Below, one piece after another: positions 1 through 60,000 of a DNA stretch of 60,000 bases. Made by a program: the position numbers and the translations under genes. Each line of letters begins with the position of its first letter. Position 1 is the stretch's first letter. The notes beneath the pieces were generated by a model. That model did not search any database. It was not told the origin of the DNA and saw nothing but the letters and a program-made list of their open reading frames with translations. The stretch comes from Bolinopsis microptera (Eukaryota > Ctenophora > Tentaculata > Lobata > Bolinopsidae), in contig NC_087075.1 of NCBI RefSeq assembly GCF_026151205.1, positions 4,192,359 through 4,252,358 on the forward strand, given 5' to 3'.

Positions 1-155
1 GGTGAGGAGGAGAGGAGAAAGGAAGGGTGAGAGAGGAAAGGGGAGAGAAGGAGGAGAGGATAGAGGGGAGGGGGTAGAGGAGAGAGGAGGAGAGGAAGGG
101 TGAGAGAGGAAGGGGGAGAGAAGGAGGAGGGGGTAGAGGGGGTGCACGGCCCTGG
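1..155. repeat. Purine-rich GA/GGA microsatellite
   Basis: Almost pure A/G on the plus strand, built from degenerate GAGGAGA, GGAAGGGTGAGA and GGGGAGAG blocks; a longer block (ggaagggtgagagaggaa) recurs at about 22 and 105. A polypurine tract of this kind can form triplex DNA. No coding potential is seen. Confidence 0.9.
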
Positions 156-1440
156 ATAAGTAGTTAGTTTCGATAGATAGTCGTTTTATGTGCACGACCA
201 CTAGTACACAAAAATAACACAATACTATGATAGAACTTTCAACACTGATAATAAAGAATTACTCCTAGCCTGCTAAGTATAAAACAAACAATTCGAGCTG
301 AGACTGTAGAACTAAAGTAAATCAACACTACAAATATTACGTGTACAACTGTCTATAGCAGCCCAAACTAAAGAGGTGGAGTATATAATACTATGTAACA
401 GTGCTAACTAATAGAGTTGTATTATGTAGACTGCATTAAATTACAGACTGTATCTGGTGCAGAGTTTGTCAATATAATACATAACAATACTTCCCTCATC
501 CAATGGGCGCCAAAGAGAGTGATTGTTGTGTGTTGCTGACATAAGAGAAGAAGGAGGAGGGGGAGGTGCATCATGACACTCAGACACTACGTATAACCAA
601 GGCTCAACTGGGATCCCGGTCAAAAATATACAGGGAATCCCGGTCCCGGCTTAAATGCCGAATTTTGACCGGGACTGAATGGGATTTTTTTTAAAGTTTT
701 TTAAAACATTTGTTAAACTATCGAACATTTTTTACGGTTTACAGTACATTAAAGTACTCTACACTTGTACTAAACTCAATACTGTTACAATAAAACTGAA
801 CTATAAAAGTGCACTTTATAGTACACAGCCAATATAGTATAATAGTATACTATGTTAATATTAAACGATATCACACAATATGCTATAGAGATATTATATA
901 ATAGAGATATGTGAAACTGTAAGCCGTGAAACCACACAACTGACGTAGCTATGGTATTATCTAATATTACACAATCTATAGTCAATATAATGCCTTTTCT
1001 TATGATATACAATATAATGCCTTATGATATAATACATTATGTACAAACAGCACTGATATTATATAAGATACACGTGGTATAGGAGGAGTACAAATCTTAG
1101 AAGTTAACACTAAAGTTAACAGTTCATATTTTAATAGATGGTTCTGGTGATCAGGATGCTCCTTATTTGAAACTAAAAATAAAACCTAAAGAGCTTAAAT
1201 AAAATTGAGCGGGATGAAATCACCACAAATCCTTCTGTTTACTAATAGTCTAATAGTAGGGATTGCATACAGAAAACTTTAACTTTAATAGACTGGTGCA
1301 GTCAAGGAGGTGGTCTGCAGATTGCGAGATGACCGTGAAGATGCCACTTCTAAACCTCCAATAGGCAGGTACGAACAGTGGTATTTGTCAGCGTAATGAT
1401 AATTACTTGTACTTATAGTCTAATAGCAGGGGCTCACATT
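156..1440. other. AT-rich stretch without a recognised gene
   Basis: Short open frames only, none with a recognisable domain or splice partner. At 607-680 there is an imperfect inverted repeat rich in GGGATCCCGGTC/GACCGGGA, similar in style to the TCCCGAATCCCGGGA ends of the dispersed repeat at 28.3, 29.0 and 34.9 kb, so it is probably transposon debris. Confidence 0.6.
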
Positions 1441-1445
1441 CCAAC

Positions 1446-1770
1446 TACTGAATATTATAATATTGTATTATATAGATAATACTGAATATTATAATATTGT
1501 ATTATATAGATAATACTGAATATTATAATATTGTATTATATAGATAATACTGAATATTATAATATTGTATTATATAGATAATACTGAATATTATAATATT
1601 GTATTATATAGATAATACTGAATATTATAATATTGTATTATATAGATAATACTGAATATTATAATATTGTATTATATAGATAATACTGAATATTATAATA
1701 TTGTATTATATAGATAATACAGAATATTATAATATTGTATTATATAGATAATACTGAATATTATAATACT
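1446..1770. repeat. 34-bp AT-rich tandem array, about 9.5 copies
   Basis: The 34-bp unit, beginning tgaatattataatattg and ending tatagataatac, repeats head to tail with hardly any divergence (one T>A change near 1720). The unit contains self-complementary AATATTATAATATT, so each copy can form a cruciform. The near identity suggests recent expansion. Confidence 0.92.
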
Positions 1771-2020
1771 AACACTGTACTATGTGAACAGCATCTAAGT
1801 ATTTGCTTACATAACTGATATTATGTTACTTATATAATAAGTTGAGGGCCTCCGGACAACCGAATTAGGTTCCCTGGTTCAACAAGCTATGATCACAGCA
1901 AACACAGGGAAGTCTTATAAGATTATAGAATACAAGATTATAGCTTTATATTTGTGCCTTGTAATTGTACAACACTATGAAACTTAATATTATCTCAGAA
2001 AATGTTCTGCTAGCAGATCT

Positions 2021-2070
2021 TTAGTTTCCTTCTTAGTTTCCTTCTTAGTTTCCTTCTTAGTTTCCTTCTC
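2021..2070. repeat. 12-bp TTAGTTTCCTTC repeat, four copies
   Basis: Four perfect head-to-tail copies of ttagtttccttc in otherwise unremarkable AT-rich DNA. Confidence 0.85.
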
Positions 2071-2079
2071 TAACAGATG

Positions 2080-3960
2080 TTATAAACGGGGACAATTAGT
2101 TGCTAATATTGATTCTAGCTTTTCTTCACTATCCTAATTAGTATACAAAATATAAAAAGATTGATGTATTAGTGTTTACCTACATCTAACCTAGATTATC
2201 CAAAATAACAGCCTGCTCAGTAATCATGAGTAACAAGTCCTAGCAAGAGAGGGTGTACTAGAATCATACATTATGTATCTATACATATAATTATTCATTT
2301 ATAGATAAAATACTCGGATTACACGTCAATCTCACCTTATAAGATATGATTGTCATCCGATTTGTGCGCTACCTACAACATGTTAACTTGTCTACTATTT
2401 AGATAGATCACAAATATTTATATTACAAAGAGTGTCATCAGTCATTCTATATTTATATATAATATAATAGAAAGCCTGTGGTCACAGGGAGGAAGATAAT
2501 AGTGTTCTTTGAAAGTTATTAGAATATATTCGCATATATCCAAATAGATAAATGATATTCCGCACAAAGCATGAAATTGTGCTGTATATATGAGTGGTTA
2601 TTTCGCTCTGAGAATCAGGGTCAGTAGCTCAATAGGTAGAGCAAGACACGCGATATGTCTGGGATCATTCCCCAGTTGTCCCTAGTTTTACAGAATTAAT
2701 CATCACCTATAATAAACAGCATGAGAGTAGGCCCTGCCATCTCGAAGTGTTCTTCGAAAATTGCAGTTTTTATCACATCACAACCGAAGATACAGCCCAT
2801 TAAAATGTAGCTCTCACTGAACACAACGTAATATAACGACAAAATCAGTCAAAATGTCGCTCACAAATCTTTACACGTGCACGTGTTGAGATTATTCGTA
2901 TAGTAACTTGTACATAACGTGCAATAATGAAAGCGAATCAAAGACGGAAAGAGGCCTAATCACTAATGAGTAAATATGCAAAAACCCAACTTAATAAAAT
3001 ATTCTGCAACATTTTTAATTAGCTAGTATACCTATTTGAGCTGGTAGGAATTAATTAATGTTTCCGTGAACAGTGATTGTTTAATTAATTTACTATTCAC
3101 TGGAATGTTGTAGTAGTAACTTGACATTTTTGCTAAGGTATCACAAATAAAAATTGAGCTTATAAATTTACAAATATTGAGTGATAATTCATTTTAGGAT
3201 GAACTGATAAGACATCTGTTTCATTGTTCAAAGGTAGTTTCTTTGTAGCCAACTGCTAGTGGACAATCAGAATAAGAACACCACAGGCTAACAACATTTA
3301 AATGTGTGGTCAATAGTATACATTATAGATTTCGCGTGTGAAAACATGACTTATACTCTGCATTCTGGGAAAAAAACTGTTTTATCCTAGGGAGCAAATA
3401 GAGTTGTCTGGCATGATGACAACGTAGTGATAAGAAAAACAACTATTAGGATTGCACAGCTTGATATGATTTCTAGAATAATTATCAGTTTAAAACAAAT
3501 CCAAAGATATAACATGCAGTTCAGATACGACAGAATTCATAAAATTAAACAAAGAGAAATTTCAACAGTATGTATTATTTAAAGCAAATTTAGGCAAATG
3601 TTAACATGTATCAATATAGTTATGGAAGATATGATAAAACAGTTACTTTGATATTAAGAAGCATGATATATAAGTTTTAAATTTAACTGAAGTATAAATC
3701 CATTGGTATATAATATAGTTATCTTTAAATGCTCTGAAAGGAAAATTGTGAAGGAGTTACTGAACAGAAAACTCGATCAAGTGTTCCTGTTAGTTGTATC
3801 TTTACAAAGATGGGATGCAAAGAAGAGACCATCAAATAGTTGCAGAGAAATTGGTTTTGCACGATAGCTATTACAAAGATCAAACCCAGATGAGAGTTAT
3901 GAAATTTATATTTTCAGTTTTGATAATTGCAACGGCACACAAAGAGCTCAATTTTTGGTT
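2080..3960. other. No gene recognised, one tRNA-like relic
   Basis: AT-rich sequence with no open frame of useful size. The only structured item is the tRNA-like segment at 2618-2682, listed separately. Confidence 0.5.
2618..2682 (+). pseudogene. tRNA-like sequence (relic or SINE head)
   Basis: TAGCTCAATAGGTAGAGC is a good D-arm/A-box. It is followed by a 5-bp anticodon-like stem (AGACA/TGTCT) around a 7-base loop and by a GGGATCATTCCC T-arm-like hairpin. The loop lacks the universal T at position 33, the acceptor ends (GGGTCAG/TTGTCCC) pair only partly and the total is short, so a functional tRNA is unlikely. I infer a decayed tRNA or tRNA-derived SINE head. Confidence 0.4.
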
Positions 3961-3967
3961 AGTTTAA

Positions 3968-3990
3968 GGGGGGGGGGGGGGGGGGGGGGG
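3968..3990. repeat. Homopolymer G23
   Basis: A run of 23 guanines just upstream of the LINE fragment at 4.0 kb; its length is prone to sequencing error. Confidence 0.9.
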
Positions 3991-3999
3991 CCAATGGGT

Positions 4000-4450
4000 A
4001 TTTTTTTGTGAAACTTGATTTTGAGATAGCAGTTGAGATAACTAAATTCCTTGGAGTAATTATTGATGACAAATTCAGTTGGAAACCACACATACTATCT
4101 CTTAACAAAAAACTAAGCAGTGCTTGTGGACGTATCTACCGTATTAAGAAATGCTTACCAGAATCACTATATAAACAAATTTATCATTCTCTCTTTGAAT
4201 CACATCTCGGTTTTGCTATTTCTGTCTGGGGAGGTATTCATTGGCTTACATCTAGTTAAAACCACTATTTATTACCCAAAAGAAATGTATATGAATTCTA
4301 TTCGGAGACCATAAAAGGTATGTAGACAAATTCAAAACATGTGCTAGAGTTAGACCGTTTGGCTCCCAACGTTTGGGTTGCGATTTTTATGTTAAGGAGT
4401 CTACCAAACCTCTATTTGCAAAACATAAATTACTAGACTCTATAACTTCT
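4000..4450 (+). mobile_element. Jockey-like LINE fragment (reverse transcriptase C-terminal part)
   Basis: The translation contains KFLGVIIDDKFSWKPH and LFESHLGFAISVWGG, the post-RT region seen in the better copies at 13.6-15.3 kb and 16.8-19.0 kb. After 4259 the reading continues through frameshifts and one stop as CI*ILFGDHKRYVDKFKTCARVRP-like pieces and then FYVKESTKPLFAKH, which matches FFEREHTKPIFARQ of the 16.8-kb copy. Similarity to that family stops near 4450, where a different LINE begins. It is a dead fragment. Confidence 0.8.
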
Positions 4451-4459
4451 ATCAACATT

Positions 4460-6870
4460 GTGGAATCTGGGACTAGATCAGATCATTTTCTTGTTAAATT
4501 TGTAGTGTCTGTGAGCCTGAAGACCTCTTTGAATAATACTGGGGTGATGAACTACCGTGATTTTAAAAGTATTGTGGTTGAGGATTTTAAAGCAGATATT
4601 TTGGTTTCTGATCTCTGTAAAAGAGATGCTTGGTGCTCTGAGAGTCTTGATGAGTCAGTTAAGATGTACAATAGTATTCTATTGGAACTTATGGACAAGC
4701 ATTGTCCTGTGATCAGTAAGGAGATGAAGAGTGAAGACAAAGGTAAACCTTGGATGGATCAGGATCTGAAAGCTTTACAGAGGCAGAGGAGAGCAGCTGA
4801 GAGAGCCTGGAGGAAAGGCAAGGGACAGAAGGATATTTTTGTCAACCTCAGGAACAAATTTATTGTCATTGAGCGACAGAAGAGGATTACTTACAATAGA
4901 AAAGCCCTCTTAGCCTCTGCGGGAGATACGAAGGCTCTGTACAAGAAAGTTTATAGACTCACGGGTGAAACTACCCAAGAAAGGCCACATGGTAATGACA
5001 CTAAAAAACTTGCAGAAAGTTTTAAAGTTTTCTTTGCTGATAAAGTGAATGATATCAGACTTGGGATAGAAGAAGAAGGAAGTCATATCGGAGGGAACTT
5101 GTCATCGTCAGAGAATCTTGAAAGCACCTATTCAGGGCCATCAATTGATAAATTTCACTCCATCACTAGGCAGCACCTGTTACACACCATTTTTAAGATG
5201 TCTAACAAGTTTTGTAGTCTTGACCCTATTCCAAAGTTCATGTTGAAGAAATGCTCTCAGGAGTTGGCACCGATCCTCCTGCACATAATAAACGGTTCTA
5301 TGTTGCAAGGTGTGTTTCCAGCTGAGATGAAGACTGCACTGGTCAAGCCCACTATCAAGAAGAAGAATGCTGATCCAGATATTCTGAAGAATTACAGACC
5401 AGTCTCAAATCTTGCAGTTATGTCTAAACTGATTGAAAAAATTGTACTTGAGCAGTTGAACAATCACTTACATTTGAACAGTCTGCATTGCCCAGTTCAG
5501 TCTGGATACAGAGCGAACCACAGTTGTGAAACCCTGATGGTCAGGATGGCAGACGATATTCTTAAGGAAGTGCAGATGAACAACATTGTGATTGTAGTCC
5601 TACTTGATCTCTCTGCTGCTTTCGACACGATTGATCATACAATCCTTCTTAAGAATTGAAGCTGGCAAAAGATTTTGGTATTAAGGACTCTGCATTGAAA
5701 TGGTTTAGTTCATACCTCTCAGGCAGGTTTTTCAAGGTTAAGTTAGATGACTCATTATCTGACTTCCTGTGTCTGTTGTTTGGGGTACCCCAGGGCTCTC
5801 TATTGGGACCTATCCTGTTCATCTTATACATTAAGCTGCTCCAGGAAATAGCTAGAAAGTATGGTCTCGATATACAGCTTTATGCAGATGACTCACAACT
5901 TTATATAGCTTTCCACCCGATGAGACCCATGGAGCTGCAGAATGTCACTAGTAGGATCAATGACTGTCTGTCTGAAATCAAAGTATGGATGGTTAATAAT
6001 TTCATGAAACTGAATGAGAGCAAGACAGAATTGTTAGTCATTGGAAAGCCTTTGGTACTGAAGAAGTTTGACCTTGAAATAACAATAAAGTTTGGTGACA
6101 CCATCATTACACCAACTGTATGTAAAAACGATACCTGGAAGAGTCTTGGAGTGTTACTAGATGAATCTCTCAACATGGAAAGGCAGATAAACAATGTTAG
6201 GAAGAACTGTTGTTGGACAATGAATAATCTAAGAACTATCAGAAAGTATCTAGATGAGAGAGTTAAGCTCATGCTGGTCAAACAACTGATCATATCAAAG
6301 CTGGACTATTGTAATGCCCTTTACATGAATCTTTCAAAGACTAGAGTGAAGAAGCTGCAATCTGTTCTAAATGCAGGGATACGTTTCATTTACGACATCT
6401 ATGACAGAAATACTGACTTGTCTCCTTTCTACAAGAAAGCTCATATCCTCCCTGTTGAAAAGAGGATATTTTTCAAAGTGTGCCTCATCTGTTTCAAAGT
6501 GGCCCATGGATTGGCACCAATGTACCTCCAAGAGTTGGTTCAAATGAACAGAGATGATAAGGCTGTCAAAGAAACCAGAACAAAAACAGCATGCAACCTT
6601 CTTATGAAGATACCTAAGTTCTCTAAATTGAAGGCAACTAGCAGGCGGTTCAGCAACTATGCACCTGAATCATGGAATTCTCTCCCTCTTAATGTCCGTA
6701 ACATCGAGAATATTGTCTCTTTTAAGGGTAAGTTAAAGAACTATTTGTATGATCAGCTATAGCCTGGTTAAGCTATTTTTTGTGGCTTCTAGTCTTTTTT
6801 GTGTAATTTTTTGTTTTCCGAGTATCCACTTCTTGTTTTTTTGGTTTTTATCGGTGTGTCAATAAAATCA
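4460..6870 (+). mobile_element. CR1/L2-like LINE, 5'-truncated, one frameshift
   Basis: Starts inside the endonuclease (SDHFLV, the terminal SDH motif) and runs through a full reverse transcriptase. NYRPVSNL, QSGYRANHS and LLDLSAAFDTIDH lie before a frameshift at about 5655; GVPQGSLLGPILF and the catalytic YADD (in QLYADDSQLY, near 5880) follow in the other frame to a stop at 6762. The LSAAFDTIDH/GVPQGS/YADD wording is typical of the CR1/L2 group as I know it. The 3' tail has AATAAA near 6860. The first codons of the upstream open frame (4373 on) belong to the Jockey-like fragment, so that frame is a chimera of two elements. Not autonomous: no complete endonuclease or ORF1, and the RT is split. 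Confidence 0.85.
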
Positions 6871-6879
6871 ATTATGTAA

Positions 6880-8930
6880 TATGTATACTTTAACCATTTT
6901 TCTGGGACAGTTAATCTGGTATTATCTCTTTAACATTATTTAGTAATTTTTGATTTATGAGACCCGTGTTTTGTTTTTAACTTTCTGCTCCGAGGAGGAG
7001 AGAAAGTTATTTGAGGAGAGCCGCTCAGACATGGGCACCGTATTGTGTAAATTATTTAGTTATCTTTATACAATATCTTTGTCGCATAGTAGCGGGGTAG
7101 TAAATACAGTGTTTCGTTTCGTTTCGTTTCGTAGCTGTAGAGAACCTGTATAGACTACATTGCCTAATGGAATTTTTTAAGATAATTAAGACAAGAGTAC
7201 CAATTTTAATGTTCTCTTTTTCACCATATCTCATAGGAAATACAATATGTTAATCACACCTTCTCCAACTAAAAAATTTATCTATAAATCAGCGTGGCTA
7301 AATTTGGCTAAATTTGGCTAAATTTGGCTATAAATTTGGACAAATATGGGCGTGGCTGCCCTGCGGGTACCGTTTGGCGGTTGGGGTCCAGGGCCTCCTC
7401 AAAAGTTCGGTCACTGGTCCTAGTTTGTTGGTCGAAAATCAAGTTTCACAAAAACTACCTATTTGACCCCTTTATAAAATCTTGCAGTAAAATATCTACA
7501 AAATATTTGACGAAATATATGAAGAAATTGAAAAAACATCGTATATTCGACTACAAAATTCGAGCATTAAGCTGTAAGATGAATTTTTCATGGAAATAAA
7601 ATTAAGGCAAAATACTGTTCAAGCTGGGATAAATAATGATTATCATGATTAAAGCATAATTATATGCAAGCTTCTAGCTTGGTAAATATGTGATGTGCGA
7701 AAAGGTGGGACGAGATCAGTACAAAATATATATCAAATAAATTTTAACTTCAAATATTAAAAGCAATTTTGTAATGCACTCATTTAATCCACAAATACTT
7801 TAACATCGCGATACATGCAGGTTACTCAGCTGCTAAAATTTTGTATTATTTATTTGTAACACGTTGTGACCCCCACGTTCGTTTCACTATTATATGGTGT
7901 ATAGTTTCTACGATACAGGGAGCTGCACACTCGTGCGCGGCGCGGGTCATACAGCGTATGACAAATATTTACTTATACCATCAACTTGGAAACATTTTCA
8001 TAAATCGCACACATGCCGCGCTGGCTGTCAAGCTAAAAGGTAAAAATAAAGTTATAATATTTAGCTTGCTGGTTGACCATTGTTAATGATCTGGCCCGGC
8101 GCGCGCTACTTCGTAGCTCGTGCCGTCGGGCCATTTCGAGAAGAAAGCGTTAAGCGGCGCGCGCTACTTCGAAGAAATTTAGACGAGTAACATCCGTCAA
8201 GCTTGCTGGTTGATTTGACATACGTTGCATACTATACCACTTTTCGCACGCGAAGTTCACATAGCCATGTGTCTACGCGTACTATACTGCGTGACACGCT
8301 TGTTTCATTCACAAGCGGTCGCGCGCTACTGCAAGCGAGAGGGCTCTGGTTAGAGCACCAAGCGAAGCGCGCGCCGCCGAAGATAGATACGCCGCCGTTA
8401 GTTCACGATGTCAATCCTTCGCAGCTCGGTGAGGCCCAGTGGTGCACATCTCGCCGATCTAGAATTGTTTGATGCGCGGCGCGGCCAAGAAGTGCATCGC
8501 GCTACAACGCTGCCGAAGATACGTAACATGTATCAAAAATTTGTTTGATGCAATGGAAATTGGAAAAATATTGTTCAACATTTTCAATTAAAAAAAAATT
8601 AAATATTAAAAATGATTTTAAAATGAAAACAAAATTTAAAATACGACGCGCATAAATTTTCACAAATTCACTGCACCGTACGCGTAGTATGAAAATCGAG
8701 CGCTAGAGAAAATATGTCTTTTATTCACGAGAATAGCTTAAGAGTTTTTAGAATTATAGTTGCTTTTGCCTTTATTGAATTATTTTTTCGATGATCAATT
8801 TTCAAAACATTTCTTTAAAAAGAAGCAAAATTGCACTTTTTGTTTTAGAAAATATACACTTTTTAAAAGATTTTGTTTGCTGTTTTCTGTAAATTTTACA
8901 TTTCAATGTTAAGAGGGAAGGGGTCTTTAC
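6880..8930. other. No gene recognised; GC-rich patch at 8.09-8.52 kb
   Basis: Short repeats only: GTTTC x4 at 7111-7130 and GGCTAAATTT x3 near 7295-7330. The patch at 8090-8520 is clearly richer in CG dinucleotides (CGGCGCGCGCTACTTCG occurs twice), perhaps a transposon or regulatory island. Frames inside it match nothing I know. Confidence 0.45.
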
Positions 8931-9169
8931 CACAGGAGGAGCAAAGTGCAAAGAAACTGCCACAAACTGCTACTAACTGCTACTAACTGCTACAAACTGG
9001 CACTAACTGCCACAAACTGGCACTAACTGCAACAAACAGGCACTAACTGCTGCAATTTGCACGTTTGTAGCAGTTAGTACCAGTTTGTGGCAGTTAGTGC
9101 CAGTTTGTAGCAGTAAGTAGCAGTTTGTAGCAGTTTGTGGCAGTTTCTTTGCACTTAGCTCCTCCTGTG
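8931..9169. repeat. About 240-bp palindrome built of 11-bp ACTGCYACWAA repeats
   Basis: The left half begins CACAGGAGGAGCAAAGTGCA and continues with degenerate 11-mers (actgccacaa, actgctacta). The right half is the reverse complement, ending GCACTTAGCTCCTCCTGTG. The arms meet near 9050. It can fold into one long hairpin and looks like a foldback transposon or a self-inverted minisatellite. Confidence 0.85.
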
Positions 9170-9493
9170 CTACAAGCACTGGGGCTGCAGGGCAACAACA
9201 TGCGACGTTATCCCATTTAAAATAAGAATAAAAAGAGACATTTCGAAAGACTTTTACATCTAGCATGGTCACTGAGGATGGCACAAGACACGATTGAGGT
9301 ACTCAAAGTTCTATTCCCAAAGAAAGCTTTGATAAACGGAAAATCATCAAAATATAAAGAGATTTTGGAAGATTTTTGAAGAGGAGCTTTTCTGCCGTCC
9401 CCTTGAACGAAATTTCGCAGTTTTTACTGAAATTTTGACCTACCGGTAGGACATATTCTAATTTTAGCTTTCCGTGACCCAAATTTAACTGTT

Positions 9494-11057
9494 TTGACTG
9501 AACATTTCTTGACTGACCATCTTACAAGGTCACTGAGGATGGCACAAGACACAATTGAGGTATTCAAAATTGTATTTCCAAAGAAAGACAGAGACAAAGA
9601 CAAAGGGTACTGGAAGCAGAATATCCGGAGAAAAGCAGATCCTGTTCTTGATAAAGACTGCATTTTTGATAATTTCTCTGAGATAATAGCTGAGGAACTC
9701 AAAGATCTGGTCTCAAAGATGTCCAACAAGTTCTGCTGTTTGGATCCGATCCCAGCATTTCTTCTAAAAGACTGTGTTACTGAACTGACAACCTTTTTAA
9801 TCCACGTCATAATCTCATCCTTGAAGACTGGAATCTTTCCCTCTGATATGAAGAACGCGGTTATAAAGCCGACTTTAAGAAGGAAAATGAGCTGATGTCG
9901 ATATTCTCAATAACTATTGGCCAGTCTCTAACCTCTCTGCCTTCTCCAAGATCCTCGAGATAATTGTACTGAACCAGCTCAATGTTCATCTCACAAATCA
10001 TAGCCTTAACTCCGAAGTCCAATCTGGATACCGCCCTAATCACAGCTGTAAAACACTTCTTGTAAGAATGTGTGATGATCTAAACAAAGAAATTGAAGCT
10101 GGAAATGTTGTTATAGTTGTACTTCTTGACTTAAGTGCAGCGTTTGATACCATTGACCACACAGTCTTACTGGAAAAGCTTATGAACACTTCTGCATTAA
10201 GATTGATGATACTCTTTCATCTTTCTTGGAGCTATTGTATGGAGGGATCACTCTTGGGGCCTATTCTTTTCATCCTCTATATCAAAGCTCTCCAGAAAAT
10301 TGCGTCCAAATATGGTCTTGATATACAGCTCTATGCAGATGATTCCCAATTGCACTGTACATCTCGTAACAACCAGACCTGTGGTACAGTCAGTGGCGTA
10401 ACAAAAGGCCCTGCTGACCCCGCTGTGCAGGGGGGCGCTGTCTTAGGGGGGCGGCAAATCGTCGTTCGAATGTGGGACAATTTCGAAAACTTAACTAAAG
10501 TACTAGCAAAACTGCGCGTTTTGCTCTAGATACACACTTTTTTAGAGATTTTACCGGCGTATTCTTTAAAATCACCTAATTTGTTCAATTTTAGGGAGGG
10601 GCACCAAAAGGGGAGGGGGCGCCAACAGGGGGGCGCTTTTTTTCGGCAGGGGGGCGCCAACAGGCAACGTTACGCCACTGGGTACAGTTCATTGATACAT
10701 CCGAAACTGAACAAACTAATGTCTGGCAGAGATAAAAGCATGGATGGTGAAAAATTTATGAAGCTGAACGAAACAAAGACAGAACTAATGGTGTTAGGAA
10801 AGAGTCATTTTCTAAAAAAGTGTGAACTCAGTGTCAGCCTGCAATTTGGAAGCACCGAAATTGTACCTACGGAGAGCAAAGGAGACAGCTGGAAGAGTCT
10901 GGGTGTTAAATTTGATGAAACTTTAAATATGGACAGACAGATCAATAGTGTGAAAAGGAAATGTAGCTGGACAATGATGAACCTAGAAGAACTACGGGTA
11001 TATGCCTTTCATAAAACAGCGCCTCCTAGAATGTATACATCGAGTAATCTGAAGTGA
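9494..11057 (+). mobile_element. CR1/L2-like LINE relic interrupted by a MITE
   Basis: Related to the 4.5-6.9 kb element: SNKFCCLDPIP, VQSGYRPNHS, LLDLSAAFDTIDH and QLYADDSQL can all be read, but in different frames. There is a frameshift near 9895, an internal deletion near 10195-10245 that removes the region before GSLLGPILF, and a 290-bp MITE at 10391-10680. The frame resumes after the MITE with FMKLNETKTELMVLGK and DSWKSLGVKFDET. The copy is truncated at both ends and non-functional. Confidence 0.8.
10391..10680. mobile_element. hAT-like MITE with 8-bp target duplication
   Basis: Ends are CAGTGGCGTAAC and GTTACGCCACTG (12-bp perfect inverted repeat), flanked by GGTACAGT on both sides (10383-10390 and 10681-10688). 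An 8-bp duplication and CAG-type termini fit the hAT superfamily. There is no transposase frame. GC-rich sub-ends (GGGGGGCGCC) flank an AT-rich core. A second, diverged copy in the opposite orientation lies at 37148-37439. Confidence 0.88.
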
Positions 11058-11269
11058 TAATCAGAAGCAATAAGTACTTGATGCAGAAATCAGAAGAAAA
11101 AAAGTAACATACACATACGTTTGAACCCCAAACTTTATTTTTGCAATAATGTCATATCTAGGCACTCGTATCCTCTCACAATAATTTAAGTTGGCTATTC
11201 AATAGTTTAGATGTATGATAATTTCATTATTCTGAAAGCAGGGACACTTATAATTTAACACTCGCCTCC

Positions 11270-12160
11270 CATAATGCTGATCGCATGCCGCCCAAAATGC
11301 CGGTCTCTGGAATTCTCATTTTGACATATTTTGGTACTGAGTGAGTTGCATAGAGGTTGGAAATTCCTGATCAGAAAATCGGGTTTCCAAGGTCCGAAAT
11401 GACTTGAAAAGATATTGTAAAAAATGGAAACATTCGAGAATCCATGGGAATTTTTTGGAAACATCAGAATTTTGCCCTAAACGATCTCCGATGAGGTATT
11501 TTCGTGTCTTTGTAGGTCATGGAAAACGTTTCCAGCTAATAGATAAATAGAGGCTATCAGGGAAACTCGTAGGCCGAAAATGGCCCTAAAAAAGGCCTTT
11601 TTGAGGTGTTTTCCAATTTGAGCCAATTAAAGACAGATTTTCGGCTTCAATTGGTTGAAACAGGTCCAAATTGTACTGGGTGCGTTGCATAGAGGTTGGA
11701 CACGTCTGATCCATTGCAGAAAATCGGGTTTCCAAGGTCCGTCGAAATGACTTGAAAGATTTTGTTAAAAAATTGAAACATAATTGGCAAACACCCAAAA
11801 GGCCTTTTTTAGGGCAATTTTCAGCCTCCGAGTTTCCCCATTGGCCCCTATTAACTGGAAACGTTCTCCCTGACCTACCAGGACACCAAAAACCTCATCA
11901 GAGACCCAACAAATTCGGATGTTTCCAAAAAAATTCCCATGGATTATCAAATGTTTCCATTATTTTACGAAAAAGTTTCAAGTTATTTCGGACCTTGGAA
12001 CCCCGATTTTCTACGTTGGATAAGATGAGTCCAACCTCTATGCAACTCACCTGGTACAATTTGAACCTGTTTCAACCAAAATCTGGCTTTAATTGGCTCA
12101 AATTAAAAAACACTCCGAAAGGCCTTTTTTGGGGCCATTTTGGGACATAATCTTTTCGAG
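11270..12160. repeat. Complex inverted repeat region
   Basis: Blocks such as GAGTTGCATAGAGGTTGGA, AAATCGGGTTTCCAAGGTCC and GGCCTTTTT(T)GGGG occur two to three times in both orientations (for example 11340, 11690 and, reversed, near 11990-12050). This looks like decayed inverted copies of one unidentified repeat. No gene is supported. Confidence 0.65.
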
Positions 12161-12419
12161 ATTATTGGTTAAGATTGAGTAGTTTCTGTCAAGATCTGGC
12201 TTGAGAATAGGATACATGTACAATGTGGGGTTGGGGTAAGGGGCAATGGCTATGGTCAGTTTTAGGTTAAAGGCGAGTGTTCTTATCTAGTCTAAATCAA
12301 GATATAATTAAAGTTTTATGCATCAAACCAGTTAATAGGAATATTATGTGTTTGATACATCATAAGATATTTCAAATCATAATAATACTGTGATCCCTTA
12401 ATATCAGAAATTTATGAAT

Positions 12420-12990
12420 TTTACATTAAATGCCTCCCAAAATTTATATCCAAAAAATTATTTATTATAGCTACTCAATCTGATAATATGGTATAAGAAG
12501 CAATATGAACCTTTTGAATGGGTTGAATTTAGTCCATATATTGAAATTTTATATAACAAAAATGTATTTAAAGTGTCCACTAAGACAGTATTGTGCTGCT
12601 GATATGCATTTTGGGAGGCATGGTTGACATTCATTGCAAAATATTCTCGATGTACGGTAAATGCCTCACAGAATGGCTAGCCTCACAGAATGGCCAAATT
12701 TGTAAATGTTTTTGTAACTAATTTTGTATATAAGACTGGTAGGTTTTGTGGATACCATATGAAACAAAAGTCTTCTGGCAACACTTCCTGTGGTGAAATC
12801 ATTAACTAGGACCACATTTTCTGGCATAAATTAATTCAAATTTTTGAACTAAGTTTACATTTTGGTGAGAACTTCTGGCACCAGTATGACAGAAGATGTT
12901 TAAAGAATAGTATTCATCAAACAAAACGAACATTGTTCAATATAGGAAGAAAAAAAATGCTAAAATGGCTACACGCCTCACAAAATGGCC
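12420..12990. repeat. GCCTCACAAAATGGCC-containing dispersed repeat
   Basis: The motif GCCTCAC(A/G)(A/G)AATGGCC occurs several times here, again at 19085-19130 and, reverse-complemented, at 21900, 22065 and 22250. The block 12862-12967 (GGTGAGAACTTCTGGCACC onwards, about 105 bp) is repeated almost perfectly at 18978-19078. Confidence 0.7.
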
Positions 12991-13279
12991 AAAATATGCC
13001 TCACAAAATTTGTTTTCAAATTTTTGAACTAAGTTTGCATTTTCAGAATAAAACAAATATTCAGAATAAAACAAATATTATATTCAAATCTCTTTATTCA
13101 ACAATATTAAATCATTATAGAACCTAATTTGTGGCTTGATCGTTATGTTAGGGCTATTCTGTTAGCTGATGCTGACAGGCACTGCATGGGGCAGAGACTT
13201 AGGACCATTACGCTGGAGGCTTACAATGACCCTTTTTGAACCCCATGGCAGTGCTAGTTTTATTATGGTACAAATTGTA

Positions 13280-15335
13280 AATCGAAGTTATGAAAACGAT
13301 CAAGTCACTCCTGTTTTACACACTAAAGAATATAGAAAGGCTCTAAAAAAGGTTCGTAAAATGGCTGTATCTGAATATTATTCTGACAAGTTTCTTGAAA
13401 CTCAGGGAAACTCCAAGAAAACCTGGGAACTTATAAATAAAATTCGTGGCAAACAGAAACGTGAGATCAGACCTATATTTACCATAGACAATGAAAAGAT
13501 AACTAATCGCAGAGTTATAGCGAATGAATTCAATAAGTATTTTGTATCCCTAGCATCTAACCTTAATGCAGCCTACACAGAACTAGGAGAAATACAAATT
13601 AATCAGCTTCCAAGTTTCTGTGACCTCTTACCTAAATCGAATACAGCTAATATATCTACATGACTGCTCACCTGAAGAGGTGGCTAAGATCATATCGGAA
13701 CTAAAGAATGGCAAGGCTAGTGATATACCAGTACATATAGTAAAGGCAGTATCAGGCAAAATTAGTCCACTACTATCGGTATTGTATAACGAATGTATGC
13801 AACAGGGAGTTTTTCCAGACGACCTAAAAGTAGGTAAAATAAGTCCAATATATAAGAAAGAAAATGCTGAGCTTCTTGAAAATTACAGGCCTATCTCAAC
13901 CTTAGCGATATTTGGTAAAATACTTGAGAAAATTATATTCTCCAGGCTTTACAGTTTCTTCCAGTCGCAAGGATTATTATATGAAAATCAATATGGCTTC
14001 AGAAAAAATCATTCGACAAGCCATGCACTTAACTTCTCTGTCGACTACATTGAAAAATCACTAAGAGATAAAAATCATGTACTAGGCATCTTCATTGATT
14101 TAAGTAAAGCTTTTGATACAATCTGTCATGATAAACTGCTTAAAAAACTGAATGATTATGGAATTCGAGGGACTGCAAATAAATTAATAGCCAGTTACCT
14201 CTCTAATAGGCAGCAATATGTTTCAGTACTTGGAGAAGAATCCGAAAAACTGTCTGTAATATTTGGTGTGCCTCAGGGGTCAGTATTAGGTCCCTTGCTT
14301 TTCATTATCTACATCAATGAAATATATAGAGTATCAGACCTAGGTAAGTTTATACTTTTTGCCGATGACACCAACATATTTGTTGTAGATAAATGTATAA
14401 AAACACTTTACTGCAAAGCTAACAAAATTCTTAAACTTGTTCATCAATATATGAAGAGTAACTTGCTGCATATCAACACAAAGAAATGTTGTTATATCCA
14501 CTTTAAGCCGAACTGTAGAAATGAACCAGATTCAAACACTAATGAATTAGAACTGACACTGAATAATATAATAATTAAAAAGGTAGAGGAAACTAAGTTT
14601 CTTGGAGTCATTATTGACCAAAAACTGAACTGGGATGCTCACTTGAGAGCGTTAAATCGTAAATTGAAATGTGAGATTGGTAGACTATGTGGAATCAGAC
14701 GCTGTGTACCTAAAACACTCTATAAGGACCTGTACCACACCCTTTTTGAATCACACCTATGTTATGGAATATCTGTTTGGGGAGGTGTATCAAATAATAA
14801 ACTAGAAGCCATATTTAAAACACAAAAGAAATGCATAAGAATTCTCTTTGGTGATAATGATGCGTACTTCAATAAGTTCAAAACATGTGCCAGAGTAAGG
14901 CCTATCACTAGGGATAAGACCGGTAAAGTTATCAAGCAGATGTTAGGCAAAGATTTCTTTGAACTAGAACACAGTAAACCAATCTGTAACGAGTATAACT
15001 TCCTGACTGTCCACAATCTTCATAAGTTGCACTGTTTACTGGAAATGTTTAAAATTAATAAGTTCCAATCACCAGTCTCAATGTTCTCTTTATTCAACAG
15101 GTCACCAAGACGAGACAACTACTTCATCCCACCCACTCCGTCCTCACTATTCATCTACCAATCAACCAGTATTTGGAATCACTGCCGTAAGTCAACGAGT
15201 GAAATAGACTTCTCCACTCCTATCAGTATATTCAAGAATAATCTTAAGAAAGCTTTGTTAGAACTACAATCTAAATATGACAGACAACTATGGTGCAGTT
15301 ACAACTTTGATGCAAATGAATTATCATTGAAATAG
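13280..15335 (+). mobile_element. Jockey-like LINE, reverse transcriptase ORF split by one frameshift
   Basis: Two overlapping frames (13169-13663 and 13620-15335) together give the linker after the endonuclease (KTWELINKIRGKQK, RRVIANEFNKYF), the complete RT (KASDIPVHIVK, NYRPISTLAIFGK, YGFRKNHSTSHAL, DLSKAFDTICHDKLL, GVPQGSVLGPLLF, catalytic FADD near 14358) and the C-terminal part (FLGVIIDQKLNWDAH, LFESHLCYGISVWGG). The endonuclease and ORF1 are missing (5' truncation), and the frame breaks near 13640. It is the closest relative of the copy at 16831-18993. Clade name from motif style only. Confidence 0.85.
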
Positions 15336-15639
15336 GTTAATTAACTAAGCTTAATCATATGAGTAAACCACGGTGTTATTGCAAAGAACCATGACAAGGG
15401 TATCAGACCTATATATTAATCTAAGAGACGAAACAAAACGAATCATCATACAACAAATTTTAAAATCCTGCGGCACAGGATCCTGTTGTTTTCCTACTCT
15501 GCCTCTCCCAAACCCCTCTCCTTCCCCTTTCTTCAGGTTTATTCTTCAATTTTTTAAATTAGATAGCAGATATATTTTCTTTCGAATTAGTAATGGCATT
15601 ATACATTATTTGGTATCGTATGTATGTTGTGTTTAGTGT

Positions 15640-16830
15640 TTGCTAACTAGGTATGTGCTGTATATTTTGAAGAATTTTGAGGCTCACGACGTCTCGTCCC
15701 ATGGGTTGAGTTGTAAGCTGAGTATATGTTCAAATCGCCTTACTTCGTATGGTGAAACATCGACAGGTTTGCCTTGACCTTTCGGACGAGTGTTTGCCCA
15801 CCGGGGATCAAAAAATATGATCACCATGAACATTACTTTGACACGTGAACTTATCAAACGACTGTAATGATTCCATTAAATTTTCTTAGTATATTTAGCT
15901 AGTTTATAGTAGATACACACGATCACAGAATAGAAGAGCACAATTGGGCTCTTTGTTCTGCGACCGTGTTTCCTCGGTGGGCCGACAGGTTTTTGTTGTG
16001 TAGTAGTGCTGGGGAAAAAACACGCTTTAAATATCAATGAATGTAAATATTGTTAATTGACATTAGTGCCACAGTTTATGTGGTAAAAACAAATGTATGG
16101 TCAAACATTATATATCGTAGAAGGGCATGATTTACCCACATCACTAAGCATCTGGATGGATAATTAGCACACAAGGATAAACTGACCTTTAAACATGACC
16201 ACCAGCTATACCACGTAATCATAGCTCCAAAATAAATAAATTGCTCTACATAGAAACATCTGGCCTGATCTTATCACATTGTGGTTCCCTGGGGTTCGGT
16301 AAAGCCCTTACAGGCAACTGGGTCCTTTTACCAGCCACAATAAAACTAGTCATGCCAGTACTGTCATAAACTGTAACCAACTATTTAAAAATAAGATATC
16401 TTTTGCTAGAATTTTACATTTTAAGCCATAGAGCAATCTTCTCAATTTTAAAATTTAAAAATAACATTTTACCCTAACTATGATGTGGTGGCATTTCATA
16501 CTTAACTAAAATTCAACTTTGAAAGTCAATAGATTATTAGTCACAATGAAATTATAGTTTAAGACATCCATTTTGCATTGTGTTTCCAATATTAGAATTT
16601 ATGATATGTATTGATTGAATAATTGGTAATAAATTTAACTTTTGTTTAAAAAAAAAAAAAAACTATCAACAGCTACTTAAAACAACCTAGATTGTACAAC
16701 TCACTTTGAAGATTAAACTGTTAAGTGATGAGTGATTGGGCTCATTAAACATTTTAGTAGCGGAGACATGCGGATCAGCTTCTTGAGGTTCTAATAGTTC
16801 ATTCAGACAAGAAGTTTTATTTTTCCAAAT
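15640..16830. other. No gene recognised between two LINEs
   Basis: The LINE 3' region fades out without a clear poly-A tail. An A15 run lies at 16649-16663. No exon-like open frame is seen. Confidence 0.4.
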
Positions 16831-18993
16831 TTAGTCGTTCAAGCTGCCTGAGTTCAGAAAGTTTGCCAAAGGGGCCCAGGTATTCTTGTCACCTTTACCC
16901 TGAGACGAGAGAATGACTTTTTTTACCTTTGATTTGAATACACCATGAGTGATTTCAAGGTCGTTCAGTGCCAACATCTGACGGAATGAATTCCAAAGGC
17001 AACTAGATTTGTAAACGAAACTGTTTGAGGGCATGGTTGTTATAAGAAGAGTTTCTTTGCCGGGTCTTTTAGACAAACAGAAAAGTTCAAATAGTGCAAT
17101 TGGTGTTCGATATTTAAAGACTTTAAAAAGTTCATTGCAGCAGTGATACGCGTATAAATTATGCAATGTCATGAGTGATTGACGGGCAAAAATTGGCTTG
17201 GTGTGCTCTCTCTCAAAGAATTTGCTGGTAAGTTTCTGTTCACTGATAGGTCTAGTCCTAGCACATGTCATAAATTTATCAAGGTATGCTTTTTTGTCAC
17301 CAAACATGATACGAACACACTTTTTCTGGGCTACAAATAGTGGTTGAAGTTTATTATTACTTGCACCTCCCCAAACGGTAATGCCATAAGATAGGTGACT
17401 TTCAAAAAGTGTGTGGTACAGGTCCTTATGGATAGATGATGGAATTTTATCCTTAATCATGTATAGCCTCCCAGAACAGGACGAGAGTTTTCTAACTAGT
17501 TTGTCTCTATAGGGATTGAAAGTTAGGCCTTCGTCGACAATTACTCCCAGGAATTTCGTTTCCTGCACCTTTGAGAGAGGTAGGCCGTTGAGGTAAAGTC
17601 TATTTTCAATTAATAAAGATTGATCATCAAGTTTTCTTTTAGCTGTATTGAATTCTATGTAGCAACTTTTCTTGGTGTTAACATGTAATTTATTAGCCAA
17701 TGTGTACTCGTGGACTGATCGTAGGACCCTATTTGCATTATTGTAGGCCTCTGCTCTAGTTTTGGCAACTACAAATATGTTTGTATCATCAGCAAATAGG
17801 ACATAGCTAGTGTTATCGAGTTGAGAGTTTGTTAAGTCATTTATGTATATTAAAAACAGGAGAGGCCCAAGGCAGCTCCCCTGTGGAACGCCATAGAGAA
17901 CAGGAAGTCTGTCTGATACGTCGCCCAGGACGGACACACACTGCTCTCTGTCCGACAAGTAACTTTCCAGTAACTTAAGTGGCACTCCTCTAATCCCATA
18001 TATTTCAAGTTTCTCAAGCAAAATTGTGTGGTCTATTGTGTCAAAGGCCTTGCTTAGATCAATAAAAATTCCTAGAACATGAAGACCTTGCTTTAGGGCC
18101 TTTTGGATGTGAAAAACTGAGTAGTTAAGTGCATGTGATGTTGAGTGACTCTTTCGGAATCCAAATTGACTGTCGTGAAGGATTCCTTGACTAACCAAGA
18201 AGCTGTAAAGACGTTTGTATATTATCTTTTCAAAAATTTTACCAAAAATTGGAAGTGTGGAAACAGGCCTGTAGTTCTCAATCAGTTCTTCGTTATCTTT
18301 TTTGTATATTGGGGTTATTTTGCCAAGCTTCAGAACTGACGGAAATATCCCTTGAGATATTAGGCGACTAAATTGAACAACAAGAGTTGGGCTAAGAATA
18401 CCCGATAGTTTTTTGATTACTCTTATGGGAAAGTCGCTAGCTTTCCCACTCTTCAAGTTAACTATAATCTCAGAAATTTCATCTTCACTACAGTCATGGA
18501 AGTAAATTGAATCGAGAGTTTTTGGTGGCATGAATTCGAGGAAAGAGGGAAGAGGTTCTAAAAGAAGGCCATTATGAGTATTTTCATTCATTTTTGAGGC
18601 AATAGAGGCAAAGTACTCATTAAATTTGTTGGCTATCACCCGTCTTTCAACAACACGGACTCCATCTACCATAAATTGGGGTTTGATGGTTTTTTTCCTT
18701 TTCCCTCTTATCTCATTTATTACTTCCCACATCTTTTTAGAACTATCAGAATTTTCAAGAATTTTGTTACAGTTATAGGTATCTTTTTGGGTTTTTATTA
18801 TCTTTTTAAGACAGCGTCTGTAATCACGAAAAATTTTGTGGAGTTTCAGATCTCCAACTGGCTTGAAGTCAGGGAGCTTTTTTGAGTTCACCCAGTTATC
18901 ATACAGCTGACCTTTCTTTTCAATTGCTTCAATTATGCTGTCGGATATCCAGGGATTACTTATAGGATTTCGTTTGGTGAGAACTTCTGGCAC
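16831..18993 (-). CDS. Jockey-like LINE reverse transcriptase, 720 aa uninterrupted
   Basis: A single open frame without stops. Residues 1-150 are the post-endonuclease linker (NPWISDSIIEAI, RRVIANKFNEYF). The RT core has YRPVSTLPIFGK (241-252), FGFRKSHSTSHAL, DLSKAFDTIDH (312-322), GVPQGSCLGPLLF (368-380) and the catalytic FADD at 400-403. The C-terminal domain has FLGVIVDEG and SYGITVWGG. The first ATG is a chance start at the 5' truncation point: the frame begins where LINE similarity begins, so the endonuclease and ORF1 are absent. It keeps an intact RT active site and is the youngest-looking LINE in the window, but it could move only if another element supplied the missing functions. Confidence 0.88.
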   Translation of the reverse strand: MPEVLTKRNPISNPWISDSIIEAIEKKGQLYDNWVNSKKLPDFKPVGDLKLHKIFRDYRRCLKKIIKTQKDTYNCNKILENSDSSKKMWEVINEIRGKRKKTIKPQFMVDGVRVVERRVIANKFNEYFASIASKMNENTHNGLLLEPLPSFLEFMPPKTLDSIYFHDCSEDEISEIIVNLKSGKASDFPIRVIKKLSGILSPTLVVQFSRLISQGIFPSVLKLGKITPIYKKDNEELIENYRPVSTLPIFGKIFEKIIYKRLYSFLVSQGILHDSQFGFRKSHSTSHALNYSVFHIQKALKQGLHVLGIFIDLSKAFDTIDHTILLEKLEIYGIRGVPLKLLESYLSDREQCVSVLGDVSDRLPVLYGVPQGSCLGPLLFLIYINDLTNSQLDNTSYVLFADDTNIFVVAKTRAEAYNNANRVLRSVHEYTLANKLHVNTKKSCYIEFNTAKRKLDDQSLLIENRLYLNGLPLSKVQETKFLGVIVDEGLTFNPYRDKLVRKLSSCSGRLYMIKDKIPSSIHKDLYHTLFESHLSYGITVWGGASNNKLQPLFVAQKKCVRIMFGDKKAYLDKFMTCARTRPISEQKLTSKFFEREHTKPIFARQSLMTLHNLYAYHCCNELFKVFKYRTPIALFELFCLSKRPGKETLLITTMPSNSFVYKSSCLWNSFRQMLALNDLEITHGVFKSKVKKVILSSQGKGDKNTWAPLANFLNSGSLND

Positions 18994-19140
18994 CAGTATG
19001 ACAGAAGATGTTTAAAGAATAGTACTCATCAAACAAAACGAACATTGTTCAATATAGGAAGAAAAAAAATGCTAAAATAGCTAAATGCCTCACAAAATGG
19101 CTAAAATATGCCTCACAAAATGGCCAAAATTTAAAACTCC
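18978..19140. repeat. Second copy of the 12.86-kb dispersed repeat
   Basis: GGTGAGAACTTCTGGCACCA through AGGAAGAAAAAAAATGCTAAAA matches 12862-12967 with one or two differences and abuts the 5' end of the minus-strand LINE. It is followed by two GCCTCACAAAATGGC motifs. Confidence 0.85.
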
Positions 19141-19208
19141 TTTTATTCAATGAAACAATCTTACTATATATAAAGCGAGACGATATATATATATATATAT
19201 TTATTTAA

Positions 19209-21332
19209 TTCGAACAATTGAAACAAATCAAATTGGCGGGCAAACGATCCGTTTCATGATATGTATAAAAACAATACCAATCATCAGTGCCAAATAGAAT
19301 AATGAATTGTAGCGCTATGACATGTCGCTCCTTTATGAAATAATTTTTATTGATCATGAAACATTTTCAAAATGATCAAAATTTACAAAATTTCCAAAAA
19401 ACAGTTTAATTGTGTCCGTCCCAATTTTAAAATTGTCTATGAAGTAAGGTAGAAAGATATCTTTGGCTTTTAAAGTTGTAAACTGCGTTGGCCTTCGTGT
19501 AGTGGTAGAGGAAAATTATTTACTGAGTTCCGTGAAGCTGGTAGAATTAGGATCCGTATTTGAGAGTTAATTGTTGATTCTGGTTATCAAACGAGAGTGC
19601 TCAACAACGACGAGTCGAAGGAGCATAACTAATAAATAGTTGTTGTTTGGTTTCCCAAAGAGAGTGCTCGACTGCAGTTAAGCAGGAGCATTATAATTCG
19701 AACAATTGAAACAAATCAAATTGGCGGGCAAACGATCCGTTTCATGATATGTATAAAAACAATACCAATCATCAGTGCCAAATAGAATAATGAATTGTAG
19801 CGCTATGACATGTTGCTCCTTTATGAAATAATTTTTATCGATCATGAAACATTTTCAAAATGATCAAAATTTACAAAATTTCCAAAAAACAGTTTAATTG
19901 TGTCCGTCCCAATTTTAAAATTGTCTATGAAGTAAGGTAGAAAGATATCTTTGGCTTTTAAAGTTGTAAACTGCGTTGGCCTTCGTGTAGTGGTAGAGGA
20001 AAATTATTTACTGAGTTCCGTGAAGCTGGTAGAATTAGGATCCGTATTTGAGAGTTAATTGTTGATTCTGGTTATCAAACGAGAGTGCTCAACAACGACG
20101 AGTCGAAGGAGCATAACTAATAAATAGTTGTTGTTTGGTTTCCCAAAGAGAGTGCTCAACTGCAATTATTTCATAAAGGAGCAACATGTCATAGCGCTAC
20201 AATTCATTATTCTATTTGGCACTGATGATTGGTATTGTTTTTATACATATCATGAAACGGATCGTTTGCCCACCAATTTGATTTGTTTCAATTGTTCGAA
20301 TCATAATGCTCCTGCTTAACTGCAGTCGAGCACTCTCTTTGGGAAACCAAACAACAACTATTTATTAGTTATGCTCCTTCGACTCGTCGTTGTTGAGCAC
20401 TCTCGTTTGATAACCAGAATCAACAATTAACTCTCAAATACGGATCCTAATTCTACCAGCTTCACGGAACTCAGTAAATAATTTTCCTCTACCACTACAC
20501 GAAGGCCAACGCAGTTTACAACTTTAAAAGCCAAAGATATCTTTCTACCTTACTTCATAGACAATTTTAAAATTGGGACGGACACAATTAAACTGTTTTT
20601 TGGAAATTTTGATCATTTTGAAAATGTTTCATGATCGATAAAAATTATTTCATAAAGGAGCAACATGTCATAGCGCTACAATTCATTATTCTATTTGGCA
20701 CTGATGATTGGTATTGTTTTTATACATATCATGAAACGGATCGTTTGCCCACCAATTTGATTTGTTTCAATTGTTCGAATCATAATGCTCCTGCTTAACT
20801 GCAGTCGAGCACTCTCTTTGGGAAACCAAACAACAACTATTTATTAGTTATGCTCCTTCGACTCGTCGTTGTTGAGCACTCTCGTTTGATAACCAGAATC
20901 AACAATTAACTCTCAAATACGGATCCTAATTCTACCAGCTTCACGGAACTCAGTAAATAATTTTCCTCTACCACTACACGAAGGCCAACGCAGTTTACAA
21001 CTTTAAAAGCCAAAGATATCTTTCTACCTTACTTCATAGACAATTTTAAAATTGGGACGGACACAATTAAACTGTTTTTTGGAAATTTTGTAAATTTTGA
21101 TCATTTTGAAAATGTTTCATGATCGATAAAAATTATTTCATAAAGGAGCAACATGTCATAGCGCTACAATTCATTATTCTATTTGGCACTGATGATTGGT
21201 ATTGTTTTTATACATATCATGAAACGGATCGTTTGCCCACCAATTTGATTTGTTTCAATTGTTCGAATTATAATGCTCCTGCTTAACTGCAGTCGAGCAC
21301 TCTCTTTGGGAAACCAAACAACAACTATTTAT
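19209..21332. repeat. 488-bp unit: two direct then about 2.4 inverted copies
   Basis: The unit starts TTCGAACAATTGAAACAAATC and ends GTTAAGCAGGAGCATTATAA. Copies 1 (19209) and 2 (19697) are direct and nearly identical. At about 20164 the orientation flips in mid-unit, and reversed copies follow in tandem to about 21332. One reversed copy lacks 11 bp (near 20608). The unit contains GTGTAGTGGTAGAGG, which resembles a tRNA D-arm/A-box, and paired GAGAGTGCTC...GAGCAT blocks near its end. Open frames in it are accidental. Confidence 0.93.
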
Positions 21333-21339
21333 TATATAT

Positions 21340-22590
21340 TTATTTATCCGTGCCATTTTACTGACACCACGGCATCAACTTTAACACGACTTTCCGCAAA
21401 AACCGTAAAAGATATACAACTGAAACTTTTTTGACTGGGTCAAATGCTTTAATGGCCTTCAAATCAGCATGAAAAAATAAAAAATTGGCCAAGAAATAGG
21501 AGTTTTAGAGCCCAAAATTTGGACCCCCAAGTGGTGTCAAAAACGCGAATTAAATAGGTAATAATTATTTTAGTCTCTTGAGTCTTGACACCACTTTAGG
21601 GTTAGACGGGTTCCTGCTAGTAAGTCTAAAGTATTCTCAAGCTATTTATCATACAATAACACCCCAGATGGAGTGTTTTTACAGCCGAATGAAGGTTATA
21701 AATCATGTAATCAGGGAATATGAACAACGCCACACAAAATGGCCATTTTTGGTGTAGGAAATTATGCCCTTTTTATTCAGTTCTAAGAAATTTCACCTAT
21801 ATGGGGGTGTTAACAAGGCATATTAATACCAGCAGCATGCATGAAACAAGAGCCAAAGGTTTTAGAAAAATAAAATTTTCTCGTTTTCTTTTTTTTTTGG
21901 CCATTTTGTGAGGCATTTTTTCTTTTTTGTGAAATAATTTTTCACAGCTCAGTTTTTTCGTGAGTTTTAGGTTATTACCCCATTCCTTAATAGGTTTTCT
22001 AACAACGTTTGGTGATAGAAATTTAAAAAGTATCTCCATCAAAAAATTATAGAAATTCAGATTTGGCCATTCTGTGAGGCATGTTTTTTTGGAGGAAGAT
22101 TTTCCGGCCAATTTTTCTCAAAGAAAAAATGGTTATGAGATTGAATCAACCCCCGGGAAGAAAAATATGAGTGTCAACTTAGCTTCTTATGAGATAAAAA
22201 CTGGAATAAAGTGTGTTTTGTGATTTTAAGAGACCTTCCTTTTTTTTGGCCATTCTGTGAGGCATATACCCGTACCGTTGTTGGAAAAAATATTGAGATG
22301 CCACCCTGAAAAGCTTACACATGGGAATGCTCTTCCAAGACTTCAATCTAAAAGATAGTTGACCTACATTCTGGGAGGTATAGGGAAAATAGATAACATT
22401 TTGCACGAACTGGAAATTGGTAAAAATGTCTTTCTACAATTTTTTAAACCCCCGGGAAGAATAATGAAGAGTTCAAATAAGGTATCAACACAGTCTTCTT
22501 GATTCTAAATCAATCATGGTGTTCATGAGAGAGGCCAGAAAAACAGTATACATAATGGGAGGCATATACCCGTATTGGTCATTACCTGGA
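21340..22590. repeat. Decayed repeats with GGCCATTYTGTGAGGCAT motifs
   Basis: Three reversed copies of the GCCTCACARAATGGCC motif (near 21900, 22065, 22250) and two copies of GGGAGGCATATACCCGTA-like ends (22255-22275 and 22555-22575) mark pieces of one transposon family. A pair of CCCCCGGGAAGAA blocks (22150, 22448) also recurs. No gene is seen. Confidence 0.6.
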
Positions 22591-23640
22591 TGAAGGCATT
22601 AAATTGATGTTGGCGAAACAACTGGTTATATCTAAGTTACATTACTGTAATTCTCTATACATGAATCTACCCAAGACCAGATTAAACAAACTTAGATCCA
22701 CCCTTAATGGAGCAGTTCGTTTCATCTTCAACAAATAAGACAGAACCACGGACTTGGTTCCCTTCTATAAGATGGCCAACATACTCCCTATAGACAAGGG
22801 TCGACTGAGGCCGAGGAAATTCTGCTTTGATAAAACCAAGGCCAAGGCAAACCGAGGAATTGTCCTCCTGACCGAGGCCGAGGCCGAGGAAAAACTCTAT
22901 TCAGCTATTCCTCGGTAAAACCTCGGACTCGGACTCGTACTCGGTCGACCCTTACCTCTAGACCACCGAATCTTCTTTGAAGTTTGTCTATTAACCCACA
23001 AATCAGTTCACGGTACTGCACCTGGTTACCTCAAAGCATTACTGGATGTGGATGTAGTGGATACAGAACTTTCAAACACAATGACCAAGTCGAAGAGACC
23101 GGGTGACCATCTCATGCTCAAGATACCCAAGAATAAAAAGTCCAAAGTTGATGAAAGACGTTTCTCAAGCCATGCACCGGTTTCATGGAACTCTCTTCCA
23201 CTGATGTTGAGATGTATTACTGATACCAACTGTTTCAAGCGAATGTTAAAGAACCATTTATATAATCAGTTCTGTCGTTTATCTTTCCATTTGTCTTCAC
23301 TTTGCAAGACACCTTGGCTTTTATTTTTTACCGTACTCCATTTTATGTCTAGATCTCTACCTTTCTAGGATCTGTTTTATCTTTTTGGTTGATTTTGTCA
23401 CTGTACTAGCCTTTATTATACCTACATGTATCGTATGGTTTTCTGCTTTTACTTAGTTTAGTGTGGTTTACAATGAAAGATGTTTTAATTTTGTCTTTAC
23501 CTTATAACTTTATAATGAGTTATACTTTTGTTCACATTTACACATTTGCTCACATCACTCACAGTCAGCCGCTTTGATAATAGTTAATGGTTAATCATAT
23601 GAGTGGGATGTAAATATTTTAATAACTCATTTCATTTCAT
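22590..23640 (+). mobile_element. CR1/L2-like LINE 3' end, interrupted by a 158-bp MITE
   Basis: The translation gives LMLAKQLVISKLHYCNSLYMNLPKTR upstream of the MITE and HRIFFEVCLLTHKS...SSHAPVSWNSLPLMLR downstream, matching the C-terminal end of the 4.5-6.9 kb element (RRFSNYAPESWNSLPL). Stops are present (for example NK*DRTTD near 22737). The 3' tail ends in a short ATTTC/ATTTCAT run at about 23620-23640. Confidence 0.8.
22796..22953. mobile_element. 158-bp MITE rich in GAGGCCGAGG
   Basis: The ends AAGGGTCGACTGAGGCCGAG and CTCGTACTCGGTCGACCCTT are inverted repeats. CTATAGAC before and CTCTAGAC after look like an 8-bp target duplication with one mismatch. The insertion interrupts the LINE codons exactly between ID(K) and HRIFF. 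Internally it repeats (GAGGCC)n and GGCCAAGGC. No coding capacity. Confidence 0.75.
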
Positions 23641-24241
23641 AAACGGAAAATCGTCAAAATATTAAAAGAGATTTTGGAAGATTTTTGAAGAGGAGCTTTA
23701 CTGCCGTCCCCTTGACCGAAATTTCGTGATTTTGACTGAAATTTTGACCAGTGACCAATCAGTGAGGTTGGTGAGAGTGACACAAGTCGCCATCAAGGTA
23801 CTGCAAAACTTTGATCAATGAAAATTTTGAATATGTCCTACCGGTAGGACATATACAAATTTTAGCTCTCCGTGACCCAAATTTCATGTTTTTATTGAAT
23901 TTTTCTTGAATGACCATCTTACAAGGTCACTGGAGATGGCACAAGACACCATTGAGGTACTCAAAGTTCTATTCTTAAAGAAAGTTTGATAGTTCTATTC
24001 CCTAAAAATGCTTTGATAAACGGAAAATCATCAGAATAAAAGGAATAAAAATCATCCGAATAAAAGGAGACATTTTTGAAGGCTTTTAAATATCGAATCA
24101 TTTCTGCCATTTTCTTGACAGAAATTTCATAGTTTTGACCGAATTCGTTACCAGAGACCAATCTGTGAGCTCAATGTGAGTGAGATCAAGGTATGTAGAT
24201 GAGTTTTAACAAGACTTCATGTCCAGGACACAGTGTTAGAT

Positions 24242-24368
24242 ATGTCTCAAGAGGAGTACAGTCCAACATTAGCCCCAATACCCACACCCCAAATCACTCT
24301 AATTCAAGAGGACTCACTTCATCTTACACCTGAGAAGAGAACTCCAAATTCAACTGCATCTAAGTCAG
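24242..24368 (+). CDS. Coiled-coil gene, exon 1 (start ATG, 42 codons)
   Basis: Codes MSQEEYSPTLAPIPTPQ and on to TASKS. The donor is G|GTCAGT, leaving phase 1. The ATG is the first Met in the open stretch after an in-frame stop at 24200. Confidence 0.55.
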
Positions 24369-26712
24369 GTCAGTTTACTGCATTTAAGTTCAATAATATT
24401 ATATTGTAAATTAAACCATCTAGATCTTAAGACGTTTTTACTAAAATTTTATAGATGATTAAGTAATTAGTAACGCGGTTAATAAGTCCTAACTTGTTCA
24501 ATTCTCGATAATTGATTTCAATCATTGTTGTTAATAGCTAGTGCCAGCATAAGTTAGGTAAAAGCTCGATAACAGGCAAATTTTAAAAACCGCTAAAACC
24601 GAGAGCACATTCATTTCAGTTCAGTAATTACACTTTTCAGTTCAGTAATTACACTTTTCGATACGTTTGTGCTCGCTTATCAGTTACTTATCATTACGTT
24701 GATAAGACTTGCTTGTTTAACCGGTGCCGTGGTTGTGTGATGTATAAATCGGAGAAATACGTAGCTTATAAGCTTGATGAAGTTAGAGATGATGCAGCTG
24801 AATGGATCCGGAAAACTCTCGGGCTTGCTAAAGCAGATCATGTTAACGCGTGTGCAGTTCAGAGTTTCAGTGGTAAAAGAGAAATCTCCAGGGAAGTCAT
24901 GGCTCAGAGTCTTAATGCTGCGTTAAAAGTTATGTATAGAGAGTCGTTGTACATTGATCAGCTGGAGAAATATAATCAGAAATTGCACTCCGATGTAATT
25001 GACAGTCAGGGGAGTCGGGGACAGTAGTTGATCTGCAGAAAGAGCTGCTAGCTGCCAAAGACAAGCAGCTTCATGACTTGAAATCTGTGGTTGTAGCATC
25101 AGTTGAGGATACTGTGAAATCAGAGTTGAAGACATACAGCGCCGCAGTACAGGCATCAAAAACCTCAGCAGCAGGTCCTTTGTTGGATTCGGATAGAAAC
25201 ATTTTGAAGAATGTCATCAAGGATGTTGTGGCAGAAGGAGACCGAAGTCGGAATCTGATGTTATTTGGTATTAAAGAAGAGAAAGGTGAGCTGTTATGCG
25301 ACAAGATCGGTCAAGTGTTGTTGGAACTTGGTGAAAAGCCAAAAATAGAAGCTAGCAGAATTGGTTTGAATAAACCCAAGGATAAGAAACAAGTGGCTGC
25401 CAGACCTGTTAAGGTGACTTTGACGAGCTCCACAATCGCGCAGCAGATTTTGACTAGAGCAAGGCATCTCCGTAGCTCAGAACTTTTCAGTAAAGTCTTT
25501 ATCAGTCCAGATAGGTCTCCAGAGGAACGTGCCGAACAGCAAAAGCTTGTTTTAGAACTCAAGAAGAGATCGAACGACGAGCCAGATAAGAGACACTTCA
25601 TAAAAGGAGGCAAAGTGTGTAGTGTGGACAAAATTGTTGTTTGAAATGTGTTAAGACAGAGTTTTGCTTGGATTTATGGATTCCTGGTTCGCTAAGATTT
25701 TAATTTTTTGATAAGCTTCTAAATCATATTCGTCTTTCAACACAAGACTGTCAGTCTTCAAGAATTTTGTTTTGATTTGTGTATTAAGCTGAAGTATTTA
25801 ATCTTACTTCCAGGTCCATAATTTCGTGTGGAGTATATTTTAAGAGTTATTTAGGTTTTATATTAGCAGATTTAGGTACATAATTATTGTATATTATTGT
25901 ATATATAAATTCTTGAGTAAACATTTACCAGTAAACAAAGCTGGTTTCCAAACACCCTCTGTTAATTTGGCAATTTTACGCTTGTCTATTGGCAGATTTG
26001 AGCGCGACCGACAAATGTCTCTTTTATAATAATAACCGCGCGCAAAACGATATTTTGGTGATATTATGACGTGCGCGCGTCATATTGTACACGCTTGAAA
26101 ACAAATCGTTGCTGCAATTAAATGTCCCGCTCTTCTGCGATTTAAAAAGTATCTGATCTACTATGTTTTAAGTTTTACTACTATGTCGTTAGTGTTATCA
26201 CTATTATAGTTCACAGATATTTTCTCAGAAGTTGCGTTGAACAGCACAAAGGCATTGGCAGCTTCACTGGCAGAGAATAAGTTAGAACGACATAATTTGG
26301 AACAGAAACTTGGCTTTCTTGAGAGTAAACTACAGCAGCAGGTACCTACTTTTCTGCTACCCTCTTTTTCGGAAAATAATTAGGTCTTCGCATTAATGAT
26401 AATAACAATTTTTATTTATTTTCATTCTTAATCAAGCTTACTCTCCTCTAACAGGTACAAAAGAAAGCAACAATCAGCGCAACAGAGACCATATTCACCA
26501 CCCTTCCCGCCCCAACACCCATCCTCCCTACCAAGAAACTCCCAGATTTACCACCCCGACAACCACCCCCTGCAGAACTAAAGAACGTGCTCCCTCGGCC
26601 GGGTGTTAATGTTGTGGTGGATCCACCGTATCTGGAGAAGTTTGCGGGACCTGTAGTGAGGGAGAATAGATATTTTCTCTACGATCAGTTCAGAGATTTG
26701 GGAATATTGTAG
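24242..26712 (+). CDS. Small coiled-coil protein, possibly geminin-like (3 exons, 169 aa)
   Basis: Exons 24242-24368, 26217-26341 and 26455-26712 join in phase (127+125+258 nt = 169 codons plus TAG). Exon 1 is Ser/Thr/Pro-rich (TPEKRTPN, a possible CDK-type TP site). Exon 2 is a coiled coil: EVALNSTKALAASLAEN has the spacing of the geminin/multicilin coil (EVA-x4-KAL-x3-L-x-EN). Exon 3 is proline-rich, then ends in an acidic/aromatic C-terminus (RENRYFLYDQF). Geminin family members inhibit Cdt1 or drive multiciliation; that role here is inference from one short motif. The frame is open upstream to 24203, so a further 5' exon is possible. Intron 1 carries a LINE ORF1 on the same strand. Confidence 0.55.
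24740..25644 (+). mobile_element. LINE ORF1 (coiled coil plus RRM-like), one frameshift, inside an intron
   Basis: The first frame from ATG 24740 ends at 25027. A one-base shift near the GGGGAG run at 25011 restores a second frame (ESGTVVDLQKELLAAKDKQL) to a stop at 25644. The N-terminal half is helical; the second half has RSRNLMLFGIKEE, RPVKVTLTSSTIA, FISPDRSPEERAEQ and FIKGGK, the layout of RNA-binding ORF1 proteins of non-LTR elements. No RT follows, so it is a partial or rearranged element lying in intron 1 of the coiled-coil gene. Confidence 0.8.
26217..26341 (+). CDS. Coiled-coil gene, exon 2
   Basis: Acceptor TTCACAG|AT, donor CAG|GTACCT. The 41 codons form a heptad-like helix (KALAASLAEN, LEQKLGFLESKLQQQ). 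Confidence 0.6.
26455..26712 (+). CDS. Coiled-coil gene, exon 3 with stop
   Basis: Acceptor CTCTAACAG|GT, ends TTG TAG. Proline-rich (LPDLPPRQPPPAEL) then PRPGVNVVVDPPYLEKF. GC content is higher than in the flanks and there is no stop for 85 codons. Confidence 0.6.
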   Translation, partial: VQKKATISATETIFTTLPAPTPILPTKKLPDLPPRQPPPAELKNVLPRPGVNVVVDPPYLEKFAGPVVRENRYFLYDQFRDLGIL

Positions 26713-26737
26713 GCTGTATGGAGCTGTTTTAAGCGCT

Positions 26738-26870
26738 ATTAAGGGGTCGTTCACATATTACGTAATCAGCCGAGGGAGGGGGTTTCCAAATGCTTACGGT
26801 TGATTACGGGGGGGGGGGGGGGGGGGGTTTGGTCGTTGATAACGTAATCAAAATTTTCTTTTTTACCCTC
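26738..26870. repeat. MITE-like end and G20 tract
   Basis: TTAAGGGGTCGTTCACATATTACGTAATC resembles the end of a TTAA-inserting small transposon, and GTAATC recurs inverted around a run of 20 G (26808-26827). No opposite terminus was found, so the element is partial. Confidence 0.45.
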
Positions 26871-26999
26871 TAAAATAATAACAATTTGACAATATTTTAA
26901 TTCAAATTCCAGTCAATTCCACTCTGATAGTGATAAAATTTAGAAATTTATCGAATATCCGGCTATAATAATAGTAAATATTATCCCGAAAATCCGATA

Positions 27000-29110
27000 A
27001 TCCGATTATAGCCAGCTGTTAGGTAACAGCCCTCTAACAGCCAACAGTTTCTTGTATTTCATGGCTATTAGCCGGCTATAATTCACCGTTGAATTATAAT
27101 TGACTGTTAGAGGGCTGTTACCTATAAACATTAAACAACTGACTATTCGCTGTGTTAATTTGCAATACGGATGCCGAGTTATCTAGTTATAATAGTGATT
27201 GTCATTTACTCGTCTTATCAACTATTGTCAATGTGTCCTAATACTATCAAACTGAACACATATTGCATTGTTTTCCGTGACTTTATTGACCTTATTGAGG
27301 ATTTGTTCGTTAATGGAATGACATACATTCCTAAAATCAAATAATTTCTACCATTATAATATGTGTAAATAAAAAGACTCCTCACGATGTAATTAAATGT
27401 TCCTACGGAAATGGAAAAATAAATTTTCACGCGTAAAAGTACAAATTCTCTTATAGTTGATGATGAAATGTTGACTAAAAAGTAAAGACCATGTTATGAG
27501 ACCAGGCCACAATGGGACACTCTATAGACGAAAAATTCACTTTTACGGAAACAATGGGTGTGACAATAAAAATAGCATTGATCACATTCACATTCACATA
27601 ATTGACAGATTTTTGTGCTGGATTCCCTTCATTATGGTTTGTGGACTGAATTCCGTGGAAATTATCAGTTCAACATCAAAAATATCCTATATTTTCTCTA
27701 GTTGTAGTACCTATCAACTCAATTATTGATCTACAATTTGTATACAATTACATAAAAAAAGCTAAATATGCAAAAATGGAGTGTTTTTTAATTTGTCTCA
27801 GAAATTATGGCCATATAAAATCCCAACATTATTTGCATCAACATTTAGGACTTGTATGTTCAATATCGGGAATCGGGATGATATTTTTAGGGTGAACTCG
27901 AATAAATCAAACTACCCTCCAAAAACTTGTTGATTTCCCGCTTTATAATTTGGAATTAATCAAAGCTGGGACATTGCCATAGGACATGAATAACTTGTAC
28001 GACATAACTGCTTAATTTAATATAACAGCGTTACATTATGCCCAGGGCACCTCAATTTTCCTTTATTGTTTTACAAGTTTTAAAACTTTAGCATCGGTAT
28101 TAATTTGAAATTATTAAAATATAACTATGGTTTATACACGTACACATGATCTCTTACTTATTAAAATGCTCGACTGTTAAGCTAGTTGTCTCATCTCTCA
28201 CTTTTCCTTGCAAAGAGAAACTTTTAAACTCTTTCAATAGTTTTGTGGTCACGTGATCTACGTTGTTTGAGGTTTTATGTACAATGTAGCGATGTCGATC
28301 CCGACATAGGGATTCCCGAATCCCGGGATTTCTTTTACTTTGATAGGATTAGGACACATTGACATTAGTTGGTAATACGAGTAAATGAAAATCACTATTA
28401 TAACTAGATAACTCGGCATCCGTATTGCAAATTAACACATGCACAGCAAATATAGCCAGCTGTAAGGTAACAGCCCTCTAACAGTCAATTATAATTCAAC
28501 GGGCTAATACTATCAAACTGAACACATATTGCATTGTTTTCCATATAAAATCCCAACATTATTTGCATCAACATTTAGGACTTGTAGGTTCAATATCGGG
28601 ATGATATTTTTAGGGTGCAATCGATTAAATCAAACTATACCCTCCAAAAACTTGTTGATTTCCCGCTTTATAATTTGGAATTAATCAAAGCTGGGACATT
28701 GCCATAGGACATGAATAACTTGTACGGCATAACTGCTTAACTTAATATAACAGCGTTACACTTACATTATGCCCAGGGCACCTCAATTTTCCTTTATTGC
28801 TTTACAAGTTTTAAAACTTTAGCATTGGTATCAGGTATTAATTTGAAATTATTAAAATATAACTATGGTTTATACACGTACACATGATCTCTTACTTATT
28901 AAATTGCTCGACTGTTAAGCTAGTTGTCTCATCTCTCACTTTTCCTTGCAAAGAGTAACTTTTAAACTTGCAAAGTTTAAAAGTTACGTTGTTTGAGGTT
29001 TTATGTAGTGAAACCAATCTCGACATCGGGATTCCCGAATCCCGGGATTTCCCGACGATTTTCGGTCAGGAATTCCCGACCGGGAAATTTTCTCAATTCC
29101 CGACTTTCGG
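27000..29110. repeat. Dispersed repeat, two direct copies plus inverted flank
   Basis: 27815-28330 and 28541-29050 are direct copies (CCATATAAAATCCCAACATT ... TCCCGAATCCCGGGATTTC) with small indels; a third partial copy is at 34616-34935. 27086-27213 is the reverse complement of 28376-28500 (ACTCGGCATCCGTATTGC). A perfect 20-bp inverted repeat, AGGTAACAGCCCTCTAACAG, lies at 27022-27041 and 27104-27123. The element ends carry TCCCGAATCCCGGGA. There is no transposase frame. Confidence 0.8.
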
Positions 29111-30360
29111 GAATTTTCAATATTTGTATTAAAGTTGCAAATCTTCGAATATTCGAATGAATTTACTGCAATATAGTTACACGGTAGCGTTAATCAGGTT
29201 TTTGAACGTCGTGGAGACTGTTAGCCTGTATCGTCAAGGTTTTAAAAAACAAAAATAAAACGCTATATGAGTTTCTAGACGAAACAAAAGATTCATCCAG
29301 CAGTCCTGAATGCTGAAGCCAGATCCTGGTATTTATGAACGCTGCTATAAAAACGATCAGGCCGTCCTGATCGATTGAGCCTCGACTGACCATTTCAACA
29401 GCTGGCAGGACGCAGACAAAATTCCGTATTAGAATGAGCCCAAATTGTTTGTGCAATAGTAGTCTTAACCCTTAAACAGCGAAGAGCACTCCATGTGGAC
29501 TGCCCATCCAATGTTTTGCCATTTGTGTTCCACATGTAGTAGCAATACCGGTTATACGCCAGCTATCTATCGGCAAGAACACTACCTATCGTCTGAACGA
29601 TCTGTTTTTTCCAAAAATTACTATTAAACATTGAACATAGTAATTATGGTTCATTATTAGTTTAAAAAAGGCCAAAAATTGCATTAAATATGTCTAGCGG
29701 AGAACCGTCCAGCTGGACGACTAGGTACATGTTACTTGTTTGTTTGTTTGTTTATAGAACCCGTCTCGTATCGGAATTAAAATGACTAAACTCAGTTTTG
29801 AGTGTGAATACGGGTGGTACCTGCAAGTGTGTTCATTAAGCATTTAGAGTTCTGTAAAACTGCAGTTATATTACAATTGTACTAGAGTATTTTTAGTATT
29901 TAGTATTTACGATCGATATCAGGTCTATAATAACCTTATATGCTTCCAAAATTTTTTATCTCCAACTTTCTGCACAAAGTATTGGAATGTTTTGATTAAA
30001 GAAAAAAAAGAAAGTGATATAAAAATAAAATCGACGATTTAATTTTAGGAAGGTAAAACTAATTCCCTGGTTTCTTAAGTCAGCTTTAAAGTCGGAAAAT
30101 CAAAGTATATAGCGTCGATACCAAACCGATTATTGAGCGATCATAGCTAAGTAGTTGATTCCTGGGTTGCAGAGTCCTCCTGAATCCTCAGTCTCTGAGT
30201 GTGGTTTTTGTTCTTGTTCAGTTCTGTCCATATTTCCTCGTGTTACAACATCAAATTGCGTCGTGTCTATTTGGACTTTGATAACCACTTGTACTCTTGT
30301 AGACTGAGATCAGCATTTTTCAAGAAACCTTTCCTATTCTAGGAGGACTCTGAATGGACC
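29110..30360. other. No gene recognised
   Basis: AT-rich; short frames on both strands lack motifs or splice partners. TTTG x4 at 29737. Confidence 0.4.
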
Positions 30361-30365
30361 ATATC

Positions 30366-30640
30366 TAACAAATTATGGTTCATATGTACTACCCACAACC
30401 CTTACCACCCTCATCATCATGTCCTGTGTGATATCTATCTGCCGTTTATTGGTTTCTGGAAGGGCGGATTTGAACGCCAACGGTAAGAGGAGAAGGAATG
30501 TGCACGCTTCTACAACAGCCCTAATCCTTGCCATGATCTTCTGCACCTGTTTAACATCCCCTTCTGTGTGGTTCAGTACATTTGGGAGTTCGCCCTCGGA
30601 CCTTACCATCATGTCATAAATAGTCCACGGACTGGTCGGG
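30366..30640 (-). other. Exon-like open frame, unassigned
   Basis: The minus-strand reading WTIYDMMVRSEGELPNV then VQKIMARIRAVVEACTF looks protein-like (mixed helix, one hydrophobic LLLLPLAF stretch) and ends near a possible donor GG|GTAGTA at about 30388. A possible acceptor CCGACCAG precedes it. I could not link it to further exons and do not recognise the product; it may be a gene fragment or chance. Confidence 0.2.
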
Positions 30641-30649
30641 TTTCTCCTG

Positions 30650-32330
30650 GATACTGAATAATTTTTTGAAAATTTCTAGCAACTGGCGGTCGAAAATTTC
30701 GAAAATTTGAATTATCCTATTTGCCATTCGGTTTAAGATCGATATCCGACCGTTTGCGATTATATCAAATGTAGTCAATATCTAAATAGCATATCACAGT
30801 GCTGGCAAGCACGACCGGTACATTTATTGTGGGTATACTATGTACCCCCTTTACTATTATACCCCCTTTACTATTATACCCCCTTTGGTACACGTTACAA
30901 GCCTCTTTCGTGCACGCGAAGCGTGCACTCCGGCCGGAGGCGTTTTTCAGGCATTAAGACTCATCGGAAGTCGTTCAGCAGATTTATTTTTAGTTCAAAA
31001 CATTCTAATTTGATGTCAAAGATGACAGGAATAAAAAATAGTTATGTTGAGATTTTTAAGAAATTTGCATAAAATACTCGCCAGCACTGTTATACGAAAT
31101 TCGGTAAAAAACCCAAAATCGCCATATTCAGGTGCCTTAAAAACCATGTTAAAATTGAGTTAGAGATCTGAAATTTTTCAGGGCGTCTAGACGTTGACCA
31201 AATCGACTGCAAAAAAAGTTTCAGGTTTCAGGAGCATCGGGAAGTGGGTTTTCTAGAACCCCTGTTTTACGATAGATTGTCGTGATACATATATACATAT
31301 ATATATATATTCAGGGATAGACGCTTTGCCAGTCAATTGTAGCCTGTATTTAATTGTCCATAGATTTAAAAGTATAAAAGATACAGCCATTTCCGACCAC
31401 AGGTCTTGCAAATAATTGTTTATACTTTAGTTTACATTGTATACAAAAATTATATGACGTCATAAACACCCCTTGATGACGTCATCAAGTTAACCGTTTT
31501 TAAAACTTGATTTTTGACAAAGTAATAACTTTTAAAATTAATTTTAAACCATTTAGGAGTAATTTTATTCAAAATCTGAGGAAATTTTCATCTTAGATAA
31601 TTGTTCAAGCATTCTGAAAATCTACCGGAAAGTTTTTCTAGCTTGCTCCTTCATAAAGATATTCGTCATTGAAGTTTGTGCTTTTTTGAAGAATTATTTT
31701 ATAAAAACGTCAATTTTGCGATTTAGTATTCTCTGGTGTTGGGCCATGCCTTGGGTTGTGGAGCTCAGTTCTGCTTCCTATAGGTATAAATTGTGTCATA
31801 GGCTAGTTTTAAAGTTGAAAATCGAAAAGTTGCACACGTTGGGACACGCCCAAATTGATAGAAAATCGCTAAAATCACTGAAAATTGCTGTTTTCGTCAT
31901 TTTCTGTCAACTTTAGAGTGCCGTTGTGATTACAGTTCTTCTTTAAATACTTTGAAACTTTGCATGCTCATCAAGCTATATATAAAACAATTACATGCAA
32001 AAATTTACGGCGATTCAATATTGGATGCGCACGCAACGTCTGCTCAAAGTTTGCACGTGCGAAAGGTGAGAATTTTGCTCATTCGTGATTTCCAACAAAT
32101 TCTGCTTTGCCACGACAGTTTAATGTCATTATATATGAATTTAATGCCAACTTGAATGAGTATTAAGTGGCATATTCAGTCAGTGATCGACCGATATGCT
32201 TCCCTAAACACAAGGAAATGTTTTTAAAGGATAGATTTCGAAATCGTTGAAACTTCCTCCTTATTAATGAAGATATCAGTTTATATTTCGACTTTATAAA
32301 GTACCCTGACATTATAATCAAAAAGAGATG
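30650..32330. other. No gene recognised
   Basis: CCCCCTTTACTATTATA-type repeat x2-3 at 30845-30890, an AT dinucleotide run near 31287-31310, otherwise unstructured. Confidence 0.4.
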
Positions 32331-32332
32331 AT

Positions 32333-32847
32333 ATTTTACCAAAACCCATAATCATGGGTAGAGTGGACCGCTGTCAGTGTCTCTCTTTCCCAAACAAAAG
32401 GAAATGATATTACTTTGATTGACCGTTCTCAAATGCAAAATGATACCGAGAATGAAATCGGTCGCTCGCTTTTCCCATTCATTTACAATTGTAATAGATT
32501 AAGAAAAACTACCCAAAGGCAGCTGTACTCGGCAATGAAGATTCAATAAACTTCAGCTAATTCAATAAGTAATACTAATAACTACCACCCTTACCCCGAA
32601 ATACTAGGTATCGACCCGAACGCAACCCAAAGAGATTTTTACAGCATCTGATTGATGTAATCAATCGAAACTTATTTATACAATTCGTAAGCCGTGAATG
32701 AATGGGAAAAGCGAGCGACCGATTTCATTCTCGGTATCATTTTGCATTTGAGAACGGTCAATCAAAGTAATATCATTTCCTTTTGTTTGGGAAAGAGAGA
32801 CACTGACAGCGGTCCACTCTACCCATGATTATGGGTTTTGGTAAAAT
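32333..32847. repeat. Foldback element: about 150-bp inverted arms, 214-bp spacer
   Basis: 32333-32483 and 32698-32847 are near-perfect reverse complements (ATTTTACCAAAACCCATAAT outward; GCGAGCGACCGATTTCATTC inward). Ends read ATTTTACC/GGTAAAAT. Transcribed, it would make a long hairpin. Non-coding. Confidence 0.9.
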
Positions 32848-32849
32848 TC

Positions 32850-34610
32850 TACAATCTAGATCTATAAAACAGAGTACGAGTTACGGGGGGAAGGGGGGGG
32901 GACACGTCATCCTTTTACATCTTCCCATAGTTTCCAATTGTGTTAACTAACAATTAAAGGTCAACTTGTAGTGATCAATTCTCTCCCATACAAGCTATGG
33001 TTAGAGATAATATAAACAATAGAACGACAACATCAGCTTAACAGCTTAATTAACGTTGAAGGACCCAATACATGAGACAGAGTGCTGGAGACCGTTGGGT
33101 AGACTAATTCACAGTGATCACTTCATCACCCCGTATGTGTTATATTGAACAACATACCGAGCAAACAATGTCCCAGATCTATAAAACAGAGTACGAGTTA
33201 CGGGAGGAGGTGACGCCATCCTTCTACATTTTGCTTATACAGTTATACACTTGCCTTCGAGATAGTAGTTGACCAACAAACTAGGACTAGTGTCCCAACT
33301 TTTGAGGGTGTCCCAGCCCTAAATTACCTCAACATGCCCAAAATCCCAGAATTTAAGCGCTTTAAGAGGTTTCCTGAACTTGTATACAAAAAACCATATA
33401 TCCATATTTGGGCATACGCACCAAATTTGATAGATTTCAACCCATAAATTGGTCAAATATCAACATTTCTATGAAAGGTAAGCCTAAACTACATATTATC
33501 TGTGAACTTATATAGCTCAATATCTATTAAAATGTGGATTGTGGAAACTAGTTTGTGGTCAACTACAATCCGAAAACAAGTTTCACAACAAATTTAGGGT
33601 TAATCCCCTTAAGTTGTAGAATATTGCTCAGTACATTGTTCAATATAACACATACGGCCGTATTGGGTCTCGTGATATAGTGGATACAGTAGCCACGGCC
33701 CACGTGATAGTTAATGTACAAAGTTTGCGATTGTAATAAACAGACATCTTTCCAAGACGTGCTGATCATGGAGCAACGGTGTTATGATCATCAATCACAT
33801 TTCTTTCTATCCAAAACATTATGTTTCTTTTATTAGTGGTTGTGAGTCCCTGCATCTTGCAGCAGCAAGAGGTAATATTTCATTTTTACAATATACTCCA
33901 CCTGAGGATTTCCTCTACAAAAGTGTCTCTTTCTAGACAAATCTTTGTTCAAAAAACTGATTTGGACAACTTTCCTAAACATTGGTCACAAATCGAGCAA
34001 TGAAAGACAGCATGTCACGAAGAAGTCAAGAAGAGTCTGGTCCAAATTAGGCCCAATTTAGCCAAATACCCGGAACATGCCCAAAACCCAGGTTTATGGC
34101 TCTACTTGTAGCTAGTTGTCTCCTGAACTCGTATATAAAATTTCGTCAAGATTGGACACAAATGATTGAGTTATGAGCCAAAAACCATATGCCCATATTT
34201 GGGCATACGCACCAAATTTGGTAGATTTCGTCCCATAAATTAGTCAAGTATCAATATTTGACCAAATTATAGCCTAAACTACATATTCTCTGTAAGTTAT
34301 AGCTTTATATCTGTTTACATGTGGATACTAAGGCGAAAATACCCCAAAAAATGAACAAAATTGGGAAAATTGCCCGTATCTTCGTTCGCGATATTCGCGG
34401 AATTGATTTCATCAATTTGGAAATAACTCAATCAGTTTTAAAAATGTTTGCATGAAATTTTCGGAATCGACTCTAAATTGCAATTCGACCTTATTCTAGG
34501 AGGCCGATTTTTAATTTAGGCCTCCAAAACAATTTGGCGGCCAAATTCCAAAATTTGCACGGCAAAATTCAGAATTTGGCAAAATTCAGAATTTGGCTAC
34601 CTTTCATAAA
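32850..34610. repeat. Dispersed repeat fragments
   Basis: CTATAAAACAGAGTACGAGT occurs at 32863 and 33180. A 150-bp block containing ATTTGGGCATACGCACCAAA occurs at 33400 and 34200 in direct orientation. No gene is supported. Confidence 0.6.
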
Positions 34611-34615
34611 GTTAG

Positions 34616-34935
34616 TCAATTTTCCTTTATTGTTTTACAAGTTTTAAAACTTTAGCATTGGTATTAATTTGAAATTATTAAAATATAACTATGGTTTATA
34701 CACGTACACATGATCTCTTACTTATTAAATTGCTCGACTGTTAAGCTAGTTGTCTCATCTCTCACTTTTCCTTGCAAAGAGAAACTTTTAATCTTGCAAA
34801 GAGAAACTTTTAAACTCTTTTAATAGTTTTGTGGTCTCGTGATCTACGTTGTTTGAGGTTTTATGTAGTGAAAGTGGTTTCACTGAAACCAATCTCGACA
34901 TCGGGATTCCCGAATCCCGGGATTTCCCGACGATT
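34616..34935. repeat. Third partial copy of the 27.8/28.5-kb repeat
   Basis: TTTCCTTTATTGTTTTACAAG through TCCCGAATCCCGGGATTTC matches the two copies near 28 kb. It carries a small internal duplication of AGAGAAACTTTTAA. Confidence 0.85.
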
Positions 34936-35269
34936 TAACAATAACGGGTCGATTTTGAGTGACCAATAATCGTCGTGATGATACGTCATGTGTTCCTGAT
35001 CATCATAAGCAATCAAGATACAGGATCGAGCGGCAAAGTCAAAAATAAATCGTGGCACGTGCAGAATCGCGAGTTTTCCCATTCCCTGCGACAAATCGCG
35101 ATTTTTGACGTTTGCCGAGACAAACAGATCTTCGCGACAAATTGCGATTATCCTAGTTCTCTGAGGACAAAATTTGCGCATTCTCCTTTAAATCCGAGGG
35201 CCAAATATCACGTTCTTTATAATTATATGGAACTAATCACATCCACAGCCTTGCGAATGTAGGTACGGA

Positions 35270-35760
35270 CCGAAAAAGTATTTTCGGCTCCTAATGCTCA
35301 GGGAAGCATGAAACAAGAAGAAAAGTAGTTTCCAGAAAAACTTTGAAAATAATTTCGATTTAGAAAATTTTCGGTCCGAGTCATTCTCGATAGGTACAAG
35401 GAAAGTGCTTCAATATGAAGTTACTCTCCTTGTTTCTATATAAACATAACTTTTATAATAATTCTTACGTAATAATTATAATAATTTTCTATTATTAGAA
35501 GCCGCACAGACCTACTATCTACATTCTACACACAAACCAACTAGTAATTTTCATTACCCTATTCGTGTAACAACATCACGAAGAAGTCAAAAAGACTTGC
35601 TCAGGGAAGCATGAAACAATAAGAAAAGTAGTTTCCAGAAAAACTTTGAAAATATTGAGGCACTTTCCTTGTACCTATCGAGAATGACTCGAGTCATTCT
35701 CGATAGGTACAAGGAAAGTGCCTCAATATGTAAGTTACTAGAGGGTTACACGAGACGTGG
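35270..35760. repeat. Duplicated block with a 78-bp perfect palindrome
   Basis: GCTCAGGGAAGCATGAAACA...AAACTTTGAAAAT occurs at 35297 and 35601. The second copy runs into a perfect palindrome at 35652-35729, centred on ACTC|GAGT, with no spacer. Confidence 0.9.
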
Positions 35761-35769
35761 TAGTCTGTG

Positions 35770-37140
35770 AGCGTGTAAACCGCTCCTCTATCGTTGTTTT
35801 CAGTGTCCGATCCAAAACCAAATCCTGGGGTTACACGTCATGTGGATTGTGGGGGCCTGTGAGCGTGTTAGTTTCCTGTGGAAGGTGTTATTTGCCTGTG
35901 GGAAAAGCGCGAGCGGTTATGCTGCGGTTCTAAGGTTTGTATAGGCTATTATATAGCCTTTCCTTGTTGTAGAGATGGCTAGTCCCTTCCTTTGCATAGG
36001 TTAGAAACACCCATACACCTCCTGTTCGAGCCACCCACCCCACACCGCGTGGAGGTTCGGTGAGGTTTTTCGTCGGGCTAAAAAACAACGTACTATATAA
36101 AGCATAAGTTTCCTGGTGATTAGTCCATTTCTTTGATAAATTGATTCTACATATTTTCATGATCTAATAATCGAGCAAGGTACATGTCTCCTGAATTCTT
36201 GAATGATGTTGCAAATCTTTTCCTATATCGAAAAACGCAAGGCAAATCACATACGACCTTTTGATTGTGGAACTGAAATTCGATTAAAAGTTCCTTGAGG
36301 TCCTTGCACCTAGCTTATCTTAATATTGCTTCTCCAACACTCCTAGCTTCTCAATACTCCTTCCGAGGAACAAGTGGAACGAACAATCTAACGATAGATT
36401 GCAAATCTAATTAATATTAGATTTGAATGATGTTCCAAATATTTTCCTATATCGAAAAACGCGTACCTTCGCTGTGACGCAAGGCAAATTTCATAATGAT
36501 TAACTGCATTAAGGAAGTTATAAATTTCACCTACAACAGAAATCAGGATACTCTGCCCTCACACCACTTAAGCACTTAAGGGTTAGACTGGTTCTTGCTA
36601 GTATATTTAAACAAAATTTTATCGTACTCTCTTATTCATTCTGTTGCCAACTAGGGGGCCAGCTAGATCAGATATCCAGTATGTTCACTGATCCAGCTAA
36701 CTTTTATCCAATCCGGTCTGGTTTCATTTCCAATATTCGCCGAACCTGGCTCAGTATTTGTCGTTAGCGAGCGCTAGCCGGCGTTAGCGAGCACTTTTGT
36801 CAGTAGGAGCTATTATTGGCATCGAACGGTTTTAAGGCAATAATTCGCCAACTTTGACACACTCAGAATACGATACCTCTTTTCTACTGTGAGGTGTCCT
36901 CAAAACCCTTCCAACTCATTATTTGATGGTTCTTTTACCAATCTTAGCCATAAAATATGTTATTTCGAAAAGTAAGCTAATACAGGCACTTGGTTATTGG
37001 GAAATGAGGTAAATTATGTCACATTATATGAAATTTTCAATTTTGGGCGAATTGCCGGAATCATTTATATCTAATTTTGGTTTGAAAGGCGGAAAAACTC
37101 TATATAAGCAAGATACACTGATACAGTTGATTTAAGTTAA
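35770..37140. other. No gene recognised
   Basis: Short repeats only (for example TTTTCCTATATCGAAAAACGC at 36219 and 36441). No exon-like frame with convincing splice sites. Confidence 0.4.
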
Positions 37141-37147
37141 GGGTAGT

Positions 37148-37439
37148 CAGTGGCGAAACGTTGCTTGTTGGCGCCCCCCCCCCCCCCCCCCCCGCTGAAA
37201 AAGCGCCCCCCTGTTGGCGCCCCCTGTCCTTTTGTTGCCCTTGCCAAAAATTGAACAAATTAGATGATTTTAGAGGATACGACAGTAAAATCTTTATAAA
37301 AGGGTGTTTCCAGTTTTGCTAGTACCGTAGCTAAGTTTTCGAAATTGTCCCACATTCAAAAGACGATTTGGCACCACCCTAAGGTTGCGCCCCCCCCCCC
37401 CGCACAGCAGGGTCGGCGGGGAACTTCGTTACGCCACGG
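37148..37439. mobile_element. Second hAT-like MITE copy, inverted relative to 10.4 kb
   Basis: Starts CAGTGGCGAAACG and ends CGTTACGCCACGG, with the same internal blocks as 10391-10680 in reverse (AAATTGAACAAATTAGATGA, TTTCGAAATTGTCCCACATTC). It contains C20 and C12 tracts. Confidence 0.85.
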
Positions 37440-37841
37440 ACCACCGGCCGATTAAAAAATCTCACTAATTTGGCTTCGTCAGATTGTTGTTTGATTAAGC
37501 TGTTCGGAAATTACCCACAGACAGACAGACACACACACACATATCGAGATTATTAGTATTGATTATGTAACGTGATGGAAATATTTAAAGCGGTTAATAA
37601 CATTTATAATGCTAAATAACATTTGTATTGCAAGGCACCAATAGCATCATAACTTTATTTACCAAATTTTAGTAGTAGTACGGACTAAAATGTTATCATC
37701 AAGATTTCTAGTAATTTACATCTAGGATGACTGGTATTATTTATAAAATTTGTTAAATATTTCTTGAGACATGATCAGTTTACCCTCGTCTCCCACTTCG
37801 AATTTTGTTTAATATACTTTTACGATATTCCAATTCCCAGA

Positions 37842-37917
37842 ATGAAAATGTCTCTGAATATCGTTGTGGTCACTCATGCTTTGGCGCTTTTGGCGATCAG
37901 TGTAGCTTCTGGAAAAG
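37842..37917 (+). CDS. Lectin exon 1: signal peptide
   Basis: ATG AAA ATG start, hydrophobic core, donor G|GTAGGA, phase 1. Confidence 0.8.
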
Positions 37918-40786
37918 GTAGGAAATTATTCAAATAATGCATGTCGATTTGAACTTTGATAATCGACGCATGTCAAAAGATACTGGTTTAGAGCCCCACA
38001 TGATACGTCTGCTCATGAGTGATAGAAATAAATGGAGACATGCGTTGACACGAAACTCGTTCCAGATTTAGTCTTAGACATGTGGTCCGACCTAGACAGT
38101 AGGTCGCTGAAATTGGTTAATGCCCAACAAAGCTCCACCTACAAGACTGGATATGCAAGAAAAGCGATCGACGGTAACACTAGTGGGTGGTATTCTACAG
38201 ATAAGTACGTTAAGTCTGTTTAATCACATTATGTTCTAAATGAGCGATGGAAAGCAAGTCAGTCAAATTATGGTGGATTGAACTTATTAATGTTTACTTG
38301 GCGGCGCTCAGCCTGTCATTCCGCCGAATCTCTATTCTCTATATTATGTTTATGAATATTATAGCCTGGCTCCCCCCGACGTATATATATATATCGTACA
38401 TTGTCAGTTCCTGCACACACACCGGATTGCAAGTAAAACCCTCTTGGCAAGCTGATTTTGCTGAGTATAGGCAGGCTGCAGTGCACAAGGTCATTGTTTC
38501 CAACAGGGTGGACTGCTGTTCAGATAGGCTCTCCCACGTTAAGGTTAGTCGGCTATCGATTATTAACCCATAAAAATACAGGGTGGGCCAAAAGTCAGTA
38601 GGCATACGTTGGCCTCAATAGCTCAGTCACTGATTGCCCAATTGAAATAATTCTTTCTGGTATGACTTACTACCACCACTGGTTCGAGGATTTTGTCAAA
38701 TCGAAAAATATTCGAGATAATGAAGGTTCATTTTTTGTGATTAGGTGAAACCGTTAACCACCCCGTTAAACATTATGGGAATTGTTAAGGGTGCCCAATT
38801 AAGGTGTCGTGTCACGGTGTCACATAATCACCCAGTCAATTTTGTTAACGAGATACAGAAAATGCTTGATAACTTCGTCAATTCTTATCTGTTTTGCCTC
38901 ATCTTTTCAGATCATATGCAACATTTAATATTCTACCGTCTCTGAAAACATTAGGCGTTCAGCATGTTCAGACAAAACAGTATAGGTGTTTTAATATTAA
39001 ATGGGCGTGGTCTAAAATATTCGAATTTTCAAATTTTGACGACGGAATCCTTGAACCAGTAAGTACAGTATGCCATCTACAAAGCAATAGCTCTCAAATA
39101 TAAAACATGGCGGAGCTTATATTAAGGCCAACGCATATGCCCACTGACTTTTGACCCACCCTGTGGCTGTAGTATTCCTAAAATGAAACAATCAGACAAA
39201 ACAATTAATAATTTAAAGTTGTTCAGAATTCAGATGTTAAACATATCGACAGTGCAGCTTTCATGATACATTTTTCCTCGCGTCATGATGAGTGAACGTC
39301 GAATTATTTTTATTAGTTATGTGCCTAAAGTAGTGCTAAAAGTTGTCTCCTAATTTGTAAAACTCCAAGCATTTTTAATTTCTCAATTCCACCTATTTTA
39401 ATGTTGAATTTCATCTTAAACCTGTTTCTGTAAAGGTGTACGTGGATGACCATCTATGTGGTACATTGCATTATCGTGGAGGAACAAGTCAGTACCCAGT
39501 TGATTGTGGGGGTGCCGTTGGAAGTCGTATCAATATAGTAGGGAAAGATAACGTATATTTGACCCTCTGTGAGGTTCGGGCTTTTGGAGTGGTTGAAACA
39601 AGAACAAGTTAGTCACCTTTTATCATTATGTTTAGTATCTTAATTAAAATGCATCCCAACTTATCTTTAGTACAGATAAAGGCCCGGGATAACATAATTT
39701 ATAATTTTAAAAAGTTTATCTTTTGTTTTAAATAAACCGATACCATGATCCTGAATTTTTTTTTGACCGGTATCATTTCTTAAGCCGATGGTGTCGTATA
39801 AGAACTTTGAAAGCTTTTAGCTTCGATGGATATTATTTTTCTATCAAACACATGTATCACGTGCTCTGCTCATTATTCGTTATATCATAAACCTGGGGAA
39901 CTGTAACAAATTTAACACTGAACGTACTCAACTTAACCACAGCACTCGCACAACGGGGACCGTTACTGATTCAATTAAGTGACGAGAACTTTACTTATAT
40001 CATATCTACTTCTACTTCTAGTTCACTCACTTTATTTTCTGCGCATGTCAAACTTTATATTTTCTGCGTATGTCAAAACGTTATTAATCATTTACCGAAC
40101 ATAGATATTTTTATTTGTTTATAAGACTTTTATTTTAGATTGGAGAAATGACAATCGATGTGGAAAGAATCATCGGCTTCCTGACGGTGCTGTATCTATT
40201 TGCAATCCTAACCTCGGCGAATGGATGAAATGTTCACAACATGGTTATTGCTATGACCATGGAAGTAAGTCTTCACTTAGTAACTCTTCCCTGGTCGATT
40301 GAATGGTTGGTTGAGTAGTTATAGTGGAATACCACGAATTTTCAACCAACTTTTCAATCAACCGATGAAGACACATGTTTGTTAATTAACCATACATTTG
40401 ATTGGTTACCTTTCAAAAGTTACTCCCCTGTTCGATTACGCTCCCTTAAAAGTTTTGGTCGCAAGAAGAAAATTTTACTTGACATTGTGTTATGCTACCA
40501 TTCATGTGGCATGTTCATTTAAACATTGAATTTTGCAGTTATTTTCATTAAATTTAAAGTTTTATCAACATGCCTTCACCTCAGAATAGAATTTGAGACC
40601 ATACAGTCGACTAAAAAAACAGCAAACGGTTGTAAACGAATTTGAAGCAGGATTTGGACAATTACCAGGCGTAACATATAACTATATAAAGATATAAGTG
40701 CGATGGGTGCGGAATCGCACTATTGACCTATATTCATTTTTTTGCATCTTTTTTCAGGACGTAACATAAGAAATATTATAAAGTAG
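37842..40786 (+). CDS. Secreted F-type lectin (fucolectin) with hevein-like tail, 6 exons, 225 aa
   Basis: Exons: 37842-37917, 38066-38204, 38408-38543, 39436-39607, 40139-40264 and 40758-40786 (678 nt, phases consistent, TAG stop). Residues 1-24 are a signal peptide (hydrophobic VVVTHALALLAISVASG). About 35-170 is an F5/8C-like F-type lectin fold: KAIDGNTSGWYS, SCTHTG, PSWQADF, RVDCCSDRL (105-113, the RxDx4R sugar-binding motif with the vicinal cysteines of the family) and VYLTLCEVRAFGV. Residues 176-216 carry four cysteines (182, 196, 206, 212) in a CGKNHRLPDGA...CNPN...KCS..GYC arrangement reminiscent of a degenerate hevein/chitin-binding domain. Family members bind fucosylated glycans in innate immunity or adhesion; that role is inferred. 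The last short exon is the least certain. Confidence 0.85.
38066..38204 (+). CDS. Lectin exon 2: N-terminal half of the F-type domain
   Basis: Acceptor GTTCCAG|AT; LKLVNAQQSSTYKTGYARKA and the family hallmark AIDGNTSG; donor AA|GTACGT, phase 2. Confidence 0.85.
38408..38543 (+). CDS. Lectin exon 3: sugar-binding core
   Basis: Acceptor TTGTCAG|T; SCTHT, PSWQADF and RVDCCSDRLSHVK; donor AAG|GTTAGT, phase 0. Confidence 0.88.
38579..39163. mobile_element. 585-bp non-autonomous DNA transposon in lectin intron 3
   Basis: Terminal inverted repeats of about 37 bp: CAGGGTGGGCCAAAAGTCAG at the left and CTGACTTTTGACCCACCCTG at the right, both followed inward by the GGCATA(C/T)..GTTGGCC block. TA precedes the left end. 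There is no transposase. The TIR style and possible TA target suggest Tc1/mariner-like origin, as inference. Confidence 0.85.
39436..39607 (+). CDS. Lectin exon 4: C-terminal half of the F-type domain
   Basis: Acceptor CTGTAAAG|GT; VYVDDHLCGTLHYRGG, VDCGGAVGS and YLTLCEVRAFG, the typical last strand of F-type lectins; donor A|GTTAGT. Confidence 0.88.
40139..40264 (+). CDS. Lectin exon 5: hevein-like cysteine module
   Basis: Acceptor TTTTAG|AT; WRNDNRCGKNHRLPDG, CNPN, KCSQHGYCYDHG; donor A|GTAAGT. The classical CC pair of hevein is reduced to a single Cys. Confidence 0.75.
40758..40786 (+). CDS. Lectin exon 6: short terminal exon
   Basis: A strong acceptor (TTTTTTCAG|GA) in the right phase leads to nine codons and TAG. 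It was chosen because it keeps phase and follows a long pyrimidine tract; other 3' exons are possible. Confidence 0.5.
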
Positions 40787-40789
40787 AAT

Positions 40790-43109
40790 TAATTTTTTTA
40801 AATCAGGAAAACATTATAAAATAATTTTTCTCGCCCCAGTCATCTTACCCGTGTAATTGTGAAACATTCTATGAGGGTATCACTACCTATAATCATTATT
40901 ATTAATTATTATAATTATTAATTATAATTAATTCTAGTTTATTTATTGTCAGGAAGCTCAGTTTATATATTTACGTAACACATTTTCGCATAAAAGTTTT
41001 AGGCAAGCGCAGAATTAAGAAACTATTTACAAAACATTAGTGCATTTATCCTTACAGTTGCATTTATCCTTACAGTTACTATATCATTTACTCTTACTAT
41101 AGGTCTATACAGTCTTACATATTGCCTTTAACAATTGCTTGTCAAGAGAACGCTAGATCTGGACATTTGTAGGAAGGTCAACTTGTTTGATGACAGTGAT
41201 TCTGAGTTTCTGCATTTATCAACATGGAAGCTAATGTTTAGATAATCGCTCTCATCTGTCAAAAAAACATGGATATCATCCTATCAGTGCCTAGATCTGT
41301 ACAATACATTAAAACAGTGCCTAGATCTGTACAATACATTAAAACATTTTAAAATGTAGTCTTATATAATTTAGTGTGGCTTTAAAATCGTGTAACATTT
41401 ACATTTTTCCTTTTAGACTAATAATTTCTAAAAACTCGTTTCACTCGTGTTCCATCATTTATAATTCATGTAAATTTAAAGCTTATCGGAAAAAATGGGC
41501 AATGTTAGCCAAATCTTTTAGATTCAGAAAATAACATAATGGTACCTCCGAGTCTAATGTTATTATAGACACGAGCTATAAAAAGAAACATTTCCAGGAT
41601 CTAGAAATAATGGGTTAAACCCATCACTTGTAATGGTTCACCTTACTTCAAACTTAACCATGTGCTTTCGCGGGAGGCGGGCGCACGCCACTGCAAGCGC
41701 AAGGGCTCTATCAAAGGTTATCGTATCGCGTCCCGGTTACTCATTCTCTGTTCTATAATAGTTATAGATTCTATTAACCACGGATATCATCCCTTGGACC
41801 AAATCGAGAAAAAAAAGCTAATGACAATGTTCAAATCATAATGTTTTAGTTGTCCTAGAAAAAGGCAAATTTAAGTTTTAGTAGATGTACTAAAAGAGGT
41901 AATAAGGTAGGAGGTGCACGATAAAAATAAACTTGCTCAGATTTTCAAAATTTTGTGCCATTTTTTCTAGTGTTAGCCTTTTCACAGTACCAAATTTGTC
42001 ATACCTTTTTGGAATGATCACAGTTGATGGCGCAGTGCGCACTACCTGACTACTTGGTACCAGTAGAGGTTGTTAAGCTTAGGGGGATTATCCGCTCGAC
42101 ACATTATATTTATAATCATATAACTCATTTTTAAAAGATATTTTATTGACTGTTGACATTGAATAGAATAACCTTGGTCTCAAGTGATTGAGAGTCAATT
42201 GTCAGGGTCAAATTTGCTGCTAAAAAGGCTTAACTAAGTAAATAAGTACCTACCTTATAGACTTGCTTGAAATTTTGAATTTTAAATTTTAACATGACAA
42301 TATGTTTTCATTTTTTAAATATGACATTTTTCGAACACACATTTTACAGATTAGATGGATATTTTAATCAGAGACCGATTAGTCAGTTAATTGATGATGA
42401 TATGAAACCAATTTGAGGTACTGGAAGTCAAAAACCCCAAAATACTTGTAACATCATATTGTCCCAAATTCTGTCCCATTTTCAGTTTTTGAAGATGAAA
42501 TTTAATTTCCAGGACCGAAATTTTACATTTTTGACTGAATTTCTCACCCGAAACCAATTTGAATTAGTCAGTCAACTATAAATGGCAAATGATAAGATCG
42601 AGGTGGTGCTGGAAGTTTGATTTCGGTAGAAAGAAGCTCATTGCAGAAATCTTAACAAAACGAAAATTCATATTTTCCAAATTCTGTGCCATTTTAATGT
42701 TGTCATCAATCATTCTTAGAAACACAATTTTAACAATTTATTAGTGCAACTTTAAATAAAACAGGTTGAAGAAAAAAAACAATGCCTTACACTGCTAACA
42801 AATCGTTTTTCTAACTTACAATGGAATTTCGAAATTACTAAAAGTAATGATTAATTCTATCTTAATACAGATTTTAAAAAATTAAATACTTTTCAAATTT
42901 TACAGAGTACAGCAATAAATGAATATAACATAGAATCGTTCAAAATATCGCCCCCATCTGTAAAATATGATGGGCACCCAAACACGGTAAACACATAGTG
43001 AACTATGTCCGCAATTACTTGGACCCAATACATCGAATTAATCTAAATCCAAAAATTTATGAAAACTATTTAATAACAAACAAATCCATGGTGAATAACT
43101 GTGGATGGA
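40790..43109. other. Intergenic: lectin 3' end to iGluR-A 3' end
   Basis: AT-rich with no gene. AAAACAGTGCCTAGATCTGT-type duplication near 41285-41345. 42410-42700 carries pieces of the repeat also seen at 9.4 and 23.7 kb (TGACTGAATTT, GACCAATTTGA). Confidence 0.45.
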
Positions 43110-43253
43110 TCAGAACTGACCGTCGTGAGTGTCAAGTGAAACTGGAGGTATTGACTGAGTAGTCGTAAGATCAAAAGACTCCTCGTCCATTTGCATTTCC
43201 TTGACTAAACCAGGACTCAAATCAAAAGTGGCTTTGACTACATCTCCGGTTCC
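43110..43253 (-). CDS. iGluR-A exon 24 (last): cytoplasmic tail and stop
   Basis: Acceptor TTTTCAG|GG; GTGDVVKATFDLSPGLVKEM then an acidic/Thr-rich end (DEESFDLTTTQ) and TGA. Confidence 0.85.
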   Translation of the reverse strand, partial: GTGDVVKATFDLSPGLVKEMQMDEESFDLTTTQSIPPVSLDTHDGQF

Positions 43254-46200
43254 CTGAAAATTAATGTAAGATGCATTAATTTAAGTGATGTATTTATTAT
43301 CAACGTCATTAGAACTTTAGAATTCAGGTGTAACTCTAATGATCATAGTTTGCTTTTATGGTCCGTAGCACCAGACGACGTTTAAATTCACAGAGAGAAT
43401 CGTAATCAGTTTTACTTTTTCAATGGAATGAAGTAGTAGAAGTATCCCCCAAAACATCGAACAAAATCCAAACGAAATAAAATTGGAGTTTTCATGTGAA
43501 ATCCCGGCTACTCCAGCAGTCAATCCACACAGAAATAAGAAAACAGGGAATAAATTAAGCCAAACATCATGCTTTTTGTGTAAAGAAGTTGTCTGTTCAG
43601 TCTTTTGGTCAGCCTGAAGAATAATCATGTACTGTTTCATGAACTGCTGTTACAGGAATTATAATTGCTGCAACTGCAAAAGAAATGTGCTAGGAACTGA
43701 AAAAAAAAACAACAGAAAACTACGAAAACAAAATGCATGCCATTCATTTAATAAGATCATGGCTTTTAATTATACAATTGTTTAAAAAACAAAATCAGAA
43801 GCTGATCAAATAGTTAATTATTTTGGCAGCTTACCAGTTTTCTCCCAGTTCTTCCCTTAGGGGAAGCGTAAAGTTCTAAACCAAATACCATTAGTCCAAT
43901 AATGAACAAGGGGATCGAGATAATTAAGATACCTGAAAAAATTGTTACGTGAATTGGGAACACTTTACAAATAAAAGGATTGAATTTGTCATTGTAGTGT
44001 GTGTCACAGTAGTGTATGTCACAGTAGTAGTGTCACAGTAGTAGTGTCACAGTAGTAGTGTCACAGTAGTAGTGTCACAGTAGTAGTGTCACAGTGAGGG
44101 TCACAAATACGATATTTGTGGTACAAGTAGCCCCTAGAAAGCTAGAAACAGTACCTAGTAAGGAAACAACCTCCAAACTATCAGCCTCAGCATCAAACTC
44201 ACTGTCTTCGTCACATGATCCTGTGATATATCTTTAAAGTTGACTTAACTATAATATGTGATATATTTAAATTAGGCTTTAAAGATATTATACATTTTTC
44301 ATGAATTGTGTTTTTGAAGTTTAAATACAATGTTAATGCTTTGATGTAAAGGTTAATTATTAACTAGAGAAAATTATTTAAACTGATTAAACGGATTTTC
44401 TTTGATTTGGGATTTGTCATACGTTATGACGTATGACAGTGTTTGTAGCGGTTTTTCTCTTTCAAATATTTGACCTAGCTAGGCCCAGGCTAGAGACCAA
44501 GCTTGCATGTTGCCGTGCTTTTCATAAGGTTACCTTGACCGGCGTGATAATGCGCCTTCTAAATGATCTCTTATTACTTTAAATAATCATTGTCTGTTTT
44601 TTTTTTTGTTTTTTTTTTGTCGATGGGCGCTCACTCTACCTCCCCGGGTTTGCGGGGAGGCTACGTCCGCCTTGTGGCTAACGTCTCTTGGAGCTCCTTT
44701 GGTTGCGGAGGTGTACCGAAAGCTCGGCTGGGATGGGGACTCGCTGAGCAGGCACGAACCAAATGGACATAACATTGCTGTTATGACCCGGTGGAACGGC
44801 GATACCCCTAAAAGTATCTGCCATATGTTCCGTCATCGGGGGACTTTCTGTCATTGTCTGTGCTCGAACTAGCTTTTTATCTTTAATTAAAACAAATTCT
44901 TCATAATATCATGGAGCCTGCATAGTGTGGACATGATAAATATTCACCTTGTAACAAGAATCGTATGTCATCCTGATAGTGATACTATCAAAATGACATA
45001 CAATTCCTATTTGATATTGAATGCAAAGCACATCATAATACCTTCAACAAAGTAGTTCCACAGATCCTTAATGACACCCTTTTCCTGCATTACCAGCATC
45101 TCCCTGTTGAATGATTCCAAGTAGGGAGAATCTATCTGGAAAGCGAATGCATATCCAAAATGCACTAACACCTGAAGGGGGTATTTGAAACAAACTAATT
45201 ACAACACTACAAATCTATTATATTTATTGAGAAATATGTAATGTAACGTGATGGAAATATTTTAAACAGGCATATCCTGTCCAAGCCCAGGATGGACTAC
45301 ATGAAGAGTTCGTTGTAACTTAATGTTTGAAAAGCATTAATATAAAGATATAAAGATATGAATCATACAAAAGGTTTGATTAGCAGGACTCAGGAGTCAG
45401 AGCTTTCAAAATACATGTGTCGTCTAGAGCTGGGAATAATGGGGCGAAGAATTATAAAGCGAAGGAGGTGGAAAAGTTTAATATTTTATACAGTACCTCT
45501 CCTATAAGCTGGATATCACAGAACTCCGTGGATGAGGTGTACTCTAGTGGTCCAGCACCGTACATGAATATGTATTTGTTCTCTCGCATTCGCCTCACTG
45601 CATCTGTGAACGAGTCACTTTGGTTGGTCCGCTTGAAGACACTTTGCATCAGAGGGCTCTGTGTGATAAATAGTAATTTTAATGATGCATCTGTGATTAT
45701 TGGAATCTCATTGAAAAGCCTCGTCTACGATCGTTTATGTAAGTGATTAATTTTCGATTACATTACTTTTTGCATATTATGATGCAGTGAAACTATCGGA
45801 CTGCGATGAATATGTGTTATTTTTAAATTTTGATTTTAATATATAACTGAGATGATAGACGGAGATGATCACTGATAGCATTGCTTTTCTACCACTACTA
45901 GTACGCATATAAAGCTTTCAAGTTCATTTAAATATCGAATTGAACTGTTTCACCCTCATTTTTATTGTAATAAATGGCATAAAATTGAAATATTTGTTTG
46001 GCTGAAATGTTGTCTGACTGAAATGTTGTCTGACTGAAATGTTGTCTGACTGAAATGTTGTCTGATTGAAATTTTGTCTGACTGAAATTTTGTCTGACTG
46101 AAATGTTGTCTGACTGAAATGTTGTCTGACTGAAATGTTGTCTGACTGAAATTTTGTCTGACTGAAATTTTGTTTGGCTGAAATGTTGTTTGACTGAAAT

Positions 46201-49200
46201 GTTGTTTGACTGAAATTTTGTCTGACTGAAATGTTGTTTGACTGAAATGTTGTTTGACTGAAATGTTGTTTGACTGAAATATTGTCTGACTGAAATGTTG
46301 TTTGACTGAAATTTTGTTTGACTGAAATGTTGTTTGACTGAAATGTTGTTTGACTGAAATGTTGTTTGACTGAAATGTTGTTTGACTGAAATGTTGTTTG
46401 ACTGAAATGTTGTTTGACTGGAATTTTGTTTGACTGAAATTTTTTTGACTGAAATGTTGTTTGACTGAAATGTTGTTTGACTGAAATGTTGTTTGACTGA
46501 AATGTTGTTTGACTAAAATGTTGTTTGACTGAAATGTTGTTTGACTGAAATGTTGTTTGACTGAAATTTTGTTTGACTGAAATGTTGTTTGACTGAAATT
46601 TTGTTTGACTGAAATGTTGTTTGACTGAAATGTTGTTTGACTGAAATATTGTTTGACTGAAATGTTGTTTGACTGAAATGTTGTTTGACTGAAATGTTGT
46701 TTGACTGAAATTTTGTTTGACTGAAATATTGTTTGACTGAAATGTTGTTTGACTGAAATGTTGTTTGACTGAAATGTTGTTTGACTGAAATGTTGTTTGA
46801 CTGAAATGTTGTCTGACTGAAATGTTGTTTGACTGAAATGTTGTTTGACTGAAATGTTGTTTGACTGAAATTTTGTTTGACTGAAATGTTGTTTGACTGA
46901 AATTTTGTTTGACTGAAATGTTGTTTGACTGAAATGTTGTTTGACTGAAATTTTGTTTGACTGAAATGTTGTTTGACTGAAATTTTGTTTGACTGAAATG
47001 TTGTTTGACTGAAATGTTGTTTGACTGAAATATTGTTTGACTGAAATGTTGTTTGACTGAAATGTTGTTTGACTGAAATGTTGTTTGACTGAAATTTTGT
47101 TTGACTGAAATATTGTTTGACTGAAATGTTGTTTGACTGAAATGTTGTTTGACTGAAATGTTGTTTGACTGAAATGTTGTTTGACTGAAATGTTGTCTGA
47201 CTGAAATGTTGTTTGACTGAAATGTTGTTTGACTGAAATGTTGTTTGACTGAAATTTTGTTTGACTGAAATGTTGTTTGACTGAAATTTTGTTTGACTGA
47301 AATGTTGTTTGACTGAAATTTTGTTTGACTGAAATGTTGTTTGACTGAAATGTTGTTTGACTGAAATGTTGTTTGACTGAAATTTTGTTTGACTGAAATT
47401 TTGTTTGACTGAAATGTTGTTTGACTGAAATGTTGTTTGACTGAAATGTTGTTTGACTGAAATGTTGTTTGACTGAAATGTTGGCTCACATCACTATGTC
47501 GGAGGAGGTTTTCTGTGACAGTCCCTTCCACAGTTCCGAACAAGTACTCCTTCTGGCTCAGCAGATCCTCCACTCCGTTTATATCAACACTCATCCTGGA
47601 TACTTACACAACAGTTATTTGGTGGATTCTTGCAGTGTTATTGAGTCTCATGATTTATTTCCATTCGAATCTGTCTTCACTGAGTTTATTCAGAAACAAT
47701 CAGAAATTTGAATGAAAGAAACAACAGTTATTCTTTTAGAAAAATTTCTGATTTTTTTATGAATAGACTCAGCGATGACAATTTTCTAATGAAGGTAAAT
47801 AAATAAATCACGTATCGAAATTTCTACGTTATATTCAAGACAGTATCAATTTACACTTTGTTAAGACGTTTTCGTTATTATTATAAAACATTTGGCATAA
47901 AATTGATAACTTGTTTTTACTTATAACTTTGTTTTACTGGTAACATTGTTTTACTGGTAACTTTGTTTTATCTTAGTCAAGCACTTTGTCGGAAGAGGAC
48001 CTCACAGATCAGTATTTAGTTAATTAAAAAGTTTTCCCTAAGCAAGGAAGATCATAATTGTATTTTAGGTGTTACATTTTATTTTAGTATGTAAATTTTT
48101 ATGTTTGCATATCGAAATGTTTACTAGAGTGTTGAAATATACATGGTAAAGACTGTGTTTGATAAACTAACCTGTAAGAAAGGCTGCCAAGTTAGCAGTG
48201 TACATACTAACGAGAACCAAGCAGATGACCCACCAAACACTGATAACTATACGACCGGACCTGAGCATCGAGTAATTATATATATGGTGAGTTGAAAATA
48301 ATATGTGGATTATGGCTCTAATTTATGAAATAAATTAATAAAAAATCACTCCATTTTTGCATATTTAGGTCAGATCACCCGACCTGAGTAATATTTCAAA
48401 ATTTACTCCTGCATAAAAATTTGTATCGTCCTGTTTCAAAATACGTCTCTTAAAAGGATTGTTAGATTGTGTAATTGACGTATTTCTCCTCTTATTGCTT
48501 ACGTACTCACTATCAGTCAGCAGTCAATTTGTAGTATGGCTGGCATGAAAAATTACCTTAAATTGCCTTTCTCTTTAATTTTTCCAATATTAAAGTATAA
48601 AATTGGCAATTCCGTTTTACTGACCAGTTTTTGGGAACCCCGTCTGCGGGTGCGTATGTCAGGAAGGAACACACTGATAACCAGAACGCATTAGGCAGAC
48701 TCATTATCCCTGAAGTGATACTGAAGTTGGAAACGCAAATTGCGCTTTCAAAAAGTGACTCTCAAATTTTACATTTACTTTTCCTTAAAAAATGTGTGCA
48801 AACAAAGTCGATACTGGAGTTTTGAAATTTTGTTAATTTTAACAGTTTGTTACCCATTCGATGTTTGAGGTCATGGTCTTCGTTGAACGGGCAAAGATGG
48901 TCTCTGAACCCCCCTCTCTTCATGAGTTTGGTACATTCCTCACATTTACACAGTTTACATTTAAACCTAACCCCTCCAGCATGCCCGTAGGGGCTGTACC
49001 TGTCCAGGAAGTAGATGGCAAGAAAGAAAACTATCATCCCAATCAATATCGCAGCCCTGAAAATTTCAATTGAAGTATTCTGAGGAAGGCATATTATATT
49101 AGTACTGGTTTTAATTCTGTAAGTCTATTGATACAATACTTGAAACTTTAAGAGATCAAATTTTCTCAAATTAGCTTTAAGTGAAATAACATTAAACATA

Positions 49201-52200
49201 CCAAACACCACTGGAGAACGGTCTGAGAAAGAAGAAGTACTCTTTAGATGCAGCATCCTTCTGGGTGGCCATTCTTACTCCTCCGGGAAGGAAAGATATC
49301 CCAAAATCAACTACCCTCTCACGACCGTGAGATGTGCCGAACCCTACCACACCTATGTCTATGTTCTGAAATCAACCAATCTGAACACAGTATTCACATG
49401 GCACGTGACACAAACCAACCAATCAGAACACAGTCTGGTTATTATTTAGTCATTATCTGGTAATTAATTAAATTACTTATTATTTGGTAATTAATTACTA
49501 ATTATCCGGTAATTATCTGGTAATTATAATCCCCCTTTTCTTACCTGCTGATAAACCTGGTTGATCAGGCCATTCCATACTCCATTCACTTCACTTCCGA
49601 ACTTCCCATCTGGTGACTCAACGAACTCATACTCAAACTTCAGCCTCTTTTGGAGGCGTTTTATTATTTCTATACTCACTCCAGTGTAACACCAATTTCT
49701 GTTTGGCATATCTGCAAAATAATGAAATGATATCTGATGTAAATCGATAAAAATAACTTTAACAGTTTAACTTACAATTACCGGATATAAGGTTAGTAGG
49801 TGTATAGCAGGTGAATTAAGAACCGTTTTATATCTTACCGAACTTTATTCAAACGGACATTAATTGAACGCTGGAGGCCCTATAGAGTTCATTGTAATGT
49901 CTGTTCAAAATTATGTCTGTTCAGTGTTCACGCCATTTCTGGTAAAATAACGTTCGATAAGGTAAAAATAGGAAAGTACAATCATTAATTGCAAAGCCTC
50001 TGACCTGCACAATTGTCATACCCCTGCGCTGTGTAGTTGTATATGATAAAGGGTTTATCCTCCAGAATACCCAGTTTCAAAGTGGAGCTCTCTAACTCCG
50101 GGTCATCAGCAGGAACCTCACTTCCACCACTATTCCAGAGTGGCTCACTTGTTAGCGTTACTTTAGGTCTGTTCTTCGGCTCCCACACTCCTACCTACTC
50201 AATATTAACAAATTATGAGATACGTATCCTACCTTTTTTTGTTGATTAATGAGTTAATTGTTTGAATTATTTTCTTTTGAAACTTCAGCTTGGATCTTAC
50301 AACATGTGTTAAATTGCAAAAATCTTTCTAACTTCTACCTATAACGGGTGATGACTAAAAAATGGGACTTTTTTCAAGGGTCTTTTTAGTGTCGATAAAA
50401 CTATTTTTGGTTCAAACCAATGAAACAGCGTTGTAAAACGGGCAATTTTGAACGAGTATGGTCAATGACAAGCGCCCATGAGCCCATTTTGATTGGTTCA
50501 GGAGGGCTTCTTTCATCAAGCTCAAAAATCCGTCTGTACAGTTGGGCCTAAAATCGTGTTGGCGCAGTCTCTTCTTTTGTGCCCTAAGGCCCATGTATGC
50601 TTGTAAGCCATATTCCGGGCATGTACATGTGTTGCCAGGACTCTAAAGAAGTCCTCTATGGGTTGAGATTGTCAAAATTTACTTTGGTCGATAACTTTTG
50701 GGACGAAATTGGCCCTTATGGCAAATAAAGATGTGGTTTTCCCAGAAAAATACGATCTAGCCCCATCCTAACGAACCACCTTCCACCCTTTGGGGATATT
50801 TTCTTGTAGGAACAACACCTGGCAAGGCTTCAAGCACTTTGATTTTTACGTGGTACCATTATAAACCATGCTAAAGCCGATAGTTGACCTAGCCTCGATC
50901 TTTCACACGGTAAAATTTTACCCCTCAGGTGGTTTTGAGCTCAAATATCTTCTTACTGGTTTTAGCTACGCTGATGGGTGTTGAACCCTCGTCTTAAGCA
51001 TAACATTCGGCATACTCTCTGCTAAATATTTTTCGGTATGGAAGCTTTAACTACCTGTGAGGCGACTTCTGTGAACAGAGCTTTACTGTAAAGTTTTTAT
51101 AGGACCCCTCCCCTAGTTCGAGACCATTATCGGGGACAAAGATCAACCAATTTCATCAAATGGGGGTGGAAACTGTTCGAGTATCGTTCAGAGTAACTGG
51201 TGGTTGTGGTAAAATATCAAAATTTTGTTCAGGTGGAATCTGAGGGCTAAAAAACATGTAGTCCCATTTTTTATTCATCACCCGTTATACATGTATATAG
51301 TACATGTATATGTATATAGTATTGAAGTTAAGTTAGCATGGACCATAGAAAATTTACCCGTGTAACGTTGTTGTCGCCCCCTCTGAAGTTGACAATGTTG
51401 TAACGCAGAGTGTCAGGGTCGGGCTGACCAGTGGGCCACATTTGTCGGTGTCCCGTTATCCCTGTATACTTCGACTGAGGACGGGAATTGGTCATACATG
51501 TATTTCATTAACTTTTCATTGTGTTTGATTCCTGATCAATGTAACTGACAATTTCAGTTTTTGTTTATAAGTACCAATTTACTGTTCTTATCAATTTTTA
51601 GCCTAACATTTAAAGATTTAACAACAAAGAAACCTTCTTTTTCTTTTTATATTTATTACTTTTGGCGAAGAATTCCAAGCAAATATCTTACCGTAGTGAA
51701 CATTCTGAACATCTGTACTCCAAGTTGCCAGTCCCTTCTTGGAGTCTCCTGATAACACTCTCCCTCAAAGTTCCGTATAATCTCACTGTTCTCCTTGTAC
51801 ACCTCATGTAGACTATTAGCTATCAGGTACACTCCGTCGTATACCAGCGCGTCTGTTGGCTGAGGGAAGCCAATTTTGTAATTGTTAAATAGTTAAAAGT
51901 TAGACAATAGTCAATACTTTATTCATTGTTTAAAGTTTGAACTAGGAATCAAATAACTTTAAGTAACCAGCGCGTCTGTTTGCTGAAGGAAGGCAATTTT
52001 CCTTTGATTTTTGAAGTGGTGTAAATAAACATCATTGGTGATGATTAACAAGTAGCTTACTGATCAACTGTTTGAATTTTGAGTAAATAACGCTAATATA
52101 ATTATATGTACTTCCCCTCGAAAGGTTCTGCTTATGACAGTAGTAATTGATTTTGAAATTACTAAAAGTTAGACAATACTTTATTCATTGTTTAAAGTTT

Positions 52201-55200
52201 GAACTCGGAATAAAATAATTAAATAATTCAGCACTAACCGTGAGAACGTTAAAACCGTTGTCCCTGTAAAGAGAGGATAGCCGTCTGTAGAACCCTCCAG
52301 TAACATCAAGATACGGTGACAGCCCCACCACCCCATCGTAGTAGGACTTCATTCTTCCTGCCTCGTTGTACGCAAATAGCTGGTGATATATTAAAATATC
52401 TATAACTCCTTTGTAGTTATAATGTAAGGATATTCATTTCTGTCGTGTGGTATCAAAATAGACACCCAAAAGTAATGTTTCATAAATTTTAGTCTTCTGC
52501 AGCTTATATATTCCACCGCCAATTGAACAACAACATCATATCAACAACAAGCAATAATTCATTGGAAAATTCATTTGGACAATACATTTGGACAATAAAT
52601 TATCATTTAACGAGATTTACTGACTGACCATTGCTTCTGAAATAGCGGTAGAAGCAATCCAAGCGTAAACACTGTCCACCATACCGTATTCCTCAGCAGC
52701 ACTGAGGATTATCTCACCGTAATCCGGTTGAGTGAGCAGTAAAGTTATCCTTGTTGTACTGTTCTGTAGTTGAGCTATCCACTGTCTGACAGATAATTAA
52801 CTCGGTCAGATGTTTGTGGCGATTTTAATAAATGTTGCTGAATTAGATGATTTTTTCAAAATGTTCATTTCGATTAACATCCTGAATGCTAAGCAAAATA
52901 AACGGGTTCTTTTGCAGTTAAAAAGTGCAAGTAGGAATTCATCTTGTGAAGGAATTTGGTGACAATATCCTGGTGAAGTAGTAGCTACTGTATTAGCTGT
53001 AGCTTAGTAATAGTAAACCCGCTGAATGAGTCGAACATTAACCTCTTAGTTCCCTCTTCCACCAGCTCTGCCACCTCGTAATCAATCTCCAGCTCTGTTA
53101 TCAGATCTAACCCTCTTTCTATAATAAGCTCTTTCACTGCTTCTGCTAGCGTCACTCCTTTTGAGGGTGAAAACAACTTTAAAGTCGGGGCTAAATCGGG
53201 GTTTTACTGTAACTAAATAACTGGAAAGTAATGTTTTAAGAAAGGACAACAACAAAAGAACAACATATGAACATACCACAGCAAGTGGAAATAAAGTAGG
53301 ACAAAATAAGATGATATTTTTGTTAATTACCGTAAGGGTCGCTAGTATAAACAACTGCTATTCGCCTCCAGTTAAAGTGCTCCAGCAGATCTAACATCGC
53401 TTCAGCTTGCTTCTGAGAAGACAGTTGATGATTTAATAACCTTTTAATATGCTATAATCAATAATGATTGGTTTTATTTTTCCAATATTTAAGTGTTATA
53501 AGTTCAGAATGTAAATGGAAAACTTACTAGAAAGCATAAAGAAATGAAACAAGAATTTCGCCGCGGTTTCAACAATTAACAAACCCGATTAATTGTTTCT
53601 CTACTATTGCCTTCGGCAATAGTAGAGAAAAATGACTATAAAGTGTATAGAAAGTGTAAGTGTAAAAACCTCGTTTGAAGGGCTGAGCCGGGCGAGGGTC
53701 CCAGCCCAGTGGGGGTTATTAAGGTTAGGGTCGGTTGCAGTGGGTGATATGATTGGCAGACCTATCTGGGGGGTTATTAAGGTTAGGGTCGGTTGCAGTT
53801 GGTGATATGATTGGCAGACCTATCTGGGGGGTTATTAAGGTTAGGGTCGGTTGCAGTGGGTGATATGATTGGTAGACCTATCTGTGAGGTTATTAAGGTT
53901 AGGGTCGGTTGCAGTGGGTGATATGATTGGTAGACCTATCTGGGGGGTTATTAAGGTTAGGGTCGGTTGCAGTGGGTGATATGATTGGCAGACCTATCTG
54001 GGAGTTATTAAGGTTAAGGTCGGTTGCAGTGGGTGATATGATTGGCAGACCTATCTGGGAGTTATTAAGGTTAGGGTCGGTTGCAGTGGGTGATATGATT
54101 GGCAGACCTATCTGTGAGGTTATTAAGGTTAGGGTCAGTTGCAGTGGGTGATATGATTGGCAGACCTATCTGGGGGGTTATTAAGGTTAGGGTCGGTTGC
54201 AGTGGGTGATATGATTGGCAGACCTATCTGGGAGTTATTAAGGTTAGGGTCGGTTGCAGTGGGTGATATGATTGGCAGACCTATCTGTGAGGTTATTAAG
54301 GTAAGGTTCGGTTGCAGTTGGTGATATGATTGGCAGACCTATCTGGGGGGTTATTAAGGTTAGGGTCGGTTGCAGTGGGTGATATGATTGGTAGACCTAT
54401 TTGTGAGGTTATTAAGGTTAGGGTCGGTTGCAGTGGGTGATATGATTGGCAGACCTATCTGGGAGTTATTAAGGTTAGGGTCGGTTGCAGTGGGTGATAT
54501 GATTGGCAGACCTATCTGGGAGTTATTAAGGTTAGGGTCGGTTGCAGTGGGTGATATGATTGGCAGACCTATCTGTGAGGTTATTAAGGTTAGGGTCGGT
54601 TGCAGTGGGTGATATGATTGGCAGACCTATCTGGGGGGTTATTAAGGTTAGGGTCGGTTGCAGTGGGTGATATGATTAATGATTGGCAGACCTATCTGGG
54701 GAGTTATTAAGGTTAGGGTCGGTTGCAGTGGGTGATATGATTGGCAGACCTATCTGGGGGGTTATTAAGGTTAGGGTCGGTTGCAGTGGGTGATATGATT
54801 GGTAGACCTATCTGGAGGTTTATTAAGGTTAGGGTCGGTTGCAGTGGGTGATATGATTGGTAGACCTATCTGGGGGGTTATTAAGGTTAGGGTCGGTTGC
54901 AGTGGGTGATATGATTGGCAGACCTATCTGGGGGGTTATTAAGGTTAGGGTCGGTTGCAGTGGGTGATATGATTGGTAGACCTATCTGGGAGGGGGTTAT
55001 TAAGTTTAGGGTCGGTTGCAGTGGGTGATATGATTGGTAGACCTATCTGGGAGGGGGTTATTAAAGTTAGGGTCGGTTGCAGTGGGTGATATGATTGGTA
55101 GACCTATCTGTGAGGTTATTAAGGTTAGGGTTGGTTGCAGTGGGTGATATGATTGGCAGACCTATCTGGGAAATTATCAGGTTATACTTATTATAATATT

Positions 55201-56519
55201 TATTTAAATGTTCATTAGCAGCATAATTGTTGATTAGAGTTATTTAGTTGAGTTAGTGTAGCGAAACTAAATAACTTATGATCTACTCTTTTTAAATAAA
55301 ACAAAAAATAACCCAGTTGTTTTTGTTCCAAAAAATAACAGACCGGATCGGTATCGGCAGTGGACGGCATGTTTGACGGCATGTTTGACGGCATGTTTGA
55401 TCTATTATACCTGATGTGACTGACCTGTCCAGCAATGTAGGAACATGACTTGGTTTGTGCGGAGGTAAAAGGTCCCACAACAGCAACCATGTCCTCCTCC
55501 CTCAACAACTTGCACACTGCAAAGTTATTATTATTTGTTATTACTCCTCCCTCAACAACCAGCACACTAGTGCAAAGTTAATATTATTCACTGAATATGG
55601 TAGAATTATTCGCTGTACAATTGTACACCTGATAATTATATTAATATACACTAATTGATAATTACACACTCTTGGCAAACCTAGAACGCAATGCACATTT
55701 TTCCGTATTTTTACTCGTATTAAATTATTATATTTGATTTCGAGTGAGGTGCCTAAATATATCAGTAGACAGAAACAAAAAGTAAAACAAAATTGTTTTT
55801 TTGCCCACTTTGGTAGGTAGCTGAGGCTGGATTATCTTTATCTGATCCAATGTTAATTGATACCTCCTCAATCACAGTCTCTGGTAATATCTGGTAAATA
55901 TAAAGATGATGAAGAAAGAATAAATAGTAATGAAAAGTCATATAAATATACTATGGCAACCGTAATTAATGTATGTGATACTGATAGCTAGTTTTTTATA
56001 TTAACTATATTATTATCTATCACAGATCCCTATAGTTATTCAAGAACCTATTGGAACAAAATAGTTCCGCCATTTGTGGGGAATGAAATTTCCGCGCCAT
56101 GATGACATCAAATAAATATAAGCATTCTGAGACGCTTTTTTCAATTCGTTAAGACTGTCTGAAATTGCGTTAAGTTAAAAATGGCTTGAAATGCTCACCT
56201 CAGAATTTTCATTTATCTCTGCAATAGCTTTTCTGAAGGCAAGTGGAGAATGGGAGGATTCATTTGTGTACAGTAATGCTGAAATTAAAATCACGTCTTC
56301 ATATCAAGAAGTAGACCTAGTTATCTGATTACGGTAAACATTAAATTTATATCGGCCTATTGATTCTTTAGGCATTGATCTAAGTTTTAGGACGAATAAT
56401 TGAGAATTTATCGCTCTTGAACACTCACCTATTTTAACATTAGGTGTGGACAGAGTAACAGGAGCGATCAAAGAAAGAACGAGAGCTTGACGGGCTTGAC
56501 GGGCGACTAGAAACAACAT
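43110..56519 (-). CDS. Ionotropic glutamate receptor subunit, complete, 24 coding exons (iGluR-A)
   Basis: Exons in transcript order occupy 56429-56519, 56199-56278, 55809-55890, 55425-55516, 53670-53765, 53331-53412, 53043-53157, 52629-52785, 52239-52379, 51692-51859, 51358-51474, 50005-50194, 49545-49711, 49202-49365, 48854-49056, 48625-48709, 48172-48260, 47490-47602, 45497-45658, 45042-45171, 44155-44220, 43835-43932, 43416-43613 and 43110-43253: 3030 nt, 1009 aa. The order is signal peptide, amino-terminal PBP1 domain (about 30-440), S1 (about 450-580), M1 (582-601), pore loop M2, M3 with YTANLAAFLT (697-706), S2 (to about 850), M4 (865-885), two extra hydrophobic segments (913-934, 941-959) and a cytoplasmic tail. 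The family forms tetrameric ligand-gated cation channels at the plasma membrane. Arg541 matches the alpha-carboxylate-binding Arg; Cys791-Cys844 match the S2 disulfide. The usual acidic residue (GluA2 E705) is Gly778, so the ligand is uncertain. Divergent partner: iGluR-B. Confidence 0.93.
43416..43613 (-). CDS. iGluR-A exon 23: two extra hydrophobic segments after M4
   Basis: Acceptor CTTCAG|GC. 66 codons with LNLFPVFLFLCGLTAGVAGI and FISFGFCSMFWGILLLLHSI, each long enough to cross the membrane. The donor AAA|GTAAAA is weak but keeps phase with the last exon. Confidence 0.8.
43835..43932 (-). CDS. iGluR-A exon 22: M4
   Basis: Acceptor TTTCAG|GT; ILIISIPLFIIGLMVFGLEL is the canonical fourth membrane helix; donor CTG|GTAAGC. 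Confidence 0.88.
43994..44098. repeat. 15-bp GTGTCACAGTAGTAG array in an iGluR-A intron
   Basis: About six to seven head-to-tail copies between exons 21 and 22, ending 57 bp below exon 21. Confidence 0.85.
44155..44220 (-). CDS. iGluR-A exon 21: acidic S2-M4 linker
   Basis: Acceptor ATCACAG|GA; SCDEDSEFDAEADSLEVVS. The Cys is the likely partner of Cys791. Confidence 0.8.
   Translation of the reverse strand, partial: DHVTKTVSLMLRLIVWRLFPY
44598..44850 (-). mobile_element. SINE-like retroelement in an iGluR-A intron
   Basis: A GC-rich 253-bp insertion between perfect 10-bp target duplications TCATTGTCTG (44588-44597 and 44851-44860). On the minus strand it ends in a hairpin (CCTCCCCG-CAAACC-CGGGGAGG) followed by a spacer and an A-rich tail. 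A GGTTCGTGCC box resembles a Pol III B box. The open frames inside it are not genes. Confidence 0.85.
45042..45171 (-). CDS. iGluR-A exon 20: S2, end of ligand-binding domain
   Basis: Acceptor CTTCAG|GT; YAFAFQIDSPYLESFNREM and GVIKDLWNYF match the GYGIATPKGS...LWNKWW region of iGluRs; donor G|GTATTA. Confidence 0.9.
45497..45658 (-). CDS. iGluR-A exon 19: S2 hinge
   Basis: Acceptor ACACAG|AG; FTDAVRRMRENKYIFMYGAG aligns with the KYAYLLEST region, with Gly where the ligand-amine-binding Glu/Asp normally sits; EFCDIQLIGE carries the conserved Cys. Confidence 0.9.
45991..47483. repeat. 16-bp tandem array, about 93 copies, filling an iGluR-A intron
   Basis: Plus-strand unit TTGACTGAAATGTTGT with a few variants (TTTT, CTGA, ATTG). 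It occupies about 80% of the intron 45659-47489 and starts only about 6 nt after the donor of exon 18. On the gene strand each unit contains TTTCAGT, which resembles a 3' splice acceptor, and the array has no stop codon in any frame. Confidence 0.95.
47490..47602 (-). CDS. iGluR-A exon 18: start of S2
   Basis: Acceptor TGTAAG|TA (chosen over the downstream CCAG because only it keeps frame); VSRMSVDINGVEDLL and YLFGTVEGTVTENLL match ERM..PI.S.EDL and YGT...S..E. Donor GAT|GTGAGC. Confidence 0.85.
48172..48260 (-). CDS. iGluR-A exon 17: M3 gate
   Basis: Acceptor GCTCAG|GT; SGRIVISVWWVICLVLVS then YTANLAAFLT, the near-invariant M3 gate motif; donor G|GTTAGT. Confidence 0.95.
48625..48709 (-). 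CDS. iGluR-A exon 16: pore loop M2
   Basis: Acceptor CTTCAG|GG; SLPNAFWLSVCSFLTYAPAD aligns with the W-x-S-x-x-x-F pore helix; Thr occupies the Q/R/N site. Donor TG|GTCAGT. Confidence 0.88.
48854..49056 (-). CDS. iGluR-A exon 15: M1 and Cys-rich M1-M2 loop
   Basis: Acceptor TTTCAG|GG; M1 is AAILIGMIVFFLAIYFLDRY followed by SPYG, as in iGluRs. Then CKLCKCEEC and RDHLCPFNEDHDLKH: five Cys and three His on the cytoplasmic side. Confidence 0.92.
49202..49365 (-). CDS. iGluR-A exon 14: S1 ligand-binding core
   Basis: Acceptor ATTTCAG|AA; GFGTSHGRERVVDFGISFLP aligns with PLTIT..RE.VIDFSKPFM; Arg541 is the ligand carboxylate-binding residue. Donor TG|GTATGT. Confidence 0.93.
49545..49711 (-). CDS. 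iGluR-A exon 13: S1
   Basis: Acceptor TTTGCAG|AT; WCYTGVSIEIIKRLQKRLKF, DGKFGSEVNGVWNGLINQV, the classic DGKYG...WNGM region. Confidence 0.93.
50005..50194 (-). CDS. iGluR-A exon 12: ATD-S1 linker and first S1 strand
   Basis: VGVWEPKNRPKVTLTSEPLW then LKLGILEDKPFIIYNY, matching L.V.T..E.PFV. Acceptor GAGTAG|GT; donor G|GTCAGA. Confidence 0.88.
50342..51287. mobile_element. About 946-bp TIR element at a TA target, in an iGluR-A intron
   Basis: Ends TAACGGGTGATGACTAAAAA (left) and ATTCATCACCCGTTA (right) are about 30-bp inverted repeats ending in AAAATGGGACT/AGTCCCATTTT, within TATA on both sides (TA duplication). There is no transposase frame, so it is a non-autonomous Tc1/mariner-like element by inference. 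It fills most of the intron between exons 11 and 12. Confidence 0.85.
51358..51474 (-). CDS. iGluR-A exon 11: end of ATD
   Basis: Acceptor CCTCAG|TC; SKYTGITGHRQMWPTGQPDP, RYNIVNFRG; donor CGG|GTAAAT. Matches the ..F.GL.G...FD..G.R....I.N. pattern. Confidence 0.9.
51692..51859 (-). CDS. iGluR-A exon 10: ATD
   Basis: Acceptor CCTCAG|CC; ALVYDGVYLIANSLHEVYKE, matching the YDA.Y..A.AL. helix of receptor ligand-binding domains; donor ACG|GTAAGA. Confidence 0.9.
52239..52379 (-). CDS. iGluR-A exon 9: ATD
   Basis: Acceptor TCACCAG|CT; GRMKSYYDGVVGLSPYLDVT, RLSSLYRDNGFN; donor ACG|GTTAGT, phase 0. Confidence 0.9.
52629..52785 (-). CDS. iGluR-A exon 8: ATD
   Basis: Acceptor CTGTCAG|A; STTRITLLLTQPDYGEIILS, VDSVYAWIAS. 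Same length (157 nt) and phase as iGluR-B exon 7. Confidence 0.93.
53043..53157 (-). CDS. iGluR-A exon 7: ATD
   Basis: Acceptor TCAAAAG|GA; VTLAEAVKELIIERGLDLIT. One codon shorter (115 nt) than iGluR-B exon 6 (118 nt); donor AG|GTTAAT. Confidence 0.9.
53331..53412 (-). CDS. iGluR-A exon 6: ATD
   Basis: Acceptor CTTCTCAG|AA; KQAEAMLDLLEHFNWRRIAV, TSDPYG; donor G|GTAATT. Together with exon 5 it equals the single 178-nt exon 5 of iGluR-B (96+82). Confidence 0.92.
53670..53765 (-). CDS. iGluR-A exon 5: source of the 58-bp minisatellite
   Basis: Acceptor CCCCCCAG|AT; IGLPIISPTATDPNLNNPHW then TLARLSPSNE, matching GLPFIGPTVSDPYLLNQHW and LARLSPSN of iGluR-B. Donor GAG|GTTTTT. The first half of the exon and its acceptor are repeated upstream about 24 more times. 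Confidence 0.9.
53712..55170. repeat. 57-61-bp minisatellite made of splice acceptor plus exon 5 start, about 25 copies
   Basis: Plus-strand unit: GGTTATTAAGGTTAGGGTCG, GTTGCAGTGGGTGATATGAT, TGG(C/T)AGACCTATCTGGGG. On the gene strand every unit reads (Y)nCAG|ATAGGTCTGCC and translates GLPIISPTATDPNLNNP. The copy nearest 53.7 kb continues into the rest of exon 5. Length varies in the poly-C part (AACTCCCAG, AACCCCCCAG, AACCTCACAG). Confidence 0.95.
55425..55516 (-). CDS. iGluR-A exon 4: ATD
   Basis: Acceptor TTTGCAG|TG; CKLLREEDMVAVVGPFTSAQ, CSYIAGQ. 92 nt, same as iGluR-B exon 4; donor CAG|GTCAGT. Confidence 0.93.
55809..55890 (-). CDS. iGluR-A exon 3: ATD
   Basis: ILPETVIEEVSINIGSDKDN, ATYQ. 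82 nt as in iGluR-B. Acceptor CCAG|AT; donor A|GTGGGC. Confidence 0.88.
56199..56278 (-). CDS. iGluR-A exon 2: ATD start
   Basis: Acceptor ATTTCAG|CA; LLYTNESSHSPLAFRKAIAE. 80 nt as in iGluR-B; donor GAG|GTGAGC. Confidence 0.9.
56429..56519 (-). CDS. iGluR-A exon 1: signal peptide
   Basis: ATG at 56519; MLFLVARQARQALVLSLIAP then TPNVKIG; donor G|GTGAGT. The end (VKI-G, phase 1) equals LKI-G of iGluR-B, which supports the start. Confidence 0.85.
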
Positions 56520-57388
56520 AGACTAATGTGATTTAACGAATATTTCAGTACAATGTAAAACTAAATTTTGAAATAATCATTTAATTGCGATTTCCTACAA
56601 TTTTTAAATTATCGGTACATTAAACCTAGTCTAAAAATACCTGATACATAAAATACCCAATACATATTTGAGCTGAGGAATCAAATTTTTGCATTTTGCT
56701 TATTGTTAACGCCTGTTTTATGAAAATATGTAAGTGCTTTTAATATCTCACTAACAATTACCAAGTTTGTCTGTTGTATGAATAACAGGCTAACTTGGTA
56801 ATTTTAGTTATCGAAGTCTGTTAGAGCTGGTACCCTAAGTTAGATGAGTAAAAATCGTAAAAATGTAAACGTATACAGAAGTACACTGTATATATCATTA
56901 ACTCACATTTAAAATTAACATATCGATCTACAGCCTGGCACCAGGGCATCAATATTGTTCCATTCAAAATCAAGTATCTGAAAATTCAAGCTATCAAAAT
57001 TAATACACTGAACAGCGTCAGCCGGTAATTCAAAAGGACATACGCACACCAAATGACCACTAATTTAAATTCCAAAACTAAAAAGAGCTGGTGGTATAAT
57101 ACAGGAGCAGTGTCTGTGTATACTACCGGCACCCAGCAATTACTTTATCCTGTCAACCACCCAGCGCTTCCTTGAAGCTCAGACTGGATTTTCTACATTT
57201 TATTAGTTTCAATTACCAGGAGAGACAGTGTGTGGTAACCAGCCTATAGGTGGGGACCGAGCGAGGTAAAGACCAATAGCAGGGGCCGGAGCGAGGTGAA
57301 GACCATCAGAAGTTGTGTGACTGCCCCAATTTGAGGTGGTTTTTGAGTTGTCTTCGTTTTGTGAGATGAGGATTTTGAGCTGATTTGA
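56520..57388. promoter_or_regulatory. Intergenic part of the shared iGluR-A/iGluR-B upstream region
   Basis: The two receptor genes are transcribed away from this region, so it must hold at least one promoter, possibly bidirectional. No clear TATA box is seen. A GGGGxCGGAGCGAGGT(G/A)AAGACC block is repeated at 57254-57274 and 57282-57303. Confidence 0.4.
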
Positions 57389-57719
57389 CCCGACTTGTTG
57401 TGTAACACACCCGACTTGTTGTGTAACACACCCGACTTGTTGTGTAACACACCCGACTTGTTGTGTAACACACCCGACTTGTTGTGTAACACACCCGACT
57501 TGTTGTGTAACACACCCGACTTGTTGTGTAACACACCCGACTTGTTGTGTAACACACCCGACTTGTTGTGTAACACACCCGACTTGTTGTGTAACACACC
57601 CGACTTGTTGTGTAACACACCCGACTTGTTGTGTAACACATCCGACTTGTTGTGTAACACACCCGACTTGTTGTGTAACACACCCGACTTGTTGTGTAAC
57701 ACACTCGACTTGTTGTGTA
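57389..57719. repeat. 21-bp tandem array, about 16 copies, touching the iGluR-B start codon
   Basis: The unit CCCGACTTGTTGTGTAACACA is almost perfect (changes only near 57651 and 57705). The inner TGTGTAACACA is an imperfect palindrome. The last copy changes GTAACAC to GTAATGT and so supplies the ATG of iGluR-B. The period is a multiple of three, so long frames in it are artefacts. Confidence 0.95.
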
Positions 57720-57798
57720 ATGTTGTGGAGGCTTTGCTTCGTGTGCTTTTGTGGTGCTTTTTTGCTCGAAGTTTCACTTTCTGAGGATCTAAAAATAG
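57720..57798 (+). CDS. iGluR-B exon 1: signal peptide
   Basis: ATG at 57720; hydrophobic, Cys-rich leader, then LSEDLKIG; donor G|GTAATT. Confidence 0.85.
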
Positions 57799-60000
57799 GT
57801 AATTTTATTTAACTACATGTATCTTCTGCTTTAGCGTCTTGAAAAATCAACAAGATATATAATTATTTTTTGTATTAGCATCATTGCCGATCACTGGCGA
57901 GTCAACTTGAAATACAATTATTTTTGATATTTCCAGCTTTGCTGTTCACTGACGAGTCGCCAAACACTGAAGTTGCTTTCAATGAAGCTATAAGAGAGAT
58001 AAACTACAATGACAAGGTGTTTTAATTAATATCTTTAAATTTACTTCTTGCACTATCGCGTCACACATCATTATTGTTTACACAATGATGAATGATGATG
58101 AGAAGGAAACGCCCCTTTGTATTCAATCAAAAGATCTGATGTTTACCAAAACATATGCAATTCATTTACATGGGCTAATTAGTATTGTGCTTATAAGGTG
58201 TCCTTTGGTATCCATAATAAAGTTATTGGAATTATAACGATTATTGATTAAAAATTTTGGACTCACAAATTCTCGTTGATGTTACGTTTCGTGATTCAAT
58301 CGTTTATACAATATTGCTTCTTTACAGATGCTTCCAGAAACAAAGATAGAGATGGTAGCAATGAGCATCGGGTCAGAAGCGGACAATCCGGCCAATTCAA
58401 CTTACAAAAGTACAACAAATTTTAAATCAAAAACAATTGAACACACGTGTTTTAATTCAAACTCTGATCATTAATTATGTAAATATTCTCATTGGTCGAT
58501 TGAAAAGTGGAAGAGAGAATCCACAATTTGTATCAACCAAATATGGTTTTGCTGAAATGTTTTCCGACCAACTGGCCTTTGAACCAACCTTCCTAACGAC
58601 CGATGTAGGCACATATATATTTAAAGTTAACTTGTTTCTGCAGTGTGCAGGTTACTGACTGAGAATGATATCGTGGCTATTGTGGGACCTTTCTCTACCC
58701 CCCATGTTCGGGAGTGCTCTTATATTGCAGGACAGGTTACTTTGTTACTCTTTTACAATGCTATACAGTCACACCTCTACATACAGGGTTCTTTGATATA
58801 CCGGGCCTCTTCTATTTCCCTTATTTTTTATCACTCTTTTGTAATGCTATATGCTTTTAGATTGGCAGTTAATTTTTCAGGAAAACATTTTATTTTTCAT
58901 CTAAAAAACCGTCTACACTTTTAATGTAGTTTATCAATTCACGAATTATAAAAAGTATGAAATATAAAAAGTATGAGTATGACTTGTTTGATGTCTAGAA
59001 TAACCCAGGTTCCCTCTCCAGATGGGTCTACCATTTATCGGTCCAACAGTATCAGACCCGTATCTCCTAAACCAACACTGGTCCCCAACTCTAGCTAGAC
59101 TCAGCCCTTCTAACAAAAAACAGGCAGAAGCTTTGGTGGACTTGGTGGAGCATTTCAAGTGGAAGAGAGTGTCTTTAATGTACAACAACGACCCTTATGG
59201 TAATCACTTGTTTCAAATAACAGTTGCAACAATGTAAATACGTTGTTTATATTGCGACGTTACCGAATCTTAGTTTTTCTCAACAAATCTCCGTTTTGAT
59301 TAAATGGTCACAAAGAAAAAGGAATATGATTCAGAAAGACAATAACAAAAAGTAAGTGTGCTTGACTTCAAAAATTTCTTTTATTCGCAAGTTGTGTGTA
59401 ACTTCAGGGTTGACACTGAGGGAGGCGATAAAAGAGGAACTCCTCAAACGAGAGCTAACAGTGATAACAGAGGTCGAGATAGAGCACAACTTGGTCAGGA
59501 GACTCATCCATCCTTCCATGTCCAAGTAAGACTCAAATAATTACATTCCCACTAGTTGTTCTGTGTAAAATGTTACACATTTTGTTGTTCATAAACTGTT
59601 TAAAGTCTGTAAAAAAATTGTTTTAAAACTGTTCAAAAACTTTGAAAAAATTGTTTTAAAATTGTTTAAAAACTGTTCAAAAATTTGTCAAAAATTGTTT
59701 TCCCCAGAGGTTGGATAGAACAGTTGATAAACTCCTCAAGCCGAATAACTCTGCTCCTGGTTCAGCCTGACTTTGCTGATATTATTTTGGAGGCTGCCTC
59801 GGAGCACAACATGATTGACAGTGTGTACGCCTGGATTGCCTCTACTGCTGTTACTCAATCTTTTGTGAGATATTTACACATTTATAATCATTTACTCAAT
59901 CTTTTTTGCATTTCAACTGCGATAGTGAAGTCCCGGCCGTATATGCACCGGTTACACTAGTGAAAGCATAAAATAGCAGAGAAATCTCTCTCTCTGCAGC
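57720..60000 (+). CDS. Ionotropic glutamate receptor subunit, 5' part (iGluR-B), runs off the window
   Basis: Exons 57720-57798, 57937-58016, 58328-58409, 58644-58735, 59022-59199, 59408-59525 and 59708-59864 (786 nt, 262 codons); the next exon should begin at 60000 after TCTCTGCAG. Signal peptide MLWRLCFVCFCGAFLL, then the amino-terminal PBP1 domain: DESPNTEVAFNEAIREINY, DIVAIVGPF, GLPFIGPTVSDPYLLNQHW, FKWKRVSLMYNNDPYG, RITLLLVQPDFADIIL, VYAWIAS. Exon lengths and phases equal iGluR-A except that exon 5 (178 nt) is unsplit and exon 6 is one codon longer. Channel-forming parts lie beyond the window. The role as a ligand-gated channel subunit is inferred from the paralogue. Confidence 0.92.
57937..58016 (+). 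CDS. iGluR-B exon 2
   Basis: Acceptor TTCCAG|CT; LLFTDESPNTEVAFNEAIRE; donor AAG|GTGTTT; 80 nt. Confidence 0.92.
58328..58409 (+). CDS. iGluR-B exon 3
   Basis: Acceptor TTTACAG|AT; MLPETKIEMVAMSIGSEADN; donor A|GTACAA; 82 nt. Confidence 0.9.
58644..58735 (+). CDS. iGluR-B exon 4
   Basis: Acceptor TTCTGCAG|TG; CRLLTENDIVAIVGPFSTPH, CSYIAGQ; donor CAG|GTTACT; 92 nt. Confidence 0.93.
59022..59199 (+). CDS. iGluR-B exon 5 (unsplit)
   Basis: Acceptor CTCTCCAG|AT; GLPFIGPTVSDPYLL, LARLSPSNKKQAEAL, NNDPYG; donor G|GTAATC; 178 nt. Homologous to exons 5 and 6 of iGluR-A. Confidence 0.93.
59408..59525 (+). CDS. iGluR-B exon 6
   Basis: Acceptor ACTTCAG|GG; LTLREAIKEELLKRELTVIT; donor AA|GTAAGA; 118 nt. 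Confidence 0.9.
59708..59864 (+). CDS. iGluR-B exon 7
   Basis: Acceptor TCCCCAG|A; WIEQLINSSSRITLLLVQPD, YAWIASTAVTQSF; donor TTT|GTGAGA; 157 nt. Confidence 0.92.

Follow-up and report, generated by a model that had tools for sequence, protein, structure and literature searches.

A 3' splice site repeated in tandem at exon 5 of an ionotropic glutamate receptor gene in the comb jelly Bolinopsis microptera

The window analysed here, a stretch of 60,000 nucleotides from Bolinopsis microptera, holds an NMDA-receptor-like ionotropic glutamate receptor (iGluR) gene, gene A, in which a 3' splice site together with the first 51 nt of exon 5 is repeated in tandem in 25 copies. We consider this array likely to be a boundary minisatellite of the "mirage" kind, grown by slippage and tolerated as the copy adjoining the remainder of the exon stays usable. 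The core of a preliminary description of this DNA, an amplified 3' splice site and exon start inside a real iGluR gene, was upheld by TRF, by parsing of the units and by the gene model.

The host gene and the border of exon 5

Gene A aligns exon by exon with its head-to-head paralogue on the plus strand, gene B, and these alignments include SMYTANLAAFLTG. The features concerned, with their basis in brackets, are:

45058..56278, minus strand: gene A, NMDA-receptor-like iGluR (Pfam; exon alignment with gene B)
55425..55516, minus strand: exon 4 of gene A, CKLLREEDMVAVVGPFTSAQTKSCSYIAGQ (gene B alignment; gene model)
53766..55424, minus strand: gene A intron 4, 1659 nt in length, of which the array makes up about 1.4 kb (splicing needed for an intact protein)
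55165..55173, minus strand: upstream edge of the array with the first acceptor, tttcccag, exon-like start at 55165 (unit parse; flank comparison)
53711..55170, minus strand: minisatellite, 25 copies of 57-65 bp, mostly 58 bp (TRF; unit parse)
53670..53765, minus strand: gene A exon 5, 96 nt in phase 0-0, with the reading IGLPIISPTATDPNLNNPHWAGTLARLSPSNE and the 25th copy as acceptor (unit parse; gene B alignment; gene model)
53331..53412, minus strand: exon 6 of gene A (homology with gene B and intronless paralogues)
51692..51859, minus strand: exon 10 of gene A, PTDALVYDG... (gene model)
57720..60000, plus strand: start of gene B, the head-to-head paralogue, which runs on past the window as locus L069 (exon alignment)

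Joined at GT-AG borders, exons E2-E16 of gene A (56278-48621) give a single stop-free reading of 655 codons via the last acceptor of the array. The end of E16 is better set at 48625 than at 48621: the join to E17, which starts at 48260, then reads PKNW/SGRIVISVWW (a slash marks the splice junction here and below). The model covers E2-E16, and the later exons (47603-47502 and 45159-45058) were placed by homology alone. Pfam returned ANF_receptor (2.3e-45) and Lig_chan-Glu_bd (2.5e-19) on this model; the channel domain PF00060 fell below the pass level on E2-E16, which stops short of M3, and was matched in the window at 48149-48262. With ANF_receptor, ligand-binding and channel domains and an intact reading, gene A is an iGluR, and the solved chains nearest to it, among the best 60 of 355, were NMDA 2A and 2B. 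The Pfam matches from the genome search also include exons within the window.

The position of exon 5 was established from its homologues. At this exon, gene B (QMGLPFIGPTVSDPYLLNQHWSPTLARLSPSNK) and gene A (QIGLPIISPTATDPNLNNPHWAGTLARLSPSNE) agree at 67% with the acceptor at the identical residue, the gene B exon starting with CAG/ATGGGTCTACC, and intronless paralogues align unbroken across exons 4-6 of gene A (for example C1:17259927-17260190, residues 1-90 of 90, 40%). Because the start of the gene B exon and the intronless paralogues agree, exon 5 is fixed at 53765-53670 with the last of the 25 acceptors; the alignment with the paralogue proposed in the preliminary description was thereby reproduced, and a residue-level match of the unit with exon 5 of related iGluRs exists in gene B, in the intronless paralogues and in the relative described below. 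The gene B intron homologous to intron 4 (58736-59021) measures 286 nt, as against 1659 nt in gene A, and exons 5 and 6 of gene A correspond to one exon of gene B (59022-59199).

A search of 5.8 billion proteins with gene A as query yielded one match among 654 candidates, P0001 (208 aa; 3 member sequences from two contigs, the longest 1575 bp), which holds exon 5 at 32 of 32 residues identical. Its eight matches in the present genome are exon 5, the array copies of exon 5 and gene B. The preliminary description had proposed looking for the array in related species: ahead of the exon, P0001 has 92 open codons in which no second copy was found, so that the array is absent there, and these codons fit neither the array nor the intron of gene A; beyond the exon 5 donor, P0001 reads on into other sequence. 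Metagenome assembly could mislead here, yet a collapsed array should still leave unit sequence before the exon. As the exon stands in P0001 without an array, the array appears not to be needed for the gene, and this comparison does not suggest a conserved device.

Several further observations concern gene A and its surroundings. Intron 5, which has no counterpart in gene B, carries a perfect hairpin at 53599-53627 (CTCTACTATTGCC TTC GGCAATAGTAGAG), whose interpretation as a repeat family was rejected given that a second copy is absent from the window. Another intron of gene A holds 93 copies of a 16-bp repeat (45994-47483) that starts approximately 7 nt past a putative donor (around 47490) and whose gene-strand unit, CATTTCAGTCAAACAA, contains TTTCAG. 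Between the head-to-head genes, a 21-bp repeat (57388-57720; 15.9 copies, 99% matches) extends as far as the ATG at 57720, the putative gene B start codon, which is followed by the signal-peptide-like MLWRLCFVCFCGAFLL. Elsewhere in the window, reverse-transcriptase ORFs (PF00078) lie within 4295-19011 (plus strand: 4295-5656, 5653-6759, 9891-10526 and 13587-15332; minus strand: 16834-19011), and a tandem unit of 479-488 bp occupies 19206-21334 (two TRF rows, 2.0 and 2.4 copies, 98-99% matches).

The array, its reading frames and its splice sites

TRF reports the array at 53711-55170 with a period of 58, 25.0 copies and a score of 2502, and unit parsing gives lengths of 58 bp (n=16), 57 bp (5), 61 bp (2) and 65 bp (1) for the 24 inner units, followed by a 25th copy of 96 nt that runs through to the exon 5 donor. 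The figure of about 25 copies in the preliminary description was right, but its range of 57-61 bp missed the one 65-bp unit; similarly, there are 24 extra copies as it had held, but only 23 AG decoys besides the real site: AG is kept at 24 of the 25 acceptors and acceptor 14 reads CAA. The unit has the form ...cag/ATAGGTCTGCC...AATAAC and spans the exon-intron boundary, combining cccag with at least 51 nt of exon 5. Among the 24 inner units, the mean pairwise identity is 0.94 with 15 identical pairs, from which it follows that the array is either young or its copies are kept alike by exchange.

In a whole-genome search (264.65 Mb, 232 contigs), at least 11 matches to the unit were obtained, a lower bound as the search skips common words, and all lie inside the array. 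A dispersed repeat or transposon was ruled out on this ground, the matches listed being in the array alone. Expansion driven by G-quadruplexes was likewise rejected, with no canonical motif on the plus strand (relaxed motifs: 2). The reading frame of the array had no counterpart in other proteins at E <= 10 among 1364 candidates, and in case of the last-unit frame there was no candidate with enough words in common.

Of all 25 acceptors, the last one (53765) alone reads open to the donor at 53669, in line with the original claim that the sole continuing copy is the one beside the donor; the remaining 24 lead to a stop after 15-70 codons. From acceptor 1 the stop follows after 32 codons, as the predicted shift of frame at the first unit boundary demanded, and the proposal that 57-bp units keep frame holds locally, but no chain of them gets to the end of the exon. 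Skipping of exon 5 (96 nt) would, judged by lengths, keep the frame and cost the amino-terminal domain 32 residues. Within the exon-derived portions of the units (24 of 25, leaving out one unit with an indel), there are 7 non-synonymous changes and 11 synonymous cells, 8 of the latter representing a single CTG/CTA variant; this is the variation expected for sequence free of coding constraint. A conserved coding repeat was accordingly rejected: the 58-bp units shift frame, 24 acceptors lead to a stop and the exon-part changes look unconstrained.

Splice-site quality was assessed using a small site model based on 26 acceptors of genes A and B, of which 4 score below zero. The 24 AG sites of the array score 5.6-9.9 bits, compared with a median of 7.0 for real sites and of -1.4 for 724 background AGs of gene A; by these scores the decoys look usable. 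Two points count against our preferred reading: the first acceptor scores slightly higher than the last (9.6 and 8.6 bits), and the upstream sequence of the last acceptor is identical to that of the decoys, with nothing there to set it apart. What distinguishes the last acceptor lies downstream: the donor, and approximately 45 nt of exon by which no decoy is followed. Since this context alone differs, the last acceptor is most likely chosen by exon definition, as general knowledge of splicing would lead one to expect. RNA structure as a mark of the last acceptor was rejected: the 231 nt surrounding this site folded no better than shuffled versions (z -0.56; 55 of 200 did equally well), the final part of exon 5 forming a local hairpin.

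Origin of the unit and arrays at other splice sites

When the flank of unit 1 (ataatttcccag) is compared with that of unit 25 (aataaccccccag), only 5 nt (cccag) agree leftwards of the acceptor, and the exon reads AATAACCCCCAC where the units read AATAACCCCCCAG or similar. As the flanks share only cccag, the 58-bp unit consists of approximately 5 nt of intron and approximately 53 nt of exon, with the junction in a C-run. Ahead of 21 of the 25 acceptors, at a distance of 17-21 nt, stands a branch-point-like CTAAC (missing at acceptors 1, 4, 16 and 21); given that the units took only some 5 nt from the intron, this motif and the C-run before acceptors 2-25 derive from coding sequence (Pro-Asn-Leu-Asn-Asn). 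The preliminary description of the unit as a pyrimidine tract followed by CAG and codons is consequently apt for acceptor and exon start, but the tract of units 2-25 is mostly of exonic origin. The first acceptor (55165..55173) is probably the ancestral intron end.

From this we propose that the first duplication had its junction in a C-run present both at the end of the intron (cccag) and within the exon (AACCCCCAC), by which approximately 5 nt of intron would have been joined to approximately 53 nt of exon 5. By chance, the duplicated stretch would have held the branch-point-like CTAAC and a C-run, so that nearly every new copy, and with them the one now serving the real exon, would amount to a small 3' splice site complete in itself. 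The tandem duplication of the intron-exon boundary may then have grown via slippage or unequal exchange. The gene would work on: exon definition could choose the copy beside the rest of exon 5, because this copy is in frame and nearest to the exon's donor, and use of any other copy would lead to a premature stop and presumably to mRNA decay. An effect of array length, if any, would most likely be a shifted share of unproductive or exon-5-skipped mRNA and hence a side effect, by analogy with the human ABCA7 repeat discussed below. An array growing across an acceptor should leave a working acceptor preceded by unit sequence; if only units with their own branch point and AG leave a working gene, such arrays would be the ones seen, and this filter may account for the common make-up of the arrays.

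Duplicated boundaries recur in gene A itself:

55547..55588, minus strand: second copy of the exon 4 acceptor and exon start, decoy start at 55566, 50 nt upstream of the true one, with identity in 36 of 42 alignment columns; stop after 8 codons
51963..52000, minus strand: second copy of the exon 10 acceptor and exon start, decoy start at 51982, 123 nt upstream of the true one, with identity in 35 of 39 alignment columns; stop after 7 codons

A scan of gene A outside masked arrays for duplicates was positive at 17 of 915 positions. These fall entirely into three pairs, and an acceptor is spanned by two of the pairs. Boundary-spanning copies were found at 2 of 14 acceptors in gene A and 0 of 12 in gene B (the test omitted exon 5 of gene A, two motifs and one non-acceptor of gene B, and the gene B pore exon, which was identified later), and at no donor (0 of 15 in gene A, listed without that of exon 7; 0 of 13 in gene B, one with an intron-only copy). 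Local duplicates are common in the window, as 145 of 2136 positions were positive in 1-44000; with this and the few boundaries sampled, an enrichment at acceptors is suggestive only.

Arrays of this kind lie at splice sites in four iGluR genes, namely gene A, gene B and those at loci L061 and L064. These further cases had escaped the preliminary description, as had the second copies at exons 4 and 10 of gene A and the fact that the kind is already on record from amphioxus. In case of L061, at least 31 copies (a minimum, since the array reaches the end of the locus) spaced 52 or 54 bp consist of a 3' splice site and the start of the pore-loop exon (FVLQGTDTLPT); AG is present in 31 of 31, and only the last copy combines the correct frame with an absence of stops as far as FLLFIWW; the 30th has no stop but is out of frame. 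At L064, it is an exon end with its donor (RIHKNIETVGDLLQ, TCAG/GTAAG, 15 exact) that is repeated in approximately 28 copies of 54 bp, the first of which adjoins the exon. The repeated stretches at both loci are exon sequence, as intronless paralogues align over them (at L061 over GLVGQGTAALPASPSGRFLLFIWW, at L064 as far as DLL). The array of gene B (22.1 copies of 32 bp; L069:3324-4035) ends at the inferred acceptor of the pore exon and is without an exon part, so that gene B stands beside gene A exon 5 and L061 among the 3' boundaries as an abutting case only; L064 represents a 5' boundary.

Among the 60 loci L009-L068 returned by the search, of which many are intronless matches, a tandem-repeat survey (at least 2.5 copies, period of at least 10) found repeats in 14, and in 2 of these, L061 and L064, the repeat overlaps the end of the exon match. 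In three further intron-bearing iGluR stretches (L073, L074 and L075+L076; 33.7 kb), no boundary-spanning array was found by scanning, which counts against our preferred reading; at L074, an 11-bp array ends slightly before an acceptor, within the intron. A comparable, solely intronic array occurs in a voltage-gated-channel-like gene (L077 reversed, 924-1220), where 27 units of 11 bp, each with YTAAC, end 5 nt before the inferred acceptor. We make no claim that iGluRs are special for such arrays, the sample being small and built around iGluRs. Two aspects of these genes were noted in passing: several look intronless (for example L010, L013 and L018, each with one open frame of approximately 900-990 aa that matches ANF_receptor and Lig_chan) and others are intron-rich, and in L075+L076 (reversed, on C10) the M3 pore exon occurs twice in tandem, in two versions (13492-13581 and 13966-14055) that are possibly alternative exons.

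Known systems and alternative readings

The closest likeness is to the amphioxus mirages, in which the unit is described as comprising an intron end and exon start (BflGb6) or the 3' boundary of an exon (BflGb9), with 6 and 3 units in two haplotypes of BflGb6 (PMC3087553). According to these accounts, many units keep AG/GT and show length instability, units range from 10-72 bp (Adh3) to 150-160 bp, and several genes of the genome are affected (PMC3087553, PMC3902484); PGBD5 and TnC are named there as similar. The array of gene A equally spans a boundary, keeps AG in many copies and is accompanied by others in several genes. It differs in the phylum, in copy number (25, and at least 31 at L061, versus 6 and 3 in BflGb6) and in a unit with only about 5 nt of intron, whose branch-point-like motif and C-run are exon-derived; moreover, the present arrays were found in iGluR genes, where the search was directed. 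Boundary internal tandem repeats, on average four units of 30 bp, are also reported from human segmental duplications (PMC2812944), and boundary minisatellites can create or move introns (PMC2812944, PMC2891723); compared with these repeats and with proto-splice-site gain, the array of gene A comes without an evident new intron. Our literature search, by title and abstract start and with incomplete coverage, found no paper on a boundary minisatellite in a ctenophore: to the extent of this search, the kind is already described but the phylum is new to it.

Among the alternatives is the length-variable splicing regulator suggested in the preliminary description: the array could have been kept because the number of copies determines which fraction of the receptor mRNA is productive, tuning a neural receptor between individuals or cells. 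This would suit the finding that all 24 alternative acceptors are unproductive, that the 23 AG decoys score 5.6-9.9 bits against 8.6 bits for the real site in the simple model, and that in four iGluR genes a splice site is in contact with such an array. A precedent is the intron-18 VNTR of human ABCA7, a 25-bp unit starting with a donor dinucleotide and present in approximately 12 to 427 units, the length of which is reported to correlate with splicing: skipping of the next exon grows, not retention of repeat units (PMC5954066). The array at L064, on the donor side, would work similarly, whereas that of gene A lies on the acceptor side and includes an exon part, which the available account of ABCA7 does not describe; by analogy, exon 5 skipping would be the isoform to expect in gene A. 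However, in the same account, events using the repeat's own donor were unchanged with length (PMC5954066), RT-PCR suggests regular splicing undisturbed by the copies in amphioxus (PMC3087553), the unit variation looks unconstrained and the P0001 exon does without an array. Regulation of gene A by array length is possible, but as the reason for which the array is kept we judge it unlikely. We give slightly less credence still to the broader proposition that iGluR splice sites repeatedly seed long minisatellites and that a fast-changing number of decoys between individuals or cells sets the yield of intact receptor.

It is very unlikely that the decoys win and that gene A, yielding mostly a truncated product, drifts towards a pseudogene: with upstream sequence identical to that of the decoys, the last acceptor has nothing in its favour on that side, and three acceptors of gene A bear unproductive duplicates, but E2-E16 remain open with GT-AG borders and exon 5 is identical in the relative. 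Least probable is that the copies are recruited as mini-exons or that the array becomes fixed as a new piece of intron, along the lines put forward for amphioxus and in the proto-splice-site model. For although the units also hold AG/GT (ATAG/GTCT), introns have been proposed to arise by tandem duplication (PMC3087553, PMC2891723) and exons 5 and 6 of gene A are separated by an intron absent from gene B, the AG/GTCT looks by eye a weak donor, most units shift frame, none was seen among them with usable flanking acceptor and donor that keep frame, and the exon 5/6 intron is without an array and probably not tied to it, since P0001 also reads past the exon 5 donor.

A slippage-grown boundary minisatellite thus remains our preferred reading, and it extends such minisatellites from amphioxus to a comb jelly, with copy numbers far above the globin examples and with several cases in one receptor family. 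The array provides a natural test of how the spliceosome chooses among 25 near-identical acceptors that differ only in their downstream context, and of whether coding sequence is able to serve as branch point and pyrimidine tract. It is also a warning to annotators, as exons bordered by such arrays are easily mis-called. If array lengths vary, receptor output may differ between individuals; and if copy number did set the share of productive mRNA, these genes would possess a hypervariable control of neural receptors built from copied splice sites.
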